Virus record (IMG/VR): IMGVR_UViG_3300025625_000001
Span: 1 to 40,022 of that record
Source of the DNA: a virus
Length of the DNA: 40,022 nt
Direction: 5' to 3' (one strand)
Position numbers and translations under genes: made by a program. How positions within the stretch are numbered: position 1 is the stretch's first letter; the number at the start of each line of letters is the position of its first letter. The notes under the pieces are model-generated. The model ran no database searches, was not told the origin of the DNA, and saw only the letters and a program-made list of their open reading frames with translations. Below, piece after piece: positions 1-40,022 of the stretch.

Positions 1-58
1 GTCGCAATCGCAGACGTGAGGGCGGAACGGTAGACGCCACGCGAGAGTAGGCCGTAAA

Positions 59-75
59 GGGGCGAATAAAGCCCC
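59..75 (+). other. small GC hairpin near left end
   Basis: A 5-bp perfect stem GGGGC/GCCCC (59-63 with 71-75) encloses a 7-base A-rich loop. A reading frame entering from the left edge in frame 1 closes at the TAG at 31-33, so 34-116 appears non-coding. No tRNA cloverleaf or T-loop consensus is visible. The hairpin could be an RNA structure at the end of an upstream transcript; its function is unknown. Confidence 0.3.
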
Positions 76-116
76 AGGACGCGACTTAGACCGCTCGGAC
101 ACCCTACAGCACCCCC

Positions 117-162
117 AAACGGCCCTAGCGCCTAGAACAGCGCCGGGGCCGTTTCTCTTTCC
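117..162 (+). terminator. Rho-independent terminator
   Basis: A 9-bp perfect stem (AAACGGCCC at 117-125 with GGGCCGTTT at 146-154) is followed by a pyrimidine/T-rich run (CTCTTTCC). A second inner GCGC/GCGC stem (128-131 with 140-143) extends it. It lies just upstream of the promoter of the rightward operon, so it probably insulates that operon from transcription entering from the left. Confidence 0.7.
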
Positions 163-173
163 TTGGTCCCCTC

Positions 174-202
174 TTGACCTCCTCCCTGTAACCCGTTACA
201 CT
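174..202 (+). promoter_or_regulatory. sigma70-like promoter of the early operon, apparently leaderless
   Basis: A -35 box TTGACC (174-179), a 17-bp spacer and a -10 box TACACT (197-202) sit directly after the terminator. The usual 6-8 base distance puts the transcription start at about 208-210. The GTG start of the first gene is at 209, and no SD precedes it. The first gene therefore appears to be translated from a leaderless mRNA. Confidence 0.65.
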
Positions 203-208
203 AGTGGG

Positions 209-370
209 GTGACGTGCCAAGAGTGCGAAAAGCCCATCTCAGTCGAGCGAGCCATCGCCGCGCAAACCCGCGGCAAGGTCGCGCTCTACTGCTCGGGCGA
301 GTGCCGACTGCGAGCCGCCAACAAGCGGCGCAAGGTCAGGAACGCTCAGGTCGCCGTCGCAGAGGAGTGA
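209..370 (+). CDS. 53-aa Cys4 zinc-finger mini-protein
   Basis: GTG-initiated small protein with a CxxC pair near the N-terminus (MTCQECEKP) and a YCxxxC pair in the middle (YCSGEC), followed by an Arg/Lys-rich tail. This pattern fits a treble-clef or MYM-like zinc knuckle that could bind nucleic acid or protein. The start sits at the predicted transcription start and lacks an SD. Its final codons (GCAGAGGAG) supply the SD for the next gene. A protein with the same layout is encoded on the other strand at 35017-35196. Specific function unknown. Confidence 0.6.
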   Translation: MTCQECEKPISVERAIAAQTRGKVALYCSGECRLRAANKRRKVRNAQVAVAEE

Positions 371-373
371 ACG

Positions 374-589
374 ATGCTACTACTACCGACCGAGAAACCG
401 CTCGCGCTGATGAGCGATGAAGCGCTGCAGGACGTACACGAGGGCCACTGCCAGATGCTGTCCGCAGCGCATTATGCGCCTGCCGGGACCGATATCGAGG
501 CGCTGGCATTCGACTACGCGATGAGCCTCGCAGAGATTGCGCGACGCGATGCTTTGCAGCAAGCGCGCATGATGAGTTTGCCGCTATGA
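374..589 (+). CDS. hypothetical protein, 71 aa
   Basis: Starts with ATG eight bases after a GAGGAG SD that lies inside the end of the preceding gene. The product is short, acidic and helix-forming (SDEALQDVHEGHCQML, then an Ala-rich helix). No family recognised. It overlaps the next gene by 4 bases (ATGA), typical of this operon. A second in-frame ATG at 410 is possible but has no better SD. Confidence 0.6.
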   Translation: MLLLPTEKPLALMSDEALQDVHEGHCQMLSAAHYAPAGTDIEALAFDYAMSLAEIARRDALQQARMMSLPL

Positions 590-1014
590 CCGACGAGCAG
601 AACCTGCGCCTTGCGGCCGCAATAGCCGACCTTGCCCGCGCGGAACGCGATTGCGCCCGATTGACGGCGGCGCTTGTGGCGGTCAGGGATTTCCGTGACC
701 TGTGGATTGCTCAGGGGCTCGCGGCAGCAGCAGACCGAGACATCGTGGCAGGGGTTATTTATTCCCGAGGTAGCGACCTAAACGCCCCGCTGGAAGCGGT
801 CAACGACCTGCTCCCGCCCTCGGAAAACGTACCCGCTGGAACCGTTGCCGTTCGCGAGATTTGGGACGGAGAGCACTACGGGAGCCACCGCACCGAGGTT
901 AAAACGCCTGACGGGTGGCGCGCTATCGACAGCGACCCCGAATCCGATGCGGGGCGCTACAATGCAGGCAGTCTGCGTATCATCGGTGGCGCCTTTGGAG
1001 AGCCGTCCTCATGA
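586..1014 (+). CDS. hypothetical protein, 142 aa, N-terminal coiled coil
   Basis: Residues 1-40 form an Ala/Arg/Leu heptad-like helix (LAAAIADLARAERDCARLTAAL), a pattern common in phage early proteins with short coiled coils. The C-terminal half is Gly/Asp-rich and probably globular. No catalytic motif is visible. It is joined by ATGA to the genes on both sides, so translation is probably coupled. Function unknown. Confidence 0.6.
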   Translation: MTDEQNLRLAAAIADLARAERDCARLTAALVAVRDFRDLWIAQGLAAAADRDIVAGVIYSRGSDLNAPLEAVNDLLPPSENVPAGTVAVREIWDGEHYGSHRTEVKTPDGWRAIDSDPESDAGRYNAGSLRIIGGAFGEPSS

Positions 1015-1154
1015 ACCGCTACAAGCCCGCTCGCCCGCGCTTGAATGTCGAGCGGCAGTGGTCGGCAGCGAAATGCGCGTTCGTGCTGGTGCTCTGCTCG
1101 CTCGCGCTGTGCGCCGGTGTGCTGTGGCTCCTGAGCGGGACGGGGCTGCGATGA
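1011..1154 (+). CDS. single-pass membrane mini-protein, 47 aa
   Basis: A basic N-terminal stretch (MNRYKPARPRLNVER) is followed by one hydrophobic segment (about residues 22-42, FVLVLCSLALCAGVLWLL). The charge pattern predicts N-in, C-out topology. ATGA overlaps link it to both neighbours. It forms a pair of adjacent membrane proteins with the next gene. No family recognised. Confidence 0.55.
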   Translation: MNRYKPARPRLNVERQWSAAKCAFVLVLCSLALCAGVLWLLSGTGLR

Positions 1155-1348
1155 GCGACCGCAAGGAAAACGGGCTAATCTTCTACGGGCTCGTGTGCGG
1201 ATACTTGCTCGGAACGCTAGGGCGCCAGCCGTGGGCAGTCGTGGTCGCAGGCGTTGCGGGTATCCTCATCGGCTACGGGCTGACGATTGCGCTGCCGTGG
1301 CTGTGGTTTAAGTTCCCGTATCGTCTACGAGTGGAGCGGTTCCGATGA
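1151..1348 (+). CDS. two-pass membrane mini-protein, 65 aa
   Basis: Two hydrophobic segments (about residues 9-23 and 27-50) are separated by a short Gly/Arg turn (TLGRQP), and the C-terminus is basic (KFPYRLRVERFR). The size and hairpin topology resemble small holins, but it lies in the early operon far from the endolysin, so a role in early membrane takeover or exclusion is equally possible. ATGA overlaps on both sides. Confidence 0.55.
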   Translation: MSDRKENGLIFYGLVCGYLLGTLGRQPWAVVVAGVAGILIGYGLTIALPWLWFKFPYRLRVERFR

Positions 1349-1605
1349 GCGAGCGCTGGAAATACGACTACATCGTCGGTACGGACATGGGCTACAGCCC
1401 GAGCGTCATCTCGCGCGGGAACGCCATGCAGGACGCCTACTGGAACCTTCCGCTCGTCTGCCGCGACTGCGGATACGAGAGCCACGACGAGGAGGCGCGA
1501 GAGCTAACGCACGGCGACATGGGCGACCCGTCAAACGCGCATTACATCTGCTCCGATGAGGACGAGTGCCTGGACCGCCAAGAGCGCGCAGAGGGGCGGG
1601 CGTGA
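1345..1605 (+). CDS. 86-aa protein with CxxC motifs
   Basis: Contains VCRDCGYES (CxxC) near residue 40 and a second Cys pair further on (ICSDEDEC), separated by an acidic/His region. This is consistent with one structural zinc. The C-terminus is charged (DEDECLDRQERAEGRA). It is one of at least nine Cys-rich small proteins in this operon. ATGA at the start; its stop overlaps the GTG of the next gene. Confidence 0.6.
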   Translation: MSERWKYDYIVGTDMGYSPSVISRGNAMQDAYWNLPLVCRDCGYESHDEEARELTHGDMGDPSNAHYICSDEDECLDRQERAEGRA

Positions 1606-1967
1606 GCGTAATCATCGACACCCCTGACAAGCGCATCACTTTCGGTGACGGGTTCTGGTTCGGAAATGCAGACGTTGGAGCAGGCTTCTATGTCGAAGAA
1701 AAATGCGCCAACGGCCCCACGCAGGTAACCGTTAGCGGCTGCTCCATTCAAGCTGGGGACCACCCTCCTCTTTGGCGTGCTCCTCGGTTTTGGTGGAAAA
1801 CCTTCCGCGATTTTTACCGGATGGCGCGACGAGCGCCTTCGGTTAGCTATGGTCTGATTTATGAGCACTTCGGCTCCAATGATGACAGCCCCAGCCACGA
1901 ACTCCCGAACGGGCATTACGAATACGTTGCCTTTCCGTGTGCCGAATATGAAGGTCAGCAGCCATGA
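1602..1967 (+). CDS. hypothetical protein, 121 aa
   Basis: GTG start overlaps the preceding stop (GTGA). The N-terminus (SVIIDTPDKRITFGDGFWFGN) looks like a beta-strand-rich small domain. The centre holds an aromatic/basic stretch (WRAPRFWWKTFRDFYRMARR) that could be an amphipathic helix. No known motif. ATGA overlap with the next gene. Confidence 0.55.
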   Translation: MSVIIDTPDKRITFGDGFWFGNADVGAGFYVEEKCANGPTQVTVSGCSIQAGDHPPLWRAPRFWWKTFRDFYRMARRAPSVSYGLIYEHFGSNDDSPSHELPNGHYEYVAFPCAEYEGQQP

Positions 1968-2434
1968 GCGGCAAAGTGCTGGAGTTCCGCCTGCGCGGCT
2001 GCGACGAACCAACAGATGTGCCGCAAGCACTTGGATTAACCCCGCCAAGGAACCAGGGCCAAGTGCTTGGGACCTCGCTCCGCGCCGAGAGCGGCACAAG
2101 CGCGGAACCCGACACCACGGCCGCAGACATGGACGCCACGCAGCGCGTACACTACTGGCTGCGCGACCTCTTGATGCTGGCAGACACGAAGCAGATGCTG
2201 GCCGACCAGGCAGCAGCCATTCGCGATCACGTTATCGCAGAACTGAAAGCGCGCAACCGGCGCAGCATTACGTTCCCCGATGTGGTGGCCGAGTTCCGCT
2301 CCGTCTCCGAACCGTGGTGCGTTTGCCACAACGCAAACGTGACCGTCTGCCCGAAGGCAAAAACGGGCGAGCGCGTTCCCTGCTACATTCAGCAGATGGA
2401 GCCGCGCCTTGTCGTTCACGAGCCGTACCGATGA
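1964..2434 (+). CDS. hypothetical protein, 156 aa, Cys-containing C-terminus
   Basis: The middle of the protein is a helical region (RDLLMLADTKQMLADQAAAIRDHVIAELKAR). The C-terminal part contains CVCHNANVTVCPKAK and a later Cys, which may bind a metal. The first ~55 residues are low-complexity and may be a flexible tail. Family unknown. Begins with ATGA and ends overlapping the next ATG. Confidence 0.55.
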   Translation: MSGKVLEFRLRGCDEPTDVPQALGLTPPRNQGQVLGTSLRAESGTSAEPDTTAADMDATQRVHYWLRDLLMLADTKQMLADQAAAIRDHVIAELKARNRRSITFPDVVAEFRSVSEPWCVCHNANVTVCPKAKTGERVPCYIQQMEPRLVVHEPYR

Positions 2435-2547
2435 TACGCTGGCCGTGGGAGCCGAAGCCATCGAAGCCCTGGCCGTTCCCAGGAGAGCCGCGAGAGCCGC
2501 GCCTGCCAGGTGCGCCGCTAGACCCAGCGGAGCCGCCGCCGTGGTGA
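2431..2547 (+). CDS. Pro/Trp-rich peptide, 38 aa
   Basis: About a third of the residues are proline, with repeated PxxP and Trp-Pro motifs (MIRWPWEPKPSKPWPFPG). It fits exactly between two genes with 4-base overlaps (ATGA in, GTGA out), which is the main support for its being real. The peptide would be extended and could bind a partner through PxxP-type contacts. Alternatively it mainly keeps ribosomes on the message. Confidence 0.45.
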   Translation: MIRWPWEPKPSKPWPFPGEPREPRLPGAPLDPAEPPPW

Positions 2548-2732
2548 GCCTCCCCGCTGTCTCGCAGGTCGCACCGAACCGCTGGCTCGTGCGCGGGCGC
2601 TTACGATTCACCTATCCGGTCGCCCGAAACGGCTGGACCGGAGCCCTCACCTGCTGCTGTATCGCAGCCTCGTTCGGCCGAGAGTGCCGGCACGTTCGCG
2701 CCGTGGAAGCGCGCCTCAACACTACACCCTAA
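2544..2732 (+). CDS. SWIM-type zinc-finger mini-protein, 62 aa
   Basis: Contains the SWIM signature CxC-x(n)-CxH: C37-x-C39, then eight residues, then C48-x-H50 (TCCC...ECRH). SWIM fingers are known in Rad51-paralogue partners, transposases and SWI2/SNF2 ATPases, and bind DNA or proteins. Here the finger is nearly the whole protein. The GTG start overlaps the previous stop (GTGA). A DNA-related role is inferred from the motif only. Confidence 0.6.
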   Translation: MSLPAVSQVAPNRWLVRGRLRFTYPVARNGWTGALTCCCIAASFGRECRHVRAVEARLNTTP

Positions 2733-2756
2733 GCCAACAGAAAGAAGCCATACGCC

Positions 2757-3257
2757 ATGCCATCCTTTCAGCAGTACGTAGAACCGGCTGGAGCCACCGT
2801 CGAAGATGGTGTCTACTCCGCCACCGTGACCAAAGCCAAAGTCGTGCTAGACGACAGCGGCGTGCCGAAGAAGAACGATAACGGCAAGTGCTCGATCGAC
2901 GTGACCTTTGACCTCGGAGAAGAATGCGAGGTGCGCCGTCGCTACAGTATCAGCTTCGGTCAGAACCGCACGAACGGGCAGTGGGCTGCATTCGCAAAGT
3001 TCCTTGCAGTCGTGAGCGGAACGCAACCGTCCGACCCGCGCTTAGCGCTTATGGAGCCCGAGGAACTGCTCGGGAAGAAGTGCCAAGTTGTTATCAGCAC
3101 AAACGACAAGGGGTACAGCAACGTGGACAACGTGCTGGCTGCAAAGAAGGCTACGGGCAAGCCGCAGCCGTCTGCGCCGCCTCCAGCAGTCGTTGAGGAC
3201 CACGCTCTCGTAGACGAGGGCGACTTCCCGAGCGACAGCGACGAGCCCGAGTTTTAG
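2757..3257 (+). CDS. putative ssDNA-binding protein with acidic C-terminal tail
   Basis: 166 aa. The first ~130 residues are beta-strand-rich (GVYSATVTKAKVV, CSIDVTFDLG, RRRYSISFG, LLGKKCQVVI, KGYSNVDNVLAA), resembling phage OB-fold-type DNA-binding proteins. A Pro-rich linker is followed by an acidic tail ending DSDEPEF, like the protein-recruiting tails of SSB proteins. It is followed by a winged-helix protein and, further on, a nuclease, consistent with DNA metabolism. It could instead be a recombination accessory protein. SD upstream is modest (AGAAAGAAG). Confidence 0.5.
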   Translation: MPSFQQYVEPAGATVEDGVYSATVTKAKVVLDDSGVPKKNDNGKCSIDVTFDLGEECEVRRRYSISFGQNRTNGQWAAFAKFLAVVSGTQPSDPRLALMEPEELLGKKCQVVISTNDKGYSNVDNVLAAKKATGKPQPSAPPPAVVEDHALVDEGDFPSDSDEPEF

Positions 3258-3258
3258 C

Positions 3259-3642
3259 ATGGACACCGTTGCCGACGCGAAAAGCCAGCTGCGCTTGGAC
3301 AGTACGGCGGCTGACCAGTACGCGGCGCCCCGCTTCCAAACCAGCCAGGCGCAGTCGCAGGCCCCGCCGACTTCGGCTCACAGCGGGGCCCCTACGCTCT
3401 TTGACGGAGCAACGTATAACAGCGCCAGGGATGGCGCTAGGCTGGAATCTCAGGCCGCTAAGGTAGCGTTCCTGATGGCAGATAAGCGGTGGCGCTCGTT
3501 AGCCGCGATTGCTGCCCTCGTTGGCGGAAGCGAAGCGGGCGTGTCAGCGCGGCTTCGGGATTTCCGCAAGAAGAAGTTCGGGTCTAAGACGGTTGAGCGC
3601 CGCTACATCTCCAACGGTCAATGGGAGTACCGCGTCCTATGA
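3259..3642 (+). CDS. winged helix-turn-helix DNA-binding protein, 127 aa
   Basis: Residues 1-65 are a Gln/Ala/Ser-rich flexible arm. Residues 70-127 form a winged HTH: SLAAIAALVGGSEAGVSARL is the helix-turn-helix, and FGSKTVERRYISNGQWEYRV is the beta-wing. Small proteins with this C-terminal pattern (xVSARLRDxRK...WEYR) recur in phage early regions and probably bind DNA. It could be a regulator or a replication/packaging accessory. Stop overlaps the next ATG (ATGA). Confidence 0.65.
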   Translation: MDTVADAKSQLRLDSTAADQYAAPRFQTSQAQSQAPPTSAHSGAPTLFDGATYNSARDGARLESQAAKVAFLMADKRWRSLAAIAALVGGSEAGVSARLRDFRKKKFGSKTVERRYISNGQWEYRVL

Positions 3643-3857
3643 CAGGGCTCTGCTCTTACTGTCGGCACCCAGCGGCGTCGCATACCGACATTCGCCGCTG
3701 TGGAGCCGAGCGCGGATACATCCACCAAGACGGACAAGTGTTCGGGCCTCCTCCTGGTCTTTGCGACTGCAAGTTTACCGAAGCTGAGATTTACGCCGCA
3801 AAGGCCGTTGCGTCGGAGATGCAGTTCCGTAAGCCCAAGAAGCGGAGCGCTGCGTAA
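3639..3857 (+). CDS. 72-aa Cys-rich zinc-binding protein
   Basis: Starts at the ATGA overlap with the previous gene (MTGLCSYCRHPAASH). Carries CxxC plus His near the N-terminus, one Cys at about residue 18 and a CxC pair (LCDCKFTEAE), enough ligands for one or two zinc ions. The C-terminus is basic (FRKPKKRSAA). An upstream in-frame ATG at 3621 exists, but the coupled start fits the operon pattern better. Its TAA overlaps the next ATG (TAATG). Confidence 0.6.
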   Translation: MTGLCSYCRHPAASHTDIRRCGAERGYIHQDGQVFGPPPGLCDCKFTEAEIYAAKAVASEMQFRKPKKRSAA

Positions 3858-4279
3858 TGCCAGGGCCACTTAAGCCAGCGCTGCCTGGGCGCAAGCGCCG
3901 CGTGCGCGTAGACCTGCCGCCGATTCCGACGATGAAGCGCGACGGCGTGCGCGACTACGGCGTGACGGCTATTGGCTTCTTCGCCCACGGGTACGTTTAC
4001 GGGGCGGTCAAGTCGCGCCCGATACCAATGGAAGTTTTCCCCGCCGACACACCGGAAAAGCGGCTGTTCGTCGCGGGGCAAGTTGCCGCCACGCAGGATC
4101 GGGCAGCTATCGCTCGCGGGGAGCGCGAGGGATTCGACTGCGAGGAATCGTGGCTGCGGCTGCTGGCCGAGAAGCGCGCAGAGCGCCAACGCCAACGCGA
4201 GGTCGCTGCCGCTGCCGAAGCCGTGCGCGCTAACCCGGCGTTTGGAATCTTGGCCGAGATGGCAGCGCAGAAGCGATGA
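3857..4279 (+). CDS. hypothetical protein, 140 aa
   Basis: The N-terminus is basic and Pro-rich (PGPLKPALPGRKRRVRVDLPP). The centre has a compact Gly/Tyr region (YGVTAIGFFAHGYVYGAVKSRP), and the C-terminal 60 residues are a charged helix (EKRAERQRQREVAAAAEAVRA) likely to form a coiled coil. Family not recognised. It starts one base into the previous stop (TAATG) and ends in ATGA before the nuclease gene. Confidence 0.55.
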   Translation: MPGPLKPALPGRKRRVRVDLPPIPTMKRDGVRDYGVTAIGFFAHGYVYGAVKSRPIPMEVFPADTPEKRLFVAGQVAATQDRAAIARGEREGFDCEESWLRLLAEKRAERQRQREVAAAAEAVRANPAFGILAEMAAQKR

Positions 4280-4656
4280 GCGGCACCTACGCGCCCAAGC
4301 GCTACCGCGTGCCCGCAAAGCGCTCTATCGCCCAAGGGCTACGCAAGCCGGGTGTGATGAACGGCACCGAAGCCAAGTACGCCGAGCATCTGGAGGCACG
4401 CAAGAGCGCCGGCGAGATCGTATGGTTCCGCTACGAAGGAGTGCGACTGAAGCTCGCACCGATGACGACCTACTGCCCCGACTTCTTCGTGATGCTCGCG
4501 AACAACGAGATGGAGTGCCACGAAGTTAAGGGGCACTTCACCCCCGAGGCCAAAGCCAAAGTCAAGGTCGCCGCAGACGCCTACCCGTTCCGGTTCTTCA
4601 TCGTTAGGGCGCTGCCGAAGCGCGACGGCGGCGGCTGGAATCTGGAGGAAGTATGA
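4276..4656 (+). CDS. DUF1064-type PD-(D/E)XK endonuclease
   Basis: 126 aa. Motifs in order: NGTEAKYAEHL (E32), PDF (D69) and EVKG (E83, K85), giving the E...PD...ExK arrangement of PD-(D/E)XK nucleases. Size and spacing match DUF1064, a phage family linked to Holliday-junction resolvases and structure-specific endonucleases. The YEGVRLKLAP strand before PDF is also typical. It probably trims or resolves phage DNA branches during replication, recombination or packaging. Overlaps both neighbours by ATGA. Confidence 0.75.
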   Translation: MSGTYAPKRYRVPAKRSIAQGLRKPGVMNGTEAKYAEHLEARKSAGEIVWFRYEGVRLKLAPMTTYCPDFFVMLANNEMECHEVKGHFTPEAKAKVKVAADAYPFRFFIVRALPKRDGGGWNLEEV

Positions 4657-4760
4657 ACGCTGCTGTCGGCATCGTCGCCATCGTGCTCGGCGTCGCTGCG
4701 CTGTTCTACGGGCTGGTGTTGGTCGCGCGCTGGCTGCTGACGGCGGGGGCGGGGCAATGA
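4653..4760 (+). CDS. single-pass membrane micropeptide, 35 aa
   Basis: Almost entirely one hydrophobic helix (VGIVAIVLGVAALFYGLVLVA) followed by RWLLTAGAGQ. It sits between two ATGA junctions. With the next gene it makes a second pair of tiny membrane proteins in this operon. Function unknown. Confidence 0.5.
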   Translation: MNAAVGIVAIVLGVAALFYGLVLVARWLLTAGAGQ

Positions 4761-4903
4761 AGCGCGCTCTTTTGGTTGCGCTGAGTAACCTCGCATTCGC
4801 CCTCTGTGCCCCGGGCATTATGTTGCTGGTGCTCCCCGGCTTACTTGGGAGTTGGGCTGACGACCGTATTCGGGAAATCGACGCGGGATGGGTGACGCCA
4901 TGA
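4757..4903 (+). CDS. membrane or exported mini-protein, 48 aa
   Basis: A basic start (MKRALLVALSNLAFALCAPG) and a hydrophobic region to about residue 32 are followed by an acidic amphipathic tail (SWADDRIREIDAGWVTP). It could be a signal-anchor or a two-helix hairpin. ATGA at both ends. No family recognised. Confidence 0.5.
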   Translation: MKRALLVALSNLAFALCAPGIMLLVLPGLLGSWADDRIREIDAGWVTP

Positions 4904-5577
4904 CCGACACCGACCGCGCCTCGTTGCGCGCGAAAGCCCTGGCGGCCCCTCCGCGGTTGTTGGATTTATTTTGCGGTGCTGGCGGTGCGGCAGTCGGGTA
5001 TGCGCGTGCGGGGTTCGAGGTTGTCGGAGTGGATATTCGTCCGCAGCCGCATTACCCATTCGAGTTTCATTGCATGGACGCGATGTACGCGATGGTCCGA
5101 AATCTAGGCCCATTCGAGGCGTTCCACGCTTCGCCACCGTGCCAAGCATTCACGCGCGCGCAGCGCATTCAAGGCCGCGAACACCCCGACTTTATCGGAG
5201 CGTTTCGCAATCTATTCACAAAGCGCGGATTGCCCTGGGTGATCGAGAACGTACCCGGCGCTCCGCTCATCAACCCCACGATGCTCTGCGGAACCATGTT
5301 TGGGCTCAAGGTGGAACGCCGGCGCTTATTTGAAACGAGCTTTCCCGTCCCGCTCATTCTCGATCACCAGCGCAAAGAACCGCAAGCCAAGATGGGGCGC
5401 GCTCCACGCGACGGAGAGTTCATGCACGTTGTTGGCAATTTCTCCGGTGTAGATCGAGCACGTGAAGCGATGGGTATAGATTGGATGACCCGCGATGAAC
5501 TGCGCGAGGCTATACCGCCCGCCTACACCGAGCACATAGGTCGTTCGTTAATCGCCGCCCTGGAGCGTGCAGCATGA
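4900..5577 (+). CDS. DNA (cytosine-5-)-methyltransferase
   Basis: 225 aa, short for the family but with the core motifs in order: motif I LLDLFCGAGG (20-29), motif IV SPPCQ with catalytic C81, motif VI ENV (116-118), motif VIII ERRRLFE (139-145) and motif X AYTEHIGRSL (209-218). The target-recognition region is short, as in many compact phage enzymes. It transfers a methyl group from S-adenosylmethionine to cytosine C5, probably to protect phage DNA from host restriction; no partner restriction enzyme is seen. The ATG at 4900 is preferred over 4888 because it makes the ATGA overlap. Confidence 0.92.
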   Translation: MTDTDRASLRAKALAAPPRLLDLFCGAGGAAVGYARAGFEVVGVDIRPQPHYPFEFHCMDAMYAMVRNLGPFEAFHASPPCQAFTRAQRIQGREHPDFIGAFRNLFTKRGLPWVIENVPGAPLINPTMLCGTMFGLKVERRRLFETSFPVPLILDHQRKEPQAKMGRAPRDGEFMHVVGNFSGVDRAREAMGIDWMTRDELREAIPPAYTEHIGRSLIAALERAA

Positions 5578-5903
5578 ACCTCACCGCCATTCGCGCTGCT
5601 GCCGAACGTGGCGAAACATGCGACCCCTCGACCGTGTTATCGCTGCTCTCGGAACGTGATGCGCTGGAGAAAGCGGTGGGCAAGGTGCGGGCGCCGAGTG
5701 ACGCGCTCGTTGAAGCGGTTGCTTCCCGCCATTGGGAAGTGCGCCACGAAAAGCACCTCGGCGACGTAACCGAATCCTACCGCAAGTGGACAAGCGTTGA
5801 CGACGAACTGCAGGCGCAGTGGCGCTCGAACACCCGCGAGTTCTTCGCTGCCCTGCGCACCGCCCTTGCTGCCGCTGGCACGGAAGGCTCAAACGATGGC
5901 TAA
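5574..5903 (+). CDS. hypothetical protein, 109 aa
   Basis: Helical and charged, with two predicted helices (LSLLSERDALEKAVGKV and a C-terminal FFAALRTALAAAG). It ends in a Gly/Ser/Glu tail (GTEGSNDG) whose DNA contains the SD for the next gene. The TAA lies 3 bases beyond that gene's ATG, so the two genes are translationally coupled. Function unknown. Confidence 0.55.
   Translation: MNLTAIRAAAERGETCDPSTVLSLLSERDALEKAVGKVRAPSDALVEAVASRHWEVRHEKHLGDVTESYRKWTSVDDELQAQWRSNTREFFAALRTALAAAGTEGSNDG
5874..5888 (+). repeat. 15-bp direct repeat at gene junction, copy 1
   Basis: GCTGGCACGGAAGGC occurs here and identically at 6067-6081. Both copies encode an AGTEG tail at the end of one gene and place GGAAGG as SD for the next. 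A related junction (GAAGGCTCCAGCGATGG) lies at 6678-6694. Confidence 0.7.
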
Positions 5904-6090
5904 GTACCGCACAGCCTGCTGTAACGAAGTGGTCGAGTCGAAGCACCGCCACGACTTTAAGCGTTGCCCCTGCGGGCAAACTGCCGTTGACGGCGGAGAC
6001 GCATACGAGCACGTTCTCTACGACGACAAGATTGGGCCACCCGTACGCATCGCCCCCGCACCCATTGCTGGCACGGAAGGCGGAGAGTGA
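5896..6090 (+). CDS. 64-aa zinc-binding protein with an ESKHRHDF signature
   Basis: Residues 8-33 read CCNEVVESKHRHDFKRCPCG followed by VDGGDAYEHV. This matches a small conserved phage/bacterial family (I believe DUF7695) whose hallmark is ESKHRHDFxxCxCG...VDGG. The two Cys pairs and the His residues can coordinate zinc. Starts 8 bases after GGAAGG. Its role is not known. Confidence 0.65.
   Translation: MAKYRTACCNEVVESKHRHDFKRCPCGQTAVDGGDAYEHVLYDDKIGPPVRIAPAPIAGTEGGE
6067..6081 (+). repeat. 15-bp direct repeat at gene junction, copy 2
   Basis: Identical to 5874-5888. It encodes the AGTEG part of the tail of the 64-aa zinc protein and supplies the SD for the downstream DnaJ-like zinc protein. 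Confidence 0.7.
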
Positions 6091-6494
6091 TGGGCGCCAC
6101 AACGGTTGTCGAGCGTTTCGTGCCGTGCCCGTGGTGCCACGGCTCGGGCGGGCACACGGAATACGTTCCCGGCCTCGGAGACGGGCCGCATTACGATTGC
6201 ACCGGCTGCTGGGGCATCGGCACCGTGTGGGCGTACAAGCGCGTAAAGCAGTGGCAAGAAACTCTATGGCAGCGAACGGAAGCAGTTACGTGCGTTTGTG
6301 GGCACACTGCTGACCGCCATTACGACCGCTTCGACCACTGCGCTTGGGAAAGCGACGACTCCCAAAGCAACGGCTACATTCGGCAGTGCCATTGCCGCTT
6401 ATCGCAAAAGACGCTGATGCTCAACGCGCGAGAAACACTGCTGACCGCCCAAGCCCCCGGACTCCCCGGCTCAGGCTCAGGCGGTAAAGAGTGA
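6090..6494 (+). CDS. DnaJ-type zinc-finger-like protein, 134 aa
   Basis: Two half-repeats of the DnaJ central-domain type are present: CPWCHGSGG and CTGCWGIGT (CxxCxGxG). A second Cys/His cluster follows (CVCGHTADRHYDRFDHC...CHCRL). No J-domain is present, so this is a free-standing zinc module, perhaps for protein or nucleic-acid binding. ATG at 6090 forms TGATG with the previous stop; GTG at 6087 is an alternative. The C-terminal tail is Gly/Ser-rich (GLPGSGSGGKE). Confidence 0.65.
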   Translation: MGATTVVERFVPCPWCHGSGGHTEYVPGLGDGPHYDCTGCWGIGTVWAYKRVKQWQETLWQRTEAVTCVCGHTADRHYDRFDHCAWESDDSQSNGYIRQCHCRLSQKTLMLNARETLLTAQAPGLPGSGSGGKE

Positions 6495-6649
6495 TGGCCC
6501 GCGACTTGCTGTTCCCTGGAGCGTTGTCGCTAGTTTTCATCGTTTGCCTATTTCACATCGGTGCCGGTTGGGCGTCCATTCCCTGGGGCCTGACGTTTGG
6601 ATTCGGCTGCGGCATCGTCAAGAATCTGGTGGACATGATGCGCTCATGA
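6494..6649 (+). CDS. membrane mini-protein, 51 aa
   Basis: Two hydrophobic stretches (LLFPGALSLVFIVCLFHIGAG and WGLTFGFGCGIV) give a probable hairpin or one long membrane segment, ending KNLVDMMRS. The start overlaps the previous stop by one base (TGATG). ATGA at its end leads into a very short reading frame. Function unknown. Confidence 0.5.
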   Translation: MARDLLFPGALSLVFIVCLFHIGAGWASIPWGLTFGFGCGIVKNLVDMMRS

Positions 6650-6699
6650 GCACCGCCAATGGCCTCCCCGGCGACTCCGAAGGCTCCAGCGATGGGTGA
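6646..6699 (+). CDS. 17-aa coupling peptide
   Basis: ATGA at 6646 opens a 17-codon frame (MSTANGLPGDSEGSSDG) closing at TGA 6697-6699, just past the ATG at 6692. Its sequence resembles the Gly/Ser/Glu tails of the genes ending at 5903, 6090 and 6494. It may be only a translational bridge or a remnant of the tail of a lost gene. Confidence 0.35.
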   Translation: MSTANGLPGDSEGSSDG

Positions 6700-6997
6700 A
6701 CTGCTTGGCTTTATCGCAATCGGCGCCGTGTGTTTTGCGCTCGGGTTCTTGCACGGCTACAACACGGGCCGCCCCGACCCGCCGACGTGGGGTTCGCTAA
6801 CGTATCTGCGCTGCCCGTTTTGCGGAAACAACATGGTCGAGCGCGGGCTCGCGATTCAGGACAACGACGACGGCGTAATGGTCCGCTGCGGATGGTGCGA
6901 CCACACCTCGGTCTGGAACTTCGACTGCCCAGCTCCGTTTCCGGTCGAGCCACGATTCTCAGCCCTAGCAGCCACCGCCGACCGGCGGAAGGAGTAA
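6692..6997 (+). CDS. membrane-anchored zinc-ribbon protein, 101 aa
   Basis: An N-terminal transmembrane segment (LLGFIAIGAVCFALGFLHGY) is followed by a zinc ribbon: RCPFCGNNM (CxxC) and VRCGWCDHTS (CxxC), about 26 residues apart. Start 6692 is preferred because GAAGG lies 8 bases upstream, in the same arrangement as at 5896; an earlier in-frame ATG at 6659 would add 11 residues. The ribbon would face the cytoplasm or periplasm depending on topology. Confidence 0.6.
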   Translation: MGELLGFIAIGAVCFALGFLHGYNTGRPDPPTWGSLTYLRCPFCGNNMVERGLAIQDNDDGVMVRCGWCDHTSVWNFDCPAPFPVEPRFSALAATADRRKE

Positions 6998-7001
6998 CAC
7001 T

Positions 7002-7310
7002 GTGACCGATATGCGACCACTCGACTTTATGCCCCTCGGCACGAAGGGACCGCCTGACAATCAGCGCGAGGTGTGGTTGTGGTGGCCGATTCGCGTCAAG
7101 TGGATAACGCGAGATTGGCGCGGGCGCTATCGCCTACTCTTTCTTCGGGGATTCACGCAGCACGGTTGGGAGCGCAATTCGCGCACCGAACCTTTGGGTA
7201 TCGAAGGTCGCGCAGTCATGCTCGTTCGCACCGTGCGCTACGTCGTGCGCTGCTGGAACTTCGGCCCGTTCTGCGTCACGTTTGGAGACGACGGGAGTCG
7301 CCCCCGATGA
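7002..7310 (+). CDS. hypothetical protein, 102 aa
   Basis: GTG start seven bases after a strong GGAAGGAG SD. Aromatic/Arg-rich and beta-strand-like (REVWLWWPIRVKWITRDWRGRYRLLFLRGF...YVVRCWNFGPFCVTFGDDG), suggesting a small beta-barrel. No family recognised. This is one of the few genes here with its own spaced SD, so it may be expressed more strongly than its neighbours. Confidence 0.6.
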   Translation: MTDMRPLDFMPLGTKGPPDNQREVWLWWPIRVKWITRDWRGRYRLLFLRGFTQHGWERNSRTEPLGIEGRAVMLVRTVRYVVRCWNFGPFCVTFGDDGSRPR

Positions 7311-8206
7311 CCGCGGCTGAACGCGATCAGGAAGCCCGCCGGTGCGAGGAACTTGCGGCGCAACAGGACCGTTGGGCGCGACAGAGTGCCGCTGTTGACG
7401 GGCGTAGCGTAGGAGATTTCTCCCTCACCGCCCGCGCGCTACGCTCCCACGCTCTGGCATTGCGCGCGACGGACTCGTTGCAGCAACAAGCAGAGGCGTT
7501 TGCCGAGCGTACCGTGTGCGGCCATGCTGGCGCGGCTCGCGAATCGTCTAAGGCGTTAGTCATTGACGGCTGGAACGCTGCCATCGCCGCATTGCGCGCG
7601 ACGGAAACGGGGGACGCAGACTTGGTTGCTCAGGTGCGGAAGCGGTTTGGAGGAACCGGATGGTCGCAAGGTCCGCTGTCGCTGCGGGATGCGCTGCTGA
7701 TTCAGCGCCTAGCCGACATGCTTGACCCCGCCTTTAGCGCCGCTGCAATCGAGCGGCCTGCTCAGGAAACGGATGCGAAGTGCCCCGACTGTGGCTCCTC
7801 CGAACGAGACATTAGCGAACCGAAGTGCGCCCACGCCGGAAACTCGTTCTTCATCGGCGGCCCTGACGCAGACGATGTGGCCCAGCGGCCTGCGGCGGTG
7901 CCTTCTGCGGTCGGTGCGCTCTTGGACGTGCTCAACGTCGCTATCGCCAAAGAGCGGAACGTCGCGATAGACCGCTACCGCGCCGAAACCGACGCAGCAT
8001 TCCACGCACTCCGTCGCGCGCTCCGAGCCACCGCTCCCGAGCCGGTCAGCGATGCGGTGAGCGCGCTGGAAGAAGCGCGGGCCGCTCACGCGCTCGTGCG
8101 AACATGGCTCCGGCGCAACGGCGGGTACTACTCGTCGGCTGCCGAGGAACTCGAAACCGCACTCGGGGAAGCCGCTCTCCGCGCGTCTGCGGGGAAGGGG
8201 GAATGA
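7307..8206 (+). CDS. hypothetical protein, 299 aa, helical with a zinc ribbon
   Basis: Largest product of the operon. The N-terminal ~75 residues are a coiled-coil-like helix (QEARRCEELAAQQDRWARQSAAV). A central Cys cluster (KCPDCGSSERDISEPKCAH) could bind zinc, and the C-terminal third is again helical. No catalytic motif. It begins at ATGA and ends 3 bases before the stop of the convergent late operon. Confidence 0.6.
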   Translation: MTAAERDQEARRCEELAAQQDRWARQSAAVDGRSVGDFSLTARALRSHALALRATDSLQQQAEAFAERTVCGHAGAARESSKALVIDGWNAAIAALRATETGDADLVAQVRKRFGGTGWSQGPLSLRDALLIQRLADMLDPAFSAAAIERPAQETDAKCPDCGSSERDISEPKCAHAGNSFFIGGPDADDVAQRPAAVPSAVGALLDVLNVAIAKERNVAIDRYRAETDAAFHALRRALRATAPEPVSDAVSALEEARAAHALVRTWLRRNGGYYSSAAEELETALGEAALRASAGKGE

Positions 8207-8209
8207 GCG

Positions 8210-11200
8210 CTACTTCTGGAACAGGGGGTTGTAGCGCATGTAGGTATCGAGCTTCTTTTGCAGCGTGTCAGCGTATGCGTTGTAGCCCTGCTTGCGTAAG
8301 CTGTCAATCATCGCACGCTGTTGGTCGAAGTGCTGCTTCGCCGCTAACTCCCGCGGACTCGGCCCGCTCTTGAGCCCGAACCCGGTCTGCGCACGAACGA
8401 GATTCGGTAGAATGGACGTAGGCTGTCCCTGGTCCTTGAACTCGGTGAGTGGCGGCTTCCCGAACAGTTCCGGGAAACGCAACAGGTAATCTCCGCCAGG
8501 GAAGGAGCCGACCGTTTCGTTCAGCGCGTACTGCGTATTCGGTTCCTTGTAGTAGCTCCAGTAGTTGTTCCCTTGACCGCCAGCCTGCTGCGCTTTTGCC
8601 AGCGCCATCTGGAGCGGCCAGCCAGCAGCAGCGCGAGCGAACTCGTACGGGTTGTCCACTCCCCGGTACGCATCGGCCATCGGCGTGTACGCCACCCCAA
8701 CCTTGCCGCTGCCAGGCGGACCTTGCTGCAAGTCGCCAGTAATCTCGGGAGAAATACGAGACAGCGCCAGCGGACGCTCCGGATGCTTCAGTGTGGCACG
8801 AGCGATTGCGCCAGGCATCTTTGTACGCCACGTTGCGAATGGCAACAGGTATGCAAGCGCCTGCGTGAGCGGAGAGCGTTCCCCGTAGTTGACCATCTCC
8901 GCGCCGACATCGTTTGCCGCCTTGGCAGCCGCTTCCGGTTCGGCCATCCCGCCGCGCTGATACCGCTTGAGCAGTTTGCCAAAGCGCGTCGCCTTCGCTG
9001 CGTCATCAAACGTCCAGAGCGTGTGATTAGATGCCTTGTAGATTTCCCCGAGTATTGGGATGCGCCCGGTCCATCCGGGGGAGCGATCGATTGACGGAGC
9101 GCCCGTCACGCCGTACTTGAGCGACTTGCCGAGAATCTTGGCGCGTGCTTCCGGTGAGCGCTCCAGCATCAGGCGCGCGAACTTACCCGCCGTTCCGGTG
9201 ACATTCGAGAGAGACGGGTCGGCCAGGAACGACAGGAACCCAATGTTCATCATGTGACGGAAGGGAAGCGCGAATAGCCCGTGCTTGGGAATATCCACCG
9301 CGCCTTTGAGAATGTGCCCGATGTTCTGGAGAGCGCTGCGGTCCTCGGGACGCGTGTAGGCTTCGACAAAGAACGCCTTGGCTTCAGGCGGTATCTTCGA
9401 GAAGTCCTTAACGCCGAACAGTCGCGCTGCGGCCTGCTCCGCATCCCTGGCTGCGATAGCCGAAGCGCCGCCGCGTAGGCGCGCTTCGATGACCTTGCGC
9501 TGTAGCTCGGGAGCGAGTAACTTCGCGCGTTCGCCGCGTTCCTTAAGCGCTTGGTCCTCGGCGCTCATCTTTGCCGTGGCAGGTTCCGGCGACGCGACAT
9601 GCGTCTTGAGTACGTCCTCAAGCGATTCGGCCTGCGCAACGCCAGCGTGCGGGTCGAGTGAGGTAATGCCGCCTGCCGCCTGTTGCGCCTGCGAGAACTT
9701 GGATACGTCGTGCGCAGTCGGAACGTAATGCTGCCGGTACTGTTCGGGCATCTGCATGCCGCGGGGCTGTTCTCCCTCGAAGCGCTGGAACTCGGGACCC
9801 ACTTGGAATCCCCCAGGCTTCGGGGCTCTAAAAGATTCGGGGTGAAGTGCGAAAAACTCACGCTCCGTTTCAATGGCATCGAATCCGCGTTTCTGGGCCA
9901 TTGCCGATGCTATGCGGTCGTAAACGTGGTAGGCCCATTCGGGGTCGTCGCTTACAGAAAGCAGATGCTCAATTTCCAGCTTGGGAACCCCGAGAGCTTG
10001 GAGATATTTGCGCGCATTCTCAGGCCTTAACTTCCCGGTGCTCTGGTCTACGATGTTGTCAATCATGCGGAGAGACTTAGGTCCCCGCATTTCCATGACG
10101 CCGCCCAGCCCGGCCCCGAAATCCTGATACGGCCCAGTCACTTTCAAGGGGTTCTTGGCGGAAGCAACGGCCGAAGTTAGGTGCTTTCCTCCCAGGCCCG
10201 CCTCGGCGGTATACGTCGCGTTAGGCTTATCCTTCGAGAAAAAGGTTCCGCCACGGGGAGATACTTCTGGTTGTCCACTAGTGGCCTGATACCTAAACAA
10301 ATTGGGAGACTCCGCTCTCCGCAACTCCTCTTGGAGTTTTTGGTCACCCGAAAGGTGCGCGAGCGAGTCGGTGACGCGCTTGAACGCTGCCGCGCGCATC
10401 CCGAGCTTCGACGGCAACTGCGCCGTCGTTCCCTCGTGAACCGCTTGGTAGAGTTCGTGCTCCTCGGCTTCGGTTAGCCCCTGCGTGACCTTGCGGTACT
10501 GGTTAACGAGCGTGTTTCCGAGGTCGTCCTGCATCGTGCGCCGCGCGTTGTTTATCATGCGCAGGCCCTGATGCTGCGCGATTCCCTGCTCTCCGTTGCG
10601 CTCGATGAGCCCGCGAAGCGCGGGACCCTTGACGGTTGCGAATTCGTAGGCTTGCCCCGCAAGGCGCCCTGGAGTCGTTCCGGTCCGCTCCGCAGCGTTC
10701 ACGCCTTTCGCCAGCGCCGTCGCGCTCTTCAGCCCCATCCGCGCGGTCGCAGCGTCGATAATGCCCAAACCACCGAGGTACGTCAAAGGGTCGGTGCCCG
10801 TGTCGATTGCGAAATCTATCATCCCCTGGACAGCGTGACCTGGGATGACGTTCCCGTTCGGCGAGGTCCACTCGACTTTAGCGAGCGAGTCGTAGAACGG
10901 GGTGATGCCGAACTTCTGCCGCAACTCGGCACGCGTTTGGTCGGCGCTCGCTTCTGACTGCCCGTGAACGAGCGTGTTCGCCTTGCTCGGACCGCCCGTG
11001 ATAGCCGCGGCGGTCATGTGTTGCGGGCGCTGGAGCACGTCGATGACGTTCCCGACGCCGGTGCCGACTGCACGGGCGGCACCACCCAGCACCGGCTTGA
11101 ACGCATCGAGTGGCCCGCTTCCGGGTTTGGCGGGAGGCGGTGGAGCCTTTGGTGCTGCCCCCGCCTTTGCATCAGGAGTGAATCCGCTCTTGGCTTGCAC

Positions 11201-11266
11201 CGGCTGCGACGGAGGAATGAGGCTCGGAGAAGCGGCTGGCGCGGGAGCGTCAGGCGTGAACGGCAT
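8210..11266 (-). CDS. large internal virion/ejection protein, polyvalent type
   Basis: 1018 aa, last gene of the late operon. A Pro/Ala-rich N-terminus (1-50) precedes helical regions. Residues 323-376 carry LFRYQAT, GGTFFSKD and KNPLKV, resembling the scaffold of ADP-ribosyltransferase-like domains. The part with IGFLSFLADPSLSNVTGT and NYGERSPLTQALAYLLPFATW resembles C-terminal regions of phage large polyvalent proteins. Size, position after the M15 fusion, and composition suggest a protein packaged in the head and ejected with DNA, like T7 gp16 or P22 ejection proteins. Starts in TAATG overlap with the upstream gene. Confidence 0.55.
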   Translation of the reverse strand: MPFTPDAPAPAASPSLIPPSQPVQAKSGFTPDAKAGAAPKAPPPPAKPGSGPLDAFKPVLGGAARAVGTGVGNVIDVLQRPQHMTAAAITGGPSKANTLVHGQSEASADQTRAELRQKFGITPFYDSLAKVEWTSPNGNVIPGHAVQGMIDFAIDTGTDPLTYLGGLGIIDAATARMGLKSATALAKGVNAAERTGTTPGRLAGQAYEFATVKGPALRGLIERNGEQGIAQHQGLRMINNARRTMQDDLGNTLVNQYRKVTQGLTEAEEHELYQAVHEGTTAQLPSKLGMRAAAFKRVTDSLAHLSGDQKLQEELRRAESPNLFRYQATSGQPEVSPRGGTFFSKDKPNATYTAEAGLGGKHLTSAVASAKNPLKVTGPYQDFGAGLGGVMEMRGPKSLRMIDNIVDQSTGKLRPENARKYLQALGVPKLEIEHLLSVSDDPEWAYHVYDRIASAMAQKRGFDAIETEREFFALHPESFRAPKPGGFQVGPEFQRFEGEQPRGMQMPEQYRQHYVPTAHDVSKFSQAQQAAGGITSLDPHAGVAQAESLEDVLKTHVASPEPATAKMSAEDQALKERGERAKLLAPELQRKVIEARLRGGASAIAARDAEQAAARLFGVKDFSKIPPEAKAFFVEAYTRPEDRSALQNIGHILKGAVDIPKHGLFALPFRHMMNIGFLSFLADPSLSNVTGTAGKFARLMLERSPEARAKILGKSLKYGVTGAPSIDRSPGWTGRIPILGEIYKASNHTLWTFDDAAKATRFGKLLKRYQRGGMAEPEAAAKAANDVGAEMVNYGERSPLTQALAYLLPFATWRTKMPGAIARATLKHPERPLALSRISPEITGDLQQGPPGSGKVGVAYTPMADAYRGVDNPYEFARAAAGWPLQMALAKAQQAGGQGNNYWSYYKEPNTQYALNETVGSFPGGDYLLRFPELFGKPPLTEFKDQGQPTSILPNLVRAQTGFGLKSGPSPRELAAKQHFDQQRAMIDSLRKQGYNAYADTLQKKLDTYMRYNPLFQK

Positions 11267-13299
11267 TAGGCGGCTCCAACCTGAAGGTGAACGTGCGGCT
11301 CCGCGTCGTCCTCAAAAAGGTCAACGCCGTGCTGCGCTGCCCAAGCCTTTAACCCAGACACAACTTCCCGATTCGTGCCGATGCGCGCCCATCCACCCGA
11401 GAGCACGGCGTTGGTCACGAAGTCCCAGGTGCGCTTGTCGTAACCGCCAAGGGCGCCTCCTGCATCTGCTGCAACGTCGATTGCCCGCCCATCGTAGTGA
11501 GCGCTATTCGCGACATGACCCTGCCAATGCCCCGCGGTGTCCTTGTGGCCGAAGATACTCGACACGACCAAGGAACCGACGTTCTGCAGTTTCGTGAACG
11601 CCGAGGCGAGAGTTTGCGAGACATTGCCCCACTGCTCGCGGACTGCATCGCTAGCCGCCTGGAAAGGGGGCTTGGCGTCGCTGCCTCCACGAATCGCGTT
11701 ACCGTTCTCGTCTACGGGCGTCCCGTCATCAAGGAAATGCTTCCCGCCCTGCTGGTAGCCGTGCTTCCCATTCGAGAAAGCGCCAGGGATTTTAGGCCCG
11801 GTATCCGCTGCTGGGGTCGGCGGAGCCGCGAACTTTTGAGGCGTAATCGGCTTCCCTTCCGAACGGCGCTTCAACTCCGCATAGCGTCCACGCTCCGTAA
11901 GGAGTTCCTTCGCGACCGGGTTCGCGTCTTTCCCGAGTGATTGCGCGTAGTAATCTGCTGCGTTAATCGGGTCCGGGTTCCGGTCGATGAGCGAGAACGT
12001 GCTCATGAGCCTTTTCACAAGGTCCCCGCCGATAGCCGCAGGAGCCGTCTTGGGCGTGCCGTCCGGGTTCATCATGGTCGTGTTCGTCTTTGGGTCCATG
12101 AGGGTTACAGGCTGCCCTTGCGATGTACGCGGCGGCCGCAGCGCCTTGCTCCACGCAGCGTAAAACTGTTGTTGCGTGCGCGATGCTTCCTCACGGAGCT
12201 TGGCCTGTTTCTCAGGATTTGCAAGTGTCGCCTTCGCATCATCATGCGCAAAGCGCCGGTCCTGCCGCGTGTCCTCGCGATTCTGACGGTCCTGCTCCAG
12301 GTTAATCTCGACAGCGAGCCGCTTATCCGCACGCTGACTTTCGGCTGCTTGCGCCGTAAGGGCACGATTCTCGGCGTCTAGGTCGCGCTTGTCGAGCCTG
12401 CGGTCCTCGCCCTGCTGCGTGATAGCGGCCTGCTGCAACGAACGAGCATTGTTGGCTTGGTCAATCGCCTCGCGCTCATAATTGCCAGCCGTCGCACGAT
12501 GCTCGGCAGCGACATTGTGCGCCCCTACCCCCTCGTAGAAGTTCGCAAGCTCCGTCTCGTGACGGAAGTAGTCCATTGCCCCAGGGGCACGTCCAGCACC
12601 AGGCGGCAAGATGCGTTGGAGATTCGGCGGCAACTGGAACGGCTGCTGCGTTCGCGGGTCGATACCCCGGTCGCGCAGGTCCTGCGCCGCGTTGTACTGC
12701 GCGACCGCGTTCGTGTAGGACGACTTCATCTGCGCGGCTTCTTGCTGGTACTGGCTCTGCGCGGATTGCTCGTCCCGGTTGAATCGGTTCTCGGCACCCT
12801 GCTGGAGCCCGCCAAGCGCACCGGCGGCTAATTTGGAAATCGGCGCACCCGGGAACAACAACGAGAGCCCCAGGAGCGCGTACTCTAGCCCCTTCGCGGG
12901 CTGATGGTACTGCGGCGGCTTAAAGACCGGCGTTCCCTCTTGCGGTACCGCGTCCGTATTCGAGTTTCCAGCGGGCGGCGGCGGAGCACCCGTTGGCGGG
13001 GGCGTAGAGCCCCCAGGAGGCGCCTGAGTCGCTGTTTGGCGCTGCGTGCCGGGGAATGGCTGCTGCGCGCCCTGAGCGCCCTGTGGCCCTTGCTGGGGCG
13101 GTGGCGGCGTAGAGGCCGCAATGAGCTGCATCTCCGCCTGCCGCTTCGCGCCCTTGGACCCCGGAGGCGGCTTTGGCGGCTGGGGCGGCACATTGGGACG
13201 CGGGGATTGGGGCGAGAACGGACGCGGTTGCGGCGGCACCATCAATGGGTCGAAATTGGGCGAGATGGGCGGCGGCGCTACCTGGCCGTAACTGTACAC
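11266..13299 (-). CDS. virion protein with C-terminal M15 peptidoglycan peptidase domain
   Basis: 677 aa. Residues 1-130 are Pro/Gln-rich low complexity. Residues ~150-175 are hydrophobic (YALLGLSLLFPGAPISKLAAGALGG). The centre is a long Gln/Arg/Glu coiled coil. The C-terminus has the M15 zinc peptidase signature SxHxxGxAxD (S599-AHYDGRAID, H601, D608) and HxH (H669, H671). M15 enzymes cut D-Ala peptide bonds in peptidoglycan. Fusion to a long virion-type protein suggests local wall digestion during DNA entry, not lysis. Confidence 0.7.
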   Translation of the reverse strand: MYSYGQVAPPPISPNFDPLMVPPQPRPFSPQSPRPNVPPQPPKPPPGSKGAKRQAEMQLIAASTPPPPQQGPQGAQGAQQPFPGTQRQTATQAPPGGSTPPPTGAPPPPAGNSNTDAVPQEGTPVFKPPQYHQPAKGLEYALLGLSLLFPGAPISKLAAGALGGLQQGAENRFNRDEQSAQSQYQQEAAQMKSSYTNAVAQYNAAQDLRDRGIDPRTQQPFQLPPNLQRILPPGAGRAPGAMDYFRHETELANFYEGVGAHNVAAEHRATAGNYEREAIDQANNARSLQQAAITQQGEDRRLDKRDLDAENRALTAQAAESQRADKRLAVEINLEQDRQNREDTRQDRRFAHDDAKATLANPEKQAKLREEASRTQQQFYAAWSKALRPPRTSQGQPVTLMDPKTNTTMMNPDGTPKTAPAAIGGDLVKRLMSTFSLIDRNPDPINAADYYAQSLGKDANPVAKELLTERGRYAELKRRSEGKPITPQKFAAPPTPAADTGPKIPGAFSNGKHGYQQGGKHFLDDGTPVDENGNAIRGGSDAKPPFQAASDAVREQWGNVSQTLASAFTKLQNVGSLVVSSIFGHKDTAGHWQGHVANSAHYDGRAIDVAADAGGALGGYDKRTWDFVTNAVLSGGWARIGTNREVVSGLKAWAAQHGVDLFEDDAEPHVHLQVGAA

Positions 13300-13302
13300 A
13301 GC

Positions 13303-14028
13303 CTAGCCGCCCCAGGGACCAGCATAATTGGGTGGCGCAGATGGAGCACCACCCCCGCCACCACCGCCAAACATTCCAGCAGCGTATCCAGCGCTTCCAA
13401 GCGCCTGCCCTTGCTCGCCAAGCGCGCTCCCGTAAATGCTGCCGTAGGTATTCCCCAACCCGCCGACAGCCGACCCATACGCGGCCTCAACGCCAGCGTT
13501 CGGTCCATACGAACCGAGATACGCTTGCTCCAGACCCTGCTGGTAATTGTTCCAGGTCCCGGCATTGAAGTAAGACGCCTGATTCGCTGCGTTCTGGTTG
13601 CCTTGCAAGTCCTGTTGCGTGTAGCCGTACCCCTGTTGCACAATCGGCATCAAGCCCTGCGCCGTAGACGCCGCCTGTTGCCCCATCAAATCGTTCATCA
13701 GGTACTGACCCGAACCGGAGTTGGAAATGCCGCGGCCCGCGAGTTGGCCTTGCTCGGCTAACTGCTGCTCTTTGTAGTACGGCTCGACCGACTGGCGGAA
13801 CAGTTGCTCGTACTGGTTCATGTACGCTTGGTTCTGGTTCGGGTCTACATACGACGGATTGACGAATCCGAGCGTGCCAAAGCCGTTGGGCGGCGGACCG
13901 TTGGCATTCGTTCCAGGCGGTCCCGTGCCTGTCTGCCCGGTGTTCTGCATAGGGCCACCGCCACCGCCAGCCGCACCGTTCTGCTGCGGGCTCTGGCCCG
14001 TGTTCAGAATCGGGTTATCGGAGTACAT
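13303..14028 (-). CDS. Gly/Gln-rich internal virion protein, 241 aa
   Basis: Low-complexity N-terminus (QNGAAGGGGGPMQNTGQ), a helical middle (NQYEQLFRQSVEPYYKEQQLAEQGQLAGRG), Tyr/Gln/Asn-rich repeats (YGSAVGGLGNTYGSIYGSALG) and a Gly/Pro C-terminus. The start at 14028 (MYSDNP) has GAAGGG upstream and clears the previous gene. Its place between short Gln-rich proteins and the M15 fusion suggests an ejection protein comparable to P22 gp7/gp20, by composition and order only. Confidence 0.5.
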   Translation of the reverse strand: MYSDNPILNTGQSPQQNGAAGGGGGPMQNTGQTGTGPPGTNANGPPPNGFGTLGFVNPSYVDPNQNQAYMNQYEQLFRQSVEPYYKEQQLAEQGQLAGRGISNSGSGQYLMNDLMGQQAASTAQGLMPIVQQGYGYTQQDLQGNQNAANQASYFNAGTWNNYQQGLEQAYLGSYGPNAGVEAAYGSAVGGLGNTYGSIYGSALGEQGQALGSAGYAAGMFGGGGGGGAPSAPPNYAGPWGG

Positions 14029-14032
14029 CGCC

Positions 14033-14344
14033 TCAACCCTTCGGCGGGGGAGGCGGCTGCTGCCCACCCTGGCCCTTGTTCTGGGGCGGGGGCGTCTTGG
14101 GGAACGCGGGAGCGGCTGAACCCGGAGCCTGCGTCTGCTTCCCCTGCGTCAATCCCGGGCCAGTGTTTCCGAACGCGACCTCATTGTTCGGATTCATCGG
14201 CATCTGCGCGATGGCGTCACGCAGCATCTGCTCGTGCTGCTGCACGTACTGCTGCTCTTGTCCGATTTCGTTGTTGACGAAGCCCTGTTGGCCGCTCGTC
14301 CCCTTTTGGGACTGCTGGCTCGGGCTGCTAAAAAGTCCTGAAAT
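14033..14344 (-). CDS. small virion/ejection protein, probable AUU start
   Basis: From ATT at 14344 the frame gives 103 aa: (M)SGLFSSPSQQSQKGTSG, then a Gln-rich helix (EQQYVQQHEQMLRDAI), then a Pro/Gly/Gln tail ending PPPPPKG. A strong AGGAGG SD lies 9 bases before ATT and no ATG/GTG/TTG exists near it. The first standard start, GTG at 14245, has only a weak SD and would remove a protein-like N-terminus. Either AUU is used, as in infC, or the base differs in the population. The LFSSP start is common in short virion proteins. Confidence 0.5.
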   Translation of the reverse strand: MSGLFSSPSQQSQKGTSGQQGFVNNEIGQEQQYVQQHEQMLRDAIAQMPMNPNNEVAFGNTGPGLTQGKQTQAPGSAAPAFPKTPPPQNKGQGGQQPPPPPKG

Positions 14345-14348
14345 GACG

Positions 14349-14759
14349 CTACCCTCCTACCCGCTGCGGCTGGAACATCTTTCCCAGCGCAATGGCTTCG
14401 ACCCTGTAATTGCGCTTCTTCAGCGCCTTGATATGCCGTGGCTTCGAGAGACTGACCAAGCCCCCGCACGCGACCGGCTCCTCGCGCTCGTCAGCCAGTT
14501 CCTGAGCGATAGCCTCGATACGCCTCCGAAGCAGCGCCAAGGCCCGCTCCCCCTCGCGTCCCGGTAAATCCCATAGTTCCTCGGTCACGAGCCCGTAGAC
14601 GCTCTCGTAGAGGCAGCAGAACGCAACGATGCGCTCGCGGTGCTCGACCACGAATCCGTAGCCCTTCTCGGGCCAGCGCCATCCCTGCGGCAACCCTTGC
14701 GCGTAGGCAATCGCGAGAATGCCCGGTGCATCGTCCGGGACCGGAGCGCGAACAGTCAT
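14349..14759 (-). CDS. GNAT-fold acetyltransferase-like protein, 136 aa
   Basis: The N-terminus TVRAPVPDDAPGILAI is the classic beta1-alpha1 of GNAT proteins. Next come strands GYGFVVEHRERIVAFCCLYES, a long charged helix, and a C-terminal LSKPRHIKALKKRNYRVEAIALGKMF typical of the last GNAT strands. The acetyl-CoA pyrophosphate loop (Q/RxxGxG/A) is not obvious, so the enzyme may be degenerate. GNAT-like proteins occur in the ejection-protein region of several podoviruses (e.g. compared with T7 gp13), which fits this position. ATGA overlap upstream. Confidence 0.6.
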   Translation of the reverse strand: MTVRAPVPDDAPGILAIAYAQGLPQGWRWPEKGYGFVVEHRERIVAFCCLYESVYGLVTEELWDLPGREGERALALLRRRIEAIAQELADEREEPVACGGLVSLSKPRHIKALKKRNYRVEAIALGKMFQPQRVGG

Positions 14760-15136
14760 TCTACGAGTATCGTCGCAACGGTGTCGTTCCAGCGCGCACG
14801 CACGACGAGAACCGTTGGCGTGGAGGCAGCGAGGTCCGTGCCGTTCTGGTACGGGTAGCCCGCTGCTTGGTCGTTCACGATGATAAACCCGGAAGGCTTG
14901 CGCCCCAACTGGTGCGGGAGCGAGATGCCGGCAGCCGGGATAGACACGCCCGCCCGGACCCAAAACGAGCCCAGGCGCGTGTTGTCCACCAGCGGCTGAT
15001 TCTGGGGAATCCCCTCCGAGTTGTGCTTGAGGATCGACTGCTGCGCAAGCGCTTCAAGCCGCTGCATCTGGGACGGAACAACGTCTGTCTCGTCGTAGCG
15101 CCCTCCGCTTCGGAAGCCGCCTTTATTGAACCCCAC
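14756..15136 (-). CDS. virion beta-sandwich protein, 126 aa
   Basis: The C-terminal 80 residues contain ISLPHQLGRKPSGFIIVNDQAAGYPY, then TPTVLVVRARWNDTVATILVE. This pattern (LPHxLGRxPxG...VV.D..A..Y...W..T.I.L) recurs in short podovirus tail or head proteins adjacent to ejection genes and suggests a small beta-sandwich. GTG start with a weak SD. Exact position in the virion is unknown. Confidence 0.55.
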   Translation of the reverse strand: MGFNKGGFRSGGRYDETDVVPSQMQRLEALAQQSILKHNSEGIPQNQPLVDNTRLGSFWVRAGVSIPAAGISLPHQLGRKPSGFIIVNDQAAGYPYQNGTDLAASTPTVLVVRARWNDTVATILVE

Positions 15137-15139
15137 AAG

Positions 15140-16549
15140 TCAGCCGTCAATCCCATCGTCCGGCCCGCCCGCGTCATTCGAACAGCCTTTGCACTTGAAG
15201 TACGACGGCGGCTCCGTTACGGGAATCTTCACGAACGCCCGCGGCGGAGCAGTGAAGTCGAGTAATGTCGTCAGGTCGTCGCTAGTCCACGAATCGGCAG
15301 ACAGCAGCGACCCCTCCCCGAGTTTGAATGTCCCCTCGATGAGGCGAAGGATAGCAGCCTGGGAAGTATCCTGTGCATCCACCGCTCCAGGTTTGGAGTA
15401 AGCCGATGCGACCAAGAGCGGGACGCGAAATCCATACGTGCCCGTCGCCTTGCCAAGCACCGGCTTGTAGTGGTCGTAGAAGCCGCCCCAGTCGTCCCAG
15501 GTGACGACGATAGCCGTCGAGTTCCAGTAGGGTGAGGCGCCCACCGCGTCGATGATGTTGCCGACCCAATTCGGCCCGTCAGAGGCGACCTTGTAGTGCC
15601 GCGACGGGTGGTCGCTCCACTGCGCTGCGGGCATGATGTACGTCACGTTCGCGAGCTTGCCCGCAGCAATGTCTCCAAAGAACGCAGGCCCGCCCACGGT
15701 GTAGTTCGGCGAATTGTAGAGATGCTTGATGGCCTGCGGACCGCTCCAGAGCCCTCCGGCCTTGTTGCCGTAGTAGCGCCAGGTCAGGCCCTTGGCCGCC
15801 ACGATGTCAAAGATGGTCTGAACGTCGTAGCACGGGTACGCCTTCGAGCCTTCGATGCCAGGGAAGGCGCTGTTGAGTTGGATGCGCGTAACGGCAGTTC
15901 CAGCCGGTGACCCGCATTGCGTGTGCCCGCCGGAGCCTGTACCGCTCTTGATGCCGCCGTTCTCGACGAATCCCCACGGGTCGGAAGTAAAGCCGCCTGT
16001 GGAGTTGTCGATACCGCCAGCCTGCCCAGCAATCAGTTGCTGGTGCGCAGGGAACGACGGCCCCTGATTCAGTTGCAGGACGTGTGACGCCATGCCGTAG
16101 TTCGAGGCAATCGACCAGTACGCGGTTAGTTCGGACATCGGCACGTATGCGTAGACGGTGCCTTCCGGGCACTGCGAGAGGTTAAAGCCGTTCATGAGGC
16201 CGCCCGCGTACTGCGTCACGAAAGCATTATGCGAGTGCGACGGGCCGCACGAGGCGGCAAGCGATTGCGAGATAAGCGGCACGATAGCGTCGGAGGAGTT
16301 CTCCCCGTTCTGCACTGTATCCGCAGGACCCGGGAACGTCTTGCCGTCCGGGTATCCGTGGAACATATTGTCTTGCGTGCGGTTCTCTTGCACGACGACG
16401 ACGATGTGTGTGATGGGCGAACTCGCCGGAGCCGTTGGCCCAGCCGTAGCGGTTGGAACAGCACTTGGCGATGGGGTAGGCGGAGGCGGCGGTGGGGTGC
16501 CGCCACACGCTGCGAGCGCGAGAACCGCTACGGCAAGAAGCGCCTTCAC
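15140..16549 (-). CDS. lipoprotein phosphoesterase, phospholipase C/acid phosphatase family
   Basis: 469 aa, PF04185-like. Signal peptide with lipobox LAAC (C15), then a Pro/Thr/Ser linker (17-45). The metal-site residues known from Francisella AcpA are all matched: E55-N56 (QENRT), S165 (GPSFPAH) and D352-D353 (TWDDWGGFYDH, with H360). The C-terminus has a CKGC pair. The family hydrolyses phosphodiesters or phosphomonoesters, including phospholipids. With a lipobox it would be exported and lipid-anchored in the envelope. It lies directly downstream of holin-like genes and the endolysin, suggesting a role in lysis or envelope damage. GTG start overlaps the preceding stop (TAGTG). Confidence 0.85.
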   Translation of the reverse strand: MKALLAVAVLALAACGGTPPPPPPTPSPSAVPTATAGPTAPASSPITHIVVVVQENRTQDNMFHGYPDGKTFPGPADTVQNGENSSDAIVPLISQSLAASCGPSHSHNAFVTQYAGGLMNGFNLSQCPEGTVYAYVPMSELTAYWSIASNYGMASHVLQLNQGPSFPAHQQLIAGQAGGIDNSTGGFTSDPWGFVENGGIKSGTGSGGHTQCGSPAGTAVTRIQLNSAFPGIEGSKAYPCYDVQTIFDIVAAKGLTWRYYGNKAGGLWSGPQAIKHLYNSPNYTVGGPAFFGDIAAGKLANVTYIMPAAQWSDHPSRHYKVASDGPNWVGNIIDAVGASPYWNSTAIVVTWDDWGGFYDHYKPVLGKATGTYGFRVPLLVASAYSKPGAVDAQDTSQAAILRLIEGTFKLGEGSLLSADSWTSDDLTTLLDFTAPPRAFVKIPVTEPPSYFKCKGCSNDAGGPDDGIDG

Positions 16550-16614
16550 TAGAAAATTGGCTCCGACCCACCGATGAGGAGCAGAAAGAGAAAGAGCGCT
16601 GAGAGCGTAATCAC
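16549..16614 (-). CDS. hydrophobic micropeptide, 21 aa
   Basis: GTG at 16614 overlaps the previous stop (GTGA) and the TAG overlaps the next GTG (TAGTG). The peptide is nearly all membrane-inserting (ITLSALFLFLLLIGG). The two exact junctions support translation. It could be a small holin/pinholin-like peptide or only a coupling frame. Confidence 0.4.
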   Translation of the reverse strand: MITLSALFLFLLLIGGSEPIF

Positions 16615-16814
16615 GCGGGCGGTAGCGCAGCCTTCACGGCAGCGTCGGTATCCGAGATGCCTTGGCCGAGAGCGGTCGCGGCGGCGATCGCCGCGGTCAA
16701 GTCTGGGTTGCCGCTCTTGAGGAGCGCCACGAGTGCGTTCGCGTCGGCCGCGAGCGCTGCAAGCCCAGTTTCGTCGTTGGTCAGGGCCGCAGTAAGGTCG
16801 TCGAGTTGAGCCAT
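16611..16814 (-). CDS. Ala-rich helical protein, 67 aa, possibly with upstream membrane extension
   Basis: From ATG 16814 (SD AGGGAG, 8 bases upstream) it is an acidic helical protein (LDDLTAALTNDETGLAALAADANAL). The frame is open for 26 more codons upstream and encodes DPVILASLIISAAILLAAYYLGRIL, a strong transmembrane segment. An ACG at 16892 with AAGG upstream could start that longer form. The small-membrane-anchor plus helix layout and the position between holin-like genes and the lipoprotein suggest a lysis role. Confidence 0.55.
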   Translation of the reverse strand: MAQLDDLTAALTNDETGLAALAADANALVALLKSGNPDLTAAIAAATALGQGISDTDAAVKAALPPA

Positions 16815-16895
16815 GAGGATTCTCCCTAAGTAGTACGCCGCGAGCAGAATTGCCGCGGAGATGATGAGCGATGCGAGGATGACCGGGTCCGTGGC

Positions 16896-17159
16896 TTACG
16901 CCTTCTGGATGGTAACGCCACGCGGGACTGCCGTCACCTTGACGGACTGCCCCGAAGGCAGCGTTAGCAGAGTCCCGTTGATGGGGATGGCGAATACCTC
17001 GCCGTTGGGAATCGTGAGGTCGGCGTTCCCTTGGCTCAAGTCAAACTTGATGCCGTTGTTGAACGCCCAAGGCGTTCCGATGGTGATGGTCACGGGCTGT
17101 CCCGCAACGTATTCTGTGAGGTCGGCAACCGCCGTCTCGATGAGTTTCAGGAGTTCCAT
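16896..17159 (-). CDS. hypothetical protein, 87 aa, beta-rich
   Basis: A short N-terminal helix (ELLKLIETAVADLTEYVAG) is followed by beta-strands (QPVTITIG, KFDLSQGNADLTIPNGEVFAIPINGTLLTLPSGQSVKVTAVPRGV). SD AAGGG lies about 10 bases upstream. It sits inside the lysis region; no family recognised. It may be a small structural or regulatory partner of the membrane proteins on either side. Confidence 0.5.
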   Translation of the reverse strand: MELLKLIETAVADLTEYVAGQPVTITIGTPWAFNNGIKFDLSQGNADLTIPNGEVFAIPINGTLLTLPSGQSVKVTAVPRGVTIQKA

Positions 17160-17161
17160 GT

Positions 17162-17500
17162 CTAGGTTCCCTTCGGCACGGTTGTGCCAACGGCTGGAAT
17201 GGATTCGGGATTCACGAGCACGTTCGGGATGCTCGTGGAGTTCGGGCTTTTGACCACGGTCGTCGCAGCGTCTCCGCCTTGCTTCGCGCGGTAGAACGGC
17301 CCGATACCGAATACGGCCCCGAGCAGTATCCCGAACCACGCGTGCCCCATGTAAACGAGGAACGACGGGCCATCGTTGAACCCGCCGTTGGTCGGCCCGA
17401 GCGTATAGCCGATGGTCACGGCGGCGACCGTCATCGACCACAGGCCGAGCGCCTGCGCGACGAGGAACGACTGAAGCGCGGCCCACGTCCAGGTGTTCAC
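17162..17500 (-). CDS. holin-like membrane protein, 112 aa
   Basis: Two hydrophobic segments (about 5-33 LQSFLVAQALGLWSMTVAAVTIGYTLG and 46-68 FLVYMGHAWFGILLGAVFGIGPF) are followed by a hydrophilic Ser/Thr/Pro C-terminal tail of about 40 residues. Position just after the endolysin and beside another small membrane protein fits a holin or antiholin pair. GTG start overlaps the upstream stop (GTGA). Confidence 0.5.
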   Translation of the reverse strand: MNTWTWAALQSFLVAQALGLWSMTVAAVTIGYTLGPTNGGFNDGPSFLVYMGHAWFGILLGAVFGIGPFYRAKQGGDAATTVVKSPNSTSIPNVLVNPESIPAVGTTVPKGT

Positions 17501-17679
17501 AGGTGCAACCCGGCCATCGGCAACAGAATCGAGAGCGCGAACAAGAGCGCGACGATGCAGATGATGACGAGGATGACCTGCTTGAACGGATTCGGCAGCG
17601 GCAGGAAGGCGCTAACGAGCCAGTAGATGACGCCGATAACGGCGAGGATGACGCAAAGGTGTACGAGTGACTGAATCAT
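17497..17679 (-). CDS. holin-like membrane protein, 60 aa
   Basis: Two membrane helices (LVHLCVILAVIGVIYWLVSAFL and QVILVIICIVALLFALSILLPM) are joined by a short Pro/Lys turn (PLPNPFKQ), the layout of a small class II holin. A perfect AGGAGG SD lies 5 bases before the ATG, and the endolysin gene ends just upstream. Overlaps the next membrane protein by GTGA. Confidence 0.6.
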   Translation of the reverse strand: MIQSLVHLCVILAVIGVIYWLVSAFLPLPNPFKQVILVIICIVALLFALSILLPMAGLHL

Positions 17680-17688
17680 GGTAGCCTC

Positions 17689-18150
17689 CTAGAACGGGCT
17701 CAAGCCCGCCTCCAACAGTTGGTAGTGCTGCAAGCAGCGGTCTGAGTAATGGTCAGTCGTGAACTTCCCGATATCGCCTTGCTCGTGGCCCGCTTCGGCG
17801 CCACCGCGCCCAGCGTTGTACTCCGCAGCGATAGCGCGAACGAGGTCGTCCCCTTCCAGCCCCTCTGCTGCCCAAAACGTCTCGGCCGGAATCAGGAACT
17901 CTCGCACCGCGTAACGCACATTCGCTTCCGGTACGTCCCAGTTGTCGGGGTACGACGACGTGAGTTGCATCCAACCTTTGCCGCCGTCGCCTGATTCAAC
18001 ATTTGGGGAAAGGTCGTCACCTGTCTCGTTGACCTTGATGGCGTACGCCACAAGCGGCGAGAACGTTGGCTGCTCCGCGCACACGCTGTTGAAGATAGCC
18101 GCGCCGGGTAGGCTAGCCTGCAAGGGGCCGGAATGGATACCGTTTCTCAT
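17689..18150 (-). CDS. endolysin, lytic transglycosylase (SLT/GH23-like) domain
   Basis: 153 aa. Catalytic glutamate E42 in KVNETGDDL, then GKGWMQLTSSYP (58-68) and AIAAEYNAGRGG (106-117), the order seen in transglycosylase SLT domains. Conserved NVRYAVREFL precedes the last motif. It would cleave the MurNAc-GlcNAc bond of peptidoglycan. No clear signal peptide is present, so release through a holin is expected. The start at 18150 makes ATGA with the upstream gene; an in-frame ATG at 18168 would overlap more. Confidence 0.85.
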   Translation of the reverse strand: MRNGIHSGPLQASLPGAAIFNSVCAEQPTFSPLVAYAIKVNETGDDLSPNVESGDGGKGWMQLTSSYPDNWDVPEANVRYAVREFLIPAETFWAAEGLEGDDLVRAIAAEYNAGRGGAEAGHEQGDIGKFTTDHYSDRCLQHYQLLEAGLSPF

Positions 18151-18530
18151 GGATGCAACCTCAACCATTGCGTAAGTGCGGTAACGAGCGCGGTCACGGC
18201 AACAAGCGCTGCGTACAATTCCGTGCGCGTAATGAACGTCCCGGCTTGGTCCTTAAGCTGACCGCGGAACTCGTTTTGCGTTGCGTTCACGCGGCCTTGC
18301 GAATCCTCGGCCTTCGTCGTCGCGCGGTCGGCTGCGACAAGCGCGGCCCCAACTGCTTCCTTCGAGTCAATGAACCGCTGCTCGTATCGACGGTCGTTGA
18401 GCCTGATGGTCTCGGCGATTCCCTCAATTTTGGACGATATGAACTTCTCCAGCGTGTCGAGAGTCCAGCCGTTCGGGCTAAGGTCACCAGCCACATCCGG
18501 CTCCTCGTAAGGAGCAAGCTGGAGCGTCAT
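18147..18530 (-). CDS. coiled-coil protein with C-terminal membrane anchor (lysis-associated)
   Basis: 127 aa. A central long helix (DTLEKFISSKIEGIAETIRLNDRRYEQRFIDSKEAVGAALVAADRATTKAEDSQ) and a C-terminal hydrophobic segment (LYAALVAVTALVTALTQWL) are visible. Small phage proteins with this helix, the FRGQLKDQAGTF-type segment and a terminal membrane anchor are commonly next to endolysins and are sometimes annotated as holins. ATGA overlap with the endolysin supports a lysis role. Confidence 0.55.
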   Translation of the reverse strand: MTLQLAPYEEPDVAGDLSPNGWTLDTLEKFISSKIEGIAETIRLNDRRYEQRFIDSKEAVGAALVAADRATTKAEDSQGRVNATQNEFRGQLKDQAGTFITRTELYAALVAVTALVTALTQWLRLHP

Positions 18531-18559
18531 CAGACATCTGACGTTGGCCGCATGGTCAT
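18530..18559 (-). CDS. 9-codon leader frame
   Basis: ATG at 18559 sits 8 bases after a perfect GGAGG SD and encodes MTMRPTSDV, stopping in TGATG with the 127-aa lysis gene. The downstream gene has no good SD of its own, so this frame probably delivers ribosomes to it. Confidence 0.35.
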   Translation of the reverse strand: MTMRPTSDV

Positions 18560-18633
18560 TCGCCTATCCTCCGCTTCCGAACGCCCATCCATGGGAGTGT
18601 CGAGAGGTATTCCTGGTAGATTTCTGGCCTCAC
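18556..18633 (-). CDS. 25-aa peptide
   Basis: GTG at 18633 opens a frame (MRPEIYQEYLSTLPWMGVRKRRIGE) that ends in ATGA with the 9-codon frame. Amino-acid makeup is protein-like and basic at the end. Together the two small frames fill the only apparent gap between the exported barrel protein and the lysis module. Confidence 0.3.
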   Translation of the reverse strand: MRPEIYQEYLSTLPWMGVRKRRIGE

Positions 18634-18635
18634 GG

Positions 18636-19826
18636 CTAGCCAGCCTGCTTGGGCTTTCCCAGCACCGGCTTACAGCGGCACGTCAGCAGCCAGCAGCAGG
18701 GCGGAGCGCCCGGCGCCGACGAGAACGCCGCAGCCACGAGCTGGTTCCAATTCGTCGTCGCGTTGCAGCCCGTGTAGTTGTGCAGGCACGTCACGTCCTC
18801 GTACGAGTAGTAGAGAATCATGCCGAGCGTGTTCCCGAACAGTGCATAATTGCGCATCGTCTGAATCTGGGTCTGCGTCGGATACGGGCAAAGAGTAATC
18901 GTTCCGCACCCGCCATAGCCGTAGTAGAACGCCGTGAACGCCTGAACGACAAACCCCGGCTTCTCGGCAGCGTACGTCGCGGCGATAGACGTGTTGAAGT
19001 TCTGCATGATGCCCGCAATATCGGACATTTTCTGCCCGCCGCCGTTCCGGTTCTCGGGAATCGGGTAGTAGTCCAGGTTCTCGTACGGCGACTGCGCAGC
19101 CATGAGCCACGCGTAGACTCCGCTACACTCGGACTGCCCATTACACGACGTGAGGTTGTTGATTTGGGTCTGCCCACCGGCGCACGAGAACCCACCCCCG
19201 CCGCACGGAGGCCCCGCTGCCGTCGCCGTGCCGACGACCTTCTTCGTGCTATGCGCCTGGAGGTACAGCGCGAGTTCATCGACGTTCTGATACCGGCACG
19301 AGCCGACCCCAGCGTTGCAGGCGCTCTGCGCGTACATGCCGCCCTGGCAGTAGCCGATGGCCGTATGCGGGCAACCGTACTCGTCGTAGATGTAGTAGCC
19401 CCAGCAGCCCGCCGACGCATCGCACTGAGCAATAAGGCAATCGATGACCTGTTGATTCGTCGTCGCGCCGCAGTCAGTCGCGTAACTCGACCCTCGCGCG
19501 GTGAGCGAATCAACGAGACTCGTCGCCGTGAGAGCATCCGTCGTGTTGATGGACGACTGCTGAATCGGGATGATTTGCTGGATGCCGGCCGTAGCGCTAT
19601 CCGCTAGCCACGAGGCGATGCTGCCCGTTGCGCCCGTCTTGTGCGCGATGAGCGTGTTGTAGTCCACCTCTAAGGTGAACCCTCCGGTAGCCTGTTGCTG
19701 CATCGCTGCGAGGCACGTCGAGTACGTGTCCTGCACGTCGCACGTCGAATAGAGTCCCTGCGGCGGGAGCGCTGCTTCGGCACCGAGGGGAACCAGCACG
19801 AGTAGGAGCGCGAGTAGGTACTTCAT
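18636..19826 (-). CDS. secreted Cys-rich TIM-barrel-like protein, putative glycoside hydrolase
   Basis: 396 aa. A Sec signal peptide (MKYLLALLLVLVPLGAEA, cleavage after AEA) precedes alternating strand/helix units of the TIM-barrel type: GFTLEVDYNTLI, GIQQIIPIQ, GCWGYYIYDEYG (D148, E149), VVGTATAAG, GVYAWLMAA, NLDYYPIPEN, GFVVQAFTAFY and GMILYYSYEDV. The YDEYG strand end is where glycosidases often place an acid. Many Cys residues suggest disulphides in the periplasm or outside. It probably acts on a host surface glycan; family not assigned. Starts at ATGA with the upstream phosphoesterase paralogue. Confidence 0.55.
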   Translation of the reverse strand: MKYLLALLLVLVPLGAEAALPPQGLYSTCDVQDTYSTCLAAMQQQATGGFTLEVDYNTLIAHKTGATGSIASWLADSATAGIQQIIPIQQSSINTTDALTATSLVDSLTARGSSYATDCGATTNQQVIDCLIAQCDASAGCWGYYIYDEYGCPHTAIGYCQGGMYAQSACNAGVGSCRYQNVDELALYLQAHSTKKVVGTATAAGPPCGGGGFSCAGGQTQINNLTSCNGQSECSGVYAWLMAAQSPYENLDYYPIPENRNGGGQKMSDIAGIMQNFNTSIAATYAAEKPGFVVQAFTAFYYGYGGCGTITLCPYPTQTQIQTMRNYALFGNTLGMILYYSYEDVTCLHNYTGCNATTNWNQLVAAAFSSAPGAPPCCWLLTCRCKPVLGKPKQAG

Positions 19827-21103
19827 AGCCAATTCCTATTCCGGGACCAATCGAAGAACGTAAGGCCGTTGTCCGGCTCGTACTGCTCAAGCGCCCCAAC
19901 CTTCGGTGCCTGCGGAAACATCGAGTAGATGAGCTGCATGACGGTGAGCAGCGTGCGCGGTGTGTGATCGACGTATCCCGGTTTCGCGAACGGCGATATG
20001 ACGATGAGCGGCACACGCGCTCCGTACTCCAGGGGGTTCGGCGTCGGGCCATTTGGGTTCGGAGCGAACGGCGGCGGCTGGTTGTCATACCAGTTCCCAC
20101 CATTGACCCAGAGCAGAATGATGACCTCACTACCCCAATACTTCTTTCCCGGGCCGCAGGCGTTGATGACGGATGACACCCAATTCGGGCCGGGGCATCC
20201 GCCGGAGCACGACGGCGAGCCCTGCTCGAAAGCATCGTCGCTGTCGTCTTGCCCTGCCACGGTCGTATCGTTCGGGGTCACGAACGTCACGGCAGCCTGG
20301 TTTGTCGTTCCGCAGTCGGTGAGCACTTGCGTTTCCGGCGTAATGACGTTCGCGGCGTATTCGCTGCCGTTGAAGATGCTGCTGATAGCCGCTGGGGCGC
20401 ACGCTCGATTCGTTTTGAGGTTGCAGTAATATTTCCAGGGCACGCCTGCGGTATCAAGCGACGAAAAGATGGTAGAGATAACGAGGCACGGGTACGCTCC
20501 GTTCACCTCGGCCCCGGGGAATCCGGGCGTCATCGCAACGTACCCGACCGTCGTGCCGCCCACAGCGTAACAGCCGACGTTGGTAAGGTCGCCGAGATGG
20601 TTGTTCGCGAAAGCGTCAAACGGCGAAACATATCCGCCGGTCTGCCCGGCGATCGTGTAGAGGAACGACGGCCACACCGATACCTTGCCGGGAGCATACG
20701 TCGCATCACTCGTTGCATAGGTGTGCGCGAGCGTGCAGTAGCCGTTCGGTGAGGCGTTGACCTGCGATGCGGGAATGTACGAGTACGCAGTATTTCCCGT
20801 TCCGCCCGTCACGGTGAGTAGGTCATACCCGTTCATGGGGCACGACGTTCCGGTGCAGTTATCCGCGACGAGTTGCTGCGTGTACGTGTGCTGCGGATTC
20901 CCGAGCGCGACGAGCGACCCGGCAACGACCGTCACGGCCCCGCCTGTGTGATTCTGCCCCGTCTTGGTGAGGTTCTGAACACCTGCCGGAGCGCAGTCAG
21001 CGAACAGGTTATTCAGCGACCGACCCTCTTGTTCGATGACCACGATGTGGTCGATAGGAAGCGGCGCCTGGTACGCTACGTAGGCAGGAGGCGCTGGCAG
21101 CAT
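19823..21103 (-). CDS. degenerate phospholipase C-like phosphoesterase paralogue
   Basis: 426 aa, clearly related to the lipoprotein at 15140-16549: IDHIVVIEQEGRSLNNLF, IAGQTGGYVSPFD, FPGAEVNGAYPC, PWKYYCN and PGPNWVSSVINACG all align. Metal-site positions are mostly changed: N56 is G27, S165 aligns with V143, and D352-D353 align with W332-V333 (LWVNGGNWYDN). It lacks a signal peptide and starts at 21103 (TAATG overlap). It is likely a non-catalytic binding or structural version, perhaps a tail component or partner of the active copy. Confidence 0.75.
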   Translation of the reverse strand: MLPAPPAYVAYQAPLPIDHIVVIEQEGRSLNNLFADCAPAGVQNLTKTGQNHTGGAVTVVAGSLVALGNPQHTYTQQLVADNCTGTSCPMNGYDLLTVTGGTGNTAYSYIPASQVNASPNGYCTLAHTYATSDATYAPGKVSVWPSFLYTIAGQTGGYVSPFDAFANNHLGDLTNVGCYAVGGTTVGYVAMTPGFPGAEVNGAYPCLVISTIFSSLDTAGVPWKYYCNLKTNRACAPAAISSIFNGSEYAANVITPETQVLTDCGTTNQAAVTFVTPNDTTVAGQDDSDDAFEQGSPSCSGGCPGPNWVSSVINACGPGKKYWGSEVIILLWVNGGNWYDNQPPPFAPNPNGPTPNPLEYGARVPLIVISPFAKPGYVDHTPRTLLTVMQLIYSMFPQAPKVGALEQYEPDNGLTFFDWSRNRNWL

Positions 21104-21810
21104 TAGAACCCATACGAAGGGACACGAAAGATACAAATCGCTTGGACAACGGCGGCGGCGAGATTCGCGCTTGCCGTATACGTTGCAGCCAACGGTGCTG
21201 GGTAAACCAACGTCGTCATTACGCTGCTTGTAGCTCCGCTCAAAAGAGTCGCCGGAGCCCACCCAGGAGAAGCGTTTGTAGGACCAATGGCTCCGTTCGG
21301 AACGAACACAGCGATAAGCATATCGCTGGCTAACGCGGCCACCCCAGAGGTCGTCAGGGTGTTCGCGGAGGCTGGCCCAGACCCAGCAAACCCTGCGGGA
21401 GTTCCCGCATTTACCAACTCGAACATCATCAGGCTTTTTGCTGATGCGCTACCGTCGGAAAAGACGCAGTTGTCAGATGAGTTGCCCGTCGGAGGACTCC
21501 GGTAGTACACCGTAATCTGTTGTAAGGAACCGCTGGACAGTTGCTGCCCTAATTGCGTGTACCCCGTCGGAGTTACCGTTGTATGATTGACATCTGCCGC
21601 CAAGCAAATGATAACGTGGTCCGCTCCAGTCCCAGCCGTTTGCGTTAGTGTTCCGGTAACTGAGGCCGTAGCTGCAAATATGACTGTTTGTTGAATGGCC
21701 ACAGGCGGATGCACCACGCACGGGCCGTTTCCGCACGCCACTGCGTTCGCCGCAAACGCGACTCTCGGCAGCGACAACAGGAGCACCGCGAAAAGCAACA
21801 GGCGTTTCAT
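21103..21810 (-). CDS. exported beta-sandwich adhesin-like protein, 235 aa
   Basis: Sec signal peptide MKRLLLFAVLLLSLPRVAFA (cleavage after AFA). The mature part resembles the tail-associated domain with VTPxGYTxLG, YYRSPPTG...DNCVFSDGS and MMFELVNAG...SDMLIAVFVPNG, seen in phage and bacterial surface proteins. Start ATG 21810 (TGATG); GTG 21813 is possible. Adjacent genes are a lipoprotein and the phosphoesterase paralogue, all likely coupled. It probably binds a surface ligand. Confidence 0.55.
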   Translation of the reverse strand: MKRLLLFAVLLLSLPRVAFAANAVACGNGPCVVHPPVAIQQTVIFAATASVTGTLTQTAGTGADHVIICLAADVNHTTVTPTGYTQLGQQLSSGSLQQITVYYRSPPTGNSSDNCVFSDGSASAKSLMMFELVNAGTPAGFAGSGPASANTLTTSGVAALASDMLIAVFVPNGAIGPTNASPGWAPATLLSGATSSVMTTLVYPAPLAATYTASANLAAAVVQAICIFRVPSYGF

Positions 21811-22805
21811 CACTTCGTCACCACCACGACGTTACTCGTCAGCGCCGAGTTTATTTTATACGCCAGACCAGCCGAGAGTGGATAGCGTAACGTAATGACC
21901 TGCCCTGCCCCCATGACGACTGTCGTCCCATCGCCCCAGACGAGTGTCGCGGCAGCGCACGTTGCCGCTGCATCGTTGTAAAACTGCATGAATACGATCT
22001 GCGCTGGCCCGGCGTTACCAATCGAAAAGAGAGTTGTCGGGGCAGCGATGATGTTTGTGCAAGCCGTTGCAGATGACGAGGTGAGAGTCGTCGCCGTCGT
22101 TCCCCCGTCGTTGACCCACAACCCGCCGCCTTGCCCCGCGGGAGCGGTCGGATACGGAGAAGGGAACGGAATCGGCGTCGGAAACGCTCCAGACACCGGA
22201 ACGGTTCCAGTCACCTGAACGCACGGAGCGCTCGGAGCGCCGGGACAGGTCGGAGCAACGTACGGCGGAGCCGTATTAACCGTTACGATTCCGGTGATTT
22301 GCGTGCACGGCGCATTCGGAGCGCCGGGGCAGGTCGCTTGCGAAGTGACGATAGGCGGCAGTGATGAGATGACGACAGGTGGCAAAGACGACACGACAAC
22401 CGTTCCGCCAGCGCCACCGCCGCTTCCGCCTCCCGAGAGGTTGCAGACAATCGTGTACGTCAGCGGACCCGTTACGGCGGTGATGTGCAACTGGAAAAAC
22501 CCAATGGCCTGCGTGGACGAGTTGATGGCAACCGTCGTCGTCGTGCTCGTGGAAATTGCCGAGCCGACATTCGTCCAGTTGCTCTGGTCGTTTGAAGTAC
22601 GCGGTTGAGCCGAAAACGACCCAGCCGTATTCGTCGTAATCGAGCACGAGTTCTGTCCGCTCAAGGGGACGTTGATATCCGCAGGCGCTCCAATCGTATT
22701 CGTTGGAGCACCGACTTGGTTGACCGCCGTGCTCTGCCCGAGCAGGCCAACGCATCCCGCTATGAGCGAGAAGGCTAGGCCGATTGGCGCAAGTAGTTTC
22801 TTCAT
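21810..22805 (-). CDS. lipoprotein with beta-rich fibre-like region, 331 aa
   Basis: Signal peptide with lipobox LIAGC (C18). The mature part has a strand-rich domain (SCSITTNTAGSFSAQPRTSNDQSNW...), a Gly linker, and two copies of CPGAPxAPCxQxTGxVxV, a Val/Pro fibre-like repeat. The C-terminal domain ends VVVVTK. The N-terminal region resembles phage fibre segments of the AVNQVGAPTNTIGAPADINVPLSG type. It lies 3 bases after the tailspike gene. A lipoprotein in a fibre cluster is unusual; it may be displayed on the infected cell instead of the virion. Confidence 0.55.
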   Translation of the reverse strand: MKKLLAPIGLAFSLIAGCVGLLGQSTAVNQVGAPTNTIGAPADINVPLSGQNSCSITTNTAGSFSAQPRTSNDQSNWTNVGSAISTSTTTTVAINSSTQAIGFFQLHITAVTGPLTYTIVCNLSGGGSGGGAGGTVVVSSLPPVVISSLPPIVTSQATCPGAPNAPCTQITGIVTVNTAPPYVAPTCPGAPSAPCVQVTGTVPVSGAFPTPIPFPSPYPTAPAGQGGGLWVNDGGTTATTLTSSSATACTNIIAAPTTLFSIGNAGPAQIVFMQFYNDAAATCAAATLVWGDGTTVVMGAGQVITLRYPLSAGLAYKINSALTSNVVVVTK

Positions 22806-22808
22806 GCT

Positions 22809-24857
22809 TTACTCCGCAAAGAACTGCACGCTGGTGGGCTTGACAACGTAGGAGTATACGACCGTGCCGCCTGCTGGGCAACGTATCGTATTATTGCTGG
22901 CAACAAGCCCGTTCGTTCCTCCCGATACGTTGTTCACGATTCCGAGATTAACGCTGGTGCCACCACTGTGAACGAAGAACCCGTCGAACCCGAAGGTGTT
23001 CTGGACCGTTTGGGTTACTCCGCCCCAAGATGCTGTGCTGATACCGATGCAGATGCCGGTCGGGTTGTACCCCGCGTTGTTGCGCACGACCCACGTTGGC
23101 CCGAGGCCCGAAGTCGCCAGCGTGTTCCCGTTCTGAATCTGCCCGCCAGCCGCAACGGTTCCGTTCTTCATCGCTATGTCGTTGTCGCAGACGGTTACGG
23201 TGGCTGAAGCGTCATCCGCCTGGATGAAGTAGTTCCCGTTGCCCACGGTAACGTCGTTATCGTTAATGTGGATGGAGTTCCGAACGAAAGCACTCGTCGG
23301 AATGTGAACCATCGGAGTCGCGACTCCACCGCCTTGGTGAAGTCCGCCGCTGATAATGCGACAGAGGCCCGTGTTCCGAATATCGATCGTGTAGTTCGTC
23401 GCCTGGGATTTGCCCTTGGCCGAACCGCCCAAGTTCCCGCCTACGATGTCTACGAACCCGGGACCAGTGGTCGAGGTATCACCGATGATGGTCCCGCCCT
23501 CGAACCATGCCTGCTCCAGGTTCAACTGCGCGTGGTCGCCACCGAAGTAGGCCGACCCGCAGCCAGTTGTCATGCCCGAAGCGTTTGCCAGCGCACCGAT
23601 GTAGTCAGTCGCATCGCCAGGCCACAGTCCGTTATCCGTGCCACCGGAAAGTTGCGCCTGATTCGCCGTCAGCGTAAATCCGGTCCCGCTCGTTGCCGAG
23701 GTCTTGAGTTTGTTTCCGCCTTGGCCCGGCTCCGTCGCCGTAATGGTTACGACGTTGCTATTCGCCGTAGCCGTGACGGCCTGGTAATCTCCGGGGTTGC
23801 TGATGAAGTTCGACAGCGTGTTGAAGTAGGTCGTGATGGCTGCGGCGTCCAAAGTCGCCTGATTCGCCGCCGAAGTTCCCGTCGTTTCGGAGCATACCAC
23901 TGCGTTCCCCGTAATCGTGTAGGTATGCGTCTGCCCGGTCAACGCCGTCAGCGTGAGCGTGTACGTTCCTTGAGCGAAAGTGAACTGCGTTGCAGGCGGA
24001 GGCCCAAAGTTCGCCTCCGGGTCGAACATGTAGAACGTGCCGCCCTTGTACGAGCCGCTTGAGTTCATCGACAGAATCGACATACACCCAAAGAACGGCG
24101 TCTCGAACATCTTCGGGTCGGCGCCGCCATCGGAAACGAGCCCGTAGGTTCCGCCGTTGATGGTGTTCCCCAGGCCCTTCAGTCCGTGCCCGTACTCCAA
24201 GATGCCGAGATAATCGCCTGCGAACTTGCAGCCGTACATGACGTTGCGCCCACCGCCAGCGAACAGCTTTAGGCCGATTCCAACGCCTTGCGTCGTAATG
24301 TTGTAGAACCGCGTATCGGTTACGCCGACCACCGGAACGTTCGCGCCGTACGTTCCCTGCGGACCACCGATGTTGATGGCCGAGCCAGCAATCGACACAT
24401 TGGGCTTCCGGTTTCCCGTCGCACAAATGATTTGCATGTTCATCCACGTCATGCCCGTGCCGTGAGACGCGCCCGGCGGAACGCGGAACACGTCGTAATC
24501 GCCAGCCGCTGATACGACTGACGATTGCCCATCCCCAAAAAACGTTAGGAGGTTCGGCGTGTCGATAATAATTGCGCCCGTCTGCCCTGACGGCTGGACG
24601 ACGTTGTACTGCCCGCTCCGAGGAGTCGGGAAATATATCGCGTTCCCTTGTCCGCTCGCCATCGCGGCTTCGGTGCAGTCTTGGACGGCCTGGGTATCGT
24701 CGTTCCCGCCCCCGACATCGGTTCCATAGTTCTGGACATTGAAGGCATTCAGCCCGCCCTGCGTCTGAGCCAGAACGAAGGCGAAGTTCTCGTTTACGAG
24801 GTCCGCATCAGCCAGCGTATCGGGAACGAAGATGTTTGGAACTGTCGGTGTAGCCAT
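22809..24857 (-). CDS. tailspike/tail fibre with right-handed beta-helix
   Basis: 682 aa. An N-terminal anchor (VPNIFVPDTLADADLVNENFAFVL) shared with the next fibre is followed by an entry region typical of pectate-lyase-like helices (DTQAVQDCTEAAMASGQGNAIYFP) and many short beta rungs (NVMYGCKFAGDYLGILEYG, SIHINDNDVTVGNGNYFIQADD). Residues ~285-400 look like an inserted beta domain (TYTLTLTALTGQTHTYTITG...VTATANSNVVTITATEPGQGGN). Such spikes bind and often cut host polysaccharide; catalytic residues cannot be picked out by eye. Confidence 0.65.
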   Translation of the reverse strand: MATPTVPNIFVPDTLADADLVNENFAFVLAQTQGGLNAFNVQNYGTDVGGGNDDTQAVQDCTEAAMASGQGNAIYFPTPRSGQYNVVQPSGQTGAIIIDTPNLLTFFGDGQSSVVSAAGDYDVFRVPPGASHGTGMTWMNMQIICATGNRKPNVSIAGSAINIGGPQGTYGANVPVVGVTDTRFYNITTQGVGIGLKLFAGGGRNVMYGCKFAGDYLGILEYGHGLKGLGNTINGGTYGLVSDGGADPKMFETPFFGCMSILSMNSSGSYKGGTFYMFDPEANFGPPPATQFTFAQGTYTLTLTALTGQTHTYTITGNAVVCSETTGTSAANQATLDAAAITTYFNTLSNFISNPGDYQAVTATANSNVVTITATEPGQGGNKLKTSATSGTGFTLTANQAQLSGGTDNGLWPGDATDYIGALANASGMTTGCGSAYFGGDHAQLNLEQAWFEGGTIIGDTSTTGPGFVDIVGGNLGGSAKGKSQATNYTIDIRNTGLCRIISGGLHQGGGVATPMVHIPTSAFVRNSIHINDNDVTVGNGNYFIQADDASATVTVCDNDIAMKNGTVAAGGQIQNGNTLATSGLGPTWVVRNNAGYNPTGICIGISTASWGGVTQTVQNTFGFDGFFVHSGGTSVNLGIVNNVSGGTNGLVASNNTIRCPAGGTVVYSYVVKPTSVQFFAE

Positions 24858-24860
24858 AAC

Positions 24861-25550
24861 TTATACTCCTGTCGCGCGCCAAAAGACGTTGAGCAGCGAA
24901 GTCGAAACCGAGTTCGGACCCGTCAACGAGAACGCGTCCAACTGGATGACGCTGTATGGGGTTGAAATCTGCGTGTTGACGTACAGCCCCGCGCCACCCG
25001 TCCAACCCGGAACGGACGGCTTGCCGACCCACGTTGCCTCGACCGTCGGCTCCAGCGTAAACACCGCATCTCCCGACAACACAATCGTAGCCGAACCCGT
25101 GTTGACGCCACTCGGAATCGAGATTTGGGCCTTGCCGCCAACAGCATGAACCGCCGTGCCGACATCCGCTCCAGCAGCCGTCAGATTAGGAGCGAGTGTT
25201 CCAAGACTGATGCCGCCCAACTTAATCGCCTGCACCGGTCCCTGAATCTGCGCCTGGTTCTGCCGAATGACCGTCTGGGTCCCAAGCGACGGACCGACCA
25301 TGACCGCTCCAGACGCCGTGATATTCGAGATGACCGATACGTCGTGAACGAACGAGTACGGCAGCGTGCCGCCAAACGTCGCTGTCGTCGAGTCAATCGG
25401 GATAATCTGCGAGGCATAGAACCCGAGCGGGCCAACGTCCGAGTGGTCGATGGTTCCGATGCCCTGCGCCAGCGCGGCAAAGTTCGCGTTCACCTGCGAC
25501 GAGAGAATCGTCGTGTCGGGAGTAAACGTAAACGGAACGGATACAGCCAT
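24861..25550 (-). CDS. tail fibre/appendage protein, 229 aa
   Basis: N-terminus PFTFTPDTTILSSQVNANFAALAQG parallels the tailspike N-terminus (PDTxxxxxxVNxNFA), so both probably dock on the same tail site. The rest is beta-rich with Thr/Val/Gly strands and ends VNTQISTPYSVIQLDAFSLTG, like a C-terminal jelly-roll. SD GGAAG upstream; the gene begins right after the nozzle stop on this strand. Likely a minor fibre or adaptor for the spike. Confidence 0.5.
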   Translation of the reverse strand: MAVSVPFTFTPDTTILSSQVNANFAALAQGIGTIDHSDVGPLGFYASQIIPIDSTTATFGGTLPYSFVHDVSVISNITASGAVMVGPSLGTQTVIRQNQAQIQGPVQAIKLGGISLGTLAPNLTAAGADVGTAVHAVGGKAQISIPSGVNTGSATIVLSGDAVFTLEPTVEATWVGKPSVPGWTGGAGLYVNTQISTPYSVIQLDAFSLTGPNSVSTSLLNVFWRATGV

Positions 25551-27209
25551 TTACGTTCTTCCTCTCTGGTGCATAACGAGACTCATCCCGGCAAATATCC
25601 ACGGCGCAAGAGCCTGCGTCATCTGCACCCCAAACGAAAACGACTCCGCCTGCGTCCCGGGGTAGTCGATACGCGTCGTCGGAGCGGCAAACGCCAAGAA
25701 CTGCGGACCGCTCTCATTCGCCCAATCGGCGTTGTCCCACGCCGATACGTCCCAGATGCCGAAGAAGCTCTCGTACGGCAAATCCAGTGGCGTCGTGACG
25801 GTAGACACCGACCCGTAGTTGACGAGCATCACCCAATTCGCCAGGAACTCTCCCGATATGAAGAACTCGGGATACGCGCGCTCCATCGCCTTATTCGTTC
25901 CGGGTGCGCCAATCTTGTAGAACTTGGTCTGGAACTGGGCAAGAATCGGAGTCGTATCGTCAAGCGCTGGCTGGTTCGCAATCGGCTCAACGTCCCAGGT
26001 ATAGACCCGGCCATTCGTGCCGCCCACCATCGCCGTGTACGGGTCCGGGTCCGTTGGTGCATCGAGTAAGCACATCGACGCAATCCCCGGAGTCGGGCGC
26101 AGCACGGTCCAGCCGCCAATCGCCAAGTCGAATACGAGAATCGTATCAGGCTGCGCCGTTTGGGAAGCATAGCCGAGATGCAGGCGGTTGTTGTAAACCT
26201 CCATCCACGAAAACGCTCGGTTGAACGCCAGGGGGAAGCCCGGGTAGGTCGGGATGGAGGTTGTTACCCGATTCAGAATCCACGGCTCCACCTTTTCGGA
26301 GATAGGCGTGGGAATCTGCCCGAGCCCGAAAGCGTACACGGCACTGTGCCCGAGAACGAACACTTGCCCATTCCAGGAAATCATTGCTCGCCCGGCCACA
26401 GCCGCATCGGCAAACGGCGTTTCCTGCTGGTAAAAATTCGATGGGCCCGTTCCGGAAAGGATGGCAAACCCGTCGTTGAGCCCAACGATGAGCGCTGCTT
26501 GTGCTCCCGTGCCGCTCGCAGCCAGACCCATGACGGGAGACGAGTAGACGAAGTTCCGGTACGCCGGAAGCGTCTCCATCGACTCGATGATGCCGTCACC
26601 AGTACCAAAAACCTGATTCGGGGCGGTCGCGATGCCACCGAACCACAAGATTCCGTTCACGACAGCGCACCAGTTAGCGCCGCGTGCATTGTGCCAGCCA
26701 GCCGGAGCGTACAAGTTCGTTCCGTCGTAGATGCGAGGGATGCCATTCCCGTTGCAAATGACTAGGCAGTCCGTCAGCCCGCTTGTAAAGTTCGGGTCGT
26801 TCGGATTCTGGATACGCGCAAAGCACGGCGGATTCAGGACGCCAGAGCCGACTAAGCCAATGAGGTCGTTCGAGGTCGGCGTTACGACGAATAACTGGTC
26901 CTTGTGGAGCGCGATGAGTTGCGTCGTTTGCGGGCTGACGGCGGCGCCGTTGAGAACGCCCTGATAGAAGCGCGCAAGGTAGACTGGCTCCGTTGTCGGG
27001 AACGGGACGCCGAACGGCGTCATGCCATTCCGCATCTGGAACCCGCCATCCGAGGTCAGGTAGCCATCTTGGGCAATCGCCAGGTCGCTGTCGGGGAGCG
27101 CTTGCGGCAACGACTTCACATTGAGCCCGCCGCGGAAGCCATAAATGCCGAACTCCTGCGACTGCGTCGTGCCAGTCTGGAGCGCGCCAAGGCGCGTAAG
27201 AGTCGGCAT
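25551..27209 (-). CDS. tail nozzle/stabilisation protein (P22 gp10-like)
   Basis: 552 aa. The N-terminal FGIYGFRGGLNVKSLPQALPDSDLAIAQDGYLTSDGGFQMRNGM is the hallmark of podovirus nozzle proteins (GGLN...P..L...EA......G....R.G). It continues with repeated beta-propeller-like blades (QLIALHKDQLFVV, CLVICNGNGIPRIYDGTNLY, VNGILWFGG, GQVFVLGHSAVYAFG, NNRLHLGYAS). It would form the distal tail tube below the adaptor encoded next door. Starts at ATGA with the adaptor gene. Confidence 0.7.
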   Translation of the reverse strand: MPTLTRLGALQTGTTQSQEFGIYGFRGGLNVKSLPQALPDSDLAIAQDGYLTSDGGFQMRNGMTPFGVPFPTTEPVYLARFYQGVLNGAAVSPQTTQLIALHKDQLFVVTPTSNDLIGLVGSGVLNPPCFARIQNPNDPNFTSGLTDCLVICNGNGIPRIYDGTNLYAPAGWHNARGANWCAVVNGILWFGGIATAPNQVFGTGDGIIESMETLPAYRNFVYSSPVMGLAASGTGAQAALIVGLNDGFAILSGTGPSNFYQQETPFADAAVAGRAMISWNGQVFVLGHSAVYAFGLGQIPTPISEKVEPWILNRVTTSIPTYPGFPLAFNRAFSWMEVYNNRLHLGYASQTAQPDTILVFDLAIGGWTVLRPTPGIASMCLLDAPTDPDPYTAMVGGTNGRVYTWDVEPIANQPALDDTTPILAQFQTKFYKIGAPGTNKAMERAYPEFFISGEFLANWVMLVNYGSVSTVTTPLDLPYESFFGIWDVSAWDNADWANESGPQFLAFAAPTTRIDYPGTQAESFSFGVQMTQALAPWIFAGMSLVMHQRGRT

Positions 27210-28381
27210 CAGCGGTTCAACCAGAATGGGCTGCTCGGGTAATTCAGGTTGTACGTGTCACGTACCTGACCGCTCCGCGGGAATGTCCGAGACTTCACAG
27301 ACGACTTGACCGATTCGACCATCTGCTCGAACTCTTGCCGCCAGGGCGGAATCTCCGCCGCACGCGACCGATTCGCCAGCGTGCGCATGACCGCAAACAG
27401 CACGACGCACTCTTGAATCGCCGTGTCCAGGTTCGTGTACGATGCGTCGGTCGCATCAGCCCACAGAAGCGGACGCATCCGGCAGTACGCATTCACCTGC
27501 CCGTTTTGCGCCGCGGGGTACAACTGCATCCACAGCGTACCGCCACCCTGCTGCCCGCCCGTCGTGTTCACGGTCGGCGGATTCGTCGCTGAGATGGCAA
27601 ACGGCGGAGGAATCGTAAACGGCGTTCCGAGCGCCAAAGGCGCCGGGTTCTGGAGATAGTACGGGCCTCCCTTATTTCCAGCGAACACATTCCAGCTAGT
27701 CGCGTCGCCAACCGCTGCCGGTGACTGCACCAGAACCGCCGTTGCCGACTGCAGCACGATGTCCGATACGAGCGAAGGAGTGGTCTGCCCCTGCGTGTCC
27801 AGCAACGTCACCACGACCTCAACCGTCTGGAGCGCGAAGTTGGCAAACCAGTACGTCTGATTCCAGTTCCCCTCGTTCCAGACCAGGAACAGCCCCGTGT
27901 CCGAGACGAGCGATAGGGACGGAGCCGGAGGAGCATCCAGCGGCGTAGACGGCGCAAGCCCCTCGTCCCGGTAGATGAAGTAGGCTTGAGGCGGACCGAA
28001 CCCAACCGCAGGGAATCCCGCAGCGCCGTCCATGAACTGCGCCTGGGTCAACTGCATCATCGGCGTAACGAGTGCGCCCTGCGCAAACGGAGAAGCGCTT
28101 CCGTTGCTCTGCGAGCTTGCATTTGCCATCGAGAAATTAGCCGACTCGATGTACTGAATATCGTTCGAGAGTTGCAGCGTCGGCTGATTCGTAACGGTCG
28201 GGAACGACTTGACGGTAAAGATGCCGCCCACGCGCCGCTCGACTTCTTCCAGCCCTTTGTTTCCAAAGTTCAGAACCGTTTGGTCGGGCGGAAGCGTTGG
28301 CTCGTTCGTGTAGTCACGCACGGCCTGGACAAACTGCAAGCCGTTGTAGCCGACAGGAGCGCTGGGGGTTGCCACAGCCAT
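27209..28381 (-). CDS. head-tail adaptor/tail accessory protein (P22 gp4-like) with inserted domain
   Basis: 390 aa. The N-terminus (LQFVQAVRDYTNE...VLNFGNKGLEEVERRVG) and C-terminus (YCRMRPLLWADATDASYTNLDTAIQECVVLFAVMRTLANRSRAAEIPPWRQEFEQ) form the helical core expected of gp4-like adaptors. Residues ~155-270 look like an inserted Ig/fibronectin-like strand domain (APSLSLVSDTGLFLVWNEGNWNQTYWF...). Position before the nozzle supports the call. Family usual length is shorter, consistent with an insertion. Confidence 0.55.
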   Translation of the reverse strand: MAVATPSAPVGYNGLQFVQAVRDYTNEPTLPPDQTVLNFGNKGLEEVERRVGGIFTVKSFPTVTNQPTLQLSNDIQYIESANFSMANASSQSNGSASPFAQGALVTPMMQLTQAQFMDGAAGFPAVGFGPPQAYFIYRDEGLAPSTPLDAPPAPSLSLVSDTGLFLVWNEGNWNQTYWFANFALQTVEVVVTLLDTQGQTTPSLVSDIVLQSATAVLVQSPAAVGDATSWNVFAGNKGGPYYLQNPAPLALGTPFTIPPPFAISATNPPTVNTTGGQQGGGTLWMQLYPAAQNGQVNAYCRMRPLLWADATDASYTNLDTAIQECVVLFAVMRTLANRSRAAEIPPWRQEFEQMVESVKSSVKSRTFPRSGQVRDTYNLNYPSSPFWLNR

Positions 28382-28569
28382 CAGCGCTTCACCATTCGCT
28401 TCGAGCGACGGGCCATGCGGCGGCCTTTTTTGGCCTTACCTTTTCCACGCCAAAGACGCGCCTCGTGAGCCATCTTGCGACACTTGGCCTTCTTCTTTGG
28501 GTCGCCCTTAGACGCGCCAAAGCAGCCGCGTACGGCGTTAAGCGACTTGGCAGCGCTGGCCCAAGGCAC
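28381..28569 (-). CDS. Lys/Arg-rich small protein, 62 aa
   Basis: GTG start; about 40% basic residues, with C-terminus GKGKAKKGRRMARRSKRMVKR. Two Cys residues occur in the middle. First of the basic-protein cluster counted from the tail side. It could bind packaged DNA or RNA, like protamine or histone-H1 tails. Ends in ATGA with the adaptor gene. Confidence 0.5.
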   Translation of the reverse strand: MPWASAAKSLNAVRGCFGASKGDPKKKAKCRKMAHEARLWRGKGKAKKGRRMARRSKRMVKR

Positions 28570-28572
28570 AGT

Positions 28573-28827
28573 TCACCGCTTCTGCGAGCGCTTCGGACTG
28601 CGCCTTTCGGAACGCTTGATGGGCTTCTTTGCGCCCTTCTTAGCGGACTTCTTAGTGGTCTTAGAGCTAGCGGGCTGATTCCCGGGACCCCAACCAGCAT
28701 CCGCGTAACCGCGCTTGAAGCCAGCGTACTCGTCATTACTGACGCGGCCTTTTTTAGCTTCGCCTCGCCGCCCTTCCCTGTAGCCAGAGAAGTAGGCGTC
28801 GGAATGCTCTTTCGTTGGCTTCGCCAT
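28573..28827 (-). CDS. basic H1-tail-like protein, 84 aa
   Basis: The N-terminal 45 residues form a small folded-looking part (HSDAYFSGYREGRRGEAKKGRVSNDEYAGFKRGYADAGW). The rest is a basic tail with KKGAKKPIKRSERRSPKR. That tail is nearly the same as in the next gene. SD AAGGG is supplied by the end of the upstream basic gene. Confidence 0.55.
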   Translation of the reverse strand: MAKPTKEHSDAYFSGYREGRRGEAKKGRVSNDEYAGFKRGYADAGWGPGNQPASSKTTKKSAKKGAKKPIKRSERRSPKRSQKR

Positions 28828-28830
28828 GCG

Positions 28831-29019
28831 CTAACCCTTGCGAATCCGCTTAGGAGAACGCTTTTCGGCGCGCTTCATTGGCTTCTTGGCAGCCTTCTTC
28901 GACTTCTTCGGAGCGTCCATCGACAGCCCCGTCTCTTGCGAGTTACGATAGCTCTCCGCGAACTTTTCGCCGCCGGAGAGGCTGCCATACGAGCGGTACT
29001 TGTGCTTCTTCGCAGCCAT
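28831..29019 (-). CDS. basic H1-tail-like protein, 62 aa, paralogue
   Basis: Short N-terminal part (KYRSYGSLSGGEKFAESYRNSQETG) and tail KKAAKKPMKRAEKRSPKR, parallel to KKGAKKPIKRSERRSPKR in the neighbouring 84-aa protein. The shared tail points to duplication. Probably binds nucleic acid through charge. Confidence 0.55.
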   Translation of the reverse strand: MAAKKHKYRSYGSLSGGEKFAESYRNSQETGLSMDAPKKSKKAAKKPMKRAEKRSPKRIRKG

Positions 29020-29022
29020 GCG

Positions 29023-29142
29023 CTACCGCTTCGAGGCGCGCTTACGCCCTCGCTTCGTTCCACGCTTCATGCGCGCCGATGACTCGGTAATCGCTGCAAC
29101 GAACTTCGAGGCCATCTTGCCCTTCTTACGCTTTGCCTTCAT
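29023..29142 (-). CDS. basic micropeptide, 39 aa
   Basis: Reads MKAKRKKGKMASKFVAAITE followed by a tail with RMKRGTKRGRKRASKR. Over 40% Lys/Arg. It lies one base after the stop of the 99-aa gene. The last codons AAG CGG TAG provide an SD-like AAGCGG for the next gene. Fits the basic cluster. Confidence 0.5.
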   Translation of the reverse strand: MKAKRKKGKMASKFVAAITESSARMKRGTKRGRKRASKR

Positions 29143-29143
29143 A

Positions 29144-29443
29144 CTACACCGCGCTCGTGTTGATGCTCGTGGGAATGGTCGCATTCGCACCGAGCGCGTA
29201 CGCGTTCCGTACGTTTACGCTTCCAACCGAACTGGCCGTACCGTTGTTCACCGTGATGCCAGACTGGGCCAAGCATCGAATCGCCGCAGCCAGGTCGGCA
29301 ATCGCATCGTACACGTCAAGGTACTGCGCACCATTCAAGCACGAGGTGAAAATCGAGGAGGCGATGTTATCGGCTATTTGACACAACTGCGCCGAAGTGG
29401 GCGTCGCGATAGGATTCGCTACGTTGATTACCGTGGATGCCAT
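29144..29443 (-). CDS. hypothetical virion-region protein, 99 aa
   Basis: The middle is helical with Cys residues (AQLCQIADNIASSIFTSCLNGAQYLDVYDAIADLAAAIRCLAQSG), flanked by Thr/Asn/Ala-rich strands (TVINVANPIATPTS; VRNAYALGANATIPTS). No family recognised. Sits between the capsid block and the basic peptides. Confidence 0.5.
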   Translation of the reverse strand: MASTVINVANPIATPTSAQLCQIADNIASSIFTSCLNGAQYLDVYDAIADLAAAIRCLAQSGITVNNGTASSVGSVNVRNAYALGANATIPTSINTSAV

Positions 29444-29761
29444 CTAATCGCTCTCCCCTAGAGTGCCCTTCTTGCGCGCCATCGCAGCCCACAGGCCGTC
29501 AGACTTGCGCTCCTTCCCAGGCATGTACGAAATCTCGTCTACGTTGTGCCGGTCGTGCCACGGAACCATGCCCCCAGTCATCGACCGGATGCCCTCGTTC
29601 GCTCCCTTGGACCGAGGCGAGTACGGCTCGTTGAACGTGTGAATGTGCCGCGGGAACTCCGCCGTCGATGGGTCGGCATAACGCAGCGCGCCAATGGGGC
29701 GCTCGTCGGGAACGAACTCGACCTCGTGAATCGGCCTATCGCTTTTCCCGCGTCGTGACAT
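29444..29761 (-). CDS. hypothetical protein, 105 aa
   Basis: Charged and His/Pro/Arg-rich (RRGKSDRPIHEVEFVPDERPIGALRYADPSTAEFPRHIHTFNEP), with a basic C-terminus (YMPGKERKSDGLWAAMARKKG). Low predicted order suggests a flexible virion accessory. Starts at an overlap with the upstream 241-aa gene's stop (ATGA). Confidence 0.5.
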   Translation of the reverse strand: MSRRGKSDRPIHEVEFVPDERPIGALRYADPSTAEFPRHIHTFNEPYSPRSKGANEGIRSMTGGMVPWHDRHNVDEISYMPGKERKSDGLWAAMARKKGTLGESD

Positions 29762-30486
29762 CAGACTTCCACAAGCTCCATCGCGGTCAGGAAGTCCTTA
29801 TCCATGACCTCGGCAGAAGCACGAATCGGCTCACGAATGAACTCAATGAACCCGAACTCGTTCTTGATGGTCGTTTCGACGCCATCGTCCGTGTAGCGCA
29901 TCACCGGATTGTGCCGGTTCCGCCACGAGAACGACAGGCGAGACTGCTCGTCCATAATGACCGTTCGGTTCGGCTCGCCCGAGTGAACGTCTACCGCACG
30001 CATGCGGTCGTAGTTGCCCAAGAACAAGTCCCAAGAACCCTCGGGCACTTCGACCTTGGGCGGCTCCGAGTCGGCGTCCTTGGCCGGCGGAATGATGACC
30101 TTCTGCCCACCGACTAAGAACTGAAGCGCAACAGGGTGCAGGTCGTTCTTGTACCGCGTGAAGTCCTGCCCGTCCCGAATGATGCGGTTGTAGATGGTAT
30201 CGACGTTGTAAATCTTCGCGAGTTCCTTGTCCTCGCGCAGCGCATCCTCCGCACCACGCCGGAACGAAACGGGAATCCACACATACTTGTACTGATGCGT
30301 GCGCGACCAGTTCCGAACATAGATGCGAGCAGGCGGGATGACGTAATTCGACGGCACCCCGAAGTTCTCGCCCTTCTGCGTTCCGAGTGGGTTGCTCTGC
30401 AAGTCCAAGAAGGTACGCAGAGCGGCGTTGCGCCCTGCGTCACTCTTGGGCTGGTGCTGAGGCGGTGGGGACATGCTTTGATTCAT
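29761..30486 (-). CDS. hypothetical structural-region protein, 241 aa
   Basis: A Gln/Pro N-terminus precedes an alpha/beta body (NYVIPPARIYVRNWSRTHQYKYVWIPVSFRRGAEDALRE; LHPVALQFLVGGQKVIIPPAK; GSWDLFLGNYDRMRAVDVH). It lies between the decoration-like protein and small proteins, so it is likely a capsid- or connector-associated protein. It carries no motif that would identify it. Confidence 0.5.
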   Translation of the reverse strand: MNQSMSPPPQHQPKSDAGRNAALRTFLDLQSNPLGTQKGENFGVPSNYVIPPARIYVRNWSRTHQYKYVWIPVSFRRGAEDALREDKELAKIYNVDTIYNRIIRDGQDFTRYKNDLHPVALQFLVGGQKVIIPPAKDADSEPPKVEVPEGSWDLFLGNYDRMRAVDVHSGEPNRTVIMDEQSRLSFSWRNRHNPVMRYTDDGVETTIKNEFGFIEFIREPIRASAEVMDKDFLTAMELVEV

Positions 30487-30489
30487 ACG

Positions 30490-31131
30490 CTAGAAGTTCC
30501 CCAAGTACACGTTGCTCAGGACCGGAATCGACACGCTGGACGCCATGAGCGGTCCGGTGTAGATGCCGACTACGGAGCCAGCATTCGGCGAAGCACCAGC
30601 GTACGTCAGATTGCCTGCGCCGTCAGCCGCCAGGAACATACCGGCCGAGATGGCAGAACCGCCAACCAGCGACTCCACGAATGCCTGGACGGGTCCTTCG
30701 ACTCGAACGACGGCCTTCGCACCGCTTGCCGCTTCGTTTCCAGCTACGGTCCCGGTGGCGAATCCCATCGTGTTGTTCGTGCTCGATTGCGGGTCCACCG
30801 AAGTCACGACTACGCCGCCCGTTGTGTACGGGATGCGCTGTTGCGGAGTCGGCCCCTGGAGCTTCCAACGAGCACCAAACGAACTCGTGAGAGGCGAGAG
30901 AACGAGATACTTGCCGGATGCAGCAGGAGTTCCGAGAACCGTGCCGGACGCGCCGATTTGTGACGGCGCCGTTACGTCCAGAACCTCGATGTCCTTTTCC
31001 TCGATACGAGGACCGGAAATACCGGGGTTGGAGGTGACGCCAGCGGTTTGCACGCCCGCGCCGCCCTGCAAGATGCCCGTGTTGACGCCGGAAAGCGAGC
31101 CGGAGGTCCAGTTATAGAGACGCTTAAGCAT
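30490..31131 (-). CDS. putative capsid decoration-type protein, 213 aa
   Basis: Beta-rich with a C-terminal stretch (AVVRVEGPVQAFVESLVGGSAISAGMFLAADGAGNLTYAG...GSVVGIY) typical of phage head-decoration or capsid-stabilising beta-tulip domains. Downstream of the coat gene, as such proteins usually are. Good SD (GGAGGG) formed by the end of the upstream gene. Could instead be a minor coat or fibre subunit. Confidence 0.45.
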   Translation of the reverse strand: MLKRLYNWTSGSLSGVNTGILQGGAGVQTAGVTSNPGISGPRIEEKDIEVLDVTAPSQIGASGTVLGTPAASGKYLVLSPLTSSFGARWKLQGPTPQQRIPYTTGGVVVTSVDPQSSTNNTMGFATGTVAGNEAASGAKAVVRVEGPVQAFVESLVGGSAISAGMFLAADGAGNLTYAGASPNAGSVVGIYTGPLMASSVSIPVLSNVYLGNF

Positions 31132-31347
31132 CTACTTGCCCTCCCAATACTCGTCGTAATTCTTGTGCAACGGCACGCCTACTCCGTCTGGAGTATTCGA
31201 CGGCGAGTACAGCGTCTTGGTGTCGTCGTCTCCCGTCTCGTAGTCCTCGCCACCCGCGAACGGGTTACGATAGAGGTCGGCGGGATAATCGGGGCCTACA
31301 GCGGTTCCCGTGCGAACCTTCGGGCTCCCGGGTCGTCCTCGTTTCAT
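31132..31347 (-). CDS. small acidic-C-terminal protein, 71 aa
   Basis: Basic start (MKRGRPGSPKVRTGTAVG) and an acidic, Tyr/Asp-rich rest (GGEDYETGDDDTKTLYSPSN...NYDEYWEGK). Probably disordered. Lies 20 bases after the coat gene. Function unknown. Confidence 0.5.
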   Translation of the reverse strand: MKRGRPGSPKVRTGTAVGPDYPADLYRNPFAGGEDYETGDDDTKTLYSPSNTPDGVGVPLHKNYDEYWEGK

Positions 31348-31367
31348 AGTCTATTCTCTCCTAAGCC

Positions 31368-32387
31368 CTAGAGATTCGCCAGGTCGTTACAAGGACCGAT
31401 GAACCCGTTGAGACGGGGATTGTCGGACGCGCAAGCCAGACCGATAACGTACCGGCAGGTTTTCTCCAGCACGTTCGGCGTGTCAATCCACGGCACGAAA
31501 TCGAAGCCCTTTTCGCCGAAGTAGCGGAACTTCGTGTGGTTTCCGTTGACGAAGTACATGTCGTAACCGACATTGTTGCCGTTCGCGATGGTGTCGAAGT
31601 GCGTATCGCCAATCCACTGCGCTCCGAGCGTGTGCGGGTTCCCGAGATACGGGTTTGCGCTATCGCCAGGCGACACGCGGACTTGAGCGTCCATCGAGAA
31701 CATGTACGACGCGACGATTTGCTGGTGTCCGAACACATGGGTCGGAGCAGCATCGCCAACCGTGCAGGCGGCGTACTCACGCAGGACCTGCGAACGAGGA
31801 AGGTCGTTCGTCGCCGTACCGAGGTTGCCGGTCGAGAACGAGATGACGTTGCCTTGCCAGTTCGCGAACGAGTTGGTCCCCAACCGCGCGATGTTGGCGT
31901 AGACGTTGTAGAGTTGCCCGTTGTCGCACGCTTCGGGAATCCCGACAAGCGGGTTGCCTCGCTGCGTTGAGCGACCCTTGGTGGTCGAGCAGGTGTCCTG
32001 CCCGAGAAGGTCTGTGAGCGAGCCGATGGCCGTCTCGACCTGCACCGTCAGATTGTCCACGCGCATGTTCGGTCCCCGAACGAGGCGGACGGTGATGTAG
32101 TCGAGAGACACGGCTGCTTGATACCAGGACCAGGGCATCGACGCAACGCTGTAGAGCGACTGCGGACCGCTGGAGAGGGTATCGTACTGGCCGAATGATT
32201 CGGCCGTATCGTTCTTGTTGCTCAGGATGGGAAACGCGAGCCAACGACCTTCGTCGTGCTTCTGAGCGTTGTCCCACATAACGCGCACGACTCGGTTCCC
32301 TTGGAAAACCGCGTCGGAGACGTATGGAGCGAAGGACTCCGCGAGAATCGCGCTGTCCTGGTCAAAACCGCCTAAATTGGCTGGCAT
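31368..32387 (-). CDS. major capsid (coat) protein
   Basis: 339 aa, in the right size range for an HK97-fold coat. Typical elements are an N-terminal region (SFAPYVSDAVFQGNRVVRVMWDNAQKHDEGRWLAFPILSNKND), a central helix (LTVQVETAIGSLTDLLGQ), and late strands (VIASYMFSMDAQVRVSPGDS-like and DTHFDTIANGNNVGYDMYFVNGNHTKFRYFGEKGFDF). It follows the scaffold gene and has its own promoter, a long leader and an SD (GGAGA), consistent with very high expression. Confidence 0.8.
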   Translation of the reverse strand: MPANLGGFDQDSAILAESFAPYVSDAVFQGNRVVRVMWDNAQKHDEGRWLAFPILSNKNDTAESFGQYDTLSSGPQSLYSVASMPWSWYQAAVSLDYITVRLVRGPNMRVDNLTVQVETAIGSLTDLLGQDTCSTTKGRSTQRGNPLVGIPEACDNGQLYNVYANIARLGTNSFANWQGNVISFSTGNLGTATNDLPRSQVLREYAACTVGDAAPTHVFGHQQIVASYMFSMDAQVRVSPGDSANPYLGNPHTLGAQWIGDTHFDTIANGNNVGYDMYFVNGNHTKFRYFGEKGFDFVPWIDTPNVLEKTCRYVIGLACASDNPRLNGFIGPCNDLANL

Positions 32388-32457
32388 GTACGGTTCTCCA
32401 AAATCGGAAACGCTGTGCGTCTCTACGGTCTTGGGGCTGTCGCGGTTGTGGCCGAGG

Positions 32458-32471
32458 GCTCCGATTGGAGC
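32458..32471 (-). other. leader hairpin 2 of coat mRNA
   Basis: GCTCC/GGAGC 5-bp stem with a 4-base loop inside the 5' leader between promoter and coat gene. May add structure to the leader; weak on its own. Confidence 0.3.
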
Positions 32472-32528
32472 GGCGCGGCTCTCGCGTCAGGTCAATCCGG
32501 TCGAGTTCTTTTCTGGGTTACGGCTGAG

Positions 32529-32544
32529 TCTGGATTCCTCCAGA
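32529..32544 (-). other. 5' stem-loop of coat mRNA
   Basis: A perfect 6-bp stem TCTGGA/TCCAGA closes a GGAA tetraloop (GNRA type) on the minus strand. It begins about 10 bases after the predicted start of the coat transcript. Such 5' stem-loops protect abundant mRNAs from decay. The leader (32388-32593) contains no gene. Confidence 0.5.
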
Positions 32545-32560
32545 AGGGGCCGACACGGGG

Positions 32561-32589
32561 TTTATACACCACCAGGAGCAGGCGCGCAA
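32561..32589 (-). promoter_or_regulatory. late promoter for the coat gene
   Basis: On the minus strand: -35 TTGCGC (32584-32589), 17-bp spacer ending GGTGGTG, -10 TATAAA (32561-32566). Shares the 12-base block GGTGGTGTATAA with the promoter at 35003-35031. Located right after the scaffold stop; predicted start near 32554, giving a leader of about 165 bases. Confidence 0.7.
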
Positions 32590-32593
32590 GAGG

Positions 32594-34060
32594 TCAGGCG
32601 TTCTGGAGCGCTCGCGTCGCGTACAGGTAGCGCTGCATCTCTTGCATGTACTGGTCGGCTGGCTTACGCTTTCCGTCTGCGCCCTGCGTTGAGGGGCGCA
32701 CGGGCGGAGCAGTAGGCGGTGCTTGCGCAGGCGCTCCACCGCCAACGGACTGCGAAGAACGGGCAGCCTCTTGGCGCGCTAGTTCGGTCAACCGCGCGTT
32801 GTCTGCTTGGTTCATTGCTGCGGCGGCAGGAGAAGCGGTGGCTTGAGCGCGTTCAGCCTCGAATGCGGCAATCTGCTGCCCGCCGAATACGATACCCGCG
32901 GCGATGCCGTAGCGCTGAACGTACCCAGCCTCGCGAGCATAAGAGATAGCGCGCTCCAGATACGGGTCCCGAGCGCCTTGCTCCAGATGGACGGCACCGG
33001 GGAACATCTGCGAGAGGTCGCGATGCGCTTGGGCTACTTCGGTGTTGATGCGCGTGCTCTCGGCCTGCTGCTGCGCAGCGGTCTGCTGCTGGCGCTGGAC
33101 TTCCGTCGCGCGCTGTTGCTCGTAGGAATCCACGCGCTGCTGCAACGCCTGCATGGTCGAGAGCACGGGACGCATCTGCTCGGCGAGGTACGGGTCGGCA
33201 GCGGCAAGCGCCGCTTCGTCAATGACTGGAGCCTGATACGGCTGCTGCGCGTACTGCGGGGTCGCTCCGGCCGCTGCGGCTTCTTGCCGCGCCTGCTCGA
33301 TGAGCGGGAGCCCCTGCTGGCGCCGCTGGTATCCCTTGACGACGAAATCCCCGAACTCGGAGTCGCCCAAAGCCGCCTGGATGAGCGGCAGGAACTGGTT
33401 CAACTGACCGCTCTCGATGAGCGGGCGCAGCGCTGGGTCGGCGTTGGCCAAATAGGAGCGAGCGCGGTCGTATGCGGCCATCTTGCCGTACCCGCGCTTG
33501 ACCGATTGCGCGAACTGCTTCGGCACACGCATCGGAATCTTGGTCCCTAGGTCCTGGTCCTCGAACTCGAACTCCTCGGCATCGGCCCAGGCATCCACAA
33601 CCGCCTGCGCTGCTTCATCGGCAGCAGTCGCGCCAGCCGCGGCAGCGGGAGTCTCGGCAACAGCCGCGTGGCCGTTTGTCGGAGCAGCCGCAGCAGCAAG
33701 GCGCGCGTTGTGCTCGGCAAGGATTTCCTCAGCCGTTTTCCCAGAGGGAGCGGCTGGCTCCGCACTCGCGGCGGGGATTGGGGCCGACGCGACGGGAGCC
33801 TGCACAGCCCCGTCCGGAGCCGCAGCCTCTGAGGGTGCTGCAACCCCGCCGTCCGTAAACGCAGGCAGTTCTTGCTGAACGCCAACTGGACGCCCGGTGC
33901 TCTCATCGAGCGCCACGGTGCCCTTTGACCAAGTAGGAATCGCGCCGGCAAGCGCAGCCGTGGACGAGTCAGGCGCTATCGCGCCCCTGTCCACCATCGC
34001 ATCATGCAACTTTTGTGCATGCTCCCGAACGGAAGGCATGCCCTCATTCTCTTTCGCCAT
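32594..34060 (-). CDS. scaffolding protein
   Basis: 488 aa, Ala/Gln/Glu-rich. The N-terminal half is low complexity (APSEAAAPDGAVQAPVASAP). An acidic segment (EEFEFEDQDLGTKIPMRVP) is followed by helices and a long coiled coil (MQALQQRVDSYEQQRATEVQRQQQTAAQQQAESTRI). The basic C-terminus (KRKPADQYMQEMQRYLYATRAL) matches the coat-binding helix expected of P22-type scaffolds. Immediately upstream of the coat gene, the normal place for a scaffold. Confidence 0.65.
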   Translation of the reverse strand: MAKENEGMPSVREHAQKLHDAMVDRGAIAPDSSTAALAGAIPTWSKGTVALDESTGRPVGVQQELPAFTDGGVAAPSEAAAPDGAVQAPVASAPIPAASAEPAAPSGKTAEEILAEHNARLAAAAAPTNGHAAVAETPAAAAGATAADEAAQAVVDAWADAEEFEFEDQDLGTKIPMRVPKQFAQSVKRGYGKMAAYDRARSYLANADPALRPLIESGQLNQFLPLIQAALGDSEFGDFVVKGYQRRQQGLPLIEQARQEAAAAGATPQYAQQPYQAPVIDEAALAAADPYLAEQMRPVLSTMQALQQRVDSYEQQRATEVQRQQQTAAQQQAESTRINTEVAQAHRDLSQMFPGAVHLEQGARDPYLERAISYAREAGYVQRYGIAAGIVFGGQQIAAFEAERAQATASPAAAAMNQADNARLTELARQEAARSSQSVGGGAPAQAPPTAPPVRPSTQGADGKRKPADQYMQEMQRYLYATRALQNA

Positions 34061-34063
34061 ACG

Positions 34064-34225
34064 CTACCGCTTGCTCGAATGAGCGAGAAACTTGGGCGCT
34101 GCATCGTACAGACGCTGCGCCAACTCCATCACGGAATCAATTTGCGCGTCCGAAGCGGCCTTATTCAACCCAACGGCTGATGCGGCCGCGACGATACACG
34201 CTCCGAAAACTGCCTCGTTATCCAA
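34064..34225 (-). CDS. hypothetical protein, 53 aa, TTG start
   Basis: TTG at 34225 follows a GGAGG SD by 5 bases. The product (DNEAVFGACIVAAASAVGLN, then a helix SVMELAQRLYDAAPKFLAHSSKR) is helical with a mildly hydrophobic N-terminus. Its last codons AAG CGG TAG double as SD for the scaffold gene. Function unknown. Confidence 0.55.
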   Translation of the reverse strand: MDNEAVFGACIVAAASAVGLNKAASDAQIDSVMELAQRLYDAAPKFLAHSSKR

Positions 34226-34290
34226 TCCTGCCTCCAAACGAAATGGGCCCCCCAGCGGTTCGTTAGTCCCCCTGGAGAGCCCGTGGACCT

Positions 34291-34386
34291 TTAGCCCTTA
34301 CGGCGACCCTTGCGTCCACCCTTTTTGTGCTTCTTGAATCCCTTTAGGTGCGACTTGAGTCCACCCTTATGCTTTCGTCCGCGCAT
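34291..34386 (-). CDS. basic Gly/Lys micropeptide, 31 aa
   Basis: Reads MRGRKHKGGLKSHLKGFKKH followed by KKGGRKGRRKG. More than half of its residues are Lys, Arg or His, with a KGG repeat. SD AAGGAA lies about 10 bases upstream. Same character as the basic cluster at 28381-29142, but placed before the scaffold gene; suggests nucleic-acid or capsid-interior binding. Confidence 0.5.
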   Translation of the reverse strand: MRGRKHKGGLKSHLKGFKKHKKGGRKGRRKG

Positions 34387-34402
34387 GTTCTTTGGTTCCT
34401 TT

Positions 34403-34448
34403 GCCCCCTTCGGGGCTGAACGGCGAGGCAAACGAAGCGCACGCCGTT
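34403..34448 (-). other. tandem hairpins upstream of the basic micropeptide
   Basis: Two stems lie in the 86-base gap 34387-34472: AACGGCG/CGCCGTT (34419-34425 with 34442-34448) and GCCCC/GGGGC (34403-34416). No T-run follows, so a classic terminator is unlikely. Possible mRNA processing or stability element between the Pro-rich gene and the scaffold block. Confidence 0.35.
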
Positions 34449-34472
34449 TCCCTTACGTCTAGCGCAAGGAAA

Positions 34473-34970
34473 TCATGTGAGTTCCGAATCCAATCCCTGC
34501 GACGGAGCCGCGTCGGCATCTGAGCTAGGCGGCTCGCCTTGGCTGATTTCGCTCGGCGCCTTCTCCGGCTTGGGAGACTTGGACGCTCCAGCCGTTCCGG
34601 TCGTGTAGGCCGAGACGATTTGCGAAAGGTTGTCCCGCATCTCCGAAAGAGCCGCGACCACGGCCATGCTTTTCTGCAAATCCTGAGACTGGAGCGCTAC
34701 CTTGAGCGCTCGAACAGCCATGTCGATTGCCTGCCAGCCGGGACCCATCGACGCGGACAGGTCGGTCAACTGCGCAATTAAGGGTGATGCTGGCCCAAGT
34801 CCCCCTGTTGGCGGCGGGGGCGCCGAAGGCGGCATTGCACCCGGAGGTGGCGGAGCCGCCGGAGGTGGCATTTGTGGGCCAGGCATTCCAGGCATGGGTC
34901 CCGTTGGAGGCCTCGGAGGCGGCATACCGCCAGCCCCGGGCCCGGGCATGCCAGGTGGTAACCCGGCCAC
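34473..34970 (-). CDS. Pro/Met/Gly-rich protein, 165 aa
   Basis: Residues 1-58 are an extreme Pro/Gly/Met stretch (GMPGPGAGGMPPPRPPTGPM...). A helical domain of about 60 residues follows (LIAQLTDLSASMGPGWQAIDMAVRALKVALQSQDLQKSMAVVAALSEMRDNL), then an acidic disordered tail. GTG start with an AGAGAGG SD, about 25 bases after the predicted transcription start. Similar small proteins lie between portal and scaffold in some phages; function not known. Confidence 0.55.
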   Translation of the reverse strand: MAGLPPGMPGPGAGGMPPPRPPTGPMPGMPGPQMPPPAAPPPPGAMPPSAPPPPTGGLGPASPLIAQLTDLSASMGPGWQAIDMAVRALKVALQSQDLQKSMAVVAALSEMRDNLSQIVSAYTTGTAGASKSPKPEKAPSEISQGEPPSSDADAAPSQGLDSELT

Positions 34971-35002
34971 TAGACCTCTCTCGGCCAGAACATCACAGCC
35001 TG

Positions 35003-35031
35003 CTTATACACCACCGCTAGGTCGCTTGCAA
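35003..35031 (-). promoter_or_regulatory. late promoter before the Pro-rich/scaffold block
   Basis: On the minus strand: -35 TTGCAA (35026-35031), 17-bp spacer ending GGTGGTG, -10 TATAAG (35003-35008). Its -35 box lies in the last codons of the zinc-finger gene at 35017-35196. Nearly identical in design to the coat promoter. Confidence 0.7.
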
Positions 35032-35196
35032 CCGTTCGAGGCGGGCTCGCGCGTGCCGCTCCAGCTTCAAGCGCGTCGCTGCCTCAACAGAGCACTTCGG
35101 ACCGCAATACGCCTTTGCGCGATTATTCGTCCGAAACTCGGCCCCGCACTCGCCGCATGCCCGCGTTACCTGCCAACTCGTGAATGCCCCGGTCAC
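35017..35196 (-). CDS. 59-aa Cys4 zinc-finger protein
   Basis: GTG start overlapping the upstream stop (GTGA). CGEC (CxxC) and YCGPKC (CxxxC) are followed by an Arg/Leu-rich helix (TRLKLERHARARLERLQ). The layout matches the 53-aa protein at 209-370. The helix suggests nucleic-acid binding. Its 3' end contains the -35 box of a promoter. Confidence 0.6.
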   Translation of the reverse strand: MTGAFTSWQVTRACGECGAEFRTNNRAKAYCGPKCSVEAATRLKLERHARARLERLQAT

Positions 35197-35381
35197 GCTG
35201 GACGCAGCCCCTCAACCCGGCTCGTTAAAACCTGAGATGAATCTGAAGCAGTCATAGTAACGACTCCGTTCTCGCGTACTTCCTGGACCTGAAAAACTAC
35301 CTGCGGCTTCAACTTCCCGTCGCGCTCGAAGTTTGTATCGCGCCACGTCTCGCATACGGAGTCTCCAACCTGAAACGTCAA
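35193..35381 (-). CDS. hypothetical small beta-rich protein, 62 aa
   Basis: TTG at 35381 overlaps the portal stop (TTGA). The product (TFQVGDSVCETWRDTNFERD then VVFQVQEVRENGVVTMTASD) looks like a small SH3-like beta-barrel. A longer form starting at 35465 would overlap the portal gene by 88 bases and is less likely. Function unknown. Confidence 0.5.
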   Translation of the reverse strand: MTFQVGDSVCETWRDTNFERDGKLKPQVVFQVQEVRENGVVTMTASDSSQVLTSRVEGLRPA

Positions 35382-37444
35382 GCCGCTGCCGCCGACTTCT
35401 TGTTCCGTTGGGAACCGGGTTTCTTCGATTGCTGGCCTGGTTGCCCGAGCCCGAGCAACTTCCACAACTGCGTTGGGTCGCGCTTCAGCGTCTCGACCTC
35501 GCGCATCATTGCCGTCGATGAAGGAATCGCTCCAATCTCCTCGGCTAAGTCGTACACCGCCTGCAACGGCATAGGAATCCCCGCATTCTTCAGATTCAGT
35601 AACGTCGTCAAACGCGCACTCGGACCAGACGGCTGCCGCGAACCAGCCTTCGCCTCAACGACGAATGGGTCGGTCAGATACGCCCCGAGCATCGGGGTCG
35701 GCTCAGGCACACCCGCATCGTTCTTGATTTGCACGATAACGGGCGACGTGTAGAACCGCGACGCCAACTCCAAGAACTGTTGCCCAAGCGTCTGCATACA
35801 ACGCGACAAATCCGCCAGCGCATCGCGGAACCGCACTCCAGACGCTTCCTGCCCGAGCGTCATCGTCTCGGTCGAAATCTGTGCCTTGGGCGGCATCTTC
35901 CCCGTCATCATATCGGACAGACCCGAGAGCTTGTCAATCTGTGATTCCAGGAACTTGATGTGCTGCGGAACGTAATTCGGAAGGTCGATGCCCTTCTCGC
36001 GCTTGCTGTACTTCAGGCTGTTGATGCTCTCGCGCTGAATGGACGCAGGCGCATTCGTGATGTCGTCGTCGGTCAATTCCTCGCCGTCCCAAACACGCCA
36101 AATGGGATTGCCCGCAAGGTTGCCCGTATCGAATACAAGCGACACGAATCGCACCAACTGCTCGAACGGAGCAGCAATCAGGTCAACGTCCGAGAGCCCG
36201 AACTGCCCGCCCGCCGGGTCCGCATTCGCGTTCACCTCTGCGAACGGAAAGTACCCAAGCGGATTCATCCGGTCGTCTGCTTCTATGTCCTCGTCCACAA
36301 CGACGACGAAGCGCCCTTCGGGATACAGCGGCCGCCGGACCTTATGCGTTATTACCTGGAGCGCAGGCTGGTCCGACGTAATCTTGATTCCGCCTTCCCA
36401 GTCGTACATCGAGTTCACGAGCGACTCGGGCAACTCGTAAATGACTCCGCCTTCGGTGATAATACGCCGCAACGGTTCGTCATCATCCGGGTCAGCCGCT
36501 TTGAACATCTTGGGCTTCGTCGCGATTTCCCCGTTTTCGAGGAACTGGATTCCCTTGACCTTGGTCGTCTTATGCGGTCGAGTCCAATACTCGCGAACCA
36601 GAATCCCCGACGAGCCAGACGCCGAATCCGGCGGATTAGACGATGCAGCATACGCCGGAGTGTAATACGTCTGCCCTCCTGCGCTATCGGGCATCTTGTA
36701 TGCCGCAGTCGGAGAAAGCACGTCTTGGTTCTCGCCGTCCTGTTCCGAACGAGGGCGGTCGTACTTGCGCGAGAGCTTGTAGCGCAATCCCTCGAACCGC
36801 TCGCAGAGCGACCCGTACGATTCGCGGTATTCGTACATAACGATTTCCGCGTCGTCAATGCCCGTAGCGTTGCGGTCCATGTAGACCTGCTCGCCCAGCA
36901 CGACGGAGAGTTTCGGGCGCCCGCGCCCACCATGCGCGAGCGAATCGTACGTCAGGCGCAGATACGCTTTTGACTGCACACGAGCCGTCAGCACCGCGCG
37001 CTTCACCTGGCCGTCCCACTTGCCGTCTACATACGCCTGGTTCCACGCGGCGGTGGCGATGTCGGCACGGCGCTGCTTCGTTCGGTCGAGTGCGCTATAC
37101 GATACGGACGGCTTGGCATCTACGAGAATGGCGGTCCACGTCAGCGGAACCGTAGCGGCGTAATTGAGGTTCGTCCCGATTTTCCATTTGGGGCGATTCT
37201 TCCACCAGGGCGTAGAACCGCGCGCCATATTCGTGTTACGGCGCATACGCTCGGTAACGTCTTGACGCTCCCGCTTCAATGTACCGTTGACGCGCCGTGC
37301 CCAGGCGATTAACTTGTTCTCGGGGCCGGTACGCGTTACTTGTGCGGCTGGCGGGTCCTCGGGACTCCCGCCCATCCAAAAACCGGCGCGACCACCAGGT
37401 CCGAGGTCACTCGCATCAGGTCCGAATGGTTGGCCGCCGCTCAC
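35378..37444 (-). CDS. portal protein
   Basis: 688 aa, close to P22 portal length. Portal-like features in order: LIAWARRVNGTLKRERQDVTERMRRN...GSTPWWKNRPKWKIGTNLNY near the N-terminus, the wing/stem region (GYFPFAEVNANADPAGGQFGLSDVDLIAAPFEQLVRFVSLVFDTGNLAGNPIW), a crown-type helix (QIDKLSGLSDMMTGKMPP...ETMTLGQEASGVRFRDALADLSRCM), and a basic tail (SKKPGSQRNKKSAAAA). It would form the 12-subunit DNA channel at one capsid vertex and interact with the terminase. GTG start in GTGA with the upstream Cys-rich gene. Confidence 0.85.
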   Translation of the reverse strand: MSGGQPFGPDASDLGPGGRAGFWMGGSPEDPPAAQVTRTGPENKLIAWARRVNGTLKRERQDVTERMRRNTNMARGSTPWWKNRPKWKIGTNLNYAATVPLTWTAILVDAKPSVSYSALDRTKQRRADIATAAWNQAYVDGKWDGQVKRAVLTARVQSKAYLRLTYDSLAHGGRGRPKLSVVLGEQVYMDRNATGIDDAEIVMYEYRESYGSLCERFEGLRYKLSRKYDRPRSEQDGENQDVLSPTAAYKMPDSAGGQTYYTPAYAASSNPPDSASGSSGILVREYWTRPHKTTKVKGIQFLENGEIATKPKMFKAADPDDDEPLRRIITEGGVIYELPESLVNSMYDWEGGIKITSDQPALQVITHKVRRPLYPEGRFVVVVDEDIEADDRMNPLGYFPFAEVNANADPAGGQFGLSDVDLIAAPFEQLVRFVSLVFDTGNLAGNPIWRVWDGEELTDDDITNAPASIQRESINSLKYSKREKGIDLPNYVPQHIKFLESQIDKLSGLSDMMTGKMPPKAQISTETMTLGQEASGVRFRDALADLSRCMQTLGQQFLELASRFYTSPVIVQIKNDAGVPEPTPMLGAYLTDPFVVEAKAGSRQPSGPSARLTTLLNLKNAGIPMPLQAVYDLAEEIGAIPSSTAMMREVETLKRDPTQLWKLLGLGQPGQQSKKPGSQRNKKSAAAA

Positions 37445-37575
37445 TTAAGGAACTCCGCGCGAATCTTGTACGCTCGCTTGTCGCGCTGCTTCGGCAACTT
37501 ACAGCGGCAAATGCAAATGCTGGAACCGCAGCGGTGCGGAGTCGCGCAACATTCGCAAAAATGCGCCTTTGCCAC
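37441..37575 (-). CDS. Cys-rich zinc-binding micropeptide, 44 aa
   Basis: GTG at 37575 overlaps the upstream TAG, and TGA overlaps the portal GTG. Eight Cys lie in the first 26 residues (FCECCATPHRC, then CICRC), with a basic helical tail (KLPKQRDKRAYKIRAEFLK). Two zinc ions or a metallothionein-like cluster are possible. The exact junctions support translation. Confidence 0.5.
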   Translation of the reverse strand: MAKAHFCECCATPHRCGSSICICRCKLPKQRDKRAYKIRAEFLK

Positions 37576-38303
37576 TACGAATGCACTCGCTTATTAAAGC
37601 GCGGGTTGTTCAGCACTGTTCGCATCGGCAGTACGCGTCCAGCAGTCGCCTCAAGATTCGCACGCACATTTCTTGCTGGTCGAGTGGCGTAATCCGCTTG
37701 CGCTTTCTGGCGCTCGGCCATGTAGCCAGCGTCCCAGTGTATGTAGTCCTTCGTCGCTTCACGGTAATGATTGCGACTACCGATGCGCGTGCCGCCCGTA
37801 AAAATCTTCCCATCTATCTCAATGGGGTCGTTGCCTACAATCGTCTCGAAGTATTGGTCGTAGATGGCATCCGACGCCTGAATCTGCGCCGTCTGCAAAA
37901 CCTCGGCGTACTGCTCCGCGGTCATACGCGCTTTGGCCGACGCGGCCAGCCGCTGCGTCACGTTCCAGCCGACCAGCGTTTCGGACGCGCGCAGAATCTC
38001 CAGCATATCGGTCGAATCCGTCTTGGCGTACTCGGGAGCCCAAACTTCTTCCACGAAAGCGGACACCTGGCGCACGCGGTCGCTCGGCACGTCTACGGCG
38101 TCGGCAGCGGCTACGAATCGGGCAGGAGCAACGGCTACCGCCTCCTGGGCGTGTCCGGGCGCTTCAAGCGCCACGCGCTGGCGGTGCGGGCTCGTAATCG
38201 GAAGCCCCGCTCGCTCCTTATAGACATCAGACGGCGAAAGGACCGCCCCAAGGGGGCCAGCCGGGTCCACAGCCTTTCGGAGCGTTTCAAGCCAGCGCGG
38301 CAC
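37575..38303 (-). CDS. hypothetical protein between portal and terminase, 242 aa
   Basis: Mostly helical (DSTDMLEILRASETLVGWNVTQRLAASAKARMTAEQYAEVLQTAQIQASDAIYDQYFETIVGND), with basic ends (FNKRVHS). Placed first in the late operon, next to the portal; it might be a small terminase, but no HTH is seen. The GTG start at 38303 lacks an SD at the normal distance. The frame stays open upstream (FLGGRRKHPG...) to a perfect AAGGAGG about 35 bases away, so the true start is uncertain. Confidence 0.5.
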   Translation of the reverse strand: MPRWLETLRKAVDPAGPLGAVLSPSDVYKERAGLPITSPHRQRVALEAPGHAQEAVAVAPARFVAAADAVDVPSDRVRQVSAFVEEVWAPEYAKTDSTDMLEILRASETLVGWNVTQRLAASAKARMTAEQYAEVLQTAQIQASDAIYDQYFETIVGNDPIEIDGKIFTGGTRIGSRNHYREATKDYIHWDAGYMAERQKAQADYATRPARNVRANLEATAGRVLPMRTVLNNPRFNKRVHS

Positions 38304-38344
38304 GCCAGGGTGCTTGCGCCGCCCTCCGAGAAAGGTCCTCCTTC

Positions 38345-40022
38345 GTGAAGTCCCTATACGCTGCGAACGAACTCGGAACCGTTGACGCGCTCCTGCGAAA
38401 AGAGGTCGGCCCGAACTACGACGACCCGGAACTGAGCAACATCGCTCGCATGGCGCTGACCAAGCAAGTCAACCGCTCGTATACCTTCTTCGCCTCGAAC
38501 TTTGCCTACGTTGCCGACAAGCAAGGCGACCTTGTGCTCCTGAAGCCGTTCGTCGGACAGGCCATCCTGCGCTACACCATCGACAGCCAACTGCGCGCCG
38601 GGCTCCCGGGCGCTGTCGGCGAGGTGAAGGCCCGCCAAATCGGCTGGACGACGGAGAACATCGGCCGGGGGCTCCACTTCTCCCTAGACGAGAACCGCCG
38701 CGGGCTGCTCCTCGTAGACGACGAGGACGTAGCCGCCGAGCAGGCGACCCGCTTTGGCACGATGCTGAACTCGCTTCCGCAATGGATGCAGCCCATGCGC
38801 CGCATCCAGAACATGAAGCACTACTGGCTCGACAACCCGAACCCGAAAGACCGGCTCGATAACCCGGGCCTCAACGCCGCCTTCCAAATCACCGTCCCGT
38901 CGTCGTTCCGAGGCGTCCCGCCCGGATTCGTCTGCATCTCGGAATACGCTCACATGCTGGTCGAACGGCAAATCGCCGTGCAGTCGGGTATCGTGTCGGC
39001 CATGCAGATGCGCCCGCCGTCCATCCTCATCTACGATACGACCCCGAACGGACTGGACGAATCCTACTATCCGATGATTATGGAAGCGGTCGAAGTCAAT
39101 CCGCAGTGGACGAAGCGCATCGAGAAATGGAAGGGCGAACTCTCAGCCGAGGACGTGCTGGACGGAATCCTGGGCGTTCCGGATGCCGTGAAGAAGGCCT
39201 ACCCGGGCGTCATTGTTCCGGCCATCTGCCCCTGGCGCTTCCACGAAGAATACACCTCCCGCTCCGCGCGCTACCCCCGCGGGGAACTGCGCCCGCTCTC
39301 GCGCGCAAACCGAGCCGAAACGGAATCCACCCTCGGCACGCTTCCGAAATACGGCGGCGAAGAAGAAATCGAGATGCGCGACCGCTACGAACTCTCGACG
39401 GAGCGCGCATTCTGGCGCCGGAGGAAAATAGACTCGTACAAGTTCCCGACTGACGAGATGAAGCTGCTGGCCTTCCGCCAGGAGTTCCTGACGACAATCG
39501 AAGGCGCGTTTATCGACAGCGGGACAGCGCCATTCGACCGCGGCTCACTCGATGCGCTCTCGCGCCAGCAACGCGACCCGGCAGCAGTCGGATTGTTTAG
39601 GGCCGAGGGAGAGTTCGACCACCACGCGCAGACGCAATGGCATCAGGTCCGCATCTTTGCGCCCCCGCAGGCTGGCGAGAAGTACACGATGGGGATAGAC
39701 ACCGACATCGCCTACGAGTCCCCCGACTCAGACGCCACGGTCGCGCAAGTCGTGCGCTGGCGCGACAACAAAGTCGTCTGCACGTACGAAGCACGCGTGC
39801 CGTCGTATCTGGCGCTGGAGCAGATGTACTACATCTACAAGTGGTACTACAACTGCTACTACGCCATCGAAACGGCGGGCATGGGCTACGAGATGGTGCG
39901 GCGCGCAATCGACATGGGTATGGCGAACTGCCACTACTGGAAGCGCTACGATGCCGACTACCCGGACATATCGAAATACCCCGGCTGGCAGACGGATGCG
40001 AAAACGCGTCCGCTGATGGACC
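38345..40022 (+). CDS. terL: terminase large subunit, 3' end outside the window
   Basis: 559 codons visible and no stop. The ATPase has a Walker A-like KARQIGWTT (95-103), Walker B FVCISE (195-200) and coupling motif TTPNG (232-236). The RNase H-like nuclease begins MGIDTDIAYESPDSDATVAQVV with catalytic D452. This enzyme drives DNA into the capsid and cuts it. GTG start with AAAGG upstream. It is on the + strand, divergent from the portal operon with only 41 bases between starts. The missing end would be about 60-120 residues. Confidence 0.95.
   Translation, partial: MKSLYAANELGTVDALLRKEVGPNYDDPELSNIARMALTKQVNRSYTFFASNFAYVADKQGDLVLLKPFVGQAILRYTIDSQLRAGLPGAVGEVKARQIGWTTENIGRGLHFSLDENRRGLLLVDDEDVAAEQATRFGTMLNSLPQWMQPMRRIQNMKHYWLDNPNPKDRLDNPGLNAAFQITVPSSFRGVPPGFVCISEYAHMLVERQIAVQSGIVSAMQMRPPSILIYDTTPNGLDESYYPMIMEAVEVNPQWTKRIEKWKGELSAEDVLDGILGVPDAVKKAYPGVIVPAICPWRFHEEYTSRSARYPRGELRPLSRANRAETESTLGTLPKYGGEEEIEMRDRYELSTERAFWRRRKIDSYKFPTDEMKLLAFRQEFLTTIEGAFIDSGTAPFDRGSLDALSRQQRDPAAVGLFRAEGEFDHHAQTQWHQVRIFAPPQAGEKYTMGIDTDIAYESPDSDATVAQVVRWRDNKVVCTYEARVPSYLALEQMYYIYKWYYNCYYAIETAGMGYEMVRRAIDMGMANCHYWKRYDADYPDISKYPGWQTDAKTRPLMD

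Follow-up and report, generated by a model that had tools for sequence, protein, structure and literature searches.

We find that the virus contig analysed here, the whole 40,022 nucleotides of which we call the window, encodes an intact lipoprotein of the AcpA/phospholipase C (PLC) type (PF04185). The contig is that of a soil-type bacterial virus, and the protein, P1, is 469 aa long and encoded on the minus strand (15140..16549, GTG start). The family, the fold, the lipobox and the intact active site are clear, as are an accessory distribution among phages and a similarity to lipoproteins of Candidatus Eremiobacterota. The reading that we favor, and to which we give about an even chance, is that P1 is a phosphoesterase captured from among bacterial surface lipoproteins, an accessory protein that would act on extracytoplasmic phosphoesters during infection.

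Family, fold and enzyme class of P1

The assignment of P1 to PF04185, made initially from the sequence alone, was confirmed by an HMM search (E value of 1.8e-45; 156 bits against a cut-off of 23), with residues 46 to 410 of P1 covering positions 1 to 355 of the 356 in the profile. The five AcpA-type metal-site residues listed in the initial annotation (E55, N56, S165, D352, and D353) all occur in P1, and together with H105, H169, and H314, which fall in conserved columns of the alignment, they make up a complete catalytic set. By sequence, the closest solved relative is AcpA (2d1g; E value of 4e-22). The AlphaFold model of P1 (pTM of 0.81; weak over the first 40 residues and two loops) also has AcpA as its top Foldseek match (E value of 3.9e-23), followed by bacterial, fungal, and plant phospholipases C, and the expected AcpA/PLC fold is thus borne out by structure prediction. 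The profile match, the metal, nucleophile, and histidine residues, and the fold all place P1 in the AcpA/PLC superfamily.

The N terminus of P1, VKALLAVAVLALAAC, was predicted to be a signal peptide ending in the lipobox LAAC with C15 (16505..16549, minus strand), in agreement with what had been seen earlier; signal peptides were called here with a simple in-house scorer and not with SignalP. The alignment with homologues points the same way, with a cysteine in the lipobox column of 131 of the 138 cellular homologues aligned with P1. Judged by this N-terminal signal peptide and its lipobox cysteine, P1 would be a bacterial-type lipoprotein.

The phospholipase C activity that was initially suggested is not supported. 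P1 scored 85 bits against the PC-PLC equivalog TIGR03396 (cut-off of 580) and 86 bits against the acid phosphatase TIGR03397 (cut-off of 362), and since both scores are below the cut-offs, neither curated name fits. P1 shares the fold and the catalytic constellation of PC-PLC/PlcH, PlcN, and NPC4. However, it is of AcpA size, with no room for an NPC4-type C-terminal domain, and has a serine at the position of the NPC4 nucleophile, Thr158; in NPC4, the hydrolysis of phospholipids requires this extra C-terminal domain, which is missing from AcpA (PMC9837106). With AcpA, P1 has in common the fold, the five metal and nucleophile residues, the serine nucleophile, a similar length, and the lack of an added C-terminal domain, although the two proteins are only 21% identical and P1 is a phage-encoded lipoprotein with a predicted activity. 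Because of the serine nucleophile and the AcpA size, P1 appears to lean towards a phosphatase or a general phosphodiesterase.

The family in phages and in Eremiobacterota

Related phages were gathered through their major capsid protein (MCP), and further PF04185 copies were found through alignment-based scans of a viral collection, while scans of viral contigs with single proteins gave no match with P1 or with the second PF04185 protein of the window, P2. Among the 14 contigs that share the capsid protein, PF04185 is present only in G010 and G011, which are near-identical and carry it once each; their proteins have an intact site and a signal peptide without a lipobox. Five of the seven MCP-related contigs of 39 to 54 kb lack the family and one lineage (G010/G011) has it, and it is an accessory gene in these phages. 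The scans added six viral contigs (G166 to G171), all with phage hallmark genes. In four of them (G166, G167, G168, and G169), the encoded protein carries a cysteine at the lipobox position and the gene lies in a replication and accessory region beside DNA polymerase A, Prim-Pol, and Dam or other methylases; in G170, the gene lies between the terminase and the portal. The replication region is a usual place for phage accessory genes. Since most of the other phage copies lie there or in the terminase-portal interval, the family has no fixed link to lysis genes. G169 carries a tail sheath and G171 an HK97-type portal and a tape measure, showing that these phages are unrelated. In all, there are ten PF04185 genes on nine viral contigs from several unrelated phage lineages, the viral copies require several separate entries on the tree, and several unrelated tailed phages have taken up the family separately. 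Contigs of the Acinetobacter "phage MD-2021a" in the phages collection, annotated as encoding a non-hemolytic phospholipase C, gave weak matches of 23 to 27% and were set aside.

The presence of this family in tailed phages seems to have gone unreported. There was no match to PF04185 in PHROGs, the matches to the AcpA/PLC fold in the BFVD viral structure library came from giant viruses only, and our literature search gave no case of a tailed phage with an AcpA/PLC-fold enzyme, an absence that is not proof. Mycobacteriophage Gp48 is, like P1, a phage-encoded phosphoesterase, but it belongs to another family, being a calcineurin-like metallophosphoesterase that disrupts host DNA (PMC12287305).

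The nearest cellular homologues of P1 come mostly from metagenome-assembled genomes of Candidatus Eremiobacterota (Vulcanimicrobiota). These lipoproteins resemble P1 in the lipobox, a low-complexity linker, and the catalytic set, at 35 to 40% identity, but they are chromosomal and have many paralogues per genome. In a sample of the phylum, the family was present in 30 of 58 genomes and reached at least 28 copies in 5 of the 58, and some genomes have 37 to 91 PF04185 genes. The expansion, to between 28 and 91 genes that are often in tandem, was seen in G017, G019, G016, G038, G052, G064, and G077.

The match of both the catalytic set and C15 to this cellular lipoprotein family argues for capture, as does the location among replication genes of the four other phage copies whose products have a cysteine at the lipobox position. 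Against capture, P1 itself is located in the late region next to lysis genes and not with replication genes. P1 also falls among long branches on the tree, making its placement, and with it any assignment of a donor, unsure. Searches of Eremiobacterota with the capsid protein and with DNA likewise gave no firm match: the window MCP had one weak match among 148 genomes of the phylum (and none among 199 Acidobacteriota genomes), and DNA and spacer matches to a host were at noise level in the half of the window that was searched. An Eremiobacterota host for this phage is plausible.

Gene neighborhood and possible roles of P1

The minus-strand order in the window is portal, capsid, adaptor, stopper-like gene, fibre genes, lysis genes, P1, and then more conserved genes. 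The gene for the terminase large subunit (38345-40021) lies on the plus strand, unlike the portal gene, and is cut off by the end of the window, so that the contig is incomplete. Comparison with the seven related contigs of 39 to 54 kb showed that P1 and P2 lie in a variable stretch. Its upstream edge is the gene for a virion protein in a stopper-like position (25551..27209, minus strand), which is kept in all seven relatives, and its downstream edge is formed by the genes at 14756 and 14349, the latter (14349..14759, minus strand) having a homologue in seven of seven. Outside this stretch, a long virion-type protein (11266-13299) has a D,D-peptidase-like C terminus (HYDGRAIDV...HVHLQV) and no Pfam match, and its counterpart in G003 has a transglycosylase-like stretch.

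The interval between tail and lysis genes (18636-22805) holds a run of three minus-strand genes for fibre-like or Cys-rich proteins with signal peptides, two of them plain and one with a lipobox. These are a fibre-like protein whose sequence contains its own lipobox, LIAGC (C18; 21810..22805), a protein encoded immediately ahead of P2 (21103..21813), with a strong Sec signal peptide (MKRLLLFAVLLLSLPRVAFA-A), and a Cys-rich protein with a Sec signal peptide for which a family search gave no match (18636..19832). Comparable runs occupy the same place in G010 (23014-27243) and G006 (31496-36016).

The position of P1 among these genes, in a variable tail and receptor region with three other signal-peptide proteins, together with its resemblance to an abundant family of host surface lipoproteins, would fit a role in superinfection exclusion, where P1 displaces, mimics, or dephosphorylates a surface structure bound by related phages. 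Phage surface lipoproteins with such a job exist, for example, Llp of T5. However, the known exclusion lipoproteins are small and non-enzymatic, nothing in the window points to a receptor, and some phage copies of PF04185 sit with replication genes. We regard this role as possible but rather doubtful; among the alternatives to capture for phosphoester hydrolysis, it ranks first, before a virion function and then lysis.

The neighborhood of lysis genes described in the initial annotation was recovered: about 1.1 kb upstream of P1 there are, all on the minus strand, a lysozyme/transglycosylase-like open reading frame (ORF) and small membrane ORFs. The putative endolysin (17689..18168) was recognized by eye and has a homologue in G012 (36%), while profile and PDB searches with it gave no match. 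The holin candidates are hydrophobic ORFs of 60 aa (17497..17679), with a homologue in G008, and 112 aa (17162..17500). A scan for small lipobox ORFs, which picked up its positive controls (lambda Rz1, lambda Bor, and T7 18.7), did not reveal any small spanin-like lipoprotein in the window. The earlier statement that no spanin pair is evident does not extend to the whole phage, since the contig ends inside the terminase gene.

It had been proposed that P1 finishes lysis in place of spanins. In a wider form of this reading, P1 would be a lipid-anchored phospholipase that ruptures the outer or inner membrane as infection ends, instead of or besides spanins, and would work like LysB or spanins. 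The late strand and the distance of 1.1 kb to the putative endolysin, the lipobox, the membership in a superfamily that includes phospholipases C, and the window without a spanin-like lipoprotein are in line with this proposal, and in G010/G011 the PF04185 gene is no more than about 1.2 kb away from an amidase endolysin. However, most of the other phage copies are distant from lysis genes, five of the seven long MCP relatives lack the family, P1 is far under the PC-PLC cut-off, and the incompleteness of the window weakens the spanin argument. Co-occurrence in related phages gave no correlation either: in relatives without PF04185, a scan of the same type turned up no clear o-spanin candidate near those lysis genes that could be identified, while G010/G011, which have PF04185, encode a 49-aa lipoprotein between this gene and the endolysin, and the lack of spanins is thus not linked to the presence of the family. 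The 49-aa lipobox ORF of G010 (26097-26246) is a possible o-spanin. P1 itself has the lipobox of the o-spanin Rz1 but is a large, globular enzyme of 469 aa and not a small lipoprotein. An attack on envelope lipids, as by lipolytic lysis enzymes such as mycobacteriophage LysB, was likewise proposed for P1, which, however, is not conserved with lysis genes. The association of P1 with lysis genes appears weak, and we consider a lysis role improbable.

A second, catalytically dead copy

The window holds a second PF04185 gene, not mentioned in the initial annotation, about 3 kb from P1 (19823..21103, minus strand; E value of 3.7e-21). Its product, P2, has 426 aa when counted from its ATG, which overlaps the preceding gene's stop codon, and it has no signal peptide. 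The active site is lost, with the changes N56G, S165V, H169F, H314D, D352V, and D353N (P1 numbering) removing the asparagine, the serine nucleophile, two conserved histidines, and the aspartate pair, while the model (pTM of 0.88) keeps the AcpA/PLC fold and has non-specific phospholipases C as its best PDB matches (8k3g, E value of 1.3e-19; 8haw, E value of 3.7e-18). A homologue in contig G171 (L139:4595-5821) is 45% identical, also has a dead active site and no signal peptide, and forms a fully supported pair with P2 on the tree. The two proteins share the N-to-G, H169-to-F, and D352-to-V changes, both have a non-polar residue in place of the nucleophile, and both show the unusual start MLP..APPA..VAY. 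We considered a frameshift fusion of P2 to the preceding signal-peptide gene, but the homologue in G171 keeps this start with no such gene in front, which argues against a fusion. The HK97-type portal, terminase, and tape measure of G171 mark it as another kind of phage than that of the window, and the fact that the dead version stays open in two unrelated phages suggests that it has a non-catalytic use.

P2 and its G171 relative both lack a signal peptide and sit in tail modules, and fibre-like proteins are also found in the P1 region, as would be expected if P1 and P2 were tail-associated virion parts that, on entry, attach to phosphorylated polymers of the surface or cleave them. However, the lipobox of P1 is clear and conserved with cellular lipoproteins, so that processing is expected, and neither P1 nor P2 has the recurring N-terminal motif (FTPDTT..QVNANFAA-type) of the tail-fibre genes. 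We find a virion function unlikely. More speculatively, phages may have recruited the host surface phosphatase family in two forms, as a lipid-anchored surface remodeler and as a dead, signal-less protein; if this is true, the dead version (P2 and its G171 relative) would serve for binding in the virion tail or act as an internal decoy.

In conclusion, we favor for P1 a gene that would have been captured from a host-type family of bacterial surface lipoproteins and sits in the variable stretch that separates the tail genes from the lysis genes. Late in infection, its product would be synthesized, exported by Sec, and then lipid anchored, and would hydrolyze phosphoesters outside the cytoplasm, at the host envelope, where the benefit may be the release of phosphate for virus production or the trimming of phosphorylated groups on the host surface. 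P1 is thus a testable case for phosphate or surface remodeling in infection, and the retained dead copy, P2, is the most unusual part of the finding and a further puzzle. Our findings also show that phages have repeatedly taken up a family whose copy number is very high in some Eremiobacterota genomes, which connects phage accessory genes with this poorly studied soil phylum.

Follow-up and report, generated by a model that had tools for sequence, protein, structure and literature searches.

Phage proteins exported from the host cytoplasm, other than holins, lysins and spanins, have so far been known singly, as XepA and Llp. XepA, a lytic-cassette protein of the Bacillus subtilis prophage PBSX, appears once the prophage is induced; it is exported across the membrane, is missing from mature particles and proved cytotoxic in plaque assays (PMC6834076). 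YomS, from the B. subtilis prophage SPbeta, has the same C2-like beta-sandwich fold, and a pentameric disc is characteristic of both. The lipoprotein gene llp of phages T5 and BF23 adjoins the receptor-binding gene and its product blocks the receptor; llp genes without mutual homology perform the same job (PMC4728585).

The locus described here comes from a tailed phage represented by metagenome sequence alone (record IMGVR_UViG_3300025625_000001); "the window" refers to the whole stretch analysed, 40,022 nt in length. The block of predicted exported proteins and its neighbours are as follows:

22809..24857, minus strand: SPIKE, a virion protein resembling tail spikes, encoded immediately upstream of the exported block
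21810..22805, minus strand: LIP2, a predicted lipoprotein of 331 aa (cut between MKKLLAPIGLAFSLIAG and C), beta-rich, with 8 further Cys
22422..22715, minus strand: N-domain of LIP2, an 8-stranded beta sandwich (AlphaFold2 prediction)
21103..21810, minus strand: SEC2, 235 aa, predicted to be Sec-exported (cut between ..RVAFA and AN); its start lies on the end of LIP2 in a TGATGA overlap
19823..21103, minus strand: PE2, a PF04185 phosphoesterase by family, 426 aa, 12 Cys; its start is coupled to SEC2 by TAATG
18636..19826, minus strand: TIM (a working label), 396 aa, predicted to be Sec-exported, 22 Cys
18147..18530, minus strand: g12, with a C-terminal hydrophobic segment in its translation; lysis-associated by position, beside lysozyme-like and holin-like genes
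17689..18168, minus strand: endolysin candidate, lytic-transglycosylase-like by eye
17162-17500 and 17497-17679, minus strand: two small holin-like membrane proteins, with hydrophobic segments in their translations
15140..16549, minus strand: PE1, a predicted PF04185 lipoprotein of 469 aa (cut between VKALLAVAVLALAA and C), followed by a Pro/Thr-rich tether

All genes of the block lie on the minus strand. The four that bear signals are present at their stated coordinates in frames that code correctly, the named frame having a higher codon score than the other five; the fit is weakest for SEC2. Packing within the late operon is tight: the gaps from SPIKE through LIP2, SEC2 and PE2 to TIM are 3, -1, -1 and -4 bases. 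PE1 stands apart from the rest because the lysis genes (17162-18530) interrupt the block. An open reading frame on the opposite strand over TIM (18153-19607) was ruled out by its codon score (-97 against +102). Since searches of Pfam and PHROG gave no match for SPIKE, it was named from its position and from an N-terminal anchor common to the spike proteins of relatives; no export signal was found in it with our signal-peptide score. The endolysin candidate had no match in Pfam or NCBIfam, and its putative function is therefore judged from sequence appearance and position; it shows 35% identity with a gene of relative L033, and homologues of the small membrane proteins (17162..17679) are found in relatives L036 and L037.

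The original prediction placed lipoprotein signals at 15140-16549 and 21810-22805 and Sec signal peptides at 18636-19826 and 21103-21810, and grouped the four proteins as a block within the tail and lysis region. The signals were borne out. By a simple home-made signal-peptide score, used in place of a trained predictor of the SignalP class, strong signals occur in exactly four late genes: PE1 (6.67) and LIP2 (6.6), each with a lipobox, and TIM (6.6) and SEC2 (6.7), with Sec peptides. The next-best late-strand gene, a holin-like membrane protein, scores 4.5. Internal in-frame starts within confident genes from the phage and its relatives, 3,370 in all, served as background: ten scored at least 5.5 and one at least 6.5. 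Three of 180 core genes with a homologue in the window reached 5.5, in two cases because the start had been set too far upstream. Because background scores are so low, the four signals are not attributable to chance. As for the block, its four genes stand, with the amendments that a fifth member, PE2 (19823-21103), had been missed and that PE1 is split off.

Cysteine content points in the same direction. The median is 2.7% for 23 exported-type proteins (drawn from this phage and its relatives together with one further phage, and including the signal-less PE2), against 0.55% for 152 core genes (Mann-Whitney p 3e-13, uncorrected for kinship). With close homologues removed, the cysteine count of the mature protein is even in 15 of 19 exported-type proteins (p 0.01); for comparison, it is even in 30 of the 61 core genes having at least three cysteines. 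High and mostly even counts are the pattern expected of disulphide-bonded exported proteins and give independent support for export. No homologue of SEC2 was found among the fetched loci, and none of TIM in phages, plasmids or viral contigs; nor did TIM have a significant match in the PDB. A single-sequence AlphaFold2 model of TIM, made without homologues for an alignment, was unusable (pLDDT 36).

Comparison with XepA and YomS turns on LIP2. Family searches gave nothing above threshold, and a search of viral contigs for more LIP-type proteins recovered only phages already known; the N-domain bears a weak yet reproducible relation to lipoproteins of relatives G010 and L036. AlphaFold2 predicts the fold of this domain confidently (pLDDT 83.3, pTM 0.71), and two of its residues, Cys24 and Cys91, are invariant across six exported proteins. 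The best solved matches to the model are YomS (6i5o, VIA Z 10.8) and XepA (6i56, Z 10.1), with SEC14-like and GOLD domains within about 1 Z of these (Z 9.7-9.0); the comparison covers the top-ranked matches. Gene order and the predicted export signal would fit a role similar to that of XepA. The likeness to XepA is confined to the fold: identity is about 10%, and sequence similarity to XepA or YomS is undetectable. This, like the closeness of the GOLD and SEC14-like scores, counts against the explanation favoured below. Unlike either, LIP2 has a clear lipobox and extra sequence beyond the N-domain.

The position of LIP2 recalls Llp. As in T5 and BF23, a predicted lipoprotein gene lies directly beside a presumed tail-fibre or receptor-binding gene (SPIKE), LIP2 beginning just 3 bases after it; and, as among llp genes, unrelated proteins occupy the equivalent place in different phages (PMC4728585). 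LIP2, together with SEC2, might be displayed on the outer membrane and cover the phage's own receptor, stopping superinfection and loss of progeny to debris, with PE1 stripping phosphates from the receptor. Lectin-like or tail-fibre-like pieces in exported proteins of relatives would suit such a role: the large G006 protein contains Laminin_G_3, and G007_402 contains a segment of the G006 fibre. We nonetheless regard receptor masking as rather unlikely. Llp is far smaller than the 331 aa LIP2, which is moreover one of several exported proteins; scores of LIP2 against the phage's own spike and fibre (SPIKE, FIB) do not rise above chance level; and genes of the late operon would come late for exclusion. 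A blocking role for LIP2 is putative.

PE1 matches PF04185, the acid phosphatase / phospholipase C superfamily, over almost the entire profile (E 1.8e-45; 156 bits against a cut-off of 23; positions 1-355 of 356), and matches Francisella AcpA (2d1g) with a phmmer value of 4e-22. In common with AcpA, bacterial phospholipases C and plant NPC4 it carries the complete domain, with none of the seven catalytic positions lost (pattern E, N, H, S/T, H, D, D/E; here E55, N56, H105, S165, H314, D352 and D353), and by alignment it retains each position whose NPC4 counterpart proved essential (PMC9837106). Identity to three aligned cellular members is 24-27%; unlike cellular members, PE1 is predicted to be lipidated, has a Pro/Thr-rich tether and is encoded in a phage late operon. 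NPC4 requires an extra C-terminal domain for full lipid hydrolysis (PMC9837106), and PE1 is too short to hold one. Its best-scoring subfamily is the AcpA-type acid phosphatase TIGR03397 (86.3 bits, far under the cut-off of 363), against 84.7 bits for the phosphocholine-specific phospholipase C TIGR03396 (under its curated cut-off of 580); TIGR03397 outscores TIGR03396, slightly to clearly, for PE1, PE2 and the phosphoesterases of G010 and L043, all of which fall below both cut-offs.

PE2 matches the same family (E 3.7e-21 with the longer frame), yet its catalytic positions read E G H V D V N: two of seven (E and the first H) are retained and five are lost. Since, in addition, no signal peptide is detectable by the home-made score, PE2 is probably a pseudoenzyme. 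An alternative TTG start would give it a hydrophobic, charge-less N-terminus; a ribosome site is not evident there.

Lipidated phosphoesterases of the PE1 type have no family match in PHROGs and no convincing phage member in the phage records searched. INPHARED matches of PE1 to 'Acinetobacter phage MD-2021a' were discarded for the one record inspected, a contig that resembles a fragment of a bacterial chromosome in that it bears dsbA, rph, nadC, ampD and mviN. Related PF04185 lipoproteins are present in two other phages, L043 and L061, within early-type regions away from lysis genes, a setting that counts against the explanation favoured below. A host assignment from a head-protein match in a Hydrogenedentes MAG was not accepted, the match being to a 3.3 kb contig in the bin; matches of PE1 in that phylum are weak and partial only.

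It is conceivable that PE1 is an auxiliary phosphatase at the cell surface, supplying phage DNA synthesis with phosphate where the habitat is poor in it, and that the genes around it are unrelated cargo. Such a role would agree with the preference of the phosphoesterases named above for TIGR03397 (below both cut-offs), with the lack of space for a domain of the NPC4 type and with the early-type setting of the PE1 relatives in L043 and L061. It accords poorly with a gene placed by the lysis genes in the late operon, both here and in G010/G011, and leaves LIP2, SEC2, TIM and the apparently dead PE2 unexplained; we consider it unlikely.

At the tail-to-lysis junction of relatives G006, G007, L036 and G010/G011 different exported cargo is found, and L003, L024, L030 and L033 each have exported singletons at late junctions elsewhere. 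The order lipoprotein, phosphoesterase, Sec protein, lysis genes is common to G010/G011 and this phage. In G005, G008 and L033 the junction has no exported gene, which counts against the explanation we favour. The suggestion that the block moves as a unit in related phages did not hold, as content varies between them: the junction is a cargo site whose content turns over. Because the site is kept while its content turns over, with several relatives lacking any, it is unlikely that lysis in this lineage depends on the exported proteins. That they are instead virion parts, adhesins and enzymes of the tail with hydrophobic N-termini that go unused for export, as might be supposed from genes that follow the tail genes without a gap and from the collagen-like and fibre-like pieces of similar proteins in relatives, is very improbable in view of textbook signal peptides and lipoboxes that core genes almost entirely lack, mostly even cysteine numbers and a presence that differs among relatives.

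The explanation that we favour, and whose chances we rate as about even, is that the tail-to-lysis junction serves as a cargo site for cysteine-rich proteins that do not enter the virion but are produced late and exported to act on the host envelope. What can be read from sequence is the predicted export signals, the arrangement of the genes, the enzyme family and which of its residues are intact or lost, and the recurring exported cargo in relatives. The cargo here would comprise LIP2, SEC2, PE2 and TIM, head to tail behind the spike gene, plus PE1 past the lysis genes. These proteins, presumably produced late given their place in the operon and absent from virions, would part ways at the membrane: LIP2 and PE1 would traverse Sec and become lipidated, and SEC2 and TIM would be set free into the periplasm or beyond. 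PE1, held to the membrane by its flexible tether, would act as an AcpA-type phosphatase or phosphodiesterase on a presumed substrate, and LIP2 (perhaps SEC2 also) would attach to the envelope by beta-sandwich domains of XepA/YomS shape. Their joint effect would be to remodel the envelope at the end of infection, with easier release and fewer progeny lost on debris as the possible benefit.

The earlier idea of a phage-borne envelope set is thus well supported in so far as it concerns an exported, envelope-directed set (two PF04185 phosphoesterases and a XepA/YomS-like sandwich), although the proteins had gone unidentified. Lysis help, superinfection exclusion and debris clearing, the purposes suggested for it, would each be compatible with the present data. 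Because the set includes a seemingly intact, surface-anchored phosphoesterase and a probably dead copy, it suggests that the phage remodels the host envelope late in infection by means beyond the usual lysis genes. A wider and more doubtful proposal is that some environmental tailed phages carry a dedicated late-operon export island. From it a phage-specific set of adhesin-like lipoproteins, phosphoesterases and a pseudoenzyme would be secreted to build up or strip the surface of the host, a secretome separate from the holin, lysin and spanin, and the dead PE2 would bind PE1 or its substrate as a partner or decoy. A late-operon junction that several related phages fill with varied exported, cysteine-rich proteins would establish the phage secretome as a testable class, and would offer a pointer to how such phages alter the host envelope or the phosphate supply during infection.

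The four export signals underlying the original prediction of an envelope-directed block are real: they set their genes apart from every other late-strand gene and from a null of internal starts, as scored by a simple scheme of our own, not a trained predictor, and are textbook on inspection by eye. Cysteine content and even cysteine counts are consistent with export, in statistics that ignore kinship among related proteins. The block has, however, a further member that was overlooked, PE2, which lies between SEC2 and TIM. The genes, with two markers of the late strand, are as follows:

35378-37444, minus strand: portal protein (PHROG portal, 7.8e-12; Pfam P22_portal, 1.2e-6)
31368-32387, minus strand: major head protein (PHROG, 1.6e-14)
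22809-24857, minus strand: SPIKE, tail-spike-like
21810-22805, minus strand: LIP2, lipoprotein
21103-21810, minus strand: SEC2, Sec-exported
19823-21103, minus strand: PE2, PF04185 phosphoesterase
18636-19826, minus strand: TIM, Sec-exported
15140-16549, minus strand: PE1, PF04185 phosphoesterase and lipoprotein

SPIKE, LIP2, SEC2, PE2 and TIM follow one another at spacings of 3, -1, -1 and -4 bases, and because of these gaps SPIKE through TIM are probably translationally coupled. After TIM a gap of 105 bases leads to the lysis genes (g12, lysis-associated by position, an endolysin candidate and two holin-like genes), with PE1 beyond. Sites resembling promoters or terminators occur here no more often than expected by chance.

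The record, a linear IMG/VR virus sequence of 40,022 bases, belongs to a tailed phage whose minus strand also carries, besides the exported block, genes for the tail, for lysis and for large late proteins. One of these late proteins (11266-13299, minus strand) has, as read by eye, an M15-type peptidase-like C-terminus (SAHYDGRAIDVA ... EPHVHLQVG); a Pfam search of the product gave no match. A short C-5 cytosine DNA methylase-like protein is encoded at 4888-5577 on the plus strand (Pfam DNA_methylase, 3.8e-5, N-terminal part of the profile only). Searches of 50,697 phage records with two queries, the head protein and the tail protein encoded at 25551-27209, yielded no relative. In IMG/VR the head protein recovered 14 loci and the tail protein 18, the two sets having some contigs in common; these relatives are metagenomic contigs, in several cases incomplete. 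A protein closely related to the head protein (76%) is encoded on a 3.3 kb contig, CAIYET010000454.1 (L042), binned with a Candidatus Hydrogenedentes MAG, which is either a weak hint of the host or a binning error.

The site between tail and lysis genes was compared among these relatives:

G006 (genome): three Sec proteins of 481, about 268 and 756 aa, the last with a lectin-like Laminin_G_3 domain (2.2e-8)
G007 (genome): two Sec proteins of 396 and 385 aa, the latter truncated by the contig end
L036 (locus): a 502 aa lipoprotein and a 252 aa Sec protein
G010/G011 (near-identical contigs of the window's phage group): a 147 aa Sec protein, a 362 aa lipoprotein, a PF04185 phosphoesterase, and Sec proteins of 90 and 243 aa
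G005, G008 and L033: no exported genes at this junction

Because contents differ in this way from one relative to the next, the comparison indicates that the site is conserved while its cargo is replaced over time. Exported singletons occur at late junctions elsewhere in four loci (L003, L024, L030 and L033). In L030 (1025-3046, genome G005) an exported protein of ~643 aa, with 17 cysteines and many Pro/Thr/Ser repeats, is encoded between the portal gene and the next late gene, and matches no known family. An exported protein of G007 (G007_402) has a stretch in common with the fibre of the G006 virion (41% over 49 aa; E 5e-6 in a two-sequence search), which hints that fibres and exported proteins swap pieces.

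PF04185 spans both PE1 and PE2 at full length, and the closest solved structure is the Francisella acid phosphatase AcpA. Replacing any one of E23, N24, H79, T158, H264, D299 and E300 of plant NPC4 by alanine strongly reduces or abolishes its activity (PMC9837106). All seven positions are retained in PE1 (E55, N56, H105, S165, H314, D352 and D353); in PE2 they read E, G, H, V, D, V and N, a loss of five. PE2 has kept 12 cysteines, is without a signal peptide and forms the longest branch among the phage members of the tree; it is either a pseudoenzyme that has acquired another role or a copy in decay. For every phage member scanned the acid phosphatase score exceeded the phospholipase C score, with all scores under the curated cut-offs, and a large additional C-terminal domain would not fit in PE1. 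On these grounds we lean towards phosphomonoesters or small phosphodiesters, over bulk phospholipid, as substrates.

Neither PE1 nor PE2 matched PHROGs. Three further phage phosphoesterases were found: that at the G010/G011 junction and those of L043 (50 kb) and L061 (37.9 kb), where the genes lie in early-type regions. In L043 neither the head nor the tail protein of the group had a match, and in L061 the tail protein, the sole one of the two sought there, had none either. PE1 and the L043 and L061 proteins share a lipobox and a low-complexity tether; the G010 protein has a weaker, probable Sec signal. L061 also encodes a second small lipoprotein (16380-16826; MRVRLLALSLLAA|C). Pairwise identity is 30-56% among the five phage proteins and 21-32% against three plasmid-borne cellular ones, which form their own branch (support 0.986) in a cellular sampling too thin for the origin to be named. 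An INPHARED match to PE1, CAKLQH020000009.1 ('Acinetobacter phage MD-2021a'), was set aside: its PE-like gene is surrounded by dsbA, rph, nadC, ampD and mviN, and the record resembles a piece of bacterial chromosome deposited under a phage name. PE1 had comparable matches in three further records so named, the bacterial look being read from this one alone.

The first domain of LIP2 can be aligned to the N-domains of five exported proteins, with two invariant cysteines. Its profile matched the G010 and L036 proteins weakly (23%, against at most 7% in 30 shuffles and at most 3% for virion controls). Among solved structures, the fold predicted from the alignment (pLDDT 83, pTM 0.71) is closest to YomS (Z 10.8; 89 residues, 2.1 A) and XepA (Z 10.1; 89 residues, 2.2 A), followed by SEC14-like and GOLD domains (Z 9.7-9.0). 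Of predicted viral proteins, 47 matched at E <=0.001, the named ones mostly uncharacterised and from tailed phages. XepA is a late phage protein that is exported, absent from particles and cytotoxic (PMC6834076). It thus provides a precedent for an exported late phage protein; the likeness is one of modelled fold, and is no proof of kinship or function.

We infer that the exported proteins are made late, transported by Sec, lipid-anchored in the case of the lipoproteins, disulphide-bonded and absent from the virion. Receptor masking, in the manner of T5 Llp (PMC4728585), is a live alternative for their role, as is phosphate supply. As an envelope-directed set, LIP2 and SEC2 would coat or perturb the envelope and PE1 would cleave phosphoesters on the surface of the cell; together these activities may aid release and spare progeny from debris.

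Follow-up and report, generated by a model that had tools for sequence, protein, structure and literature searches.

The window analysed here, 40,022 bases long, is an entire IMG/VR record and corresponds to a tailed-phage genome or a fragment of one: genes for a portal and a major head protein are present by PHROG-type profile matches, together with a gene that we take, from our reading of the sequence and in agreement with the synteny of a related phage contig (G156), to be terminase-like. Its minus strand carries a cassette encoding two members of the PF04185 family (henceforth P0001 and P0002) and several exported proteins (Table 1).

Table 1. P0001, P0002 and the genes of the cassette and its edges; positions are those of the window.
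Feature	Position	Strand	Remarks
126-aa gene	14756..15136	minus	found conserved in phage relatives; the variable cassette has its downstream edge here
Cassette	15140-25550	minus	10.4 kb; several of its products are Cys-rich, exported and without a known family
P0002, PF04185 lipoprotein, 469 aa	15140..16549	minus	intact site; lipobox-like LAAC at N-terminus
159-aa gene, presumably lysozyme/transglycosylase-like	17689..18168	minus	taken as such from our reading of the sequence; no family match
396-aa protein, signal peptide	18636..19826	minus	very Cys-rich; ATG overlaps P0001 stop (ATGA)
P0001, PF04185 pseudo-phosphoesterase, 426 aa	19823..21103	minus	ATG at 21103, stop ending at 19823; 12 Cys
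236-aa protein, signal peptide	21103..21813	minus	stop overlaps P0001 ATG (TAATG)
331-aa protein, lipoprotein-like signal peptide (LIAGC)	21810..22805	minus
682-aa tailspike-like protein	22809..24857	minus	residues 7-77 common to a gene of related phage contig G156
229-aa gene	24861..25550	minus	related phages conserve its N-terminus; the variable cassette has its upstream edge here

By its overlaps with the preceding and the following gene, P0001 is translationally coupled on both sides. Profile searches gave no confident family for the 396-residue product downstream, neither profile nor PHROG searches matched the 236-residue product upstream, and no homologues of the 396- and 331-residue neighbours were found in a genome search that had no positive control. 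From its N-terminal motif and its position, the 682-residue protein is a putative tailspike. We also considered, and set aside, a programmed frameshift joining the 236-residue gene to P0001, as no canonical slippery site was seen.

The earlier, sequence-only reading had proposed that P0001 aligns with the lipoprotein P0002 over most of its length, and the two are indeed homologous to that extent (BLASTP, 27% identity over 425 columns, E 8e-41). Both score above the curated cut-off of the PF04185 profile, P0002 with E 1.8e-45 and P0001 with E 2.3e-21 over residues 17-394 (76.8 bits against a cut-off of 23). That P0001 has no signal peptide holds for its coupled ATG, but the start is not fully settled, because an in-frame TTG lies 11 codons upstream (position 21136), overlapping the preceding gene. 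Initiation there would add an 11-residue hydrophobic stretch devoid of positive charges, and no ribosome site is visible for this codon. Nine of the 12 cysteines of P0001 occupy positions where Cys occurs in no more than 2% of the family. This pattern fits what is expected of an extracellular or virion-exposed protein, and the absent signal peptide together with the 12 cysteines fits a virion-exposed one; the abundance of cysteines and the exported neighbours would also fit export from TTG 21136 as an unrecognised start.

To describe the active site, nine core positions were scored across 115 homologues. The site of P0002 comprises E55, N56, H105, S165, H169, D313, H314, D352, D353 and D359, all almost invariant in this sample, while the equivalent positions of P0001 read E26, G27, H72, V143, F147, D289, D290, V333, N334 and D340, followed by N341 at the position of P0002 H360. 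Only E26, H72, D289 and D340 are retained. The alignment bears out the replacement of N56 by Gly27 and of S165 by Val143, as first read, and adds two losses absent from that list, H169 to F147 and H314 to D290 (the partner of H314 is D287 or D290 by alignment, an Asp either way). By contrast, the pairing of D352-D353 with W332-V333 was off by one, because W332 matches the conserved W351; the two aspartates face V333-N334. The change of H360 to N341 was read correctly but carries little weight, because column 360 varies: about half of the family has His there, and P, N, S, A or D stands elsewhere with the site otherwise intact.

None of the nine core positions is lost in 106 of the 115 sequences, a sample collected in part with scan patterns that contained the E-N motif, one is lost in seven, four in the protein at L027:4782-6230 and six in P0001. 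The picture was the same in the 57 that came from whole-protein searches, 52 without a core loss and five with one. The six losses of P0001 are thus beyond chance, and no other of the 115 homologues is as degenerate. The L027:4782-6230 protein (site EGEDHDHSEDA) is a chromosomal Eremiobacterota copy that has degenerated independently.

What these positions do is known from the plant enzyme NPC4, where changing E23, N24, H79, T158, H264, D299 or E300 to alanine abolishes activity or removes most of it (PMC9837106). Judged by their order in the sequence and by the secondary-structure elements that they follow, these residues correspond to P0002 E55, N56, H105, S165, H314, D352 and D353. In P0001, five of these seven are replaced (N24 by G27, T158 by V143, H264 by D290, D299 by V333 and E300 by N334), E23 and H79 being kept as E26 and H72. 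P0001 has therefore lost the nucleophile, with V143 where active PF04185 enzymes require Ser or Thr; three of the four metal or base ligand positions, as E26 of the E-N pair is kept but G27 stands beside it and V333-N334 take the place of D-D/E; and a histidine of the catalytic pair (NPC4 H79 and H264), since H72 is kept but D290 replaces H314.

To place these substitutions in the fold, we compared separate AlphaFold2 models of P0001 (built from the family alignment; pLDDT 86, pTM 0.91) and P0002 (pLDDT 84, pTM 0.86). In both, the site residues follow the same elements: E26-G27 after strand 19-25 and E55-N56 after strand 48-54, V143 opening helix 143-152 as S165 opens helix 165-174, V333-N334 after strand 326-332 and D352-D353 after strand 345-351. 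The paired predictions thus share one register and support no other, so that, to the extent that models can tell, the alternative alignment which the earlier reading had named as its refutation did not appear. The P0001 model has the alpha/beta fold of the AcpA/NPC enzymes: Foldseek matched it to structures of this family with E values of 1e-17 to 1e-18, and VIA gave Z scores of about 30-37 over 344-360 residues for RePLC, NPC4, PlcN/H and AcpA, against about 19 (19.7 for the next) for the next fold group, the sulfatases and ENPPs.

Could P0001 still be active through a rearranged site, for example with S142 and with a metal held by E26, H72, D289/D290 and N334? Four site residues (E26, H72, D289 and D340) are indeed kept and S142 adjoins the nucleophile position. 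We nevertheless consider such activity improbable, since in the register anchored on P145 and I151-A152-G153 the nucleophile site falls on V143 and S142 occupies a Pro position, since P0001 lacks the Asn, the second His and either Asp of the DD pair, and since single alanine mutations at the corresponding NPC4 residues suffice to disable that enzyme (PMC9837106). Sequence and models together thus give good support for a dead site on an intact fold, and on the same grounds P0001 is, by prediction, a real pseudoenzyme of PF04185. With all site residues kept in P0002, the description of the pair as an intact and a dead copy is apt.

A dead site might also be expected of a functionless remnant of a former cargo gene on its way to decay. 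In line with this, the end branch of P0001 (length 2.07) is the second longest in the tree, and the gene is missing from the contigs of close phage relatives, some of which are fragments. Yet the frame is open over its full length of 426 codons, which random codons would achieve with a probability of about 1e-5; the gene resembles core phage genes in codon usage and in GC3 (0.75); and stops would have arisen had it drifted neutrally along such a branch, which amounts to about two changes per alignment column. The fold and structural residues are kept, and the losses are focused on the site, striking five of the seven essential columns but six of the 37 other conserved ones (Fisher p 0.007). 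Decay is unlikely because the frame is open, the codon usage normal and the losses concentrated in the site; we give a decaying remnant very little credence.

We also looked at where the two copies came from. PF04185 matches number 28 to 61 per genome in seven of the eight Eremiobacterota genomes searched in full, and one other Eremiobacterota genome gave more than 90 first-look candidates. Across the Eremiobacterota genomes G002-G009, G045-G058 and G108-G110 the family is expanded to dozens of copies per 2-4 Mb, some in head-to-tail arrays (for example G002:C11:17517-27028); we found no paper on Eremiobacterota phosphoesterases or their expansion. The closest Eremiobacterota copies are about 40% identical to P0001 at best, and nearly every sampled one keeps the site. 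The tree unites P0001 and P0002 with chromosomal proteins of Eremiobacterota in a single clade (100 SH-aLRT). Since these cargo genes cluster with Eremiobacterota proteins, Candidatus Eremiobacterota is the likely host of the phage. Against this host, the phage major head protein gave only a single weak match (26%) in 149 Eremiobacterota genomes; nearer phage relatives are contigs with head proteins 66-82% identical. Because the AU test does not reject P0001 and P0002 as sisters (p 0.61), duplication within the phage and two captures are both possible; the tree neither shows nor rejects a within-phage duplication.

Beyond the window, nine other viral contigs carry exactly one PF04185 copy each. 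Seven of the eight copies readable over the site are fully intact and the eighth, L098, carries Cys at a single position; signal or lipoprotein N-termini occur in several. On one such contig an intact gene with a signal peptide (L095:7731-10450) sits between terminase-like and portal-like genes and adjoins the gene of another exported protein. No close relatives of P0001 were found in IMG/VR, among INPHARED phages or PLSDB plasmids, and PHROGs hold no family for P0001 or P0002; matches labelled 'Acinetobacter phage' were set aside as plcN-type genes of weak similarity on large contigs. As no homologue with the same dead site was found, conservation of P0001 as a non-enzyme is not demonstrable by comparison.

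We next considered the genomic slot in which P0001 resides, measured from the tail gene homologous to that at 25551-27209 to the homologue of the 126-aa gene (or the next conserved gene). It spans 10.4 kb in the window and 8.7 kb in G156, but only 1.4-1.9 kb in the contigs G161, G163 and G166. The cassette belongs to the late operon of the phage and adjoins its tail genes, and relatives exchange or lack it. In G156 the slot holds a single intact PF04185 copy with a signal peptide, located after a lipoprotein gene and followed by what we take, from our reading of the sequence, to be an amidase-type endolysin gene; on relatives' contigs other than G155/G156, some of them fragments, there is no full PF04185 gene. 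The G156 copy belongs to another branch of the family than P0001, and a quick tree places it elsewhere despite the synteny, so we do not regard the two as orthologues. In view of this copy from another branch and of the variation in size, the slot looks like a variable host-interaction/lysis module that would repeatedly have taken up host surface phosphoesterases.

Taken together, sequence and models suggest that P0001 is probably no enzyme but a binding or structural component, and that it was probably recruited to the host-interaction module in that capacity. We assign a probability of roughly 0.55 to P0001 being a host-interaction or virion-associated binding protein. Its ancestor would be some member of the large set of surface phosphoesterases in Eremiobacterota, reached through a duplication in the lineage of P0002 or through a second acquisition; having lost catalysis and the export signal, P0001 would act by binding. 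It would most likely be an accessory protein of the host-interaction module, associated with the virion or tail, whose former substrate cleft or outer surface may bind host envelope material, while hydrolysis would be left to P0002, which is exported and intact. Of the roles first suggested, that of an enzyme-derived tail subunit would agree with the place of P0001 in a variable cassette next to the tailspike-like gene and with its lack of a signal peptide, but several exported proteins are encoded in that cassette too. In a search of a viral fold library, only giant-virus phospholipase/phosphoesterase models matched P0001, and no PHROG did. A more detailed version, in which a captured host phosphoesterase that lost its catalytic site and export signal now serves as a virion-associated adhesin for the envelope phosphoester ligands that the intact exported P0002 hydrolyses late in infection, is tentative and, taken whole, unlikely.

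P0001 might instead be an exported or surface-exposed pseudoenzyme that acts in the infected cell and not as part of the virion, for example as a decoy, in superinfection exclusion, or as a modulating partner of P0002 or of host paralogues. The coupling to exported-protein genes on both sides and the 12 cysteines, nine of them nearly unique in the family, point this way, as do the single copies of other viral contigs, which are mostly intact: since several bear signal or lipoprotein peptides, surface expression would be the usual phage use of the family. The signal peptide missing at the coupled ATG and the poor credentials of TTG 21136 as a start, namely no positive charges and no visible ribosome site, weigh against export, and we hold this reading to be a minority possibility. 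If the binding role is true, the virus has taken an enzyme from the expanded surface family of a bacterium that it infects and made of it a binding part without catalysis, and P0002, which is intact, related and encoded by the same phage, offers an internal control. PF04185 matches in viral contigs should accordingly have their site checked before being counted as phosphorus-acquisition or lipase enzymes.

Pseudoenzymes in general keep the fold and coding constraint of their ancestors and lose catalytic residues, and P0001 resembles them on all these counts; we found no case of a phage PF04185 pseudoenzyme in the literature searched. With AcpA (PDB 2D1G), NPC4 (8HAV/8HAW), PlcN/PlcH (9GY2/9GYE), RePLC (8K3G) and the GPE phosphodiesterase (8YK5), P0001 shares the fold over nearly its whole length, and with PF04185 enzymes at large a significant family score and the kept E26 and H72. 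It differs from them in the replaced nucleophile, metal or base ligands and catalytic His, and in the export signal missing at the annotated start. The Eremiobacterota surface phosphoesterases are the nearest relatives of P0001 and P0002 by the tree, but their sites, unlike that of P0001, are intact (L027:4782-6230 excepted) and most carry lipoprotein signals. The single copies in G001, G151, G152, G153, G154, G155/G156, G157 and G158 are phage-borne like P0001, and the G156 copy occupies the same slot, between tail genes and endolysin; yet these viral contigs, unlike the window, hold one copy each, with sites mostly intact and several N-termini built for export.
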